The notes below the pieces were generated by a model, which had not been told where the DNA came from, made no database searches, and saw only the letters and a list, made by a program, of their open reading frames with translations. DNA of 64,000 nucleotides from Parelaphostrongylus tenuis (Eukaryota; Nematoda; Chromadorea; Rhabditida; Metastrongylidae). Of the stretch, positions 1 through 64,000 are shown one piece after another. Each line of letters opens with the position of its first letter. Position 1 is the first letter of the stretch. The stretch spans positions 1 through 64,000 of the forward strand of contig JAHQIW010002032.1 in NCBI GenBank assembly GCA_019055375.1, in the 5' to 3' direction. A program made the translations under genes and the position numbers.

Positions 1-550
1 TTATCTCCAGAGATTCTACGACCAGCAACTATACAATGCTTTTGTTATTCTTTCTCATAGTAGCATAAAATTTAGCACAACTCATGCATGTCAGTAGTAC
101 AATTTAGAACAACTTCTCACAACAATACACGAAAATCTTCCAAAAACATTAATGGTGTACAATTGCCTTTTAATGTTACTGAGAAGCATCGGCGCTGCTC
201 TTTAAACCGTCAGACTCACTGAATTCTCCTTGGTCTGATTACGTTCTTTTTCTTCGGACTACAGTACCTTAATCTTAGAGGCGACATGACTCTCAAACTT
301 ACAGCAGAATTACTATATTATGAAGAGCGTCCAGCCTGCGCCAACCGCGTGACGTGACAGGTAAAAAAATATGGTCGTAATTCAGGGGCTGGAAATTTAT
401 TCCATCATTTATACTCTAAGGTAAAGGCTATAATACATGTGGTAAATCGGTAGGGGACCTTAGCTAATTCTGCGATCATAACTGAATGAACACGAATTCG
501 TATGGAGAGGTCTACGAGCGATAAGAAAATGAATATATAAACATCTATTT

Positions 551-720
551 ATACCGTGTATTTGGAGTGTTTTCTTTAGACCACGCCCAAAATCTACTAT
601 ATCCCATAATCGTTGTTTGACGAACATGTCATGTGGTCTGATAACGAGCTCTTGACCAGCCCGTTATGTATCGGGCTGTACAGGAGCCCATAACAGACCA
701 CATGACAAGCTCGCTCAAAT
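551..720. mobile_element. Relic of the hammerhead element, no ribozyme core
   Basis: The relic starts with a diverged copy of the element's inner end (ATACCGT...GACCACGCCC). It then carries ACATGTCATGTGGTCTG at 624-640, followed by an inverted partner (CAGACCACATGAC) ending near 706. These are the outer-end sequences of the hammerhead element at 23599-24240. No CUGANGA or GAAA core remains. The mirror copy is at 9725-9898. Confidence 0.6.
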
Positions 721-1010
721 GATAATTATGAGACTTAAGAAACCTGAGTGATTAACGAATAAGACAACAGAAGTGAGCCGAAACCGCGTTTTATCAATAG
801 CGGAGACGCTGCTACCACTACACCACCGAGGTACATTCGTATCACCACTCACTTCTTCAACATCTCTATGTTAGATGTCAGTTACGAACCTCTAACAAGT
901 TTGGTCGAGTATGCGATTTCGCTTTATAAACCCACTTGTGCGCAGCCATTGTAAAAGTAATACTCGAAATTTCTTAGGGATGTTGAAGAATGAGTGGTGT
1001 CGCGAATGTA

Positions 1011-1077
1011 GCTTGGTGGTGTAGTGGTAGCAAGCGTCCTCGGTATGGATGAAACTCGGGCTCGACTCCGTCAGAGA
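1011..1077 (+). repeat. tRNA-like element, family A (IR1 left arm)
   Basis: The unit has a tRNA A-box-like stretch (GTGTAGTGGTAGCAAGC) and a diverged B box (GGGCTCGACTCC). It is flanked by an imperfect inverted repeat: GAATGAGTGGTGTCGCGAA upstream and TTTTCGCACCACTCGATTC downstream. A partial copy in the opposite orientation lies at about 780-875. It looks like a tRNA-derived repeat rather than a working tRNA gene. Confidence 0.65.
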
Positions 1078-2171
1078 TCGCTTCTTTTCGCACCACTCGA
1101 TTCTCTTAGGGATGTATGAACATTATAACACTGCGAAAATGCAGTAAAAATACTAGAGAGTGCGAGTATCAATTGTAAGACTGCATTTATAGTTTCAATG
1201 AGCGACTGGCTACTGGTAACTATACCGACGACTCTCTACGTGGATGAAATGCGTAGTGATTTGAGTAATTAGAATGTGTCGAAGTAACATTTTTTAGTAA
1301 TAGTACGTGACTGTGAAGTACCACATGCATGGTAGCAATTTTATTTTTTATTAATACAAGTCGTTGATGCGTTAGTGTTCGAGATTTGATTGTCATTTTC
1401 GGCTTCTCGTTATTCTGATGCTGCAATGTATGATCACGTCAAGTAGATCGACAACAATAAACCTGCAATCAAACGCACATAAAAGATTAAGTTTGAATCT
1501 CCTCGGAGAGGTCTATGCGTTATCATTTGGGCTTTTTTAGACGGAGAATTACGTCACTAGCTATTTGATTGTGCTGTAGATTAACAACGATGAAGATGTA
1601 TTTTACTACGAAGAAAACAAACTAGTTTTTTCTATTCGGTAGTGCATTAGCCATATTGTTTGTGCTGTCAAATTGAACATTAGACCCATTAATTATCGTC
1701 TCCATAATACGAATGTGGTCTTTCTCTTGATTTGTTCAACACCCCTCACAATCACTAACATAGTACGTGACTGGCATATCCATACACTAGGTTCTTGGGA
1801 TATCATCGCTTGTGGATTCATGACGTCATATTTGTCGACGGAGAGCGGTTGAAGACAATATTCGCCTTGCCGACTTTGATTTTATTCAATGATTATAAAA
1901 TGTCTCTAGATACTCCGTTAATGTTATGCTCTGTTGTGAATTAAGGTAGCTTGGCAATTGGCGCAGCATTTTTGCATGTTAGAGGATGAGTTGTGAGCCT
2001 CTAACCCGTATAGGCTGGCGCGAAAAAGTCCTCTTGCGTAGTGACATAACTGAAGAAAATTCGCCTACTGAAGAGAAATTTTGATCTTTAACCCAGTGTT
2101 CATTGGTGTTAACTGACTGATAAACAAGAACATGGTAGAGTATGTCAATATGTCGTATCATCTCCTTTATA

Positions 2172-3510
2172 CAAGCGCCAGCTTGACCCTTTGTAAAAAA
2201 CGCGTTTTTTAGTCTTTTTTAATACTCGAATGATCGTTCAATAGCATAAATCAAAGCAATTTGAATGGTCTATCTTATCTTCAAGGAACCTCCTTATTTC
2301 TCTAAAAGAGCAGAAATAAAATTCTGTTTCTCATTGATAGATTTCCCGCTGATCAAAGCTTTTCCTCCGGAGTTTTATTGATTAATCGATCGACCAAATC
2401 TTAGGAATTCCAAGGATCTATTTGGTTTTCATGATGGATCTGGTATTACGCTGTAACAGCCGGAAGAAGGTTGGGCTTTGCAAACAATGGATCCACTTGA
2501 ACTACCCTCTCTTCACTTTGATACAATGAGAAAAACGTATTTCTTGATCGTTTCTAATGCTCAAATAATCAATCGATAGCTCAAATCAACAAAAACTTAA
2601 TGGTGCATTTTACTTCTGAAAAGTCCTTTTTATTGCGTTGAAAGAGCAAAATGATAATTTGTTCCTCATTCAAGACTTCTCGCTGATCAGGGCCTTTTTA
2701 TATAGTTTTAGATTCCAGACAGTAGATCAGATTTCAACGATTCAAGTAATGTTTTCGTTTCTCTAACGGACTTTTTAGAGTTTCATAACAACCAAAAGAA
2801 TATCCGGTTTCGCACTTAATGCATTTTTTCAGGTTTTGCGAAGCCCGATCTTCTTTTGGCTGTTATGCCGCGATATGGGTCGGTATTTGAAACTAAATAG
2901 ATCGTTAAAATTTTTGGGATCTAATCTATCGATCAATTATGAAAACTCCAAAAGGAAAGCTCCAGTGAGAAATCTTCTAATGAGAAACAAAATTATTTGG
3001 GCTCCCTCGGCGCAATAACAAGGCCTTTTTGGAGAAGACATATATCACTAAAATTCCCATTATTTGAGCTATCAAGAGGTTATGTGAGGATTGAAAACGA
3101 CCGAAAAATATGTCTTTTCCGAAGCATCAAAGTGAAGAGCGTATAAAAAAGTGATTTACTTTTGCGAAAGCCAATCTTCTTCTGAGTGTTACAGCGTAAT
3201 GCGTGGCCCTTCTCAAAACCAAGTAGATCAGAAGGATTCTAAGATTTAATCTATTGACTAACTACTACAACTCCGAATGAGAAGCTTCGATCAGCGAGAA
3301 ATCTATCAATGAGAAACAAAGTTTTATTTTTGCTCTCTCAGTGGAGTAAGAAGGCTTTTTCGGAGTCAAAATAAACTAATCATATTGCTTTGATTTGGGC
3401 TATAGAATGATTATCCAATAGTCTGAAACAAGCAAAAACTAGGCTTTTTACAAGGGGTCGTGGCGCTTGGCTAAAGGAAATGTACCAATTTTTCTACTTT
3501 TGCTTATGCC
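2172..3510. repeat. Palindrome of four 340-bp repeat units
   Basis: Two units on the minus strand (2172-2830) face two on the plus strand (2833-about 3170 and 3170-3510). Each unit begins with GCGAAGCCxATCTTCTTxTGxxTGTTAC-like sequence. It then has an AAATAGATC...CTATCGATxAAT stretch, a GCGAGAAATCT...GAGAAACAAA stretch and a GCTCTxTxAxxGxAATAA stretch, and ends in CTTTTTACAAxGGGTC...GGCGCTT. The minus pair is copied in the IR1 right arm at 7600-8284. No coding capacity is visible. Confidence 0.75.
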
Positions 3511-5615
3511 TTTCCATTTATTCAACAGGGAATTATGGGCGATCTAAACCAATTGAAGCTTCGTTACCTGCTTGGCGTCCACTACTATGTCGCGATAGTC
3601 AGCAACGAAAGCTTGCGCGATCGACGTGAACACGGCTGAACGATTGTGAGCAACTGAGGAGTTTTAACTTCTCTAACTTCCGCTCCGCTCAATGTTTCGG
3701 CTCACTTTCGCCTCTTGAAGCCCGATTGATCCAAGTCGATGGTCCGCAGTAGTTATTCCTTGTTCCATTCTGCAACTTCAATGTTGTTCGAGTTGAATTT
3801 TCTTCAGGGGTGCAATGCTAGAATGAAGACATCACCCCCTGAAACCCTTTTTGTGCAGATAGTGTGATGATAGTGGTTGTCCCATGATAAAATTTGTTTT
3901 TCTTCGACCATTTCATCCTCCGGCAGTCGATTTAATAAATGGCTTGCACGGAGCTTCACAATAAATGCATAATCGACTTTACTCCGGGCTTACTTCTCAA
4001 CCATATCTTTATGTTGAGTGAACCAATTTTGAATTTGTTGATAACTTATTTATTCGGCCAATGTTTCGGCACGTTTCGTCTCTTTCAGGGAGTCTCTAAT
4101 GAGTCAGAAGTTCAAATGAAAGTCGGTCATGAATTTATTATAACCCATCATGCAAGCCAGCAATGACACCGACTCTTGCAGGAAGTATTGTCCGATGTAA
4201 AGCAAATATCATTGACTAGAACCACCATAAATAACCGTTTTTTATAAGAAGGAGATTGCAGGATTGGTTCTCACTTGATCGGTGCTTCCTCGAAAAAGAT
4301 TCAAATGGAGCAAGAACGAAGGAAAAGATCACAAGAGGACGTACGACTTTAAAGCACTGCTCAGCATAATTTTTTCTTGAGAACACGAAACGCATCGAAA
4401 TGTTTGCCCGAAAAACACATTTTCTGACAGCGTTGTGAACTAGCTTAGCCAACGAAGAGATCTTTGATTAGTGAATCGTGAAATAATCGGGAATCGGTAA
4501 CCAATTTTCACTTCACTATAATCAACAAGGAAAAAATATGAATCTTACGTTAATTTGAACTGGACAGGTCGTGAGATGTCTATCTTGTATATTATTTTGC
4601 CATCATTTCCCAAGCAATGTCTTACTAGTTAGGAGCGCTCAACTATTGCAGCACATCAGTACCTATGCACTTTGCCACATCTACATGCCCAGCAGATGAT
4701 TATTTTTTGTGATATTATTACTACAATGGGTATAAAAGATTAAAGAAAAATGAAAGTCTTCACAATCGTTATGTTGTGTGACTCTCAGGCACATTGTCCT
4801 CGTGCGGTGGAGCGGAAGAGAATAGATCAGGACGATCGAACAGGTATAAATGTCGGTGATTGTGAAAATTGCACAGTCGCGCGATGTACCAAAATTAACA
4901 GTGCTTTACACAGTGTGCGAGAAAATCACGTAGTATTGAATTCAACGAAGGGATCACTCATGTTCCTAGACTTCTCAGATTATTTACCGCCGTATCGCGG
5001 CTGGCATGTGCTCCTTGGGTCGGATTGAGAAGTACTGGGAGATTCAATTCTTCTCGTCCCACGGTCACCCAAGCTGAGAAGGAGTTCGACGTTTTCACCG
5101 CGAAAGCCCAGCTAGATGTGAACTTACAAAAAATGAGCGCCGTCTTGATTGTTCCTAGTCGCTAGGGTAATGATTCAATCCATAAGGGCTGCGATCTGCT
5201 CTAATGTGGTAACGAGAGGAAGCCCTGGCCAGGCGCTCGGAGAACAAAACAGCTGAATCAGCAGAGTTTCTCCGTGCGGGTGCCTGCACTTTCAGTAAAT
5301 ACGGAGTGTTCAAGTATCCAAGCATTGGTGCATCCATGTTCGTTGAGGGAATCATAATATCTGCTCAGTTAATTATGAAAAGTCACTGTGATGTGTCACA
5401 GCGTTCGGTGATATCTGGTGGAAGTTCTTTGTATTCGCTCCAAGATCTCTATCATTAGAAGTGGCGAAAAAATTCATTATTTACACGTAAAAAGGCAAAC
5501 ATGATACCACCAACCATTGGCACCCCATTTGATGTGTAACTGCTACCTTCACCATAGGTGTTTTGGTGTCCTACAATTAATACTCTCGGTTCTTATCAAT
5601 CCCTGAGGAATACGC
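3511..5615. other. IR1 core, left part: no recognisable gene
   Basis: This is AT-rich spacer of the inverted repeat. Positions 4300-4450 resemble the dispersed repeat at 46020-46785 (shared GAGGACG-ACGACT and ACGAAACxCATxGAAAT stretches). A 92-codon frame at 4750-5028 has no recognisable motif, repeat support or splice context, and is not called as a gene. Confidence 0.5.
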
Positions 5616-7546
5616 TATGCACTCGTTTTTATCTAGCATTGCCGAAGGTTAATGAATGCAAATATGGGCTTTACAGTAATTTTAGTGACGTTATAGCGAC
5701 TCATGCAGCATTCATTGCTATTTTTGTATTGCCTTTCTCATGAGAGTGATATCATAACGTACTTGATTATTAGGGTAAACTTGACGGCGAGTGACGGCGG
5801 TTGCGCTACGGGAAGACTGATGCGCAGCGGAGGTACGCAGACAATGGGCCGATGACGACAACAGTCGATCGCCTTCAACTGGCCCGTGCGGCCCTCTGGT
5901 TATCTTTCCTCTTCGCAATCGTTTTTTTCTCCCTTTAGCTTATCGTTCGCCTACGACTGATGTTTATGACTCGATGTGGCCCGGTTCAATTACTGATAAA
6001 TGACTTAGTCCATAAGACGTTAATTTGTTTACTACCTTTTACTTGATGGTCGACTGCTCCATGTTTCACTAAAGATTGTAATTGTAAACCCAGGTCACGG
6101 AGACGAGCCCAGTGGTGGGGGTCGTGGGCGACTCACACCTAGGAATGGGTAGCGGGCTCTTAGGACGATCTTGAACATACAGTGTAAGACTTTATGACTT
6201 ATACGACTATGACACTCACACATCGTCGACCCGACATACCGCCCTGGGGTTTCGTCATTCCGAGGCGATCACGATAGCCTCCCTGCCCCCCCCGTCTCCT
6301 GATTGACGTTTGCAAAACTTTTAAGTTGACTACAATCGGTTCTCGCTCTTCGTCCTCATGTATTTGACCCACGTTGACATACTACGCATACTTACACGTT
6401 GACCTACTATTAATGTTACGAAATAGCTACTAGTCGAGCCACTACGGTGTATTGATTTGGCGACTGTTACGTAACGTTCCTTTTGATCCACCAATTGGAT
6501 TGCTTGGAGGATATGAATGTATTGTACGTGATTATTGTTTATTTTAGGTTGTTTTCCATTAAGCGATTTATTCTGGCTGTTATTTCTATTAAATTAATCC
6601 GCGTGGCAGGTATACCAACACTAGCATTCGACAGGGCATTCACTGCTGTAACCAATACAGACGTAGCGATGTAGGAAGTCGGCTAATTTTTTTTCAGAAC
6701 AAGTGTCGCGCCATTTCACTGACTCTGTAGTGATGGAAGGTTGAGCATCGCGCGAGATAAAGAAGCATCGACCATGATCGACCACGCAATATCGCAGAGC
6801 AACTCTAACCGCCTCTCTCGCGTTCTTATTATGGAGCGTGATATCAACAAAAATAGCACAACCAACTTTAAAAATATGTGAGAAAAACTAGAAATCCAAA
6901 CGATCACAGCATGGTGGCGTGTTTTAACGCCCAATAAGAAGAAAGTCTGGTGATGCAACGAAGAGGCAAAGGTTGTTCAACGAGATGGCGAGGTAAGAGT
7001 AGGCACACAAGATTCAGAGGTGTGACACGACTTAGCTGTATTGCGATCACCATTTTTATTTTCCTGTGACTTCCAAATTTTTCCTTGCATTATCAAAACA
7101 CATCACTTCACTGCTTCTTTTGATTTAAGCCACATCACAATTTCTTACTGCAAGGACCCAATACTAGTTTTCACCTTGTCTCCTTCCTTTGTTGAGGATT
7201 TCATCTTAACGAATGTCGCAGAATAGTGATCGTACACATCCCATTGCAATCTTGAGAATAGCTAGGAAAGAACATTCCGTTGGACGTTTACTATTGAATG
7301 TGGAAGATTGTTGGGAGTTGTGAAATCGATCCATGTCAAGCTGCGCTAAGCATCATTAACCGCTCATCCCCGGCCCCCTCTCTCAAAATATACAGGAAAC
7401 AGAATTACAGATTAATCAGGACAGCAAAACAAAGCCATGTTCTGTGAAAGGGACTGAGCCAGTGGAATCGACTTGAGCTCATGATAAGTGTGGGCGATGT
7501 TGAATTGAGCATGAAACAGAGCTGGTAGTAATCGGGATCCACGCCG
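5616..7546 (+). repeat. Dispersed repeat copy 1 with a 978-bp internal insertion
   Basis: Positions 5616-5689 and 6668-7546 match 12143-12216 and about 12221-13102 in the same orientation and order. Bases 5690-6667 have no counterpart in the second copy. The shared parts carry no long open frame. The repeat ends at GGGATCCACGC, four bases from the inner edge of the IR1 right arm, so repeat and arm boundaries almost coincide. Confidence 0.8.
5690..6667. other. 978-bp segment unique to repeat copy 1
   Basis: The segment interrupts the repeat after AGTGAC and ends before GATGTAGG. Its first 650 bases are visibly more GC-rich than the flanks, for example around 5780-5900 and 6090-6300. I found no terminal repeats, target duplication, tRNA or protein motif. 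It may be an insertion of unknown type, or ancestral sequence lost from the other copy. Confidence 0.55.
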
Positions 7547-9360
7547 AGATATTTAGTTTCAAATACCAACCCATATCGCGGTGTAACAGCCAAAAGAAGA
7601 TTGGGCTTCGCAAAAATTGAAAAAAAGCATTAAGTGCGAAAGCGGATATTCTTTTGGCTGTTATGAAACTCTAAAAAGTCCGATAGAGAAACGAAAACAT
7701 TACTCGAATCCTTGAAATTTGATCTATTGTCTGGGATCTGAAACTGTATGAAAGGGGCCCTGATCAGCGAGAAGTCTTTGAAAGAGGAACAAATTATTAT
7801 TTTTGCTCTTTCAACGCAATAAAAAGGACTTTTCAGAAGTAAAATGCACCATTAAGTTTTTGTTGATTTAAGCTATCGATTGATTATTTGAGCATTAGAA
7901 GCGATCAAGAAATACGTTTTTCTCATTGTATCAAAGTGAAGAGAGGGTAGTTCAAGTGGATCCATTGTTTGCAAAGCCCAACCTTCTTCCGGCTGTTACA
8001 GCGTAATACCAGATCCATTATAAAAACCAAATAGATCCTTGGAATTCCTAAGATTTGATCGATCGATTAATCAATGAAACTCCGAGTAAAAAGCCTTGAT
8101 CAGCGAGAAATCATTCAATGAGAAACAGAATTTTATTTCTGCTCTCTTAGAAAAATAAGAGGGTTCTTAAAGATAAGACAGACCATTCAAATTGCTTTGA
8201 TTTGTGCTATTGAACGATTATTTGAGTGTTGAAAAAGACTGAGAAACGCGTTTTTTACAAAGGGTCAAGCTGGCGCTTGTATAAAGGAGATGATACGACA
8301 TATTGACATACTCTACCATGTTCTTGTTTATCAGTCAGTTAACACCAATGAACACTGGGTTAAAGATCAAAATTTCTCTTCAGTAGGCGAATTTTTCTTC
8401 AGTTATGTCACTACGCAAGAGGACTTTTTCGCGCCAGCCTATACGGGTTAGAGGCTCACAACTCATCTCTAACATGCAAAAATGCTGCGCCAATTGCCAA
8501 GCTACCTTAATTCACAACAGAGCATAACATTAACGGAGTATCTAGAGACATTTTTATAATCATTGAAGAAAATCAAAGTCGGCAAGGCGAATATTGTCTT
8601 CAACCGCTCTCCGTCGACAAATATGACGTCATGAATCCACAAGCGATGATATCCCAAGAACCTAGTGTATGGATATGCCAGTCACGTACTATGTTAGTGA
8701 TTGTGAGGGGTGTTGAACAAATCAAGAGAAAGACCACATTCGTATTATGGAGACGATAATTAATGGGTCTAATGTTCAATTTTGACAGCACAAACAATAT
8801 GGCTAATGCACTACCGAATAGAAAAAACTAGTTTGTTTTCTTCGTAGTAAAATACATCTTCATCGTTGTTAATCTACAACACAATCAAATAGCTAGTGAC
8901 GTAATTCTCCGTCTAAAAAAGCCCAAATGATAACGCATAGACCTCTCCGAGGAGATTCAAACTTACTCTTTTATGTGCGTTTGATTGCAGGTTTATTGTT
9001 GTCGATCTATTTGACGTGATCATACATTGCAGCATCAGAATAACGAGAAGCCGAAAATGACAATCAAATCTCGGAACACTAACGCATCAACGACTTGTAT
9101 TAATAAAAAATAAAATTGCTACCATGCATGTGGTACTTCACAGTCACGTACTATTACTATAAAATGTTACTTCGACACATTCTAATTACTCAAATCATCC
9201 ACGTAGAGAGTCGTCGGTATAGTTACCAGTAGCCAGTCGCTCATTTAAACTATAAATGCAGTCTTACAATTGATACTCGCACTCTCTAGTATTTTTACTG
9301 CATTTTTCGCAGTGTTGTAATGTTCATACATCCCTAAGAGAATCGAGTGGTGCGAAAAGA

Positions 9361-9433
9361 AGCGATTTCTGACGGTAGTCGAGCCCGAGTTTCATCGATA
9401 GCGAGGACGTTTGCTACCACTACACCACCGAGC
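9361..9433 (-). repeat. tRNA-like element, family A (IR1 right arm)
   Basis: Mirror copy of 1011-1077. Read on the minus strand it has GTGTAGTGGTAGCA and a B-box relic around GGGCTCGACT. It is flanked by the same GAATGAGTGG / CCACTCGATTC inverted ends. Confidence 0.6.
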
Positions 9434-9606
9434 TGCATTCGCGGCACCACTCATTCTTCAACATCCCTAAGAAATTGCGGCTATTAGTTTTACAGTGGCT
9501 GCGCTCAAGTGGGTTAATAAAGCGAAATCGCATACTCGACCAAACCTGTTAGAGGTTCGTGACTGACATCTAACATAGAGATGTTGAAGAATGAGTGGTG
9601 GTACGA

Positions 9607-9680
9607 ATGTACCTCGATGGTGTAGTGGTAGCAGCGTCTCCGCTATGGATAACAGGCCGGTTCGGCTCCCGTGTGGGGTC
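9607..9680 (+). repeat. tRNA-like element, family A, opposed to the previous one
   Basis: The A-box-like stretch is GTGTAGTGGTAGCAG and the B-box-like stretch is CGGTTCGGCTCC. With 9361-9433 it forms a head-to-head pair separated by about 170 bp, the same paired layout seen at 780-1080. Confidence 0.6.
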
Positions 9681-9724
9681 TTATTTCGCTAGCTACTCAA
9701 GTTTCTTAAGTCTCATAATTATTA

Positions 9725-9898
9725 TTTGAGCGAACTTGTCATGTGGTCTGTTATGGGCTCATGTACAGCCCGATACATAACGGACTGGTCATAAGCCCAT
9801 TTATGAGACCACATGACATGTTCGTCAAACAACGAGTATGAGATATAATTGATTTTGGGCGTGGTCTAAAGAAAACACTCCAAATAAACGGTATAAAT
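9725..9898. mobile_element. Hammerhead-element relic (IR1 right arm)
   Basis: Mirror of 551-720: TTGTCATGTGGTCTGTTATGGGCTC at the left, an inverted partner near 9806-9830, then GGGCGTGGTCTAAAGAAAACACTC. The last stretch is a diverged copy of the element's other end. The catalytic core is absent. Confidence 0.6.
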
Positions 9899-10432
9899 AG
9901 ATGTTTTATCTTCATTTTCTTATCGCTCATAAACCTCTCCATACGAATTCGTGTTCATTCAATCATAATCGCAGAATTAGCTGAGGTCCCCTAACGATTT
10001 GCCACATGTAATATAGCCGTTACCTTAGAGTATAAATGATGGAATAAATTTCCAGCCCCTGAATTACGACCATATTTTTTCACTTGTCACTCCACGCGGT
10101 TGTCGCAGGCTGGACGCTCTTCATAGTATTATAATTTTGTTACAAGTTCGAGACTTATATCGCCGCTACGGTAAAGGTACTGTAGTTCGAAGAAAAACAA
10201 CGGAGGAATTCTTTGATTCTAATGGTTTAAAGAGCAGCGCCGGTGCTTCTCAACAGAAATAAAAGGCAATTGTACACCGTTATTGTTTTTGGAAGATTTG
10301 CGTGTATTGTTGTGAGAAGTTGTTCTAGATTGCATACTGCTGACATGCAGGAGTTGTACTAAATTTTGTGCTACTATGAAAAGAATTCCAAAAGTTTTGT
10401 GTAGTTGCTGGTCGTAGAATCTCTGGAGATAA

Positions 10433-12142
10433 TCAGATAACTAAGATAAAGATCTTCAAATAAGTATCAGGTTTGCATCGAATTGTTCGCCTATTTGATT
10501 CTCCGTAAGCTGAGATTTCGTACTTACAAAACCGAATAGTTCAGCCGCTCCGTAATGACTAAATGTACATAAAATTGTAGTAAAAAATTTCAGGCCTGAC
10601 TTCTGAACAAACACAACTTCCTGTAATCAAAGTAGCATCACTTCTTGCGAATCTTGATTTCTATCAAAAGCAGTTTCCACGTGTTAGTGTAAAGTATTTG
10701 AAATAACTAAGGACAAACACTTTTTGACGCATCATTGATGCTTGTCAATGAGTTTATCAGCAATAACATATTTGAACTCTTCTATTTTTTCTCAAACAAT
10801 TATATTCCTTTCGACGCGTAGCCAGAAAAATAAAGTAAGAATTCTTTAGATGCTAAGTCTTTATATAAAGAAATAGTGAAACCAGCGATCTGCTTCTTTC
10901 TGAAGGATAATTCTCAAACTAAAATAGGTGCTGTTGGAATACAGCACCATGGCGGGTTTTACAAATTCTAATGATAATTTCTACACTATTATTACTTATT
11001 GTTATTAGTTATCATTGTCATAAAATGCTCCTTTCAACATTTGAGATAAAGCCCATAGAAGATAAGCCCACTTTCAGTAACTTGAAGAGCATTTGTGATT
11101 TGCTGGTTAGTAAAAAGAAAAAGACCTCTCCAGAATCGATCACTGCTGTTATGAGTAACCAAAGAAAAGAGAATGTCAAAAAGAAGCGTCAAAGTGATTC
11201 AAGATGAGCGTAAATGTATCTTATCTGATAGGAAGATTATACCCTTTCAGAGGTCTGGTAAATCACCTCTAGTGGTATGCGCACGTTTCGGTCTTCTCGT
11301 ATACTTCACCACTACCATATATCTTGAGGTTTATCTCTGCTACTATAAACAGTTGGTACCAAACAACTACCACACTCCTTCGAGTGAAAAATTGCTCAGC
11401 ACAGTTTTCTTTAAGAGTGGCTGATTGTCAACTGCAGGGCTTGCCGCTGTTATGCGATCATAGGTATTATTAAATATTCCAAATGACTATCCTCAGAACT
11501 CGATTAGAGATTCGATAGAGCCTGATGCGATGTTCTAAGACTTTCAGAAGTCTGGTTAAAGCATCATTAGTGGTATACGTAAGTTCCGAACTTCTCTCAA
11601 ACCTCATCAGCACCAAGTGCCCTCGCCCTATGGCTCACCTCTTACTATTGGCAGTCGGTGTCCAACTAATATCACTATACGTCCAGTGAAAAGATTGCTT
11701 GAATTGAAATGCATTTATCTGAGGTAATAGGAGATTGGATGTCCACATTAGAAGCAAAAGTAGAACAACTTCCCTATCTTGAGCAATTGTTGAAATGAGT
11801 ATTCAGTACACAGTTAATCTACAAGTCCATACGAAACAATTGTAATACCTATTTTATAAGGTTGAGTGCTACGCAAAAACCTTGAAAATTGTGCAGAAGT
11901 TATCAAAAAAGAGTGATATAGAACAGAAACCACGCTAGTACAGTTGCCACAACGACCCGGAAAGGGTGAGACAAAGGTTTAACTCCCACCCGAGGTTCAA
12001 AGTTATGTCACTCAAAATTATTGGACGCATAATTATGGAATCATAAGTTTACCATAAAAAGTAAATAAATAATAATTTTGCCAGTTTCATAATTCAAAAA
12101 TTCTAGACACGAACGTAAATAACCTATCTGAACCATTCGAGT
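10433..12142. repeat. No gene seen; diverged tandem duplication inside
   Basis: About 11245-11420 and 11545-11700 align in the same orientation. Both contain CTTTCAGAxGTCTGGTxAA, then TAGTGGTATxCG, then a GTGAAAAxATTGCT stretch. Short open frames cross the first copy but are not conserved in the second, so I do not call a gene. The rest is AT-rich single-copy sequence. Confidence 0.5.
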
Positions 12143-13102
12143 CATGCATTCATCTTTATCTAGCATTGCCGAAAGTTAGTGAATGCAAATGTGGGATTTA
12201 TAGTAATTATAGTGACCTGAAGATGTAGGAAGTTAGCTCCAATTTTTGTTCAGGACAAGTGTCACGCCATTTTACTGACTCTGGAGTGATGGAAGGTTGA
12301 GCTTCGGGCGATATATAGAAGCATCGACCATCGTTTGACCACGCGCTATCGCAGAGCAGCTCTAGCAACTACTCTCGCGTTTTTACTTGAGACTTGATAT
12401 CAATAAAAAACAACCAATTTTGAAATATGTGAAAAAAAACTAGAATTCTAAGCAACCACAGTATGGTGAGGTGCTTTTTACGGCCAATAAGAAGAAAGTT
12501 TGGTGTTGCAACGAAGAGGCGAAGGTTGTTCAACGAGATGACGAGGTAAGAGTAGGCACACATGATTCAGAGGTGTGACACGACTTAGCTGTATTGCGAT
12601 CACCATTTTGATTTTCCTGTCACTTCCAAATTTTTCCTTGCATTATCAAAACACATCACTTCACTGCTTCTTTTAATTTATGCCACATCACAGTTTCTCA
12701 CTGCAAGGACCCAGTACTAGTTTTCACCTTGTCTCCTTCCTTTGTTGACAATTTTATCTTTACGAATGTCGTAGAATAGTGATCGGACACATCCCACTGC
12801 AATCTCGAGACTAGCTAGGAAGAAACATTCCAATGGGCGTTCACTGTTAAATATGGGGGATTGTTGGGAGTTGTGAGATCGATCCACGTCAAGCTGCTCA
12901 AAACATCACTAGCCGTTCAGGCACGGCACATCCTCTCTTAAAATACATAGGAAACAGAATTATAGAGGAGTCAGGACAATAAGACAAAACCATCTTCTGT
13001 GAGAGGGAGACTGGGCCAGTAGGATCGACTTGAACTCATGATAAGTGTGGCGATGTTAAACTGGGCATGAAATTGAGCTGGCAGTAACCGGGATCCACGC
13101 TG
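12143..13102 (+). repeat. Dispersed repeat copy 2, without the insertion
   Basis: Collinear with 5616-5689 plus 6668-7546. The junction corresponding to the 978-bp segment is AGTGACCTGAAGATGTAGG at about 12211-12229. It carries substitutions throughout relative to copy 1. A possible SINE-like motif (TGCAATCTCGAG at 12810) is shared with 63700-63720. Confidence 0.8.
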
Positions 13103-14859
13103 CATGACTCTGCGTGATAGCCTCCTTATAATATTGACGAGCGACGTTATCCACTCTTCTCATGATGACTAGGCTCGAAATTATTCAGAACAATATTTAT
13201 CTGAACAGTAATGACGGACTTTTCGGCGCTTTTGCACTGATTAGAATCTCGGAAGTTCGGAATGACATGCACTGAACACTCAAGCATTTTCTTAATCTCA
13301 GCAAAGGAAATTCTTGCTTAAAGTGTGATTTGAATCTCATGTAGCTTCTTATAAACACCGACCGTTCTGTTCTTTGCAAGTTTCCGTTATTGAAGGCAAG
13401 CCCCACGGTCTTTAATGCATCAGGGATATGCCTGACTCAGCTTAGAAAAAATCGGCATGTGGTAAGGTATAATACCATATATGGTTACCATATCTGCCCC
13501 TCTCTGAGATTTATTTTTTGAATTTTCTGAAAATTTATGCCGATTACTTCGTCAGCGTTTCAAGCAAATGTTGTTTATCTATAAAAAATCTTGTAAGAGC
13601 CTCTAGATTCAGATGCAAAGTGGTTTACCCATTTTGAAATTCTATTTATCTTTAGATGCTTTATAAAGGATTAGTTGAATCATACCTAAACTCATGCAAT
13701 TTCCTTCTCTACCGCTGGCTCCATACAAGTAGATTGCCTGTTTAACAGGCGATCATAAATTCAATTCCGTTCTAGCTAGTGCGTCAGTGCTTGGCGATGC
13801 TTCAATTACTGCAGCCAATTGATCTAAATGTGCACATTACACTCGAAAATGCAAGCCAATTTCCATTCGAGTTGTCTTAGAAGGATTTAATGAGCTTCAA
13901 CTGTTTATTTAATAATCTAGAGTATTTGGGTCTACTTCTGTGATCAGCAAATGGCAAAATATCTTCACGAATATAAAATGTTTGCGCACATAATATAGAA
14001 GGTTTCGATATTTTCGCCAGTGCGATCATCTCGCTGTTACCTAAAAACAACTGTATCAGAATCGGTGTGTTGCGGGGAAGGATCTTATGTTGCTCTTCCC
14101 AACTGCGTCTGTTTTATGCCTTTTTTCGAGAGTAATATTGAGCAGCGTTTTTTTATTGCTGTACTGTTCTCCAGTTCCTTCTGGTGCCGATGACCGAGTG
14201 GTTAGTGATGTAAGTTATCAAGAAACAATATTCCAGTTTGACCTCTCAACCAACATTCGTCTGCATCATTCAACGTACGCCTTACTAAACGGTTAGCTAA
14301 CCTCCAAGATCGTAAGGATAATCGTCTTGATCAGCATTCTACAACATTCTCCAAGAAGTCGAAATTCCGAGGCGGCAGCCAAAGCAGCCAATTCGAAGAG
14401 CTTTGCGGAAAATAAATGCGAAGAAACGAATCGTGTTACTTGTGATCGGCACAATAAATGCGCAGACAGATTCGTGAAAAAGAAGTCGAAAGTTCGCTTG
14501 AGAGTTAGCCATTAAAGTCTTTGTCGTGTCCAGAGAGAAAAACGTTAGCGAACGATACTAAATATACCACTGCCTACATAATCAACAGATAGTGAACAAT
14601 CAGTAACTCGAATATCTAACACGCCTCCAATCACAATACCTGCCAGCACTGTCGAAACATCCAAAGCGAACATTCCCCTTGAATGAGTCTTCTAGCACTT
14701 CTTCCGGCATGTGCAACATTTCCATTATGTGTCAACTTTCTACAGCATCTAACACAAACATCTACATCTTAGTGGACTGGGCTGTCAACATATGGTCTAC
14801 CAGTGGTCCAGTATTAGTCCGAAAGTGGCCACTTTAAAACTATACGAAGAGTTGACAAG
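13103..14859. other. No recognisable gene or repeat
   Basis: AT-rich sequence. A frame at 14087-14296 starts with a hydrophobic stretch and could be mistaken for a signal peptide. It has no continuation, splice context or recognisable family, so it is left uncalled. Confidence 0.4.
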
Positions 14860-15330
14860 CAAAATATCGCCATTCTTTAATGATATTGCTAACAATGTAA
14901 GAAGAAGGGTTTGACATGACAAAACAATTTTGCCAAAATTAATCACTACCACACTTCAAAAAGTCATGTGGATATTGAAATGAGACAATATGGGAGCGAA
15001 AAGCAGCGATCAACAATCACACCCCCGTTGCTTCGCTGATGACATCGTCCTCATAACCTCACTCATCAGCCAAGCGGAGCGATTGTTGCCTGATAACAAC
15101 GACTGAAGATATATTGGTCTCCAACTAAATATTACGAAAACGATGCCCATGAGGAACGAATTGGTTTCGTTGCTCCCACACACGCTTATCAAAATCAATA
15201 TCACCGAATGGTCCACTTACGTCTATCTAAATCGGTAGATACGTGATGATGGACCTAGCTCTGGAGTTGAGCATGTGGAAGCGAGCAGTTTGCGGAGTGT
15301 TTAAGAGGATCGAGAATTCAATGAAGAGAA
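14860..15330 (+). pseudogene. RTE-type reverse transcriptase fragment
   Basis: Conceptual translation in broken frames matches the central RT of the element at 42284-44051. It has a PKLITTTLQKVM-like stretch, CFADDIVLITSLISQAERLL (RT catalytic FADD box), then LQLNITKT and TYVYLNR. Stops and frame changes occur between these blocks. The endonuclease and C-terminal parts are missing. It is a dead internal fragment of the same LINE family, on the plus strand. Confidence 0.85.
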
Positions 15331-17991
15331 AATAGGAATTATAAATAGAAGAGTTATATTCTATGAAAAATACTATTAGTCAAGTGCTCATCCAACGGTG
15401 ACACAGTACTGGCTTGCCAGTGGTCCAGTGGTAGAATAATAGAAGGTTGAAGAAGCACTATTCCTTCGGCCCTTTCAATTCGCTCCTTTTTTTGTACCGC
15501 AGATCCCTGCCTGAAATTCCGTAGTGAGATGTGATAATAACATGCGCCTACTTAGAATATCTCAACAGTTGAGATCGATTTTATCTTTGCCAAAGATACC
15601 GTTAATAATCACAGCAAACAACTATCTATGAGCTTCCTAATGACAGAAACAAATTAATACATGTACGCCAAACCATAACTGTTGTTACGCTCTTTTCACA
15701 GCAAAATGCCTTTCAACTTATACGTCGATTTTCACACTGTTCTTTGACAGATTTCTTGAATACCATACTGAAATCAGCAAAGCAAACACCTTCTACTACG
15801 ATGTTTTGTTAATTTTAATACTAGATGAGAAAAACTCAGTAATGGAAGGCAAGCATTTACATTCGACTATTTTTTTAAACCTCTCTCAGAACAGTGTTTA
15901 ATCCGATAAGATTTTTAAGAATTCCCTATGGTCTATTATGGTTTACAAAGTCTTAGACATATGTTTCGGTCTTCCAGGCTATCAGTAGCACGATGCCTTC
16001 CGTTTGAGCCAGCCCTTGTAGGATGGCGGACTATTCTCCCTGCATATCTAGGAGTCGAAGAAGAACACTCTGCACCTGTCTCACGTGTGATTCACTTGAC
16101 ACACGTGCGGTGTAACATCCTCGACGTCAATTCCTTTATAAGTATAGGGTGTACCCGTCTCCTACATGGGATTTGCTCAAGCGAGAGGCACTGTGCTACT
16201 GATGAGACTGAAAGACCAGAAGGCGTGCCTAGCACTTTAAAAGTGCTATGAAAGATCCCACGAAAGGATGAAAATAATTGGAATATAAACGATGGGATGT
16301 TCGAACTGAGTGGTAGGAGGGTAGGGATGGCGGTGAGATCGATGGAAAAGCCGACTTTCAGGTCTTCTTACCATAGTAGGCCACTTATTTGGGAATGCAG
16401 TTTTCAAGAAGAAAAGAAGCATTCATTATGATTTTTAAGAATGCTTAAAGCCTCACCGAAGTTGCTACATCAGAGCCAAGCAAGTTTCGGACGTATCGTC
16501 CCCCTCAGTAGTGGGCGACGCCCCACACTGAACCCTATTTTATATCACGGACGAAAAACGCAGCATATGATATTGTGTTGTCACCAGTTTTTCAGTCGTG
16601 ACATTCGTCATTTATTGATTATTATCGCAACTTCCAAAAGTTTAAAAAAAGATTTCGTGTCGAAGTAAACTCCTGCGTTGGCATTTTTTTTTACATGATC
16701 CATTATCACCATTTGCTGTGTGGGTCTCAGCACTTCTTGCAATTGATTTGTTTTTTCGTGTTTATTCTCAAGAAAGTCTTCATGCATTTAACGTGTTTTT
16801 TCGGTCAGAAGCTGAGGATTTCGCATTCCCTATGATCGTCGTAGTATGACAGTCATCAGCATTTTACTTGGAATCTTAATGGTAGCCGAACTAACGTGTG
16901 CGTTAATTGCTTGCAAAAGAGTGTTGAGGATGGCCGGATCAACGCCCTGCTCATAACTTTACTTGCCGATACCTCGTATCACTAAGCACTGCGCTACCCA
17001 GCCCCCTTTTTGAACAAATCGTCACATGATGATCCTACTGAAGAAACATACCTAAATGGTTATGGAAATTTTGAGCTCAGCTTATCCATATATCTTGAAA
17101 TTCAAATGCTACTAGAAAATTGGTTGAACAGATTCAGGATCAACATGTCTACGAAATTCACTGACCGCAGGTTGACCTTAGAATGAAAAAGTAACCGAGT
17201 GAAAAGTTAGAGTTCAGAAGCCCGCCGGAAGTCCTTGAGCAGACACGTACTCTAATCGATCGGTATTCTTAGCCACACATCAGCGCGCTCTGTCCACTCT
17301 GGGCTCTCATGTCGAGCTCATATCTCTGACCATTGCCGAATTAGTGGCGCCGCCCACTCCTTGGGTGCGATTTGACGACCGTCGTTCATTTATCGCCCCT
17401 CCCTGCCAGCAACCTGTCGCCATGGCACCGGGCCACGTCTTTCTAGGCTAAAGATGTGGTCCACCGCTGCTCTCTTCCTGCACGGTCCTTCCTGACGACG
17501 GGCCAATAAAATTTAGCAGTATGATTCTAATTTATATTATTTATGTCAGTAGGATGGTACTACGTCGACGCAGGTGAGCCAAAATTTCCTACGATTTTGA
17601 ATACTTTGATTTTTCAAACTTGTTTCTTCGCAACAGCCGCCGGTGCTTATATGTTAGGCGGTCACTAATATATAAGCCGATCTTGTTCGCTTGCCAAGAA
17701 CTTTTTATCGAAATGTTAATAATAATGATTAAAAAGCTCAAGTCCCCGGCTATAACTCCACGTTAACCGCTTCTCAAAACACCCTTTTATAACACTGTAG
17801 CATCCAGAATAAGATTTCGCTTCACACTTGCCTTTCTCCTTCATTTTTATCATGCGTATAAACCGCTAAAAGCACGAAAAGCACTTCAGCTTGTAGAGAA
17901 ATTTTTGTACTGTCAGAATCAGCGTTTTTACCTAAAGTGTTTGCCGATGCGCTAATGTAGTACCCAATTGAATAACATTATTTAAAACCAA
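15331..17991. other. No recognisable gene
   Basis: A 107-codon frame at 15928-16251 and a 75-codon frame at 16441-16668 have no motif or splice support. A GC-richer stretch at 17270-17510 is unlike its flanks, but I cannot assign it. Confidence 0.4.
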
Positions 17992-18018
17992 TATGTGGAG
18001 TGCTGTGCAAAAACGTTT

Positions 18019-18089
18019 GCGTCAGCCGGGATTCGAACCAAGATCTCACTCTTTCCGGGAGCGTATGCTAACCGTTGCACTACCGACGC
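18019..18089 (-). repeat. tRNA-like cloverleaf, family B (left arm of IR3)
   Basis: Almost identical to 18357-18427 in reverse orientation, and able to form the same acceptor, D, anticodon and T stems. One T-arm base differs (CTTGG for CTGGG). Confidence 0.75.
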
Positions 18090-18356
18090 TCGTTGTTGCA
18101 CAGCACTCTTATTTTACGCTACAACGCGTTGTCTGCCAACAGCCAACCGTCGACGGTTTGGCGGGGCAGCCGCCATCTGACGGACCACCGCAAGTGGCAG
18201 TCAAAATAGAAAGAATTTAGACTGATCATCGATATCCAATGTCTGTCAACACAAGTGGGTTCAGTGCCGATAGCGGCTGCCCCGCCAGACCGTCGACGGT
18301 TGGCTGTTGGCAGACAACGCGTTGTAGCGTAAAATAAGAGTGCTGTGCAACAACGA

Positions 18357-18427
18357 GCGTCGGTAGTGCAACGGTTAGCATACGCTCCCGGAAAGAGTGA
18401 GATCTGGGTTCGAATCCCGGCTGACGC
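18357..18427 (+). repeat. tRNA-like cloverleaf, family B (right arm of IR3)
   Basis: All four stems can be drawn: acceptor GCGTCGG/CTGACGC (7 bp with one G-U), D stem GTGC/GCAT, anticodon stem CGCTC/GAGTG around loop CCGGAAA, and T stem CTGGG/CCCGG around TTCGAAT. The B box GGTTCGAATCC is perfect. The anticodon loop would read GGA, but position 33 is C where tRNAs have U. No CCA is encoded and no clear poly-T terminator follows. Many diverged copies exist, so I read it as the best-preserved member of a tRNA-derived repeat rather than a tRNA gene. Confidence 0.7.
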
Positions 18428-18455
18428 AAACGTTTTTGCACAGCACTCCACATAT

Positions 18456-19120
18456 TGTGTATACTATAAGATCATACCACTGCAAGTGGCAGTCAAAATA
18501 GAAAGAATTTAGACTGATTATTTAAAACGCCATCGACCACCCCGCCCTCCTATCCCCGTTCCGTGAGATGGCCGATAAACAAAGTTGCCGAAAGGGTTCA
18601 TAGATGAGCAAATTTGCGAGAGGAAGCCACAGCGACGATTTACTAATAAGGGAATCATCTAATCTATGGCGTAAAGCGATAGTGATCTAGCACATTATGC
18701 GTTAAAGTGGCGGCAACTATTGTTATTTTACTGAGGATTTTTTTACCGCCTCGGCAAAAGCTCTAGACAGAACGCATGAATATGCCACCATGAAAAATTC
18801 TCTAAACGGTGGTATGCTCTTTGTGCTCCCAGCAATTTATACTCGCGGTAAAAGTGAAGGCCAAAAGCAAGTGAGAAAGAAAATTTTATTCTGGATGCTC
18901 CAGCGTCATAAAAGAGTTTTCTGAAAAATCGGCGACGTGTAGTTGTAGCCAGAGATCCAGGCTTTCTAGTGTCAATTAGCATTCCTATAAAAAGTTCCTG
19001 TCCAGCCAATGAGATCGGTCTGAAAATTTGCCGCCGGCTCACATACGATGGTTGTGTAGTTAGTGGCACAAGACGATTTTGGCATGATGATATCTTTCCG
19101 AAACCATCTGCTAACCTAAT
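18456..19120. repeat. Dispersed repeat at about 18870-19010, otherwise unassigned
   Basis: 18880-19010 resembles 32660-32800 (shared TTCTGGATGC-CAGCGT-ATA and AGCATTCCTATxAAxAA-TTC stretches). It more distantly resembles the nested inverted repeat inside the IR2 arms (20520-20620, 29830-29920). A 108-codon frame on the minus strand crosses the repeat and is not called. Confidence 0.45.
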
Positions 19121-19558
19121 AATGTTGAGTGGTGTTCAAAACTTTCGCCTCGGCGGGATTCGAGCTCGCATTACACCCTATCCACTGGAGCGGGCTCTAA
19201 CTCGTTATGCTACCAACGCCTATTTTACCACTCTTTCTACGCTACAATGTTTATATTTATATTGTGTACATACTATTAGGTACATCTGTAATGTCATATC
19301 ACCGCTATAAAGCGGCTAAATATGAAAAAAAAACAGAATTTCTGTCTTTGATACGCATGTCCAATATGCGTCAGCGTGACTGGGTTCACTGTCGATATCT
19401 CTCCAGACCAAACCATTGATGGTTGAATGTTGACAGATTGACACTTTGTAACGTAGAAAGAGTGGTTGCAAAACATGCGTCGGTAGTGCAGTGGTCCACC
19501 CGCCCTGGATGGGGTGAAATGCGGGTTTGGCAAAAACTTTGCACCTCACTCAACATTA
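19121..19558. repeat. Inverted repeat IR4 with two opposed tRNA-like units
   Basis: Left arm 19121-19253 (AATGTTGAGTGGTGTTCAAAACTTT...) and right arm 19442-19558 (...AACTTTGCACCTCACTCAACATTA) are diverged reverse complements. The tRNA-like parts are 19147-19219 (minus, with CGGGATTCGAGCTCGC) and about 19478-19538 (plus, GCGTCGGTAGTGCAGTGGTC). The architecture is that of IR3 but more decayed. Confidence 0.8.
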
Positions 19559-19969
19559 CCGGGTTTACTTATGATATCATATCACCGCTAATAAAGAGGT
19601 TAAATAAAAAATGAGAAAGTTTTTGCACCATTGCGAACGGCCTCATAATCGATATCGCCAGTGGTGCACGATTTTTATTTTCCAACAAAGACTTTTTTCA
19701 TTGTTTCAGGAAATACTTTAGAATCTTTGTGAAGGATGGAGCGGAGCAGGGAGGCCACCTACGGTTTCAACATGGCGATCAGTGGCATCTAGGCGGCTCA
19801 CATGTAAAGTGCAATTTTTGTTATTCAATTACAAAATTTATCCTCTTCTAAGAAACTTCAGATGCAGCGTATGACTCTAATAATGAAAGATTTTCACTGC
19901 ACGTTCTTGTGCTTTTCGTGCTTCCAGAAAGGTAATAGTTGCAGTGAAATCTTTTGAATAACTTTCAGC
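19559..19969. other. No recognisable gene
   Basis: AT-rich sequence between IR4 and the second giant inverted repeat. Nothing else seen. Confidence 0.4.
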
Positions 19970-21353
19970 AACTATTCGAAAGCATAGATCTCGGAGATTT
20001 CAAAAATGTCTGTTTTCTAGAAACATCTTTGCAGCACTGTATCAGTGGGAATGAAATTATGTTTCTCACGCGTCGCACCTTCACGCGAATTTTCCTTATC
20101 ATCTGAAAATTTTTCCTGCACTTTCTAAAGATTTCTAAATTTTCCTGCTAAAATCTTGAAAAAGTCTTGTTCTATTGTTCTGTATGCTAAGGTTTTCCTA
20201 TCTTATTTATTAATACCAAATAAACCCGCCAGTATGCCTAAACTCAAACAACCCAATCCTATTCATTAAAAGCATATGTATGTGCAAAGGAAATCTCGGA
20301 GGGTCAATGTCAAATGTTTTCTGAACCGTGCTTTACGATCGATACACGGCACTCACACGTGTGGCCGGTAAGCAATGCGCGGCATGTGTGGAACTCAATC
20401 TTATTCTCCTTGTTGTAGTGCAGTAAAAAGGTCCATTGAAAACCAGCACAGTATAATCGCCGAATTTTACGCTATCGAAAGAGTACCAGTGGTTTAGAGG
20501 AAGAAGTCTGTCCAACGAAAATGTGAGCGATATTACGCGTCGCGCGTGGAATGCAATTTTATTTCTAGTGCTACAGAGCTGTAGAAGGCTACTTGAAAAG
20601 ACAAGTATTTAAGAAAAATCTTTGTTCAGCAAAAAAGGTTTTCTCAGAAATCTTTTCCGATAACAGAAAAGTACCTATGGTTCTTCCAGAGCGAGATAAT
20701 GTTTGGATGATAGTGTGGTGAAAGAGGACGATGGTGGGAACTTGTTTGCCTGCCCTGAAAACGATCTGTGCAACATATCCGAACAAAATACCACAGACAC
20801 GACTCTAGAGGCGGATGCGGTCGGATCGTAATTTCTTCATTATACAGTCCGCTCTATAACACCTTATTAAAGCGTGGCTAGTTTTTGATTGATTATGAAA
20901 GTTTGGTATAACATTTTTTTGAACACTTGGTGTTTTAATTTTAAAGTAAAGGACGAAACAGTTCTTCTCTTCGAACCCAGTGAGTTGCAAACTTCAACTC
21001 CTCTTTTTGTAAGGAATCAGTAAACTCTCCTTTTCCTTGTCAGTCATTATTTCCTGGTCGATGTTCTGATCTCTATTTTGGTTTTAAGTAGATCCAATCA
21101 CTGCTTTGTATGATTTGATGCATACGCCCCTACGCCTTATTTTGTGTAGCAACTGCATAGGGTAACAACAAGTTTTACTCCTCTTAACTTACACTTTTGA
21201 GACAATGCATATGGTGTGATCTACCGCCTGGAAGGTGACCACACTTTTCCTGTGTTTCTGAATTCATAATTCTAAGCTTTTTATTCAAGCACTATAGCGG
21301 CGGTATGATGTTACACGTATGCATCCAATAATGTTGAGGGATAAAAAACTTTG

Positions 21354-21424
21354 AACGTCAGACGGGATTCAAACCCGCATTTCACCCTTTCAGGGGTACG
21401 TGCTCATCATTGTTCTGCCGACGC
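21354..21424 (-). repeat. tRNA-like element, family B (IR2 left arm)
   Basis: Minus-strand B-box relic (GGTTTGAATCCCG read on minus) and a GCGTCGGCAGAAC start, preceded by AACTTTGAACGTC. It is opposed to 21526-21598. Confidence 0.6.
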
Positions 21425-21525
21425 TCCTATCCAACCATTACTTTTCGACGCAATTTTGTCGATTTGTCAGCAGCCAACCGTCAACAGTTTGGCCTGGAGA
21501 GCCGATATCGGCATTGAATTCCGGA

Positions 21526-21598
21526 GTGCAGGTAGTGTGATGGATAGCACGCGTCCTCGGAATGGTTGAGATGCAGGCTCGAATTTCACACGACGTTC
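21526..21598 (+). repeat. tRNA-like element, family B (IR2 left arm)
   Basis: GGTAGTGTGATGGATAGCAC as A box, GGCTCGAATTTC as diverged B box, followed by GTTTTGCACATCACTTTCGCATTAT. The last stretch is the common 3' flank of this family. Confidence 0.6.
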
Positions 21599-22920
21599 AG
21601 AGTTTTGCACATCACTTTCGCATTATTGTATATATACTTTCGTTTACATTTGTAGTATTGTTTTCAATGTTTCAGTAACTTTTATGTTATTTTACATGGT
21701 TTTTCACGGTTTTTAGAACAATTATAACTCTAATATCACATATAAAACTCATTACAAGTCCAGGCGTGATGTTCTTGGTTATTGGTAGTTAATTCACCAT
21801 AAAATGTTGAGCGGACCTCCTAGTGTTGGTTGAAAATATTGAGTCCTCATGCTAGCCAGGGACAAACTGATCGCTAGAGGTACTGGGATTCTCACAGCAA
21901 AATGTGATACGGGTCAAGTAAAGTGTTAAGGTGAAAAGTTATACCTCGCAGTTCTCATGCTTCTATTCTTTGCCATTATCGTGGTGCATTTGTGTTGAAA
22001 AAATGTAACATTTTCAAAAGTTAGTAAGTTGATGAGTGTGAACTCCGTGTGCTACACAAGAATAAACAAGTCAGTATAGATAGCAAGAAGCAGCTTTTCA
22101 CAACAGAACATAACGCAGAGTGTGTTGGATAAGCGGCCGATTGAATTCATTAGCAAGGAACCAGTGTGCTTCGGGAAAAAAACTGCGAGATGGAAAGTTT
22201 GTTGATATCTTCATACAGAGTACCACATGTATGACGTTACGTAAACGAAATTTTCAGTGTCCTGGTTTATGATAGAGAATTTGGAACAATTTTTTAAGGT
22301 CACTTTTCCGTTGAATCACTGTCACTTTTCTTTACCAGCGTACTTGCACACATAGGTTCTGGAGAATCGTGACACCTAAGGGAGATGCATTGCAGTTTAT
22401 GCGGAAAGTTTTTAATTTTTCGATACCTAGAGGTATTACAGTTACCATTCGAATATAGAAAAATCATCAACACAATGCAGTTCCGACCCTTCGCAGCCCA
22501 TGCACAATGCAAGATCAGTGCTTCAGTTCAAAACAAGAGGCAAAGATAAGGCTACCGAACCGAGTCGTGGAAGAGGGAGAAGAAAGCCTTAGTTGGGGTG
22601 TTGCTGTTTTTATTGGGATTTTATTGGTTTCTTTCGATATCCTGCATTTCTGAGGTAATATGTCCTACGTAATTTCTGAAGCTTTTGTTCAACAATTTGA
22701 GTCTACTCTACATGCCTTTCTCACAGTCTTGTGCGTAGAATTGGAGTGGAATCAACAGTGATTTAAATGGATCAAGTTGTATTCTTTTCTAATCTACCAA
22801 TAAATTTTGAGTTTAGGTATGTACTCTGCCCCGTTGTGACATTTTTATATACTTGAGTATGCACTTCTTGAGTTTTTGTTCTGTGAATCTTGTTCTCTGA
22901 TTTGTTGATTAATGAACATG

Positions 22921-23586
22921 TAAAAAGGATCTTGTCTTATGTTTTTAAAAGTCGCTCTGGTTTTTTTTTTCAAAGAATTGGTAACTTTGGACATGGTGTC
23001 TTTTTTTACAGTTCCTTCCACAACTAAGGATCAGGTTATACTACCTCCTTTTCTTATGGAGAACTCACCTTTTTTGTCGTTCTAGGTAATTTTTTTCTAG
23101 AGCGTAAGTGAGAATATTCCTCGGAACACATACAGAATTTGCTCAAAAATGAAAACAATATAGGAACTGAAGAGGAAGAATGCAGAAATATTCAGAGAGC
23201 GACAAGTGTGCCACTACTTTTTAACAAAACAGAATATATGTTTGTGTGACGAATATTTTTGAGAGTTATTTACATAGACCTGTATTAACAATTTTCTGAA
23301 AGTGATATGTCAGTGCGTTTCTAAGTTTTGTTTATGCTGCCGGTTTTGACTGAGATCAATCAGACATATTATCCAGCTGTTAATTGTGCGAAAGGGTTTA
23401 TAGCTCCAGGTGAGGTTTTGTGAAAGGAGACATTTCTGAATCAATAACGCGTTAATGTATTTTGAAGTTGGCTGCCCATAACAAATAAACAGCCTCTGCG
23501 CTTAAGGAAAAATTGAATAGGATATCCGCGGATTGGTCCCAACCTCTAGAAACGTAGCATGCATACGACGTTCGATCGGTTCTAAA
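22921..23586. other. IR2 core, left part: no gene seen
   Basis: AT-rich and single copy by eye. Confidence 0.4.
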
Positions 23587-23654
23587 TACTCTATAGATCC
23601 TTTCAATTTTATTTGAGCCAACATGTCATGTGGTCTGGTAAGGGCTCTTGTACA

Positions 23655-23697
23655 GCCCGAGGCACGTGTTTCGTCCTTACAGACTCATCAGCCGGGC
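23655..23697 (-). ncRNA. Hammerhead ribozyme copy with altered cleavage site
   Basis: Minus strand: stem I GCCCGG/UCGGGC, CUGAUGA core, stem II GUCU/GGAC, then GAA. The sequence before the cleavage position reads ACACGUGCC where the other copy has ACACGUGUC. This breaks the conserved A15.1-U16.1 pair, so this copy is probably inactive or weak. Confidence 0.75.
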
Positions 23698-24091
23698 AGA
23701 ACCCGTCGTCTGTCGATGTTTTTGCAGTCAGTTCTCTCGGGAGCCTTACACTCCTTATATATAGTTATCGACGACGTACGCTTCACACTCTATGTCAGGT
23801 GAAACATTCACCTAACACAGAGTGTTTTCGCACTCCATTGCTTGCTGGCTGGTATTTTTATCATATTATACCTTTCGTTCAAGTGAGCGTGGTCTTAATA
23901 AAGCACTTGAAGGAAAGGTATAATATTATAAAAATACCAGCCAGCTAGCAATCGAGTGCGAAAACACTCTGTGTTAGGTGAATGTTTCACCTGACATAGA
24001 GTGTAAAGCGTACGTCGTCGATAACTATATATAAGGAGTGTAAGGCTCCCGAGAGAACTGACTGCAAAAACATCGACAGACGACGGGTTCT

Positions 24092-24134
24092 GCCCGGCTG
24101 ATGAGTCTGTAAGGACGAAACACGTGTCTCGGGC
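24092..24134 (+). ncRNA. Complete type I hammerhead ribozyme
   Basis: Stem I is GCCCGG (24092-24097) with UCGGGC (24129-24134). Core CUGAUGA is at 24098-24104. Stem II is GUCU/GGAC closed by a GUAA tetraloop (24105-24116). Core GAA is at 24117-24119. Stem III is ACAC/GUGU (24120-24127) with no loop. Predicted cleavage follows C24128, giving NUH = GUC. Every conserved hammerhead position is present. The loop-less, self-complementary stem III is like the minimal hammerheads of Penelope-like elements and retrozymes, which work best as dimers (known from those families). Activity here is inferred. Confidence 0.88.
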
Positions 24135-24252
24135 TGTACAAGAGCCCTTACCAGACCACATGACATGTTGGCTCAAATAAAAATGAAAGGATCTATTGAA
24201 ATTTGAGCGTGGTCTTAATAAAGCACTTGAAGGAAAGGTATACTCTATAGAT

Positions 24253-25475
24253 TCATTTGCACCAGTGTGAGTGGCCGCCATGGAATCTATATGAGTCGTT
24301 CGCTTTCTGTACACTCAGTCCGACATAAAGTACTTTTTCTAGTGCGCTAACGAAGGATGATGTTTGGAAGGACGATATCACATCATACGCAAAATTGAGG
24401 GTGATATATGAGATTGGGAGACCTCAGATCAAAGGTAGAAAGTTAATAACAGAGTTTTTTTTGTTAACATTGGTATTTTGATTTATTGTTAGAGAAGTAA
24501 TGACAGCTTTGTTTTCAGATTTGAAAGCGTTGATTAAATGTGGTCAGAAAGAATGTTTCGAGCCATATCGAGGTTGGTACGTTAGTGGCTCACTATGTTT
24601 CGAGGGTCTCGCCCGCATCATCAGAACCACGTGGCTCGCATTTCCCCCCCCCCCCTAGTGATAGTAGAGATGAGGAAACGTTGCTACGGAGAGATACCGT
24701 GAGATTGTGGTTTCCACTTTTCACCATTCCATTCCACTCGATTGCATATGGCTGCCTGGTCAGACATTGCACCTTACATTCAACGCAGCAACCTCGAAAA
24801 GCCTTAAAACAATTTCTCTGACTGTATTTAACGTTCATAACGAGGTTTTATAGACCGGGCGATTGCAATTTGCGTTGCCTGAATAATAGCTGCATGCCAT
24901 GAGAATAGTGTGATGAGAGAATGAAAGCCACATACCCATGCTATTTTATCATATCAACGTTGCCCTCGTCCCTAGTACTAACAGGGTAATCTATGTGTGG
25001 AAGCATGGGCTCTGGTGAAGTGGCCGAAATCGCCGATACGTACGTAATCCGCTGACTAACCGACCCCGAAATGGCCTAGAACATTTTCTTTGACTATATT
25101 AACCCTTTGACTTCCATAGACGCAAATTTCAATGTCCAGCTGGCAAACGTCGACTGTGTGACACCTCCTCCGCCGCCCTCACCCCCAGCGTGAGAACGAC
25201 TCCACCTTCTCCTCCGCGACCAACCGCCAGCCTGGAAATCACTGTGTGTCTCACTCCTCTCTGCCACTTAGCACTCAGTCCATGGGAAGGTTACTGGTTC
25301 GATCCCTTATCTCAACACTTCACTGCAGTTTTTTTGGTGTCATCTTATTGTTTTCACTGCAATGTGCTTGAATCACTGACATACCATATCACTTCATATC
25401 TCATATAGTAACATTGTAACACAAGCGAATAATGCATGTAATTTATTTATCATCATATATCTTACAATAGTTAAA
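24253..25475. other. IR2 core, middle: no gene; degenerate tRNA-like and poly-C
   Basis: A C-tract of about 14 bases sits near 24645-24657. Around 25240-25320 a B-box-like GGTTCGATCCC follows a CACTTAGCACTCAGTCC stretch, possibly a decayed tRNA-derived repeat. Frames of 70-93 codons cross this region without motifs. Confidence 0.4.
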
Positions 25476-25575
25476 TGAGCCAACATGTCATGTGGTCTGT
25501 TGTGGGCTCTTGTACAATCCGATATATGTGCTTCGGCCTTGCAGCCTCGTCAGTCAGACAGGCCCTTCGTTTTTA
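25476..25575 (-). mobile_element. Hammerhead element, partial, degenerate ribozyme
   Basis: Starts TGAGCCAACATGTCATGTGG like the intact element. On the minus strand the core reads CUGACGA (25553-25547) and stem II GGCU/GGCC with GCAA loop, but GAAA has become GAAG and the stem III region is lost. A further piece of the element's other end (GTGCGTGGTCTCAGGAGAATACTCGAAAC) lies at 25892-25920. The intervening family A tRNA-like element may therefore have landed inside it. Confidence 0.65.
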
Positions 25576-25660
25576 GTACACAATCGCCGTCAGATAATCA
25601 AAGATTGGTGGCTGACAGATAACACAGAGATGTTGAAGAGTGAGTGGCTGGGCAAAACGT

Positions 25661-25733
25661 GCCTCGGCGGTGTAGTGGTAGAGCACGCGTCCCCGGATAG
25701 GATGAATCGCGGGTTCGATTCCCGCCCAAAGCC
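25661..25733 (+). repeat. tRNA-like element, family A, best copy
   Basis: GCCTCGGCGGTGTAGTGGTAGAGC resembles the 5' half of a tRNA-Gly-type sequence, and GGGTTCGATTCCCGC gives a perfect B box and T stem. The acceptor ends do not pair well. Flanks are GAGTGAGTGGCTGGGCAAAA upstream and CACATTTCTCATTATCACTC downstream, a weak inverted repeat. It is probably a SINE-like repeat, and a tRNA gene is unlikely. Confidence 0.65.
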
Positions 25734-25949
25734 ACATTTCTCATTATCACTCAATTCTCTTAAGAAATTATAAAACATCATAACACTACGAAAAAAAGGC
25801 AGTAAAAACAATAGAATACTGATTATTCTTATTTGAACCGACATGTCATGTGCCAACATGCCACATAGCAATTGCGAGATTCATTCAATTATGTGCGTGG
25901 TCTCAGGAGAATACTCGAAACAAACTGTATAATATCACCATTTATTCAA

Positions 25950-27615
25950 TAATCTGCAACTTTTAACAGCAATGAGAGCGAGAAAAAAGTTGGATATGCG
26001 TTATTACTCTGTGGATTTACGTTTTGCATCAAAAAGTTGTTGAATGTTAGACAATTGAGCGTTTTCTTTTTCTGCTATAATGTTACTTTATGGAAGAACC
26101 TTTACTACTAGTACACATTGGAAAGATAACACGACAAAAACTACACTGGAGTGTTGTGGTAGGGGATCAAACCACTGACCATCTTCCTGATGGACAGATT
26201 GCCGAATTGCAGAAAGGAGTGACACAGCAGTGATTTTCATGCTGAGTTCTACAGTCGCAGAGGGAAAGCTGGAGCCGTTTGTCAGCCCTTGTCAACTAAA
26301 CACTCAGATTTGGATCTGTGGAAGTTGAAAGATTATATTTATATCACGGTTTTATAAACCTCGAATGTAACTTACATAAATACTTAGAAAGTTTTACCTA
26401 AAGCTTGGGTGCCGGTATTTGACGTAGAGTTTAACCCTGTAATCCCTTTACATTGATGTCAACACATGTTGGTCAGAACGTCTTATCCCTTACAAAAAAT
26501 CACCTTACCTCACTCTACGCCCCCTTCGCCTTAGATTTCAGGCTCAATGCTTCTTTGCCAGTGGTTTCGTAATTTTCTTCGATTTTTTAGAATGTGCCCC
26601 TAATTCTATGTGTGATCTCACTCCTTCGGAACATATCGAAATGTGTAGCTGACGATGGAACACATTCACCAAATAACCACAGTGCTGTCAAAATTTGATA
26701 GAAGGTTACAAAACATATGTGAACCATGAAGCTGTTTTCGGCAGTGCATTTCATAGAAAAGGTACACTTACTTTACAGCATCTTCCAGCGGTCCTTAACA
26801 CATTCGAGACAGCTTAACCACGGTACGGTTAAATTGTCGCCAAATATGAGCAGTCAGAGTTCCTTTGCGCGCCAAAACTGTCAATTATTTGGTGAGCAGT
26901 AATGACGTGGGTGGAACTAATTCTTGACATCATCGTTCTATAGGCCAGCTCACAAAATGGAGAAAGGGGCCAAAAATGGATAAAAAAACTAAATAGATAG
27001 TTCTAAAGGGCCAACTGATTTTGTTGTCGCACTGTGTTCAGTATGTACGAGGCGAATCATTCAAAATAGGCGTGCCTCTACAGAAATTGTGTGTGGTGAA
27101 CCAGTTGGTTTGATTCGACTTAACCTCTCCATAATTTATCCGGTTAAATTTTATGCAAATGGTGAGTTCTATATGAGATGTACTTTTTGCAAAAACATTA
27201 GGGTAAAAATTGTGAAATGCATGCATAAAGTGTAAAATGAAACACAGACGCTTAGTGCCTTTGATCCTTACATGACGCTGATTCAATTCCATTATGAACA
27301 CAGATATACCTTTTGTCTGGTTTTGGTGTTAGAATTGTTTGAGAAGCTCCAAAAAAATTAGTGAGATCTAGAAGTCTCTACAAGGATAACTTAGGATTCG
27401 ATGAAGTTCCTTCTTGAGGACATCTTTAGAGAGAATCAATTATCAATTACAAGGCGAGATCATGAGCAGACCTCGAAGATAACTGTGGATGGTAGGTAGA
27501 CAGAAACGAGCTGAGTGCAGGAAGTACTGATATACAGAAAATTCGATACCTCCTGCACTGAGTTTGTTTTTGTGTACCTGATTATCAACAGTCCATTGGA
27601 TCAACATCCATTCCA
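25950..27615. other. IR2 core, right part: no gene seen
   Basis: AT-rich. Short frames at 27038-27301 and 27443-27646 lack motifs, and the latter runs into the right arm. Confidence 0.4.
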
Positions 27616-28824
27616 CATGTTCATTGATCAACAAAACAGAGAACAAGATTCACACAACAAAAACTCACCAAGTGTATACTTAAGTATATAAAAAATGTCA
27701 CAACAGGGCAGAGTACATACTTTAACTCAAAATACGCACAGGACTGTGAAAAAGGCATATAGAGTAGACTCAAAATGTTCAACAAATGCTTCAAAAATGA
27801 CTTAGGACAAATTACCTCATAAATGCAGAAAATCGAAAGAAACCAATAAAAATTCCAAGAAAAAACAGCAACACCCCAACATAGGCTTTCTTCTTCCCTT
27901 CCACGAGTCTGTTCGGTAGCCATAACGTTACCTCTTGATTTGATACGGAAGCGGTGATCTTGCACTGTGCATGAGCTGCGACAGTTCGGAACTGCTTTGT
28001 GTTGATGAATTTTCTTCATTCGAATGGAATCTGTAATACCTTAAGGTATAGGAAAAATCAAAAGTTTCCACAGAAACTGCTATGCATCTCCGTTAGGTGT
28101 CACGATTATCCCGAACCTGTGTGTAAAAGTACGCTGGTAAAGAAAAGTGACAGTGATTCAACGGAAAAATTTTGTCTAGGTAACGCCGCACATGAACTAC
28201 TTTGTGTGGTAACATCAACAAACTTGCCATGTCGCAGTTTTTTTTTCTCAAAGAACATTGGTTCCTTGCTAAAAGAATTTAATCGGTCGCTCATCCAACA
28301 CTCTGCGTTATGTTTTGTTTGTGAAAAGCTGCTCCTTGCTATCTATACTGACTTGTTTATTCTTCTGTAGCACACAGAGTGCACACTCATCAATTTACTA
28401 ACTTTTTGAGAATTTACAAGTTTTCAACACAAATGTACCAAGATATTGATAAAGAATAGGAGCATAAGAAGTGAGAAGTATAACTTTTCACCTTAACACT
28501 TTACTTGACCCGTATCACATTTTGCTGTGAGAATCCCAGTACTTCTAGTGATCAGTTCGTCCCTGGCTTGCCTGAGGACTTGATATTCTCAACGAATACT
28601 GGGGGGTTCGTTCAACTTATATGATGAATTAACTACCAATAATCAAGAACATCACGTTCAGACTTGTGATGAGTTTTATATGTGATGTTAGAGTTATAAT
28701 TGTTCTAAAAACCGTGAAAAACGATGTAAAATAACATAAAAGTTACTGAAAACATTGAAAACAATACTACAAATGTAAACGAAGGTATATATACAATAAT
28801 GCTAAGTGGTGTGCAAAGCTTTGA

Positions 28825-28896
28825 ACGTCGGGTGGGATTCGAGCCCACATCTCAACCATTCCGATGACGCGGGATAACCATTACACTACCTGCACA
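28825..28896 (-). repeat. tRNA-like element (IR2 right arm)
   Basis: Minus-strand GTGCAGGTAGTGTAATGGTTATCC and GGGCTCGAATCCCACC, a recognisable A box and near-perfect B box. Counterpart of 21526-21598. Confidence 0.65.
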
Positions 28897-28995
28897 CCGG
28901 AATTCAATACCGATATCGGCTTTCCAGGCCAAACCGTTGACGGTTGACTGCACACAGATCGACAGAACTGCGCCGAAAAGTGATGGTTGAACAGG

Positions 28996-29068
28996 AGCGT
29001 GGGCAGAACAATGATTAGCACGCGTCCCGGAAAAAGTGAAATGAGAGTTCGAATCCCGCCCGATGTTC
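28996..29068 (+). repeat. tRNA-like element (IR2 right arm)
   Basis: GCGTGGGCAGAACAATGATTAGCAC, then GAGTTCGAATCCCGCC (B box). Counterpart of 21354-21424. Confidence 0.65.
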
Positions 29069-30545
29069 AAGTTTTGCATCCCTCAACATTATTGGATGCA
29101 CACTTGTAACATCACACCGCCCCTAAATGTGCTTGAATGAAAAGTTTGTAATCATGAATTCAGAATCACAGGAAAAGTGTGGTCACCCTCCAGGCGGTTG
29201 ATCACACCATATGCACTGGCTTTAAAGTGTGAGTTGAGAAGAGAAAAACTTGTCATTACCCTATGCAATTGCTACACAAAGTTAGGCGTAATGGCGTATG
29301 CAATAAAACATACAAAGCAGTGATTGGATCTACTTAAAACCAAAATAGAGATCACAACATCAATAAGGAAATAATGAGTGACAAGAAAAAGGAAAACTTA
29401 CTGATTCCTTACAAGAAGAGGAGTTGAAGTCCGCAATTCACTGAGTTCGAAGAGGAGAACTGTGTCATCCTTTTCTTCAAAACTGAAACTCCAAGTGCTT
29501 AAAACAATGTTATCACCATACTTTCATAATCAATCAAAAACTAGCCACCCTCTAATAAAGTGTTATAGAGTGGATTGGATAGTGATAAAATTACGATTTT
29601 TCGGCTGCATCCACCTCTAGAGTCGTGTCTCCGATATTTTGTTTGGGTATGTTGCACAGACTATTCTCAGGGCAGGCGAATAAGTCTCCGCCGTTGTCCT
29701 CTTTCACCACACTATCATCCAAATCCACTGCAATATCTGGCTCTGGAAAAACTAGAGGTGCTCTACTGTTACCGAAAAAGATCACGAAAAAACCTTTTTT
29801 GCTAAACAAGGATTTTCTAAAATACTTGACATTTGAAGTTCTTTAGCTTGAAGTAGCTTTCTACAGCGCTGTGGCACTAGAAATAAAATTTCATTCCACA
29901 CACGACGCGCAATATCGCGCACACTTTCGTTGGACAGACTTCTTCCTCTAAACCATCAGTAATCATTTGATAGCGAACGATTCGGTGATTAAACTGGGTT
30001 AGTTTTTTGAAGGACCCCTTTAATGCACTACAGCAAGGAAAATAGGATTAAGTATCACACATGCCAAGCATTGCTTGTCGGGTAGACGTGTGAGTGCCGT
30101 GTATCGATGGCAAAGCACGGTTCACGTGTGCCGCCCGATTTTGTTACTAAATCCAAAGTTATTTCTGGTTTTGGAGATAACTTCAGATAAAACACATGGC
30201 ACTGACACTCCGAGATTTCCTCTACACATACATGTGCTTTTATTGCATAATATTGGACTGCTTAAGTTTAGGCATATTAGCGGGTTTATTTGGTTTTAAG
30301 AAATGAGATAGGAGAACCTTAGCATACAGAGCAAGAACAAGACTTTTTTCAAGATTTCAACAAGAAAATTCAGAAATCTCTAAAAAGCGCAGGAAAAATT
30401 TTCAGATGATAAGGAAAATACGCGTGAAAGCGCGACGTGTGTGAAGCCATGATTTTATTCCCACTGATACAGCACTGTGGAGAGGTCTTTCTAGAAAACA
30501 TAGACATTTTTGAAATCTCCGAAATCGATGCTTTCGAGTAATTGT

Positions 30546-31499
30546 TAAAATTCTAGTGAACTTATTTAGACAAAATGTCCCGTCAAATGCCGTTTCAACA
30601 CCACAAAACCTTAGACTAGAGCTGGATAATTTGAGAAAAAATTCAATCAAAATGCTTGAAAAAGTACTGAAATCCTTGGCCAACATTGAAGCAAGCGTGC
30701 TGGTGTTCCGCTAGAAGCTTGATGCTGAAGTAATAAAGTACTATTGATGTTCAGTTCTGCAGAATCTCTAATAACAAAATTATGGACGTACGCCTTCAAC
30801 TTCAACATATCTAGCGTTTGTGGGACGAGTCTCTCTTCCCAAATGACAGGCTGACTGGATATCCCTTCCTCCATTGACTCTGTTTATTTCGCTCTTTTCT
30901 TGAACACATTCGATTTTGTTGTCCTGAAATGCCAAGTGCTAGATTCCACATGATATAAATTGTAAGTAGTGAGAAAAAGCTTACCTACCCTCTATAGAGC
31001 CATAAACAGTGAAAATACCTAAGGATCATACATGAAAGTGAGTACTGTTCTATGTCTACTCAGTAAAGAACGGCCAGTAGGCGGCTGTGGAGTACTATGT
31101 GGACCAATGGGAAACTTGAATGTGCTTGCTTGATTCAGTCAATGTTAGTGAAATAACAAATTATACAGAAGCGAAAATTACCTTAACTATATTCCAGCTC
31201 GATTTTTTTGTACTACTCCTCGAAATGTTAGGTTAAGAACGTATCTTGACTTTTTCGCTCAAGTATTGTTGTACGCCTTGCTTTTCCTTTTTTAGAGGCA
31301 CAACCTGGAAAAAATGTTAGAAAATATCAAAGTACGTAAAGCAGAGATAGTTACTTCATTTTCTGAACATCACTCCATTAAACGTATCCTATCTCATAGC
31401 AGAACAATAAGCATCACACCGTTTGTTTTGAGTGCTTTCTTAGGGCCACGCTCACATTACAATATGCCAGATAATCACTCCTCTTACTACTCTTAGTAT
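30546..31499. other. Unassigned; possible plus-strand coiled-coil exon
   Basis: A plus-strand frame open from about 30555 to 30714 reads as charged, heptad-like sequence (LRLELDNLRKNSIKMLEKVL). At 31286-31334 an acceptor-like CTTTTTTAG precedes HNLEKMLENIK and a GTACGT donor-like site. These could be remnants of a gene, but no continuous model can be built. Confidence 0.3.
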
Positions 31500-31640
31500 A
31501 AGAAACTGAGTGCCCCGAGAAGATTGGCTAAAGATGAAAAAGGTACCGTCCGACTGATGAGACCGTCAAGGTTGAAACACGTGTACCAAGCTCTATGAGC
31601 CAGCCCTTATATAACAGACCACATGCGTGGCTCAAAAAGA
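31500..31640 (+). mobile_element. Hammerhead element, 5'-truncated copy
   Basis: Begins inside the unit at GATTGGCTAAAGATGAAAAAGG, a stretch shared with 53700-53760. It continues through a hammerhead and ends at CAGACCACATGCGTGGCTCAAA, the common terminal sequence. It lies just downstream of the last exon of the minus-strand coiled-coil gene. Confidence 0.65.
31548..31591 (+). ncRNA. Hammerhead ribozyme with damaged stem I
   Basis: Core CUGAUGA (31554-31560), stem II GACC/GGUU with loop GUCAA, GAA (31574-31576), stem III ACAC/GUGU and cleavage residue A31585 are all present. Stem I pairs only partly (CCGA against CCAAGC), so cleavage is doubtful. Confidence 0.65.
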
Positions 31641-31964
31641 TGATTATCTGGCATAATAAGTATCACATTGTAGGACTTACGCCACTTATAAGTTCAGGAG
31701 CGTTGTGACCATTCTTTATCTGCTTGTTTATCATTTCTTCTTTTTTCTGCACGATATGACGGTCTGCTTTTCCGTCTGCAGTAGAGACTTCATCATTCCG
31801 TTGTTGTTCACATCTGTTTCCAACCTTCTTTGCTGATTTCTTAATAATTCCATAGAGAAATCATTACACAGTCTGAACGTATGACATCTTCTGAACCAGA
31901 TATTCGTGAACAAAAATTTTAAAAAATCGGTACTTTTTGGTTGCATGGAGGCATAGATGTTCAC

Positions 31965-33040
31965 CTCATTCCCTGGGCAGAAACTTTCATAGGAGTGTTA
32001 GTAAGTTTTCGGAGGCTAAAATTTCTCATATCAGCCAGGCAGGGGCGGGTTTTTTGGAAAATAGCCCTTCATATTGATGTGAGATCCAAAATAAGACTTG
32101 TCATGTTCGATAAAACCACGTGTTTTTTTCTTATCTCGCTTATATTTCGCTGAACAAAACTTCCTATTTAGAGTGATAATACTCATTCGATAACACAAGT
32201 TTCGAAGAACTTAAAAATATGTTTGTTTTTTTGTGAAAGCTCCTTTGATAGCGGTGCAGAAGAAAGAGAAGATTTCTACCTCCACCTCGCCGAACAAAGC
32301 TCTTTCTTTAGACCACTAGTAATCATTCGATAACCAAAGTATCAATGACTCCAAGGCTGCGCTTATTTTCTGGAATTACCTGACAGCAAGAAAGTAAGAC
32401 CGAGTTTTACATCCTCGGCGAGCTTGTTTACCGGTTGATCCATGAGGTACGGAAAAGCAGGGACGGGATGAGGCGGGACGATCGATCGCGCTAGACATAC
32501 TGTTGTTCAACTAGGAATTTTTTATCCACACTAAAAGAAACCTCAAATAGAACAATTTACTAAGATACTACGAAAGTTCTTCTACATGTTGGTAAGCTTT
32601 CCGCGCTACCAGCGAATTATCGCGTATAGAAATGGAAGCGCACGGCGGCTATAAAACATAGTTTTCTTTTCTGGATGCCACAGCGTTATAGAAAGGTGTT
32701 TTGAAGAATCGACCACGTAGGACCCTGGCCAAAAATCTTAGCTTTTATGATTATTAACACTCCTATGAAGAATTCTTGTGCAGCAGTTGAGGTTGAGTAA
32801 TCCTTTGCCCCCTTATATATGAAAAGTACCAAAATATCTTTGCCTTACCAACCTTTCTACGGCGGCGTCGTCCTTGCTTTCCTTTTTCCTATATTAACTC
32901 CTTAGCCCCATTTTCTTTTGCTTTAGTGAGATTCTTCTGCATATTTTCCTATATAATTGCATATTAATATCCATTTCCTCACGAGCATACAAACTCCTAA
33001 TGTCCACTGAATTAGCACAAACTGCAGAAAAACTTTTCAC
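31965..33040. repeat. Introns with dispersed repeats
   Basis: 32144-32205 and 32289-32345 are diverged copies of one motif (GCCGAACAAAxCT...AATCATTCGATAACC), also seen at 51899-51950 and inside the IR2 arms near 29930-29985. 32660-32800 matches 18880-19010. A frame at about 32890-33035 on the minus strand (VDIRSLYAREEMDIN) may belong to a further exon of the coiled-coil gene. Confidence 0.45.
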
Positions 33041-33439
33041 CTGAAATCTCATTTTCGCAATCTCAAGCTCGCGCGTCTTAGCTGGCAGTTAAGCATTCAC
33101 TGATGCGATTTCAGCCTCAAGTTCACAATTTCTATTTTCCAGATCTACGGTTTTCATTTCTTCTTCGATAATGTCAGCATTTTATCTTTCAATGTATGCC
33201 TAAAAGGAAAAAAAATTGAAAATAGTGAAGAAAAAACTATGGAAATCGCAAGCATATGTTAGTTTGACAAAGAAAAAGGATGCGTTTTCAGATACTGTAT
33301 ATCATAGGTATATATGTAAGTATATAAATATTTACATCTAGGCAAGTATTTACATGAATATGCATACATATATATGCATGCACATAGGCGTATACACGCG
33401 CATATTAATTTTTATATACATTATAAGGGTGTAAGCGTA

Positions 33440-33465
33440 CGAACACTTACATACGTGTCTACGTG

Positions 33466-33504
<39 letters not shown>

Positions 33505-33660
33505 ATATATGTATACATACATTTGTATATATGCGTACGCAAGCATATATATGTGCATACATACTGTACACATTTACATATGTAGACGTATGTGGGCCAT
33601 ATGCATACATCTCACATATACGTGCTTGTATACAAGTATATATATATATATATAGTAAAT
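33440..33660. repeat. AT dinucleotide microsatellite and purine-pyrimidine alternation
   Basis: A pure (TA)n run at about 33467-33500 is embedded in 220 bp of alternating TATG/CATA-type sequence. A second (TA)n lies at 33640-33653. Both strands are open for over 90 codons only because of this simple sequence, so those frames are not genes. Confidence 0.9.
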
Positions 33661-33818
33661 CCCATGACCGACTATCTATTAACCTCGGCATAGTTTAATA
33701 AATGAATAGTTTCTTCAGTTTAGCCGTTCCGAGGTGTTACTGATATTATTTATTGAATATTTGCGAAGCATACAACAATACAGTCAGTAATGCAACTTGA
33801 ATATATAATATTCGAGGT

Positions 33819-33853
33819 GGCTAACGTTTCGGCGGTTCGCCTTCGTCAGAGCC
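33819..33853 (-). ncRNA. Minimal hammerhead ribozyme in the Penelope-like tail
   Basis: Minus strand: stem I GGCU/AGCC, core CUGACGA (33849-33843; the seventh-position base is free to vary), stem II GGCG/CGCC with an extra 5' A and loop AAC, GAA (33830-33828), two-base-pair stem III AC/GU (33827-33824), and cleavage residue U33823. The tiny palindromic stem III matches the minimal hammerheads reported from Penelope-like elements. Confidence 0.75.
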
Positions 33854-33989
33854 TGAAAAGATCACATCGATCCACAATCCACTAAGCCAAAAACCTCCAT
33901 AACCCTAGTAGAAAACGTTAGACATGTGTTTTGGATCGCATAGTAGAAGGTTCATTTTAAAACACTCACCGTTTTGATCTTTGGCTCTA

Positions 33990-34498
33990 TCAATTATTAA
34001 TTGAAGACCAGGCGCTTAAGGTCAGTGCATTAGTGGGCTGTGCCTTAACTCGGACCGGAAAAATCAGCCTGAGGTATGGTTCGAGTTCACGCGTGATTAG
34101 GATGCACTCCTCTTTTCGGTTCATTTTCGGGCCTTTGTTATGTATCCAAAAGGCTTCTAATTTTTTACGCGCAGATGTTCTTGATTCCTGTGCGAGGATC
34201 GTGAATTGGACGCCGAACATTACCCTGCATGTTTTTGGTTTCTATGCGTGCCTAGTGGAGTTTTTGAATCACAGTTGCGTAACTCAGCTAGGTGCTCTTT
34301 TACCCGGAGGAATAGTGGTCTACCCGTTTCGCCAATGTACTCATCGCCGCATTCCTCGCAAGGGATCAGGTAAATTATACCCGATCTCATACAGTCGCTG
34401 TCTCTGCCGTTCGGACAAACTTTGCAGTCATTGGTTTCGCAGAGGCGGTCATACCATCGGTTGCGGACTAATTGACGCTTTAGTGTTTTTGGGGTATT
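33990..34498 (-). pseudogene. GIY-YIG endonuclease domain of the Penelope-like element
   Basis: Minus-strand translation gives GIIYLIPCEECGDEYIGE, the GIY and YIG signature with the CxxC insertion typical of Penelope-like nucleases. TGRPLFLRVKEHLAEL follows, with the conserved Arg of the domain. A frameshift near 34220 moves the C-terminal part to another frame, where RKKLEAFWIHNKGPKMNRKEE is preserved. In the intact element this nuclease nicks DNA for target-primed reverse transcription. Here it is frame-broken. Confidence 0.85.
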
Positions 34499-35740
34499 TC
34501 AACTAGCTACCGAATCATCCAAACCTGCTCTTTTTAGGCAGCGTTTAATAGCTATACTTATTTCGTTAGAGATAAAATGCAGGAGGAAAGGAACATTATT
34601 TTCGACAGACCTGTCATTTGGGAGCACAGAATTTCCTCTAAATCTAACCTGAGAAGCTCCTACCGTATCGTAGCCATTAGAGATGGCTATTTTTCGCGCC
34701 AAGCTTAAGGATTCTACCTTGTGTTCTTTCCCTGTGCACACATTTAACGCTGTTCGGAACATATTCTTAAGAAGTGCGCGTTTTATGTGTGAAGGATGGG
34801 CTGATAGGTAATGAACCAAAATGCTTTTGTTGCTTGGTTTACGGTACCATTTTGCATTGTAGGAGTTTTTGCACAGGTTGACCTGAACGTTCAAAAAAGG
34901 AAGCCAATTTGCTTTCGCTTTCTCACGGATGAACTTTATGTACTCTGACTGACTGTTCAGCAACTCAAAGCATTTGTCCATCCCCTCTTGGGTTGAGCAG
35001 ACGACAAAGCAGTCATCTATGTAACTGTAGTAGAGTAACGGCCGGCGATCGATTATTGGTCTCTCAACTTTAGACATAAAGGCTATAGCAAGTGTTGGCG
35101 CTAGTCGTTGTCCCATTGCCGCCCCTCTGATTTGAGCAAAGTAGTTCCCAGACCATCTGAAGATTAAACAGTATTTAGGCACTCTTTTATGAGAGCCATA
35201 ACCTGCCCAACGGAGAAGCCATACATGTTTGTGGCCCTTTCGTGCTCTGTTAAAAGCTCGTATATGGCTTGCATTGCGGATTCATTCGACCGCTTGTATA
35301 AAGGGCGGTTACGTCGAAAGATTCCATCACGTACGAGTTGTTGGGGGACGCGTTACGTAAATGGTCTAGGAACATTTGGGTGTTCGTGAGATGGGTTGGA
35401 ATGTGCTTCAGTAATTGGACTAGTATTAGGTTTAAAAACCACGTTATCCTGTCCGTTGGTCCGCCAACGCAGCTGATGATGGGTCTAACTTTGAAATTTG
35501 ATGGATTAGTAGACAAAAGATCATCAGTGCATACCAACTTATGAGTTTTAATAGGTAAGTATACGACGGGACATGATGGCGGACTAAGTTTTAGTTGACA
35601 GATAACGAAAGGCTTTGAACCAGTTCAGCTTGCTATTTTAATCCATTGTTGGTTCAATTTTCGATACTGTTTTTGGAATTCTTTACCGGTTGATGGGCGA
35701 TAAAGTGTGGTATCTTCAAGGTGGTTTTTTTAATGAAAAA
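34499..35740 (-). pseudogene. Penelope-like reverse transcriptase, frameshifted
   Basis: The blocks occur in order: KVRPIISCVGGPTDRITWFL, VMESFDVTALYT (first catalytic Asp block), AAMGQRLAPTLAIAFM, YSYIDDCFVV (catalytic YxDD), FLNVQV, and a KWYRKPSNK...LSAHPSHIKRALLKNM tail. This is the Penelope-type RT order, not LTR or RTE. Frame changes occur near 35270 and near 35180. The longest uninterrupted piece covers 34499-35182. The N-terminal region beyond about 35740 is replaced by the inverted duplicate. Confidence 0.9.
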
Positions 35741-35744
35741 ACCA

Positions 35745-36240
35745 CCCTGAAAAGCCACCTTAAAAAAGCCACCTTGAAGATACCACTCTTTATCGCCCAT
35801 CATCCGGTGAGGAATTCCAAAAACAGTATCGAAAATTGAACCAACAATGGATTGAAATAGCGAGCTCAACTGGTTCAAAGCCTTTCGTTATCTGTCAACT
35901 AAAACTTAGTCCGCCATCATGTCCCGTCGTATACTTACCTATTAAAACTCATAAGTTGGTATGCACTGATGATCTTTTGTCTACTAATCCATCAAATTTC
36001 AAAGTTAGACCCATCATCAGCTGCGTTGGCGGACCAACGGACAGGATAACGTGGTTTTTAAACCTAATACTAGTCCAATTACTGAAGCACATTCCAACCC
36101 ATCTCACGAACACCCAAATGTTCCTAAACCATTTACGTAACGCGTCCCCCAACAACTCGTACGTGATGGAATCTTTCGACGTAACCGCCCTTTATACAAG
36201 CGGTCGAATGAATCCGCAATGCAAGCCATATACGAGCTTT
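35745..36240 (+). repeat. Inverted duplicate of the Penelope-like RT 5' part
   Basis: Open plus-strand frame that repeats CTDDLLSTNPSNFKVRP through SFDVTALYT almost exactly as in 35270-35740 on the minus strand. It makes a fold-back of about 470 bp per arm. Few differences separate the arms (one is DHLRN to NHLRN), so the duplication happened at or after insertion. Confidence 0.9.
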
Positions 36241-36359
36241 GACCATTGACCATCAGATTTCAATAAAAACACTTACTGTCATGTTCTTTAACTTAAGTGC
36301 CATCTGCTCTTTCTTGCTATTCGCTTGCTCCTCCATCGTTTTCAGAGCTTCTTCTTTAC

Positions 36360-36955
36360 ATAAGATCACATAAGACGCGTATGTGGTATGTGGTGATGGC
36401 ATAGTGTACAATGACACTGGTCCATAACCACTTTCAGTCGATGGAGTTCGGCTAGTAGACCAAAACAATTCATAAAATCGACTGTTTCTAAAACCTCGTA
36501 ATAAACATTCAAAATAATTCCAAAAAAAAAATCGGTGAAACACCGGTGTATGGCCCTGGCGTACCAACCTCGTTTAGGCTTAAAACATTCTTTTTTTGAA
36601 TTATTTTGAATGTTTATTACGAGATTTTAGAAACAGTCGATTCAATGGATTAGTTTTGTCTACCAGCCGAAACCATCGACTGACTGACGGTGATGGACCA
36701 GTGTCATTGTACACTATGCCATCACCACATACCACATGCGCCTCCCTCCTTGCTACAATGCAGGGCTTAATGTGGGGCGGGGGTCACTGACGAGGAGGAC
36801 GAACCTCCAAAACACCGGTGTATGGCCCTGGCGTACCAACCTCGTTTAGGCTAAAAACATTCTCTTTTTTGGATTATTTTGTATGTTCATTACGAGGTTT
36901 TAAAAACAGTCGATTTATGAATTGTTTCGGTCTACTAGCCAAGCTAAGTTTAGTT
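36360..36955. repeat. Local direct and inverted duplications in the coiled-coil gene
   Basis: AACACCGGTGTATGGCCCTG plus the next 100 bases occurs at 36539 and again at 36812 in the same orientation. A segment with CAATGACACTGGTCCAT...AACCTCGTAATAAAC at 36408-36522 recurs inverted at 36596-36720 and in part at 36865-36945. The copies include coding sequence of the exon that ends at 36277, so the upstream edge of that exon is uncertain. Confidence 0.7.
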
Positions 36956-38439
36956 TCGCCAATTCTTCTTACAGTGTTGGAATACCAGCCTGTAGTTTGT
37001 GCATCAGACGTCATTGCCTCTGAAGTAGATTTTTCATGAGCAATCGGATATAAGATAGAAAAGTACAATATGCTCAAGGAAAGTGCAGAAAATCGCTAAT
37101 AAAAACAAGATTGCAATCTATAGAAAGAGCCATTCATACCACTTTCAGCGTCTACGTGAGACAGAAGTTCAATCTTCGTTTTAAGCTCTTTTGACAGTTC
37201 AAGAGTTTGCTTGCGTTGATTTTCAATATATTGAACAGCCACAAAGATTGCCTTAATAGAACAAATGAAATAGTGAGCAAAAATGGAAAAATATTCGGAA
37301 ATGGAGCAAACTAAATAAAAAACGATAGGAAATGGAAACAAACTGTTAAATCAAATGCTGCCATGCGATCTGATAGTTCTTTCCGATTACTGCCTTGCTT
37401 TGCTCGCATTTCTAAAGACAGAGTTCAAACCATTCACTCAGAACGATTATTTGTCACTCACATAAGAAACACTCCTCATGTTTTTGAGCTAATTTTCCTG
37501 TGATGATAATATAAACCATCGTGGTGTTCGACAATAGCAGTTTCTCAAAATGATATTTTGATCGCTACAACAGTTGAAAGCTGTCAAAATTGTTAAGTTT
37601 TCATCTAAGTATGACTGGAAATGATTGGAACAGTAAACAGGTTAGTAACAAACCTGCAATAAGACCGGGTGTTACTAGCGCAGGAGGTTGTTTGAGATCA
37701 TTAATATCATTACGCAGTTTTCTCTCAAGCTCCTCAATTTTTGACATTTGTGTTCGCACAGCACATAATTTCGTTTGGACAGTGAAAATTGCACATTCAA
37801 ACAATTTATGCACGATTTCTACACAGTAATACTGAAAATGCTCAAAAAAGTCTAACAGGGAGAACAACTTAAACTCAACCACCACACAGATTCTGAGAAA
37901 ACTGGGAAGCACTGAACATCAACAACCAAACCTTCATCTTTATTGACCGCTTGGCTAGCACATTCCAAAGCTAAGTTTCCAATTCACTCGACAACTTCTT
38001 GGCCTTGAAATCTAGGTGTTAGAGAATTCGAATGCGACTCAAACTTATGTAAAGCCTAGGAGAAACTTGTGAGGAGCAAGGTTGTTTCTACAGAACAAAC
38101 CGAGTAAGATTCACAGCTACATTCTCCATTACGCTCTTGCGTTGAGACTCGGAATTTTCTCGCTTTTTATTCTGATGCTTATCCACTTCTGTATATCTTG
38201 CAAGTTCTTTTTTCACATTGGCGATAACTTTCTATATCAGATATGAGAGAATCAAAAATCGGAAGCCACAAAATACAAAAACAAACTTTAAGGAGTAAGA
38301 AATTCAAAGAAGAGAGCCTCGAGTAGTTCACCTTTTCCATACCAATAATTCGATCCAACTCCTCTAAGCGGACTCTATCTGTCGCAGACTGCGATTCCAA
38401 AGCATTGAATTCCTTAATGAAATTGTCCATCTTCACCAA

Positions 38440-41295
38440 TAACGTACTTGTCCTTCACAGAAATTGCAGATGATCTGAAAGCATATGTGACCCAATCTAG
38501 AGCATTTCAATCAGTGGTGAGTAGAAGCTACACTCTTCACAAATCATGACAACGGCGACAAAGAAACTATGCTTTCGAGTCAGGAGAATTTAGATATAAA
38601 GGATTCATGGTGAATTAAGTGGGAAATTCGACAAAACTATAGCTGCTTATTCAGCTTGATAAGAAAACATCTCAAATATGACATCGATGAAGAAATCTTG
38701 TAGAGAAGGTGAAGTTAAGGCCTTTACCTAAAGAAACGAGCCTTGAAGTTGATGACTACATTCGAATGGACCTTCCAATCGGCTATGTTTGAAAGTTCGT
38801 TTGAAATTTGATATACTCTGAAAGAATATTCCAAGCCCTCCAGAGATCTAGTGCGCCATGGCATAAGCACGTTTTGTCGCTTTTGTATGCCTTATCAGTC
38901 CACGTGCCCCAGGGCTTACCCTACCACTAATAACAGCGGAGCAGAAGACGTAACACTCTAGACAAAGTGAAGTATCACATGATCTTGCGCCTAAAGTGGT
39001 TGGAAGTCGATGGTTCACGGCTGTTAAGAAAGCATCTAACAATACCTTCTACTATTAAATCAAACTATATTAAATTTTTTTTGCGATGTCTCAAATATAA
39101 TCGATTGTTAGGCATTGTTGTTGCTTCCTAACATTCATAAGCCATCGACAATTAATCACTCAAAACTGCAACATCAAGTGATATTTCACTTCGTTTAGAT
39201 TGATACATCTTCGGTGCTGCTGCTAACTGTAAATGGTGTATGCCGTTGGTATGTGAAGTTGATGGAGCATCTATACACACACTATGTTATTTCTGACCTT
39301 ACTACATATATCGTACTGTCTAGATGTTTACAACGTCACGTCTTAGACGTAGGGAGTTATGCCTTTGTTTGAACAATAAACCAACAATATGGTTAGAGCA
39401 GTATATAGATGGATAAGAAAAGATAAAGAGTTGGGATTACCACCTATTTTTGTTAACATCAGGCAAAAGATTGCATTATGCACATGGGTGATCGGAGCAT
39501 CAAAATAATAGGATTTTGATAGAAATTCCATTGTAGAACATTACAAAATTAACACAAGAAGAAGTCAACGGTGTCACTTTGCTAGTTGTAAGGAGATCAA
39601 AATCGTTTCACTCATTAATTTCAACCATGGCTCTTGAATATTCGTCCGAGACAAACCGGTCACACAGGGTCGTTAATCATTGCACTGAAATAAGTATTGA
39701 TGTAGTAATAAGGGAAAAACGCTTAAGCAGATTCAGGCAAATGATATAAAAGAGCCTTTTCGAAGACTCGAGTGTGCGAAAAAGAATACACGCCTCCCCC
39801 CCCCCCCCCAAGACAGATAAACAGCATGATTTATGCATAGTTTAGAATTTGATTAGCAAGTGCATAGAGCACTTTGATTAAAGAGAGCGTTTCATGATAA
39901 GTAGAGAAGGAGTATCTATGACCATGTAAAACAGAAAGAAGGAATTTAAAAAAGTAAAAAAGCTACAAAACTGACAGCGATCTCTGCAGGATTGATGTTA
40001 ATCGATATAAGACTAAACTGAATGTGCAAAAATTAGAAATATAAAATAAAAGCAAAATAGCAAAGATTCAAAATTGCAGATCATCAATAATACCCACGTC
40101 AGCATCAGAATTATTGACACTGGTGGAAAGTTGTAAGGTCATCGACTTTTTTTCCAGTCTAAGCGTAAGCCTAAGCCTAAGCTCATGCCTAAGCGTGGTT
40201 TCGTAACATCTTATTCACAACAATCAATTCAAACAATTTTCAAAATTTATGGGACCACAACTCCCTACAAAAGCCGAATAACTTTATTGTGCTTGGGTGG
40301 TTCTTCCTGTGTTCCCGATGATTTTCACCTATTACCACTTGAATCTTCCGCGAAGGAGATATTTATATTAATCAAGTAATTACGAAGTGAACCTTCTTTA
40401 TTAAGATAAGTAAGGGAATGGAGCCAAGAAGTTATGGCTAAGACGATGGTATAATTAAGAAAGAGAGCACCAAAAGCTCTTAGAGTATGCAGTTAAAATA
40501 TTTTCAGTTACCGCAAGAATCAGAATTTTTATATCAGACATGAAAGTAGGAAAAGAGTCAGAACTGATGAGCATGGGAACCCATTCCCGCAGAAGAGGGA
40601 CTTCTTCCGGATGGGCAGGATATCAAAAAGAGGATTCGAAATACAGCAGATTCACAAAACAAGTACAATGCGAAAAATGGACTAAAAATAAGGAAATGAG
40701 TGAGAATGAGAAATAAAAAATAGGAAACTTTTTTCCTATACAGACGACGACGGCGACGACGACGACTGCATCCGAGTGGCGATAGTGATGCGTATGCGCC
40801 AGGATTCCTATCGTATAGCCGCAACGGCATGCGCGTCAAGATTACTACTGTATCACCGCAACGGCGCGAACGCCCCTATTTGCGCCCTGTGGCGTCATTT
40901 CCCTTATTCAGGCATGTCATGCACGTGCAGCGCAGCGATTGGAGATCCCAAGCGACACACGAGTGGTTCAATGATTCGAGCCCGCATTCCACCTTCATAA
41001 AGCCTTACCAATCTCTTCGACTCCGGTGAATTACTACCGCAGACCTAATTGAGATAGTAGTATTCACTTGTGAAGCCTGACGTGCCCATGTATCAGGCAG
41101 ATATGCACTCGTCATCTCTACAATGTCTTGAATGGACTCGAATTCATGACGTATCTCTAGAATCGTATCTGACGTACCTGAAGCCCTCTCTATATGTTCT
41201 GATATGTGTGATCATTACTGATAGAAAAAACCTCGTGGAATTTTCGGTGTGTCAAAGCTACGAACACAAGCATGTTGAGTGGTGAGCAAAACTTT
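38440..41295. other. No gene recognised; simple repeats
   Basis: Upstream of the coiled-coil gene. Contains a C-tract at about 39797-39810, a telomere-like stretch at 40160-40195 and a GAC/GCG triplet run at 40741-40768. The 40776-41029 frames are GC-richer than the flanks and carry a possible decayed tRNA-like B box (GATTCGAGCCCGC at 40974). Confidence 0.4.
40160..40195 (+). repeat. Short interstitial telomere-like repeat
   Basis: TAAGCGTAAGCCTAAGCCTA and the following bases contain imperfect copies of GCCTAA, the complement of the nematode telomere unit TTAGGC. Confidence 0.6.
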
Positions 41296-41369
41296 GAGCC
41301 TCCGGCGGGCATAGAACCCTCGTCTCACTCTTCCGAAGGCGCATAATAACAACAGCACAACCTCGGCTC
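41296..41369 (-). repeat. tRNA-like element, family B
   Basis: Minus strand: GAGCCGAGG at the 5' end pairs with CCGGAGGCTC at the 3' end. GGTTCTATGCCC is a damaged B box. AGTGGTGAGCAAAACTTT flanks it, the usual family flank. Confidence 0.6.
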
Positions 41370-42283
41370 CTTTTCTGTTATCACCTGCTAACACTGATGC
41401 ACATGTATAAGTAATTTTATTACATACAAGCAGACTTTTGGTTGCGCAAAACTGACATAGTCCTTCCTCTAGTACCTGATGTCCCGATTTCTAGACAGAG
41501 TAAAATTTTGAAGCGATCGGATCCCTCTCCATAATCATCATATTTTCATGGTTTTTATTTTAAATAGACCGTCTTCATTCGAATTTCGGGGATTGCCGGA
41601 ATTTTATATTCTGTCTCCTCTCATCCATCATTCGCCAGAGTCTTCGGATTCGCATGTAGGTTCGTTCTCCACTCCGATTTCGCCTTCGTCACGAATATGA
41701 ATGCCGGTTGATTCTTTCTGCCTTAAGGCCAATGGTTGTGCAGCCATGTAACAGTATTCATCGGTCTTGGGGACTTTCTTGATCTATAGCACGGTTGAAT
41801 GAGGACTTTGAACGCATACCAATGGCGGAGCATTATGGCTTACAATCAGTGAGAAGAACAAAACGGGGAAATATCACAAAGTGTCGCTGTTGTTCCTAAG
41901 TCCTACACGGGATTAGACCATCGCCTCCTTCGCGCAACGTTCCGTTTTTCGAGGAAAGGAGAGAAAGCCGCTAAATTCAAACAACGAAGTCCCAGAACTA
42001 TCATAAACTGGGATGTATTCAACCATTAGTCGGCTCTTGGGAAGATACCGTTGTCGACAACATTGACGAAGAATACGACCGACTCGTTGAATATCTTCAC
42101 GTTAGCACTATGAAGGCAGAGAGTCCTAAGGTCACGAAGATACGCTTGCTTCCGCAGACACGCGAGCTGATACGTCAACGTGGAATCGCACGAGCTACAG
42201 CCAAAAGAAACCTCACGTCCGAACTTGCGAAACGCTGCAGAGAAATGATAAAAGAAGATCTTTAAGAGAGAAGAGCAGCAGTT

Positions 42284-43160
42284 ATGGCAAAGCCTGTAGA
42301 AGCTGGGAAGAGCATTCACAAAGCCCAGCGATGCTTAGCCAACTATAGGACCAAGATGATTGCACTCCGATACCCTGACGGGACACGTACAGCTTCAAGA
42401 AGGGCTATGGAGAAAACCATCCACCAATACTGCTTGGATCTCTTCTTTAGCCATGTCCTCTTACCGTCATATAGATTGAAAGAGGACGAATATGTTGTTC
42501 CACCGGTCCTCCCTTCCGAAATCCGACATGCTATATCGTTGCTGAAGAACAGAACAACACCCGGTCCAGATAGGATTAGACCAGAACATCTGAAGAATCT
42601 GCCGCCAGTTCTCATCAACAACCTGGCTCGGCTCTTCACTCGCTACCTGTCAGAATGCAAGGTGCCTATTCAATGGAAAACCAGCAAGACCGTATTGTTG
42701 TTCAAAAAGAGGACCTTCACGACATATGCATTTGTCGCCCAATCTGCTTGCTGTCCGTTGTCTATGAACTCTTTACTCGAGTCATCCTAAACAGCATTGA
42801 CAGAACGCTGGGCGAGGACAGCCATGCGAATAAGCAAGGTTCCGAAAAGGATTCAGTACCATAGACCACACCCACACGATTACAAGACTCATTAAAGTTT
42901 CACGAAAGTGCAAACAACCACTCTGTCTCACTTTTGTCGATCTGAAGAAAGCCTTTGATTCATTGGAAACAGAAGCGGTTATAGAGGTTCTGGATAACCA
43001 GGACGTCCCTACTCGGTACATAATGATCCTTCGTGAGCTTTATGAAGATTTCACGACCAAATAATCCCCATTCTACAACAATATCACCATTGACGTAAGA
43101 AGAGGGGTTCGACAAAGGCGATACAATTTCGCCAAACTATTCACTGCCACCCTATAAAAC
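42284..43160 (+). pseudogene. RTE reverse transcriptase, N-terminal half, frameshifted
   Basis: First frame (42284-42790) has ...LPSEIRHAISLLKNRTTPGP and RIRPEHLKNLPPVLINNLA. A frame change near 42700 continues as CRPICLLSVVYELFTRVILN. Another near 42850 leads to FSTIDHTHTITRLIKVSRKC and the catalytic CLTFVDLKKAFDS. A stop in FTTK*SPFY and a change in the VRRGVRQRR block end the region. A degraded GVRQGDTISP motif (RQRRYNF) would itself impair RT. Confidence 0.9.
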
Positions 43161-43163
43161 GTC

Positions 43164-44051
43164 ATGCGATCAATGGAATGGGACGAAATGGGAGTGAAAA
43201 TTGACGGTCAACAATTAAACCATCTTCGCTTTGCTGACGATATCGTTCTCATGACATTGAACATCAGTCAAGCGGAACGAATGTTGACCGATCTCGATAA
43301 CGCCTGTGGAAAGATTGGTCTTCAACTAAATCTAACGAAAACAATGTTCATGAGGAACGGACGGGTTTCGAATACCCCATTCACAATCAACGAAACGACA
43401 ATCTCCGATTGCTCCAGTTACGTCTATCTAGGTCGTGAAATCAACATGATGAACGACCTAGCTCCAGAGTTGAGCAGGAGGAAGCGAGCGGCTTGGGGAA
43501 CGTTTAAGAGCATCGAAGATGTAGTGAAGATGACAAAGAACATCCGACTCCGTATCCACCTTTTCGACTCGACATTTATCCGTGCCCTAACGTATGCAGC
43601 AGAAACCTGGTCGCTACGTAAGCAGGATGAAAGATCACTTGGAGTTATCGAACGCGCAGTCGAAAGGTCGATGCTAGGAGTATCCCGTATCTCGCAAATG
43701 AGAGAAAGGATCCGAAGGTCGGAGCTACGTCAACGATCGAAGATCAGAGACGCCGTTCTACACGCCAGGATATCAAAAATAAGGTGGGCCCGACACGTGA
43801 TGCGCTTCAACGACAACCGATGGACAAGAGCCGCTACCGACTGGATTCCTCGGGACGTCAACCGCTCTAAAGGAAGACCACTGACCCGTTGGTCCGATTT
43901 ATTTACGAAAGCTATAGAAGAAGGATATGATGCTCAGCGAATCCCTACAGCGAGGAGGACCCACTGGGCCACTCTTGCACGCGATAGGGAAGAATGGAAG
44001 AGTTGCTGGTATCCGCTCGGGTCACTCGACGATCAACGGGACGACAGGTGA
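43164..44051 (+). pseudogene. RTE reverse transcriptase, C-terminal half, open
   Basis: A 295-codon uninterrupted frame. Residues 21-30 (LRFADDIVLM) hold the catalytic FADD box. QLNLTKTMFM, a VYLGREI thumb block, an ETWSLRK block and a C-terminal WARHVMRFNDNRWTRAATDW / GRPLTRWSDLF region follow, as in RTE elements of strongylid nematodes. It is the best-preserved coding piece of the LINE, but it lacks its own upstream half in frame. Confidence 0.92.
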
Positions 44052-44229
44052 TACAGGTGATGCAGGTGATACAGGTGATCCCAGGGAAGCTGACTGAACG
44101 AAAATGCACTGTGCAGCACTGGCTTGGTACAGCGGGAGGCCACTGCGAGCCGATGTAAAAGCCAGCTGTTAAATGTTGGTGGCAGATAGCTATGATAGAG
44201 GTGTTGACGATTAATGGTAGCGAAGCGGT

Positions 44230-44296
44230 GGGCTCGATGGTGTAAAGGTAAGGTACCGGTATGGGCGAAACACGAGTTCAACTCCCATCTTGAGTC
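44230..44296 (+). repeat. tRNA-like element, family A
   Basis: GGGCTCGATGGTGTAAAGGTAAGG and CGAGTTCAACTCCC (B box). The tail GTATAACTGAAACGTCATAACATTGCGAAAAAG matches the tail after 25733. It lies 65 bp downstream of the LINE. Confidence 0.6.
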
Positions 44297-44456
44297 GACT
44301 CCTTTAAGTATAACTGAAACGTCATAACATTGCGAAAAAGCATTAAAAACGTAGGAAAGCTCAGATTTATACGGTCTTTTTTAATTGACTGCTTGTTCAG
44401 CAGTGTCATGGTTTTGCAGTTATATATCCAAGGATCTGAGTAATATGTAGAGCTTT

Positions 44457-44527
44457 CGACCCCCAGACGTAAGTTGAACCTGAGTTCCACCCGCACCGGT
44501 GGCGCATGCTAGCATTACACCACCGGT
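44457..44527 (-). repeat. tRNA-like element, family A, opposed
   Basis: Minus strand GACCGGTGGTGTAATGCTAGCATG and AGGTTCAACTTACG. It forms a head-to-head pair with 44744-44816. Confidence 0.55.
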
Positions 44528-44743
44528 CATCACTTTGCCACCACTTTTTCTTCCATATTTTTGAGGGGTTGGTTTACCAATAAAACTGCCAAACTAAAGG
44601 ATTTTTTGGAAAGTATAGATATCACATCCATTAACTGTCAGCCTAGCTGGGCTAGTTGCGTTATACTTGAGAGACAGGTCTGGTGAAGTCGGTCACTGGC
44701 AGCTTCAATAGTCATATCGTAGAAAGAATGTTAGCAAAACGGT

Positions 44744-44816
44744 GGTCTTCTTGGTGTAGTGGTAGCAGGCGACCCCGGTGTAGGTGGAACGCAGCTTCAA
44801 CTCCCGACTGGGGTCG
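44744..44816 (+). repeat. tRNA-like element inside terminal inverted repeats
   Basis: TTGGTGTAGTGGTAGCAGGCG and GCTTCAACTCCCGA. The flanks GAATGTTAGCAAAAC and GTTTTGCATATCGCTCAACATTC form an imperfect inverted repeat. Confidence 0.6.
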
Positions 44817-45094
44817 AAAGTTTTGCATATCGCTCAACATTCATAGACATATTTGATGGATTTATCGGGAAAGACATTTCGTATGTTTGTACTGATGACG
44901 TTGTTTTTGTGAATCTTAGGATTCGCAATGAACTGTTAAAATTGGACGAGAATTCCAGGAGTGTACGTATGAAGCCAAGATCATTTTAGGTAATTCTTTT
45001 TATCCTTTAACTTTCTATTTGGTATTTTGTACCATGCACATTTATTAAGTAGCTACTTGCTACAGCAATTATTCTATAATATAATAATGGAAGA

Positions 45095-45370
45095 GCGCAT
45101 GTGGCGCTGTGCTTAGAGGTGCTCTACGTCGAACACAAGGTCAATATTTCGATCCTGCTCTCATGGCTCACCTAGCCATCCATCCTTTCGGGTCGGAAAA
45201 TTGGCACCAGACAGGTCTCAGACTTGTCTGGGAGGATAAACAACACTGACTCGGTTCAGCGGGAGGCCACCGCGAGTCATTGCGAAAGCCAGATATGCAT
45301 TCAATCACCTCAAACGAAGTTGAAAATTGAAGTCGAATGCATGGCGCATCCCTCAGGGATTGATCAACTT
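45095..45370 (+). mobile_element. SINE (family C), copy 1
   Basis: The 5' part is a degenerate tRNA-like head (GTGGCGCTGTGCTTAGAGGTGC, ATTTCGATCCTGC). The body runs CTCATGGCTCACCTAGCCATCC through CTGGGAGGATAAACA. The end CAGCGGGAGGCCACCGCGAG...GCCAG (45241-45293) is shared with the 3' tail of the RTE LINE. Other copies are at 58430 and 59815. Confidence 0.8.
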
Positions 45371-45375
45371 TTTTT

Positions 45376-46015
45376 TAATGATACGGTAATTAACAGTTAG
45401 GTTGAGTGAGTAAGTTTATCTTTAACCAATTCACGTTCCCGTGCGTAAGGCGGCCACGTGAACTGATCACGCGCTACATCTTCACGCGTCCATATGCTCA
45501 AAAAATTGATGATCATCGCGCCATCGAACGCGGCCGCCTCAAGCACGGGAATTTGAATAAGTAAAAAATCTACTTGCTTGTAACAATATGTGCTTTTATT
45601 CATCGTTGTTGCTTCGATAATCGTGGTGTTTTTGTGAATACATGCATGAAGGTTTGACTGTCATAAATAAAGATCCTAGGGTGAGATGAAGATAAGCGTT
45701 ACCATTCCGAACCAATCGTTACAAGGATATCGCAGTGGAAATGGTACCATTCTTCTTGTGCACGATGATATATTAATTCCTCATCGAGCTCACTAAATCT
45801 GCTATTACCTGGATTCGGAAAGATAAAAACACTCTATGTCAGAAATGTGGCGCTCTTTGTCTTTTTAGGAAGATAATCCGTTGTATGGCTCTGTATGTGA
45901 CAGAATACTTATAGAACCTTCTCAATACTCTTTTCTCATTGACAAACTAATTTCCCTTTCATATCGGCATCACGAATCAAGCAAATACTCCTTGATGACT
46001 GAGCGATGGCACGAA
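45376..46015. other. No recognisable gene
   Basis: A frame at 45881-46174 overlaps the dispersed repeat that follows and lacks a motif. Confidence 0.4.
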
Positions 46016-46785
46016 TTTGATGAAAAACTTTTTCATTGGGACAACGTTACAAAGCGTTTTCTTTTCTTCAGACTGATTTGTCCGAGCAAATGCTCTACAA
46101 TCGTTCGTCCTCGTTGTAATGCTTGTCTTCCTTGTCGTTCGAGTCGGATTTACATTGGAGGAGCCCCACTCTAATGAGAACTCTCTTGGCATTGTTCTTT
46201 TTGTACAGGCAGGTTGTTAACAATAATGATCGCACGCTCATAGAGGGAGCATTGCCATGTGAGCTCTCAATTGAGCGGTGCTGCTCCTCCGGTAATTCGT
46301 TCCAAATGAGAACGTACGCAAACGCCAGGGCGAGGATGAGCGACTGTGGAGCATGTGCTCGGTTTAGTTGACTATGAAGAAAAGTAAACGCGTTTGAATG
46401 CTAACCGAATGAAGAAGACTCTTCTATAATACTTCATGCTTTCGCTTAATCACCCAAGAATATGTGATTGATTTTTCATGCCGAAGTCGGTGGTAATAGG
46501 TTCTTCAATTATCTAAGGCTATGTATCAGCAATAATTCATACCGAGTGCTGCAGGATGGATTCTGTGTTGAAAGGCAGATTTTTATCAGCGAACATCCAT
46601 TATCATCAAAATTTTTTCTGTATAGCACTGCCAAGTAAATCTCATCTAAGCAATGCTCCTATGAGGAAGATCCGACTTAAACAAGCGAAGAAGAACATCA
46701 CAGCGAGGACGAACGACTGTAACGACTGTGGAACATTGGCTCGGATCAGCTTATTTTGAAGAAGACGAAACACATTGAAATAATA
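46016..46785. repeat. Three diverged copies of a dispersed repeat
   Basis: Copies lie at 46020-46170 (minus), 46230-46400 (plus) and 46590-46785 (plus). Each contains GCGAGGACGAACGACTGTxxA and, downstream, a TGAAGAAxAxxAAAxxCxTTG stretch. A fourth diverged copy is at about 4300-4450. The short frames here follow the repeat and do not indicate genes. Confidence 0.65.
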
Positions 46786-47086
46786 CCCAAATAAATACTT
46801 CTTTTGGAACAAATTTGTGTTTCCACTTGATAACCAAAGAAATGTGATACGTTTACAATTTCAATAGTCACGTTTGCCACATGACATTTGCTCTCGCACT
46901 GTCAATGGATTCGCATATTGCGCCGAGGTTCCATTTACGATTTCAATTTGGACTATTCACTTTAATCTTGGAATTAGCCGCTCAGTAACCCTACCTTGCC
47001 CTCACGCTCTTTCCTCAAGTAAATTGACCTGTACAAAAGTTCACCAACAACAGTTTCACTCAAACATTTATGTCGGAATCGACCAA

Positions 47087-47894
47087 TCATGGGTTGTACT
47101 CGATGGGAAGATTCTTTCTGCGGACCATACCATCTCCCTGGAACCATTCGCGTCTGAACTGTTTTGCGGCTCCCTCGGGAGTGTTGCACCATTCCACGGT
47201 GATACGGTCATTGTTGGTGTACTAAGGCGGAAGTTATCACAACATAAGTGAACCAGTAATCATGATCAGTGTTTAAATGAAATTTCTTTCATTCAAACGC
47301 TTTTAGCGGTGGTATGAGTTACAAATACATATCCAGTAATGTCGAGTGTTAGTGTGTGTGAGTCTTAAGTGTTAAGCGAACCATTGAACGTCGGATGGGA
47401 TCCAAACTCCCATTCTACACTTTCTGAGGTGCGTACTGTTCATCGCATCACCCGGTTCCTTCTGCCATCTTCTTTCCTGCCAACATCATAATGGCGTTGC
47501 AAAAAAGAGTGGTGGCAGAACGAGTGTCGGTAGTTTGAAGGTTAGTGAGAGCCTCCGGAAGGGGTGAATTTGCCATCGTCGTTCAAAGTTCTGCACATCA
47601 CCTCACATTATACTACACAAAGTTAGTAAGTCAGAAAATCAAGCACAACTCACGTCCATATTCGAAGGTATCGCATGATACAGCCATGAGTGTTGCCTCC
47701 TTTGGGCCAAGCACACCGCAAGCTGGATCAACGCCAAGAAGTTTCATGTTCGTCGTCTTGATGGCCCATCCGATGCGTCGTGGAGAGGCGTTGATGATCC
47801 TGATGTGGTAAGTGTGCTTATCGTTGTATGGTGCGTTAGAGACAATCTTCGAGTTCGGCTGGGTGAAGATGTCATCGGGAGGAACTGAGGCCAT
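47087..47894 (-). CDS. msp: Major sperm protein (MSP), two exons
   Basis: MSPs are nematode-specific cytoskeletal proteins of amoeboid sperm that also act as an oocyte-maturation signal. Exon 1 (47894-47654) starts [18 protein letters not shown] and contains DDKHTYHI-like and [20 protein letters not shown] family signatures. Exon 2 (47221-47087) encodes [20 protein letters not shown] and ends ...[11 protein letters not shown], the standard MSP C-terminus. Total length would be close to the usual 126-127 residues. The intron (47222-47653) has a strong GTGAGT donor and a CTTAG acceptor. Joining these sites leaves the frame one base off, because TACACC precedes the conserved TNNDR. The gene is therefore a pseudogene, uses other sites, or has a sequence error. 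Neither exon contains a stop. An opposed pair of tRNA-like repeats lies in the intron. Confidence 0.9.
47387..47587. repeat. Opposed tRNA-like pair inside the MSP intron
   Basis: Units at about 47387-47457 (minus) and 47521-47587 (plus, GTGTCGGTAGTTTGAAGGTTAG), with family B flanks (TTGAACGTCGGATGGGA; GTTCAAAGTTCTGCACATCA). They make up about half of the intron. The outer TTTAGCGGTGGTATGA stretch is also found beside other copies. Confidence 0.65.
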
Positions 47895-47948
47895 TCCGCT
47901 CCTTCTTCTTCTGTTCCTTCTAAATACCGTTCGGGCTGATTCATCGGC

Positions 47949-47955
47949 TTTTATA
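47949..47955 (-). promoter_or_regulatory. TATA-like box of the MSP gene
   Basis: TATAAAA on the minus strand, about 55 bases upstream of the ATG. Position and orientation fit a core promoter. Confidence 0.5.
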
Positions 47956-48040
47956 CTTTTTCATTCGTATGCTAATTAATTGTTTACTCTAGATTTTTCT
48001 GATATTATGATATCAAATAAAGAAAATTGATTTTGCCTCT

Positions 48041-48046
48041 AGATAA
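48041..48046 (+). promoter_or_regulatory. GATA-factor-like site upstream of MSP
   Basis: AGATAA, about 150 bases upstream of the ATG, with two more GATA cores at 48001 and 48009. GATA-type sites are known in msp promoters of Caenorhabditis. Use here is inferred. Confidence 0.35.
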
Positions 48047-48059
48047 AGAAGATTGGTAA

Positions 48060-50148
48060 TCATATATGATTAGTAGAATTACTTTCTAGACTAACGGTGG
48101 CTAAGTCAACGAAAGCTCACGAAATATTCCATCGAGAATATCCTTAAGATTACAAGGACGTCTGCTCGACTAGTTTTTCACAACGTTTGTGGAGAAGATG
48201 AAATCCTTGAGCGTTATGAATGCACGAAAGCGAACCGAAAGTTAAGAGTATTGAAATCCTCACGGCTACAGGTGTAAAATGCTTATCTGGCACGCGGCAA
48301 CTTGGGATGGATTCTCGGCCCATGCACAAAGTAATAGTGGATTCAGTGGTTGTGTAAAATTTAGCCCGAGGCGATCTCACCAGAGTAGCTAGAAATTTGT
48401 GACGATTGCGAATAAGTGTTGTGCGCAGTTCGTTCATCGGTTGCGCCAATTTTCTTTGTTAGACGACTTTCATGCTAAGGTAATAGCGAGCACGGTTAAA
48501 TAATGATTCACTTGTAGTGACAACGAACAGTGAGTAATTCGGTATACGAAAAATATTGATAGTTAAGACGAACAATGTTGAGCGCCCTAGCGTTTATTTT
48601 ACTGGATACAATAGTCATTATAATAGATTATAGAAATGTTTTAGCTTTCCATCAAAATGCATAGAAAAAGTTTACTTGCAATCGAACAAAGGCATTGATT
48701 CGTCATTCCGTTGACCTATTGTCAATTCGTGTGCGAACAATTCGAACTCTAAGCATTGTTTGTCGGTATCCCGAAGAATGTGTTACATCGTTATTAAATC
48801 ACAATCAAACTCGTTAGCCAACATCCTGTAACAAGTCAATTGATCTCCTTCAGTTCGACCAACAACTACTTGAATATCGACTTCTAGTGGACATCCTTCT
48901 CTCCGCTTGCTTCCCAATCGGTCTCCTTCTTCACGGAATATCTCCTAATCAACGTTGAGGTGTGCAAACATCGCAGATTTCGTCATGATACGTCTTGTAG
49001 ATTTGTCAATGAGCCTTAGAAGCGTTGACACCCAATTTGTTGTGGAAGTGAAGCAGCAGGCGATTTTCTTGTCGGACCATTCTAAAGACTGTCTAAATAA
49101 ATGATATATCGTTTAATGTGCAAGAAAAGGAGCTTTCTGATAAGTTCAAATTCTCACAAAATACATGCGTAGGAATCATTCTCTCAAGCAACACGACGCA
49201 ACTTCTTTTAGAAGTTATTACAACAGCTATCACAATGATAGTCATACACAATATCAACACATAACGAGGCGATGAGCCAATAACTGTGCATGACAGTGAA
49301 ATAGGTAGAAGCTCAAGTGTGTGATACCCTGTACCTCAGATCTTTTGATAAATTAGCGGGGTTATACAATGCATAGAGCATGAGTTTACACCTTGGTAAA
49401 ATATACGGTAACATGGACAACATGAGAAGTCATGACCTCGATGATGCAATAGGCTATGAGAGGTCGGAGTCGCGGCAGAGCTCCAAGTTATGTTGATGTT
49501 GAGCTGTAGCTGGTTAAATGGCGGCGTGGAATACTGGTTGAACGAATCGCCCTGCAATTTTGGGAATTTCCTGACTATGACGTTCCGTAGGCGGCTGTTG
49601 TTGACTATGCGAGAGTGTTGGTGGGAGGAGGAGCTGTGGTTTGGCCCAACGCGCCACGACGAGTTTCACAATCACTCGGCCACTACGCACCTTTCGGGTG
49701 CACAACTGCTATAAAATGCTGCTAAAATAGAGAGCTGAAAACAAAGTATCATATGTGGAAGAGCTGACACCAAATGAATGACTTTGTATGAACGACTGTG
49801 TATTTAGAAATGACATTTACAAAAGGGCTAACTAGCGCAGTGGTGCTATGTACGAACGTTTTCTTAACCATAAACTCTTTGAAACATCATGACGCTGGGT
49901 AATGGAACGATCGGCGGGCAACTGCAGAATAAATCCATTAGCAATTATATATTTGAATTTCCCATTTCTCTTCAAATAAAATTCCTCTTTTTTCACGCAT
50001 TGTCGAAAATAATCCTATCCTGAACAGTTCTTTTGCAAAATAAGCATCATATGTGATCAACAATAACTTCTTTCTAAATTCAACCACTTTTGGTGGCAGT
50101 ATGGTGTTAACATCATATCCATTAATATTAAGTAATTTGCAAAACTTC
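48060..50148. other. No recognisable gene
   Basis: Frames at 48150-48449 and 49336-49714 lie on both strands without motifs. I see no SL, snRNA or rRNA genes. Confidence 0.4.
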
Positions 50149-50222
50149 GACGTGAGACGGAAATCGGGCTCGCATCTGACCTATTCAGAAAGCGCGTATT
50201 CACCAATTGCATTATCGACGCC
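50149..50222 (-). repeat. tRNA-like element, family B, decayed
   Basis: Minus strand GGCGTCGATAATGCAATTGG and GCGAGCCCGATTTCCG, flanked by AATTTGCAAAACTTCGACGT. Confidence 0.5.
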
Positions 50223-50509
50223 TGTTTAATCACAACTCTGTCACCACCAGCTCTAAGTTTCTATATGTAAACCGAGGCGTACAGTTTGACAAACCATCTA
50301 ATGTTCATCTGTTCCAACGAGGTATAGGCTCCCTCAGCATTTTTCAACATTTGCACTGTACTTGTCATAAAAATAGATGGTCACAAAGAGCACTATGGGA
50401 GATTGCAGAATCCATTATCCGTCAATACATTGTCATCATGCTTTATTATAAGGTTTATCACAGCTTGTGAGAAAAAACGCCTACAAAGTTGAGCCTCTAC
50501 TGCTTGTAA

Positions 50510-51240
50510 ATTTTAAGTCCTGGCATAAGACTTGATATTAGAGCAATAGAAACCAAATTCATTAGCCAGAAGTAATTAAAATTGTACAACAACACTATTT
50601 AAAGTAGGCACCATCAGATCTTCTGGCCAAGGTCATCACCATCTACGGAAAGTAGATTTTTTCCATGGGTCAGCGCTCTCGAATCTGTGGTTGTCACCAG
50701 GCTAACGAGGGACTTCAACTCCACATACAAATTGAATCCCTCCAAAGGCTACGCTCTTCATCTTCTGAAGGACTAGGCCATTCACTGTGACTTGCTGCCA
50801 GCCGGCGAGACGACCAACGCTAAGCGTTACTGTGGTCACCTGCACCGCTGCAGTCGCGCCTTGCCACGTCGATGTCAATGCAGTCTCATCCTGCTTCAAT
50901 ACAATACAAGGCTGCGTATCGCAAAATTGATAATGAGGAGGCTCACAGAATCGGCTGGAAGTAACCGGATCTTCAGCCGTGCTGCTGACTTTTCACCGTC
51001 CAGCTATCACATCTTTGGGCCGCTGAGGCACTTCTTGCGCATGAAGAAATTCCAGGACATCAATCAATTACTTTCAGAATTCATAAGTTTCTTTGAAGCT
51101 AAGGATGACGTGTTCAATGAGTGCGGTAATGACTTGTTGCTCGCGAGATGGTAGAAATATGTTCAGGCCGATGGTGGATACTTCGAGTAAGGCTGCTAAG
51201 CAGTTTGATTTACTTTTGAGTATTAAATTTATAGTTTATT
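50510..51240 (+). pseudogene. Mariner transposase remnant, 5' half deleted
   Basis: After a non-coding end (50515-50600), translation enters the transposase in the middle (FLAKVIT-YGK-IF-like blocks near 50620). It continues LLPAGETTNAKRYCGHLHRC, then SPSSYHIFGPLRHFLRMKKF and ARW*KYVQADGGYFE, the standard mariner C-terminus. Several frame changes occur. The end sequence and entry point are shared with 59490-59690, so both copies derive from one internally deleted element. Confidence 0.8.
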
Positions 51241-51309
51241 TCCTTTCCGTCAACATTCATGAAAAAACCTAATAGAAGAGCCTTTGATGTAGAGGGTGTG
51301 CAAACCTTT

Positions 51310-51383
51310 CGCTTCATGAGGACTAGAATTCGCACCTCACTCTATTCGAGAGCGCGTGATCTATCCGTTACACTACTGATGCC
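51310..51383 (-). repeat. tRNA-like element, family B
   Basis: Minus strand GGCATCAGTAGTGTAACGGATAG. Flanks GTGTGCAAA upstream and TTTGCACACCACTT downstream form the family inverted repeat. Confidence 0.6.
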
Positions 51384-51599
51384 CATTTTGCACACCACTT
51401 TTTCTACGCTGCAGCGTATCTATATGTCAACCGTCAGTCATTAACGGCCTGACCCGGGTGGTTGGTGCCGACATTGAACCCAGTGACGCTGACAGATATT
51501 GGGTGTTAAGGTCAAACGAAATTCTTATTATTTGAGCGTTTCAAGTGGTGGTATGATGTTTCAAATATAATTGATGTTGAGTAGTGTGCAAAACTCTCG

Positions 51600-51716
51600 C
51601 GTCAGGCGGGGGGTGGGGTGGGGGAGAACCGGGAGAGGGAGGGAAGGCGTCAGTAGTAAACGGATAGAGCACACGCTCCCGGATAGAGTGTGGTTCAGAT
51701 TTTAGTCCAGCCCAGC
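51600..51716 (+). repeat. tRNA-like element with G-rich insertion-like tract
   Basis: A plus-strand tRNA-like unit at 51646-51716 (GGCGTCAGTAGTAAACGGATAG) is preceded by a 40-base G-rich tract with five G-runs at 51607-51645. An opposed unit would be expected there, since GTCAGGCGGG is its 3' end. The unit's B box is lost. Confidence 0.6.
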
Positions 51717-51719
51717 ATG

Positions 51720-53620
51720 AAGGTTTTTCTCGCTGATTCAAACTTTTCTCTCAGATTTTTGGCAGATATCAGAAAGCTTAATTCTCTTCAATTCTGACGA
51801 TATGTTTGATTTCTGGAAAAGCTCTTTTAGCGCGTTATATCAGGGTAAGTAAAGCTATGCTTCACACTCAATTTGCTTGTTTACTCGACTGGCTTGCAGA
51901 CAGCTTTTCGCCAAACTTTTACCAGTCATTCGATAGCCCAAATCTTGGCAACTTTGATGCTTCAACTGGTTTATCAATAGGTTATCATAGGCCTCTGTAA
52001 AAACGATAAGAATAATACGTTTCAAGTCCATTTAATAAACCCCCCGCTCCAACTTCGTATAGGGGTTATTGACATTTATAAATGAAGTTCATGTCTTAGA
52101 GGATTTTATTGCTACTAGATGAGATATTCCCTATGTATACATGTTGAAACACACCTTTCCAAAAAAGAGTCCATTTCCAACTATTATCAAACATTTTTAT
52201 TTTTTTACATCTATATTTTTGTACATGTGGTAGCTTAAGAAATGCCAATTTGAAAAATGCTTGTTATGTAAAACGTTTAACGTAATTTGTGTCGCAACGG
52301 CAGAAACTATTGTCTTTTAGTGTAATAAGCTTGTTGTTCAAATTTCACAGAGGGTTTTGTTGACAGGTTTATAGTAAAACTTTGTTTCCGAAAAACTTTA
52401 TTGCTAAAGGAAGAACTTTGTTTTTAAAAGGACTCCTACAAGCGCATTTCCAATAGAAGAACACGCCCAGTTATCTTGAAAATCTCTACTTTTCAATATA
52501 GAAGCTACGTATTTGACATAATAACACAATTTCAGCGCTTTTTCACAACTTTTCCGACGATATTGTGAAATTGTTATTCGTAAATACATGTCCCATGATA
52601 TGTGATTTGTACAGTAAAGTTATACTAAGGATGTTTTAGTATTTGCCCGGATATAAACATTGATAGAGTTCACATTCATCATCTTGTGGAGTACTTTTTT
52701 GCAAAGAATGCTTTTTTTAAACTAAGTTGTCTTAATGTTTCACTGATGTTGTAGATTTTTTTTTCTGACAGATAGGCCCTCATAGTGCAAAGTACCGAAG
52801 AGGCAAGAAATACGTCTAGCTTTAGAGGTAGTAAGTCCCTTGATTAAACTTCACAGCGGACTTTTCTGGCACTTATATACTGAAATTACGACGGTAGCAG
52901 TACTTCATCATCACGAGAACTAATTCTGCTGAAGAAATTTCTTCAGATATTTCTAGTGAGAAGAACGTTCATACTCTCTAACAATCCATAAATTTCAATA
53001 GGAAAAATATGTCCTTTGAAAACAATGCTATTTTCAACTCTCGCTGCCCATTCTTGTCTCCTTTATTCTTGACAGTGAGGCCGTCTTTTTCTACTCATCA
53101 ATCGTCCGATGGCGCTGATATGTCTGCTCTATAATCACTTCGTAGAAATGGATCGTTTCTTGCACCTAAACCTTAACCTTTCCTTGAGCATATCTCACGA
53201 CAACAAAGATTAGGGCATTTTTCTGGGCAACGATACCCTGTTTAACCACACACCAGTTATCTTTTTACTGATGCACTCTTTCGCATAAATATGCCACGTT
53301 ACAGTAATGACTAGAATTTGAAGCTTCATTCTTCCCCATTAACTTGGGAAACTTAAATTGACTTGCAGTTTCATCAATCGACTGCTTCCGAAGACGCTCT
53401 CCGAAGGCAGTGGATGCCGAGAGGCAATAATGAATAAACGAGAATTATACAATACTTACCAGTTTACCAAAACACCTGTAGCTTTTCGCACAAAGTCTTC
53501 CTTGACGTAAAAGTATTCGACTCCTCTTTGACATATGAACTACAAAAATTTCGTATAAATCAATAAAGTTTGTGTATTCAAGCTATAAAAGTGAAAGAAG
53601 ACATATCTGATAATTGCCTT
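51720..53620. other. No gene seen; one dispersed-repeat fragment
   Basis: 51899-51950 carries the GCCAAAC...CATTCGATAGCC motif seen at 32144 and 32289. The rest is AT-rich and unassigned. Confidence 0.4.
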
Positions 53621-53905
53621 TGAGCCAACATGTGATGAGGTTCGTTATGGGTACCTGCAGAGCCCACTATACGTGTTTAGGCTCTGACAACCCCTCCAAC
53701 TGGGCAGCATCTTTCATCCTTAGCCAATCCTCTAGCGAGTGTCCTATTCCCCCTACTTAGCGTAGGCGAGACGTACAATTTGGCACGTACCGTCAAGTGA
53801 AATAAATCACTAGATCGGCAGTGTTTTACAATTGATTGCTTTCGGCTGGTATATATGAAACATCATACCGTTCGTTGCGAGTGCTTTCTCAAAAAAAAAA
53901 GATCG
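53621..53905 (-). mobile_element. Hammerhead element, near full length, ribozyme decayed
   Basis: Minus-strand copy of the 319-bp unit: inner end GAGTGCTTTCTC-type sequence at 53876-53890 with ACCGTTCGTTGCG, outer end TGAGCCAACATGTGATGAGG at 53621. The hammerhead region (about 53655-53715) keeps the ACACGUAUA/stem I outline, but the CUGANGA and GAAA cores are mutated. The middle shares GGATTGGCTAAGGATGAAAG with 31524. Confidence 0.65.
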
Positions 53906-56424
53906 CATGACATAATGGTTAAAAAATAACTACCAGAGAAGCAGAAATTTTGCGCGCGTTTCTAAGATAGCACTCGAAACGAACAGTATGAAAGAAGATG
54001 TTCATGGGAACCAGCTGGGGTATCAGATCTGTGGTTCACTGGTGGACGACCACGACCACCTGAAAAAGGCCACATTGAAGTTTCTCCAAGAGGTTAGAGT
54101 TCGAGGGAGGGAAGGGAACTGTCTTAGGGGCAATCACTTGAAAATTACGTGAGATACGCAAAGTAAGAGGGAATGTGCAATGGCAATGATTGTAACGACG
54201 AATAGTGATCATAATAAAGTGAAAATCAATGTATAAATTTCGAATACCCTTAAAACGATTAAGAAACTCTGTTCTGTAATTCCATATAGGTCTCAACTCC
54301 TGAAGTGCACTGAAAACAGAAAACTACTGAGAGTTACCGATGGACTGATATCACATACAGTTCACATCATCATTTTTGACAAATCACTTATTAACTTTCA
54401 GTTTCTATTCACTACAATGACTCTTCACTCTTCTGTATTGTATAAAACAAGTGAGAATCAAAACTAAAAATTTCTGTTGTGATATCACAGACCAGCGTTT
54501 TCCTCTACACAAAAGTGCGAGTGGAGTAAAGCGTGTTGTAGCAAGCAAATAAAGGATACCCAAAATTTTTACTAAACGGAGAAAAAAAAAGCCCCATTGA
54601 AGTACGAACATCGCCCGACGCTACATAATTGGAGCTGTGCGCATCGATTCAATAGCCGTCCTGAGCGGACTAAGTGGTTGGAAACTTTGTGGAGAACGAA
54701 TGCTAAAAAAAATCGAAAGCAAGAATTGCTGAGATTTCTACAACAGATTATGATACGGTATGTATAAACTAAATTTTAGAAGCAGGGGCACTCATTGAAA
54801 CTTCTTTATTTGCCAAACCTTCAAAAGTTGTACTGATGATTTATTCACAATTGACTTATTTGGCGACAAAGTAATTTATAACGTGCGAATTGAATCAAAA
54901 CAAATGTTTGAAACTTGAGGTCTTTGATGCGCATGCGTTAATTTCTGTTTCACTAATGTTGCGCAAACGTTCGACTGAGGCTGGGCGAATCACTAAGAAA
55001 AGTGATAATGTCAACTTGCTAATTCTTTTTCCCTAAATTTCGATGAGGACGCTCTTAACCAGTAGTATACCTGAAGCATTTGGAATAGGTGTTATTTCTA
55101 TTTCATAACAATATACCTCTTTATCATCGTTAAAAGATTATCGTGAGCGTCAGACAACGAGTTACAGTGGCTACGTCATTTTATTGCCACAATCACGCTG
55201 TGTGAAGAGTTCGACAGTTCCATAAGGAAAATAGCTGAGAAAAAATAAGTTTTAACGCTACTAATAACGCGGTTTTTGCCTAACAACTACGAAATGATTG
55301 AAGTAAATAAATGAGTAGTTTGCCGATACGCTATTTGTTGAGGTGCTGCAAAATGGTTATCCTTATGCAGCTCGATGTACGCAATGGGTGTCACATCATG
55401 ATCTGCTGATTCCTTACCTTACAAGTGCGGCAAGTTGGAGCTGTGCACACCGAAATTTAGGGAAAAAATTAACAAGCTGACATTACCACTTTCTTAGTGA
55501 CTCTCCCAGCAGCAGTCGAATGTGACGAGAAGCTCCAAAAATTATCTAATCCCCACTGTGAGATGTTTTGACATATGAGTTACCAGGAAATCTATTTTCA
55601 TAACACAGTGCGATTAGATTATTCTTTTCCAATCTACGATAGTCCAGTCATTCACGTCCGACATCCATGAAGATGTGAAAACTGCGATACTGGCTACGTT
55701 GCATGAAAGTTACGATAGACCAAATGAGTTCCTCGGGAGCGGATTGTATCGCACTGCCAATATTAGAGCACTGCCCTGACCAAGCCAAGCTCTGTCTGAT
55801 ACATCAATTTTCGTTCTTTTCTCGTATCATTCATGCCCACAGCTTAGTTAGATTTCCACTGTCTATTTCCATTTGTGTCCAGAATTATGGGGTACCCAAA
55901 AATCAATAAGAAAACATATAGGGTTTTATCCCAGTTCAGGACAATGTCTCAAAATGTGACCCTTCAAAGTGCTCTCAAAAAGAGCTAGCGCCGAGTTTTC
56001 GTGAATCTTTATTAGCACATTTATTCTATACCAGTTGCCCTCTAAAGAACTATTTCCTTTTTCATCAATAAAGATTGCATATCACTGAGGGTTGACCACT
56101 CTACTTGTAGATAAGCACAATAGTCATTTCGCCGCATAAACAAAAAGTTATAACAGCTCTTGTTACTTCACCTTGCAGACGCCTCTGTATTTCGACTTGC
56201 AACTGGTCGAACTGTACTTGTCAACTAGTCACAGGTTGTGTGATCTCAAGAAGCATTCGAAACGAAAGGTTAGATATTTCATGATAATTAGCAAAGAACA
56301 ACCGAGTGCACAACACTGCCAGTTTTGTGATTTTATCACATATCAACGTGTGTAGAACGTTCATAGTCGACTCGTCTATGCTGATTGATCCAGGAGAAAT
56401 TGAGTGAACGGAAAGGCACAGTGC
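53906..56424. other. No recognisable gene
   Basis: AT-rich. Frames of 60-86 codons without motifs. Confidence 0.4.
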
Positions 56425-56495
56425 AATTGACTAGACTGCAATGCCGAAGCACATGTTTTGCTTTGTATAAGTGCCCATAATAGGCCACATGCAGG
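56425..56495 (+). mobile_element. Hammerhead-element relic
   Basis: TTGACTAGACTGCAATGCCGAAGCACATG lines up with a decayed hammerhead core. It is followed by AAGTGCCCATAATAGGCCACATG, the element's outer end. Confidence 0.4.
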
Positions 56496-58429
56496 GCTTT
56501 AAACTAACTGCCAGGTGTAATTCCAGCTATCATTAAACATAAACTTCTTCATGCTAGCACTTTGTTATAGTCGGTCGATGACCTGAAAAATTCTGATTTC
56601 AATTTGAGCTTACCTTGTGAAAAGATTCAAAAGTATACTCTACTAACCAGAAAAAAAAAATCAACGTTTTACAATCGGTTCTCATTTTTCCACCATCACT
56701 GCAGATTTTCCATTGTTACAAAGTGAGATTTTAAATTTTAGATAATTTCATCGTTGAAAAGAGCTTGTTATTGATGGGACCACTGCAGACGTATTTTTGA
56801 AAAAAAGTACGCCCAATCGTCTATAAAACCTTGCAGCTTAACACGATGTTTGCTTCTTACAGTGGAATGTGCTCGTGAATTTCAGGTTTAGAAAGGGCTT
56901 TTTTGCGCGATAATGAGCAATCGCTCAAAATATTGACAATTGGATATCTTAGAATCAAGATTGGTTTGCGAAAGGATCATTATACTACGCTCCAGTAACA
57001 AAAAATTATAATGTCAACCAGTGCGTGATGTCCAGCGTTAAAATAGCCGCGGTGAAATGTGCCTATAGTACAGAATGAACGAACAATTAGAGAATAGTAT
57101 TCATGGACTGATAGAACAAAGTTTTCTCTGCAATCAAGAGTGGTTCCAATTTCTGAAAGAAGCCGGCAATCGAATAATTACTGAGCGTTATCGATGAAGT
57201 AAGATCGGATGCAATCAGCACGACCATTCTTGACAAACCAATCATATTGTATTCTAATATTGAATCACTACAACAAATTTTATGTACTATATGGAATAAG
57301 ATTATATGAAAGTTAAAAGGTTTATGTTGTAATATTTGTTTCAGGACTACGAAATGAAGATATCATTGATTATTCGACTATTCATTCATTTGCAGTCATA
57401 ATAGAGTTTATTCATTTTCGTCATAAGAAAAAAGAATTCATTATAATTAGAATATGGATGAAACAAACAAAATAGCACAAAAATGCTCAAAAAATGTTTT
57501 GAAAACATTTATTTTGTAAATATTCGGTTTTTCCGTCCAAAATTGCGGATTGTGAAAGAAGTACTGGCATCAGTTTCATCATGAATAACCTTATTGAAGC
57601 CTCTTCTTTGACATTAGACCACTGACTGGCGATAAAATTCCATTCATTGAAAGAAGTATAGTTCTTATCAGAAGTATACCACATTAGCATTGGAACGTGC
57701 GCCGTCAGCTCCTCTTCATAGTCGTCCAGTCTTATTGCGCCGGAATTTTCAACAGCAAGCGCCCAAAGAATGGAAATACGGGGAATTATTTGGTAAATTT
57801 AGGTTTCAAGAGACATCACCGCTACTGCATATAGAATGTCAAGAAAGGGACTTTTGTAAAGCTTTTTTCTCCGCTTTTTCAGTATGAAGGACACGCATAC
57901 GTTGAAAAACCTCCTGTTTTTTGACAAGCAAAATCACATATTTTTTAAAACGAGTATATTTTCAGCTATAATATAACGTTTGCTTACTTGTTACTTATTT
58001 ATCCGTGTTTATGTAGAGTCGCGAATAGCTCGTGAGATGCCGATTTTGATATCTTAGCTTCTGGTTTGCGACCTTCATACTCCGCTTCACTAACCAATAA
58101 AAGGTAATGTTTGCAGCTGCAATCCATTTTTTCAGCTTTAAAGTGGATTTTTTGGTGCCATGTCATGTCATTTTGATGATAAGAAAAATTTGTCGCTGCA
58201 AAAAAAGACAAAATATTACTAGAGGAAATCACGACAGCTTATTTTTAGTGAAAATGAGTCCAGCTTTCTTGGGAATTTCCATAATCCTAACGAAATGAAT
58301 GAAATGCAGCCGTATTGTGTGGAATGTTAATCATCTAACGGCTCGAAAACTAGAAATTTTTGCACTGAATCCAATTTGTAAGAAGACTTTTATAGCATGC
58401 TTCGCTGACAAAGAAGAAAATTTTTTGGC
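56496..58429. other. No recognisable gene
   Basis: AT-rich. Frames at 57690-57887 and 57999-58298 lack motifs, conserved splice context or repeat matches. Confidence 0.4.
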
Positions 58430-58700
58430 GTTTGTGGCATTAAAAGTGCTCCACAGAGCACACAAGGTCGACGGTTCGATCTCGCGTTTATGGCTCACTA
58501 GGCTATCCGCCCTGCCGGGGTCGGTTAACTGTTATTAGGCGGTCGCACGTTCATCTGGGAGAATAAGCAGCACTCAGTCGATACAGCGGGAGACCATCGT
58601 GAGTTATTTCAAAGACCAGGTATGCATCCAATCAATTTGAGCGAAGTTGTAGATTGAAGGCGAATGTATGGTGCATCCCTCAGGTGCTGATCAAGGCCGA
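58430..58700 (+). mobile_element. SINE (family C), copy 2
   Basis: Head with GACGGTTCGATCTCG B box, body TATGGCTCACTAGGCTATCC and GGGGTCGG, RTE-shared tail at 58568-58619, end GGTGCATCCCTCAGG as in copy 1. Confidence 0.8.
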
Positions 58701-58734
58701 GAGCCTTATCCCTCAATATTCTGTCTTCTTATAA

Positions 58735-59290
58735 GTTCTGGCATTAGAGCAAGAAACACTAAACTTACCGATCAGAAGTGATTAGAAATGCTCAGCAACC
58801 ATACTTAAGGTATGAATAAGCAACTTGAACATATTTATCCCATCTCTATGGCAACAAATCAATAACACGATTACAGAATTCGTCATTTTTAGTTTCAAGG
58901 AAAGCTGTCCATCCTCGGCCCAAGTGATTGATGTCTCGGAACTTCTTGCTCAGGAAGTGTTCCATTGGCCGAAAGAGGTAATAGTTAGAGGACAACAAGT
59001 CAGGGCTGAGCGACGCATGATCCGGCAACTTCCAGCCCGGCTCGGTCGACTTTCTCTTCGGCAAATTGGCGACATGCAGTTTAACGCTGTCTTGAAACAA
59101 GATAAGGTTGCGTCATATCGAAGTGACAGGGCTCATTGCAGGGGTCACATTGTTCACTTAGCTTTTGACGTTGATTGTCTCTCCCGCTGGCGGCAAGTCC
59201 TGTAAATCAGCGCGATATGGTCCCAAAAGATGATGAGCATAGCCTTTGACGCGATTCGATTTGGATGTGGAGTTGGAGTTGGCGATATCG
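58735..59290 (-). pseudogene. Mariner transposase C-terminal remnant
   Basis: Minus strand: DLPPAGETINVKSY, then VKLHVANLPKRKSTEPGWKL (the catalytic-core DN residues before it are lost). It continues LLSSNYYLFRPMEHFLSKKF and a RWDKYVQV end. Non-coding terminal sequence continues to 58735 and matches the plus-strand ends at 50515 and 59490, showing long terminal inverted repeats. Frameshifts and a stop are present. Confidence 0.8.
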
Positions 59291-59452
59291 TATCGCCCTG
59301 TCGTGCCCTTTAGCAATGGGTGTGGTCGGAGGTCGATGAAGAAGCTGTAATTTTGTGGTGCAGTTTCTATAGCAGTCTGACAACGCTTTTATATAGAACG
59401 GATCCATTCCTTTATGGACGAGCGCTGATAGGACTACATTCGTTTGAAGCAC
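59285..59452 (-). pseudogene. RTE reverse transcriptase fragment fused to mariner
   Basis: ALVHKGMDPFYIKALSDCYR matches the RTE palm region between the FVDLKKAFDS block and the GVRQGD block. A degraded KGHDRAIRYR follows, then the frame passes without a stop into mariner sequence (LHIQIESRQRL, seen also near 50720). A chimeric junction lies at about 59285. Confidence 0.7.
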
Positions 59453-59489
59453 AATTTATACAAATTATAATAGGTTTTTCTCGCACCTT

Positions 59490-59690
59490 TTAGAGCTAAA
59501 GGAACAGAAACTAAATTTGTCAGCCACAAGTAATTAAAAATGGTTAACAACACTGTTCAAAGTATGGGCCATCACCATGAACACATTTCTGGCCAAGGTC
59601 ATCACCGTCGACGAAAGGTGGATTTTTTCCAAAGAATCAACGTTGTCTGAACAATGGCTATCACCAGGCCAACAAAGAGCTTAGAAGAAA
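59490..59690 (+). pseudogene. Mariner 5' end plus mid-transposase fragment
   Basis: Terminal sequence, then FLAKVITVDERWIFSKESTL, the mariner ExxW-type block. It breaks off at TAGAAGAAACT. Same internal deletion as 50510-51240. Confidence 0.7.
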
Positions 59691-59814
59691 CTACATGGCA
59701 TGTATGACTCAGAAAAAGAATAATACCAGATGTATTGGAATTTGAGCGTGGCCTTAAGAATGTATAAGAAAGCAACGGTATGATTTTTCTTAGAAGATAT
59801 TTTTGATATTCTCC

Positions 59815-60075
59815 TATAACTTCATGAGAGAATGTAGTGCAATGGTTGAAGGCCCACTGCATCGCACACGAGGTTCATGGTTCGATCGCACGCTCATGGT
59901 TCGACAAGCCTTCTACCCCACCAGGGTCGGTAAACTTGTTACAAGACTGGTTTTAAAGTTGTCTGGGAGGATAAGCAGCAATGACTTGTAATCGGTAGGC
60001 CATCCCAAGTCATTGTAAAGGCCAAATCTGCATTTGATCACTCCGAACGAGGCTGAAATTTGAAGACAAGTGCAC
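59815..60075 (+). mobile_element. SINE (family C), copy 3
   Basis: The clearest tRNA-like head of the family: TGTAGTGCAATGGTTGAAGG and ATGGTTCGATCGC. The body has TATTCTACC-like decay but keeps CACCAGGGTCGGTAAACTTG and TGTCTGGGAGGATAAGCAGC. The tail at 59976-60030 is diverged. Confidence 0.75.
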
Positions 60076-60079
60076 ATTT

Positions 60080-61138
60080 TTCCTACTACTTTAATGTTTC
60101 ATATTGTTTTGCATGCCTCCTCATGCTTATTATGCATAGAAAATTCTTATGTGTGGAAAAATTACAGCTCAATTATCGCTCCAGCTTTTGTTAGGAGACA
60201 TGGGCGTTTTTTTCTCTAAAATACTTCAGTGAAGTTTCCTCAGCGATATTTTATCTTTTTTCTAGCAATAAAATATCAAAAATCTGAACTTTCTCATAAT
60301 GATTGCTAAACTATAACCAATGAAGTTCAAGTCATAGGCTAATTATCCCAATCCAGAGCAAAACCGTAATCTTTCTTCGTTGTTGTAGCGCACTAAGAAC
60401 TCTTTTTGAAGAAGAAATTGGGTGTTGTAATAGCCGTCACTCAAACTACAGAGCAATCACTAGAGCTGCAGTGGAAAACCAGCGAAAAACGAGAGCTGGC
60501 CATACTAAGTCAGAGGTAAAATGGCAAATTCCCCTCACTGATAAAGCGCATTAAGAAGGCTTTCAATGCACCAAATGTTGCACCAAAGTCGCCGTTTTTC
60601 ATGCTATCGGAAGACTACTAAAATAATAGTGAAACATATGTGTGAGACAAGAAAGCATCAAAAGGGTTTTTTGGTATACGTGGTTTTGGGAGGGTAAACT
60701 GATGCATTATAATAAATTTTCTTAACAAAAAAGTCGAAATTTTGCTAGACCTCGGCATGAACATTGGAAAATGTTTCATAAGTTTTTTGTTCTTTTCAAA
60801 TAAGAATTGCTCATGGTTGGTATTTTCCTTCTTGGCTAATGTCTTGGCCATTTTTCTTCCCTCAGAGCCTAACGACGTTTTATACTGACCCATATCCAAC
60901 CATTCCATCAATATTTGCTATTTTTGACGACATTCCAATGAGAAATTCAGTTCAGCTGCCCATCTGTTACATGAAACTCATCGTTCACTACCTATGAAGG
61001 ATAGGTTAGCGGTATGTTATTACATCCTATGAAAGATGAACCCTACTCAGACTAGAAGCCAATGTGAGGTAAGGTGCTCTACGATTCGTTATGCTAAGAC
61101 GCTCTCCCCTTCTATCTACTCCTAAACTTTTAAATTCA
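60080..61138. other. No recognisable gene
   Basis: A 97-codon minus-strand frame at 60618-60911 is lysine-rich without known motif. No splice context was found. Confidence 0.4.
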
Positions 61139-62014
61139 TTAGGTTGGTGCAAAGGTAATGAGAGTTTATGCATTGCTGGAATTTGCCGACATTGAAATAA
61201 CATAATTCGATGCACTTACGTATTTCATTTCAAAGTAGATTTCTCGCTTAGGTTTTTGCTAATTACATTTGACTTGATGTTTACTTTAGATTTATTATAG
61301 TCTATGAAAAAGATGCCGCCTGCTGTAAAAGTAAGACGATTTTAAACCGGAAATTCAAAATGAATCGTAAAGCGGCAGAGATGGCTAGCACCATCAACAA
61401 CGCATTTGGTCTAAGATCTCCTAACGAACGCAAAATGTAGCTATGGTTCATGTACTTGCAAAGGAGACGAGATCCTTGAAGATCACGAGCGTTGTGGCCG
61501 GCCAAAGGAAGTTGATAATGAGCAGCTGAGGGCAATTAGCGAAGCCCATATCTTCAAAACGGCGCAAGATAGTTTGCAGAAAAGCTCAACGCCGACCAAT
61601 CTTCGAGCGTATGCCATTTGAAGCAAATTGGAACGGTCAAAAAGGTTGGTGCAAAAGCAACTGCGGTTTATCTACAGAAAGCCGGCAGCACACATCGCAC
61701 AATTAACGCTTTGAAAATTAGACGATTCAGTGCATCTAGCGTCCACCAACTACCACTTCTCTAAGCATCTCGATAACTTGTTGCAAAGAAAACATTTTCA
61801 CAACTAACAGGTGGCAGAAAGTGCTTTCCATGAGCTCGTCAAATCAGGATCAATGATTGTGACGCCATAGGGTTAGGCACGCCTACTAGAAACATTGTGT
61901 TTACTGTAATGATTCTTAGTTTGATTGATGATACTGTGTTTGAGCCTAGTTATAACACTGCGAGAATTCAAAGTTTGAAACTGCTATCACTTTATCACTT
62001 TTGCACCAGCGTAA
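61139..62014 (+). mobile_element. Mariner element with internal deletion
   Basis: The left terminal repeat TTAGGTTGGTGCAAAGGTAA at 61139 pairs with the right end TTATCACTTTTGCACCAGCGTAA ending at 62014. TA follows on the right. Inside are N-terminal transposase (MNRKAAEMASTINNAFGLRS, then CHLKQIGTVKKVG) and C-terminal transposase (HFSKHLDNLLQRKHFHN, FHELVKSGSM), with stops and a large central deletion. Length is 876 bp against about 1.3 kb for intact mariners. A second GGTTGGTGCAAAAGCAACTG at 61644 may be a nested end. Confidence 0.85.
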
Positions 62015-62197
62015 TATCCGAGGGACTTCAAGAGTTGGTGCCCCAAGATTTTCACTACCGCCTCAAAGTCATGACCGTTATGCTTTTCTACTCCATATGC
62101 ACCTGAAGAAGTAGGTTTGCAACTTTTCGTCTCTCTATTTAGGTGTAAATTTATGCAAGCGTAAAGTGGTCAAGTTGGTTCCTATGTATTCTTGGGG

Positions 62198-62380
62198 GCG
62201 CTGTGGCCAAGTGGTTGTGATGCTCGTCGCGGCGCATGGAGCCGAGCTCCAACCCTCCAACTCTTTCTGACAGTCAACAACAGCGTCCTATGAAACGTCA
62301 TAGCAAAATTATCCTCGAGATTGCAAGGAGACTCGCTCAATCAGTACTTTACACCGTTCAAGAATAAGACGAAAAACGAA
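62198..62380 (+). repeat. Candidate tRNA-derived repeat, family D, copy 1
   Basis: GCTGTGGCCAAGTGGTTGTGATG resembles a Ser/Leu-type A box. The body contains CCTCGAGATTGCAAGGAGA, repeated inverted at 63700-63720. Confidence 0.45.
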
Positions 62381-62477
62381 TGGAATGCCAGAAGTACTGG
62401 GATCCGCACAGTGAAAAAAGAGCTGTCATGACCGATCAAATCAAGTAAAATGTAATACTTTTTAGCAACATAAATAG

Positions 62478-62549
62478 GCGTCAGCAGTGTAACGGATAGG
62501 GCATGCGCTCCAGGAAAAAGTGAGGTTCGGGTTCAATTCCCGCCTGACG
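62478..62549 (+). repeat. tRNA-like cloverleaf, family B
   Basis: GCGTCAG and CTGACGT pair as acceptor ends with one mismatch or wobble. The B box GGGTTCAATTCCCG is intact, and the A box is AGTGTAACGGATAGGGC. The downstream flank GAAAGTTTTGCACATCACTC is typical of the family. Confidence 0.65.
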
Positions 62550-62889
62550 TGAAAGTTTTGCACATCACTCTGCATCAATGGCTACATATTTGGACCATTA
62601 TACCACAGCTGGAAGCGGTTAAATAAAAAGAACTTTATTTGATCTTTCATCTACCAGCGTTACTGGGTTAAATGTCGGAACCGACTTTATATTTTATAAA
62701 ATAAAAAATGTGTTCTCCGCCACAGTCTTATAAGATCGGAATCGCTTGTATGAGCGGTTCTACAGAGCAAGAAACTTTTTGATTTGCTTGTAAGTTGATT
62801 TTGTTCTTGATGCGAATGAATTCTGGGTCTGGCAGGGTACAGGGCTGATGGATTTGTTTGACTGAATGTGCTGTGAACAACCTGATATT

Positions 62890-62950
62890 TCCAGGATCTG
62901 AAGAAGAAGAGACTGCCGAAAGGTCAGATATTTGAATAAAGACTGTTACA
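62890..62950 (+). other. Possible Penelope-like 3' tail
   Basis: ATCTGAAGAAGAAGAGACTG, then CCGAAAGGTCAGATATTTGAATAAA. The CUGAAGA and GAAA spacing and the TTTGAATAAA end recall hammerhead tails of Penelope-like elements. Stem II and stem I do not pair convincingly, and no RT sequence is adjacent. Confidence 0.3.
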
Positions 62951-63679
62951 ACACCTCTTGTCTGGCTTGAGTAGGAAACAGGCTATTACAAGGAACTGCG
63001 ATCCTCATGTTAGAGAAAGATTGTATGAATTCATGTGCAATATACTTGGCTTCTCGTCAAGCTTCTCGTGACGAATACATCTGCGGAACCTCGAGTAAAC
63101 TATAATGTCTCGAATACTGAGATTATGTTTCTAAATGTCAAATGAATAAGGAATGATTAGCTCTTTAAAGTTGTTCAATTGAACTGACTATTTGCTCTAC
63201 CGTGGTAGAGCAGTAGTTACTTATACGGCGTGTCAGGCAGCCGGATGATCTTCAAGGCGTTGGTGCGGTCCGTCCCTCCATAACTCTCTTACAATCAATC
63301 AACAAACGCCCTAAGATACACATTATTTTGATTACACTCGGCACAGCAATGAGAATCGTCTTGCCCAGTATTCTACAACATTGATGAAAAAGGCGGAAAT
63401 CTCAAAAAGAAAATCTCATCTTAAACAGACACTGGCTGAAACAGCACGTGGAATATTGAAAGTGATCTGTCGAAGAAAATACGAGCTAATCAATCAACTG
63501 CAGAAAATGCTAGAATCCCCACAGTGATTTGTGATGGAGTATCATTAGAATATTTCTCTATATTTTTATTTTTGTGCAACTTACCTCACAGTGTTCTATG
63601 CGGATTCTCGCGATTTCTTCATTCAATTGTTGTCCTCGTATTAGTGGTTTGCTTGAGGATTTTGTCCTCTTCAAAAAGA

Positions 63680-63840
63680 TCGTAGCCCACTAGTCAAGCA
63701 GATCTCCTTGCAATCTCGAGGATAGGCAGATTGACGTAATCCTTAGCGAGTTCGCTGACTGCTTGGCGGCGAGTATTTGGGAAGGGTAATGCACTCTGCC
63801 ACGATCATCACTAACCACTTGGCCACCGATCCCGTCGATG
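63680..63840 (-). repeat. Candidate tRNA-derived repeat, family D, copy 2
   Basis: Minus strand: GGTGGCCAAGTGGTTAGTGATG head and CCTCGAGATTGCAAGGAGATC body, matching 62198-62380. Related TGCAATCTxGAG motifs occur at 7244 and 12810. Confidence 0.5.
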
Positions 63841-64000
63841 ATATCATGGCAATAAGTGCCATTTCAGGCAAATTTATGCGTAAATAAACACTATTATATT
63901 TTGACATAATTTGAAGCGCATTCTAATAACGAGTTTGCTGATGTACGACATACGTCTTGTACTTGTATTTGTTTTTTCGAAAGCTTTTGAATCATAATCC

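Follow-up and report, generated by a model that had tools for sequence, protein, structure and literature searches.

A hammerhead-ribozyme repeat family of Parelaphostrongylus tenuis with the insertion anatomy of Penelope-like elements

How does a non-coding DNA unit that carries a hammerhead ribozyme come to stand in a genome as an inverted copy, a direct copy and the beginning of a further copy, all between short direct repeats? This question is raised by one locus, here called element A, in a 64,000-nt stretch of Parelaphostrongylus tenuis DNA (positions 1–64,000 of contig JAHQIW010002032.1, assembly GCA_019055375.1; hereafter the window). In this work we describe element A, its relatives in the window and a sample of its relatives in the 481.5-Mb assembly (5,105 contigs). 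We consider it highly likely that element A is one copy of a large non-autonomous hammerhead retroelement family, similar to metazoan retrozymes, whose movement depends, in trans, on a Penelope-like element (PLE) acting through the mechanism proposed below. Anatomy, termini, target duplications, polarity and template sharing were observed directly in the copies.

Anatomy of element A and its ribozyme

Element A is a fold-back insert of about 641 bp (23599–24239), bounded on both sides by identical 13-bp direct repeats, ATACTCTATAGAT; random pairs in the window match equally well at a frequency of 0.0003. An earlier note, made from the sequence alone, had read the locus as a 642-bp element with a 12-bp target duplication: the fold-back insert stands at nearly that length, and the repeat measures 13 bp, with TACTCTATAGAT contained in it. 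Self-comparison returns the layout that had been described, an antisense unit, a full sense unit and the start of the next sense unit (Table 1). The unit measures 320 bp (about 319 had been claimed) and is numbered here from U1, at 23884, to U320; the stretch of the next unit, which forms a tail, measures 39 nt (38 had been claimed), and neither end is sharp, owing to short microhomology (a few bases) with the target. The inverted arms (23590–23885 and 23904–24199) are complementary at 97% over 296 nt, and the tail repeats 23884–23922 at 39 of 39 positions with a spacing of 320. The tail ends at T2, and the outer end of the antisense arm lies at T1, the end point shared by the no-tail arms of the family. 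Both are putative starts of reverse transcription, start 1 (T1) lying about 66–71 nt and start 2 (T2) about 111–114 nt past the predicted ribozyme cleavage.

The absence of coding capacity, also proposed earlier, agrees with the lack of any Pfam family for the two open frames that cross element A (120 and 139 aa); among its open frames, searched with Pfam, no single frame joins a telomerase-like reverse transcriptase (RT) to a GIY-YIG endonuclease. The unit has a GC content of 0.43 and, folded as a circle, reaches −96.7 kcal/mol, compared with −68.3 ± 5.4 for 100 shuffles. Its 19-bp hairpin is weaker or absent in the divergent copies E, G and H, so that no claim of conservation is made; a stem joining both ends of the post-ribozyme RNA, seen in the fold of 24129–24242, was rejected as it is absent from the folds of four other copies. 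The TATA-box-like TATATATAAG located 5' of the ribozyme is, judged from its letters, a possible promoter.

The sense unit contains a full hammerhead, as had been noted: it matches RF00163 with 34.9 bits (gathering score 34; E 5.5e-5), and its predicted cleavage, at 24128/24129 (U245/U246), is the site named earlier. The cleavage triplet is altered from U to C in the antisense-arm ribozyme, and therefore only the sense ribozyme looks intact. Helix III, which consists of 2 bp and a self-complementary stretch ACACGUGU, is short and in this resembles that of PLE ribozymes; because helix III looks PLE-type, we class the element as retrozyme-like only. Covariation was measured on eight ribozyme rows from the window, to which A and H give two each, so that they are not eight lineages. 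Cells changed on both sides number 12, compared with 5.2 in shuffles (reached by 0 of 500), and the covariation score is 0.455, compared with 0.292 in shuffles (1 of 500); slid versions do not exceed 0.205. In these eight rows there is no excess of pairs changed on both sides (4 versus 3.9 in shuffles) or of further pair types (15 versus 13.8).

Table 1. Positions of element A, its parts and its relatives in the window
Feature	Position	Strand	Remarks
Target-site duplication of A, left copy, 13 bp	23586–23598	+	13/13 identity with 24240–24252
Antisense (inverted) arm of A	23599–23885	-	Outer end T1 (~U311–316), inner end U21
Complete sense unit of A, 320 bp	23884–24203	+	U1–U320; 320-nt direct-repeat spacing
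19-bp hairpin within the unit	23964–24004	+	Strong in both arms of element A
TATA-box-like sequence, 5' of the ribozyme	24026–24035	+	Sequence only
Type I hammerhead	24092–24134	+	Rfam RF00163; covariation
T1, end point of the family's no-tail arms	24194–24199	+
Tail of A, first 39 nt of the following unit	24204–24242	+	End is T2
Target-site duplication of A, right copy, 13 bp	24240–24252	+	13/13 identity with 23586–23598
Fold-back insertion C1	551–748	.	Second copy, C2, at 9696–9896
Old fold-back copy H	15923–16293	.
Insertion B	25448–25945	.	T1 arm (hammerhead degraded), segment with a tRNA, tail ending at T2; duplication 11/13
Insertion D	31406–31667	.	T2 tail left, T1 right, hammerhead-like core; duplication 12/13
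Window PLE	33655–36249	-	RT 34499–35281, GIY-YIG-like 34220–34498; left end approximate
Fold-back insertion E	53592–54001	.	Duplication 11/13
Old copy G	56240–56502	+
Fragment F	59667–59786	+	End at T2

Related copies in the window and in the genome

Eight further places in the window are related to element A, two of which (C1 and C2) are duplicates of each other (Table 1). When the 3' parts are aligned, the no-tail arms of A, B, C, D and E end near T1 (about U311–316) and the tail arms of A, B, C, D, E and F end near T2 (about U36–39). Random pairs match as well as the target duplication at a frequency of 0.0003 for D, 0.0027 for B and 0.0047 for E; for C and F a duplication was sought in the flanks and none was convincing. 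The arms of C1 meet close to the ribozyme cleavage position. C1 and C2 are borne by an inverted segmental duplication (1–2899 and 7550–10432, 93% identity).

Insertion B holds a tRNA-like segment (25661–25733) between its hammerhead arms, within one 11/13 duplication; B may have captured this segment, in the way described for Penelope, or may belong to a composite family. A stretch related to it adjoins C1 and C2 (500–1068 and 9377–9896). A palindrome at 17989–18457 (89%) has a tRNA-like sequence in each arm (18018–18089 on the minus strand, 18357–18428 on the plus strand) and is a fold-back of a tRNA-like repeat; another palindromic repeat lies at 36374–36744 (81%), with an extra partial copy at 36810–36940.

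In the whole assembly the exact 36-nt ribozyme core occurs at 1,422 places, 712 and 710 by strand, and its reversed control at none; together with the related copies in the window, this count indicates that the element is not a chance sequence. Searches by similarity gave first-look candidates, which are unconfirmed copies and of which 40 were scored for each query: 4,118 with the whole element (111 matches in the 40 scored), 703 with the ribozyme-to-tail stretch and 2,880 with the middle of the unit. The tail pattern has no match in viral contigs. Contig C1144 bears the same insertion as the window, and duplicated contigs in the assembly may make some places not independent events. The first 100 ribozyme places listed of the 1,422, which may include duplicated contigs, form 76 groups when neighbours within 800 nt are joined. 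Among these 100 places, inverted neighbour pairs are head-to-head (antisense then sense) in 16 cases and tail-to-tail in none, and eight pairs are in tandem, spaced 319–323 nt. Tandem copies elsewhere in the genome, which the earlier note had expected, thus exist, and one insertion (L055) is a plain tandem of 3.3 units with an 11-bp duplication.

Three samples of places were read individually. Sample 1 consists of 37 places picked from L001–L051 by similarity to the whole element, without L002 and without 13 redundant loci (the same place again or a duplicated contig); sample 2, of 23 further places from L052–L081 picked by the ribozyme-to-tail stretch, with seven repeat loci left out; and sample 3, of 22 places (L082–L103) picked by the ribozyme pattern alone, from the top of the list, namely 12 of the 16 inverted-pair groups and 10 of the 56 single ones. 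Fold-backs make up 36 of 37 places in sample 1, 14 of 23 in sample 2 (L060, with a 30-nt inverted arm seen by eye, is a possible fifteenth) and 18 of 22 in sample 3, including six of its ten singles. Weighting by the 76 groups (16 plus 0.6 of 56) puts the share of fold-backs at about 65%, an estimate based on those ten singles.

Target sites, outer ends and templates

Duplications at other copies, which had been set in advance as a check on the reading of element A, are frequent: direct repeats with a match score of at least 10 flank 48 of the 82 places, compared with 0.57% of 3,000 mismatched flank pairs. Their lengths range from 10 to 17 bp, with a mode of 12 bp. One of the 48 matches, that of L060, lies inside the element, and 34 of the 82 places have no clear duplication. 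Empty sites were sought by joining the flanks of nine insertions and scoring 40 candidates. Three of the nine joined flanks match elsewhere across the join: those of L070 at 95%, and at 85% at three more places; those of L031 at 90% at two places; and those of L018 at 76–84% in a repeat. For the other six, the 40 scored candidates returned the insertions' own flanks alone. The empty site of L070, read directly, has a single ATTACAGTCAGT where L070 carries two.

The outer ends of the fold-backs follow a rule, one end at T1 and the other at T2. In sample 1 this combination is found in 27 of 36 fold-backs, with one T2/T2 and eight having another end, and in sample 2 in 12 of 14, with two having another end; these two samples were picked with queries that contain T2 (and T1 also for sample 1) and hence favour the rule, from which bias sample 3 is free. 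In sample 3, scored by eye with the same windows, 14 of 18 fold-backs have T1 and T2 ends, or 16 if U27 (L083) and U58 (L103) are allowed; the other two exceptions are L093, which is T2/T2, and L094, which is near T1/T1 (U294 and U312). When the three samples are pooled, 53 of 68 fold-backs are T1/T2, two are T2/T2, none is T1/T1 (L094 being near it) and 13 have another end. T1 and T2 outer ends separated by a tail of about 40 nt are the published PLE signature.

The passes through the unit within one insertion (arms or laps) often share private variants. In 60 insertions with 153 passes, 1,409 ordered comparisons asked whether a minor variant of one pass recurs in another pass of its insertion; it does so in 528, when 72.7 are expected from the frequency of such variants in other insertions; shared ancestry of the source copies could add to this sharing. 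The median distance is 3.8% within insertions, compared with 6.0% between random insertions. Sharing is uneven: it is high in L038 (28/34), L034 (42/60) and the 3.3 laps of L055 (26/37), and near zero in L054 (0/44), L043 (0/25), L050 (0/23) and L075 (2/61). This suggests that both arms, or several laps, were often copied from one RNA or from RNAs of a single source, and sometimes from different RNAs. In a nearest-neighbour test on arms, the within-insertion distance is the lower one in 14 of 73 cases, with six ties (medians 4.1% within and 2.2% to the nearest other insertion), which at face value is against a shared template; we gave the comparison of minor variants precedence over this test, since a minimum taken over many other insertions makes a biased reference.

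What form the template had is a separate question. Sharing of variants would fit a circle or a homogeneous multimer. Circular RNA, which the earlier note had named along with multimeric RNA, gains from the variants often shared by arms and laps; it is weakened in that some insertions mix templates and that uncleaved multimers fit equally. Variants on opposite sides of the cleavage site (11 spanning pairs) are no less linked than others, an observation that argues weakly against linear cleaved monomers used end to end. The inner ends show no sharp pile-up near U246, as those within U241–260 amount to 3 of 72 for sample 1 and 4 of 28 for sample 2; C1 and C2, by contrast, turn near U246. End-to-end use of linear self-cleaved monomers is thus not favoured.

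Mobilisation by Penelope-like elements and the alternatives

A PLE lies in the window itself (Table 1). Its RT matches PF00078 with an E of 4.4e-8, and its GIY-YIG match is weak, below the Pfam cut-off; a hammerhead-like motif has its predicted cleavage near 33823. A head-to-head inverted part (35253–36240, 96%) has its outer end within the coding frame and not at the pseudo-LTR (pLTR), and the best candidate for a target duplication is 10/13, none being convincing. The nearest PLE proteins are from Angiostrongylus, Ancylostoma, Necator and Haemonchus, the Ancylostoma protein aligning at 58%; together with a major sperm protein frame in the window they indicate a strongylid nematode. A search of the genome for PLE RT gave 13,367 candidates and 147 scored matches, nine rows of which have an 893-aa open frame, others reaching up to 978 aa. 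Among the 147, RT neighbours within 5 kb are head-to-head in 10 cases, tail-to-tail in none, and in tandem in five, at 2,984–2,986 bp. Contig C2880 has a PLE tandem array at 13985–23605, with four RT matches at 2,985-bp spacing, three of them with the 893-aa frame; this PLE is possibly recent. A 161-base piece between tandem copies of the 893-aa family (L105) contains a hammerhead-like motif, its predicted cleavage lying 72 nt (by eye) before the start MPRLIDS...; the motif is named after its core, CUGANGA...GAAA, and Rfam reports no hammerhead on this piece. Kinship in sequence between the unit and the pLTR was considered for two resident PLEs and rejected: for the first, 97% of random stretches score as high, and for the second, the score is 39 with a shuffled maximum of 53. 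As there is no identity beyond chance between the unit and either PLE, we draw the link between enzyme and substrate from anatomy. The mobilisation by a PLE RT that had been proposed for element A is supported by the two-site termini, by the tail, by the head-to-head polarity and by a resident PLE whose copies are likewise arranged in tandem and head-to-head.

Excerpts of two published studies describe how PLEs insert. A typical Penelope insert consists of an inverted pLTR, a direct pLTR, the frame and a pLTR, with duplications of 8–10 bp; the inverted pLTR is shorter by about the tail, and an optional 31-bp tail is found on one inverted pLTR (PMC3846280). The PLE protein cuts and extends both target strands, and two adjacent internal RT start sites delimit the stretch that forms the tail (PMC11167929). 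By analogy, the unit or a tandem array would be transcribed from a TATA-bearing unit, and the ribozyme could cut the transcript into 320-nt RNAs, which would perhaps be circularised, or the transcript could be used uncut. A PLE protein would bind the RNA 3' of the ribozyme and cut both target strands about a dozen bases apart, and each cut strand would serve as a primer within the RNA, so that reverse transcription would begin at T1 from one strand and about 40 nt further, at T2, from the other. The two cDNAs would run away from the target, sometimes for more than one lap, before their ends were joined; this would produce a head-to-head fold-back that has a tail at one of its ends and is flanked by an 11–14 bp duplication. 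If only one strand were extended, a plain or tandem sense copy would result. In this scheme the enzyme, the priming from both strands and the processing of the RNA are what we infer. Several observations count against it: about a third of the copies are not fold-backs and 13 of 68 fold-backs have an end outside the windows, and in the available account of the PAc in vitro system the start sites are alike on both strands, ribozyme mutants have no effect on insertion and the ribozyme is idle without protein (PMC11167929). A stricter version, which we hold tentatively and at somewhat less than an even chance, is that each fold-back is one symmetric event, in which a pair of PLE RTs, primed from both nicked strands, copied self-processed (often circular) ribozyme RNA, one of them from T1 and its partner from T2. 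If so, this family would preserve in its copies natural traces of how PLEs integrate when they act in trans on a ribozyme RNA, with priming from both strands and at two sites.

The same working with another ancestry would apply if the unit were the pLTR of a further autonomous PLE family and the copies its ORF-less or solo-pLTR derivatives. The order of a PLE pLTR is indeed kept, with the ribozyme followed by two start sites within about 70–114 nt, and the hammerhead has the short helix III described for PLEs in parts of PMC7229834 and PMC7761336. However, tblastn with PLE proteins was run on L001–L081, which stand for 60 different places and their duplicates, usually with some 1.5 kb of flanking sequence, and cover a small part of the genome. 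It gave RT-like stretches at seven of these places; of the two inspected closely, L046 and L015, both are degraded and neither is linked to the unit in the position expected of a pLTR. We regard this ancestry as a real possibility that is nevertheless unlikely. Fold-backs could also arise by self-priming (snap-back) of a single cDNA or antisense template rather than by priming from both strands. The private variants shared by the arms of many insertions are in keeping with this, and self-priming has been argued for palindromic Penelope junctions in a section of PMC3846280. It is made rather improbable by the arms, which in most cases stop one at T1 and the other at T2 and differ in their inner ends, and by L054, L043, L050 and L075, in which arms or laps share almost no minor variants, as a snap-back copy should not give.

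Two explanations without any PLE have very little in their favour. Long inverted arms and a target duplication would suit a fold-back DNA transposon or MITE that carries a ribozyme by chance, but the ends are asymmetric, with a tail on one side, arm length and register vary between copies, plain tandems exist (L055) and the inverted pairs among the places listed are all head-to-head; we find this reading scarcely tenable. An artefact of assembly or amplification (palindromic chimeras) might be thought of, since the assembly is fragmented (5,105 contigs) and palindromes of other repeats are also present in the window, but arms are commonly several per cent apart, duplications flank the whole fold-back, junctions vary from place to place and empty sites exist, all of which leaves an artefact extremely improbable.

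Metazoan non-LTR retrozymes, as defined by Cervera and de la Pena in 2020, are non-coding, multicopy units of 170–400 nt with a type I hammerhead, found as tandem dimers and longer, with a GC content below 50% (0.43 in the present family), duplications above 4 bp when present, and PLEs in the genome (PMC7229834, in part). The family described here shares these traits and differs in that most copies are fold-backs with a tail and helix III is short and PLE-like; the words 'nematode' and 'inverted' are absent from the main text of that paper. Other marks of these retrozymes are canonical helix sizes with loop-loop contacts, as opposed to the minimal PLE type, unit-length linear and circular RNA in abundance, and self-cleavage in vitro. 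With PLEs (Pen2a of Adineta vaga, excerpts of PMC3846280; Poseidon of Anolis, excerpts of PMC11167929) it shares an inverted copy, a direct copy, a 30–40 nt tail, duplications of about 10 bp, head-to-head order, tandems and a hammerhead 5' of two RT starts; unlike them, it has no reverse transcriptase or endonuclease, its duplications have a mode of 12 bp compared with 8–10 in the Penelope examples, and it has no sequence identity to the two resident PLEs examined. The W-elements of schistosomes are likewise multicopy hammerhead repeats of helminths, thought to be mobile, but they are from flatworms; the passages of PMC8490949 that describe them include no T1/T2-like rule, and its main text does not use the word 'tail'. 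Plant LTR retrozymes, with a type III hammerhead, LTRs, PBS, PPT and a 4-bp duplication, are unlike the type I hammerhead and duplications of about 12 bp found here. A literature search, covering titles and the openings of abstracts, with subscription papers mostly outside it, returned no nematode hammerhead retroelement and no fold-back retrozyme.

In its working, element A thus resembles a PLE insertion, and in its appearance a retrozyme; it is not itself a PLE and is probably mobilised by one. PLEs have so far been proposed as the movers of retrozymes from shared type I hammerheads, tandem copies and co-occurrence in genomes (relevant sections of PMC7229834, PMC7761336 and PMC11722881), and minimal PLE hammerheads may self-cleave as dimers (PMC7761336, in part). 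The novelty lies in how many insertions of a ribozyme element are of the PLE type, and how clearly so, and in their head-to-head pattern with one T1 and one T2 end. The family gives structural evidence for that proposal, a PLE insertion signature on a ribozyme element in a genome that has a PLE with an 893-aa open frame. Its 320-nt size and high copy number make it a statistical handle on PLE integration; the T1/T2 pattern, polarity and template sharing are testable genome-wide, and the RNA is small enough for biochemical assay.

Two coding stretches of other kinds were seen in the window: a second reverse transcriptase remnant, apparently not of the PLE, on the plus strand at 43158–44051 (RVT_1, E 7e-8), and a major sperm protein frame on the minus strand at 47631–47960 (PF00635, E 1.9e-14).
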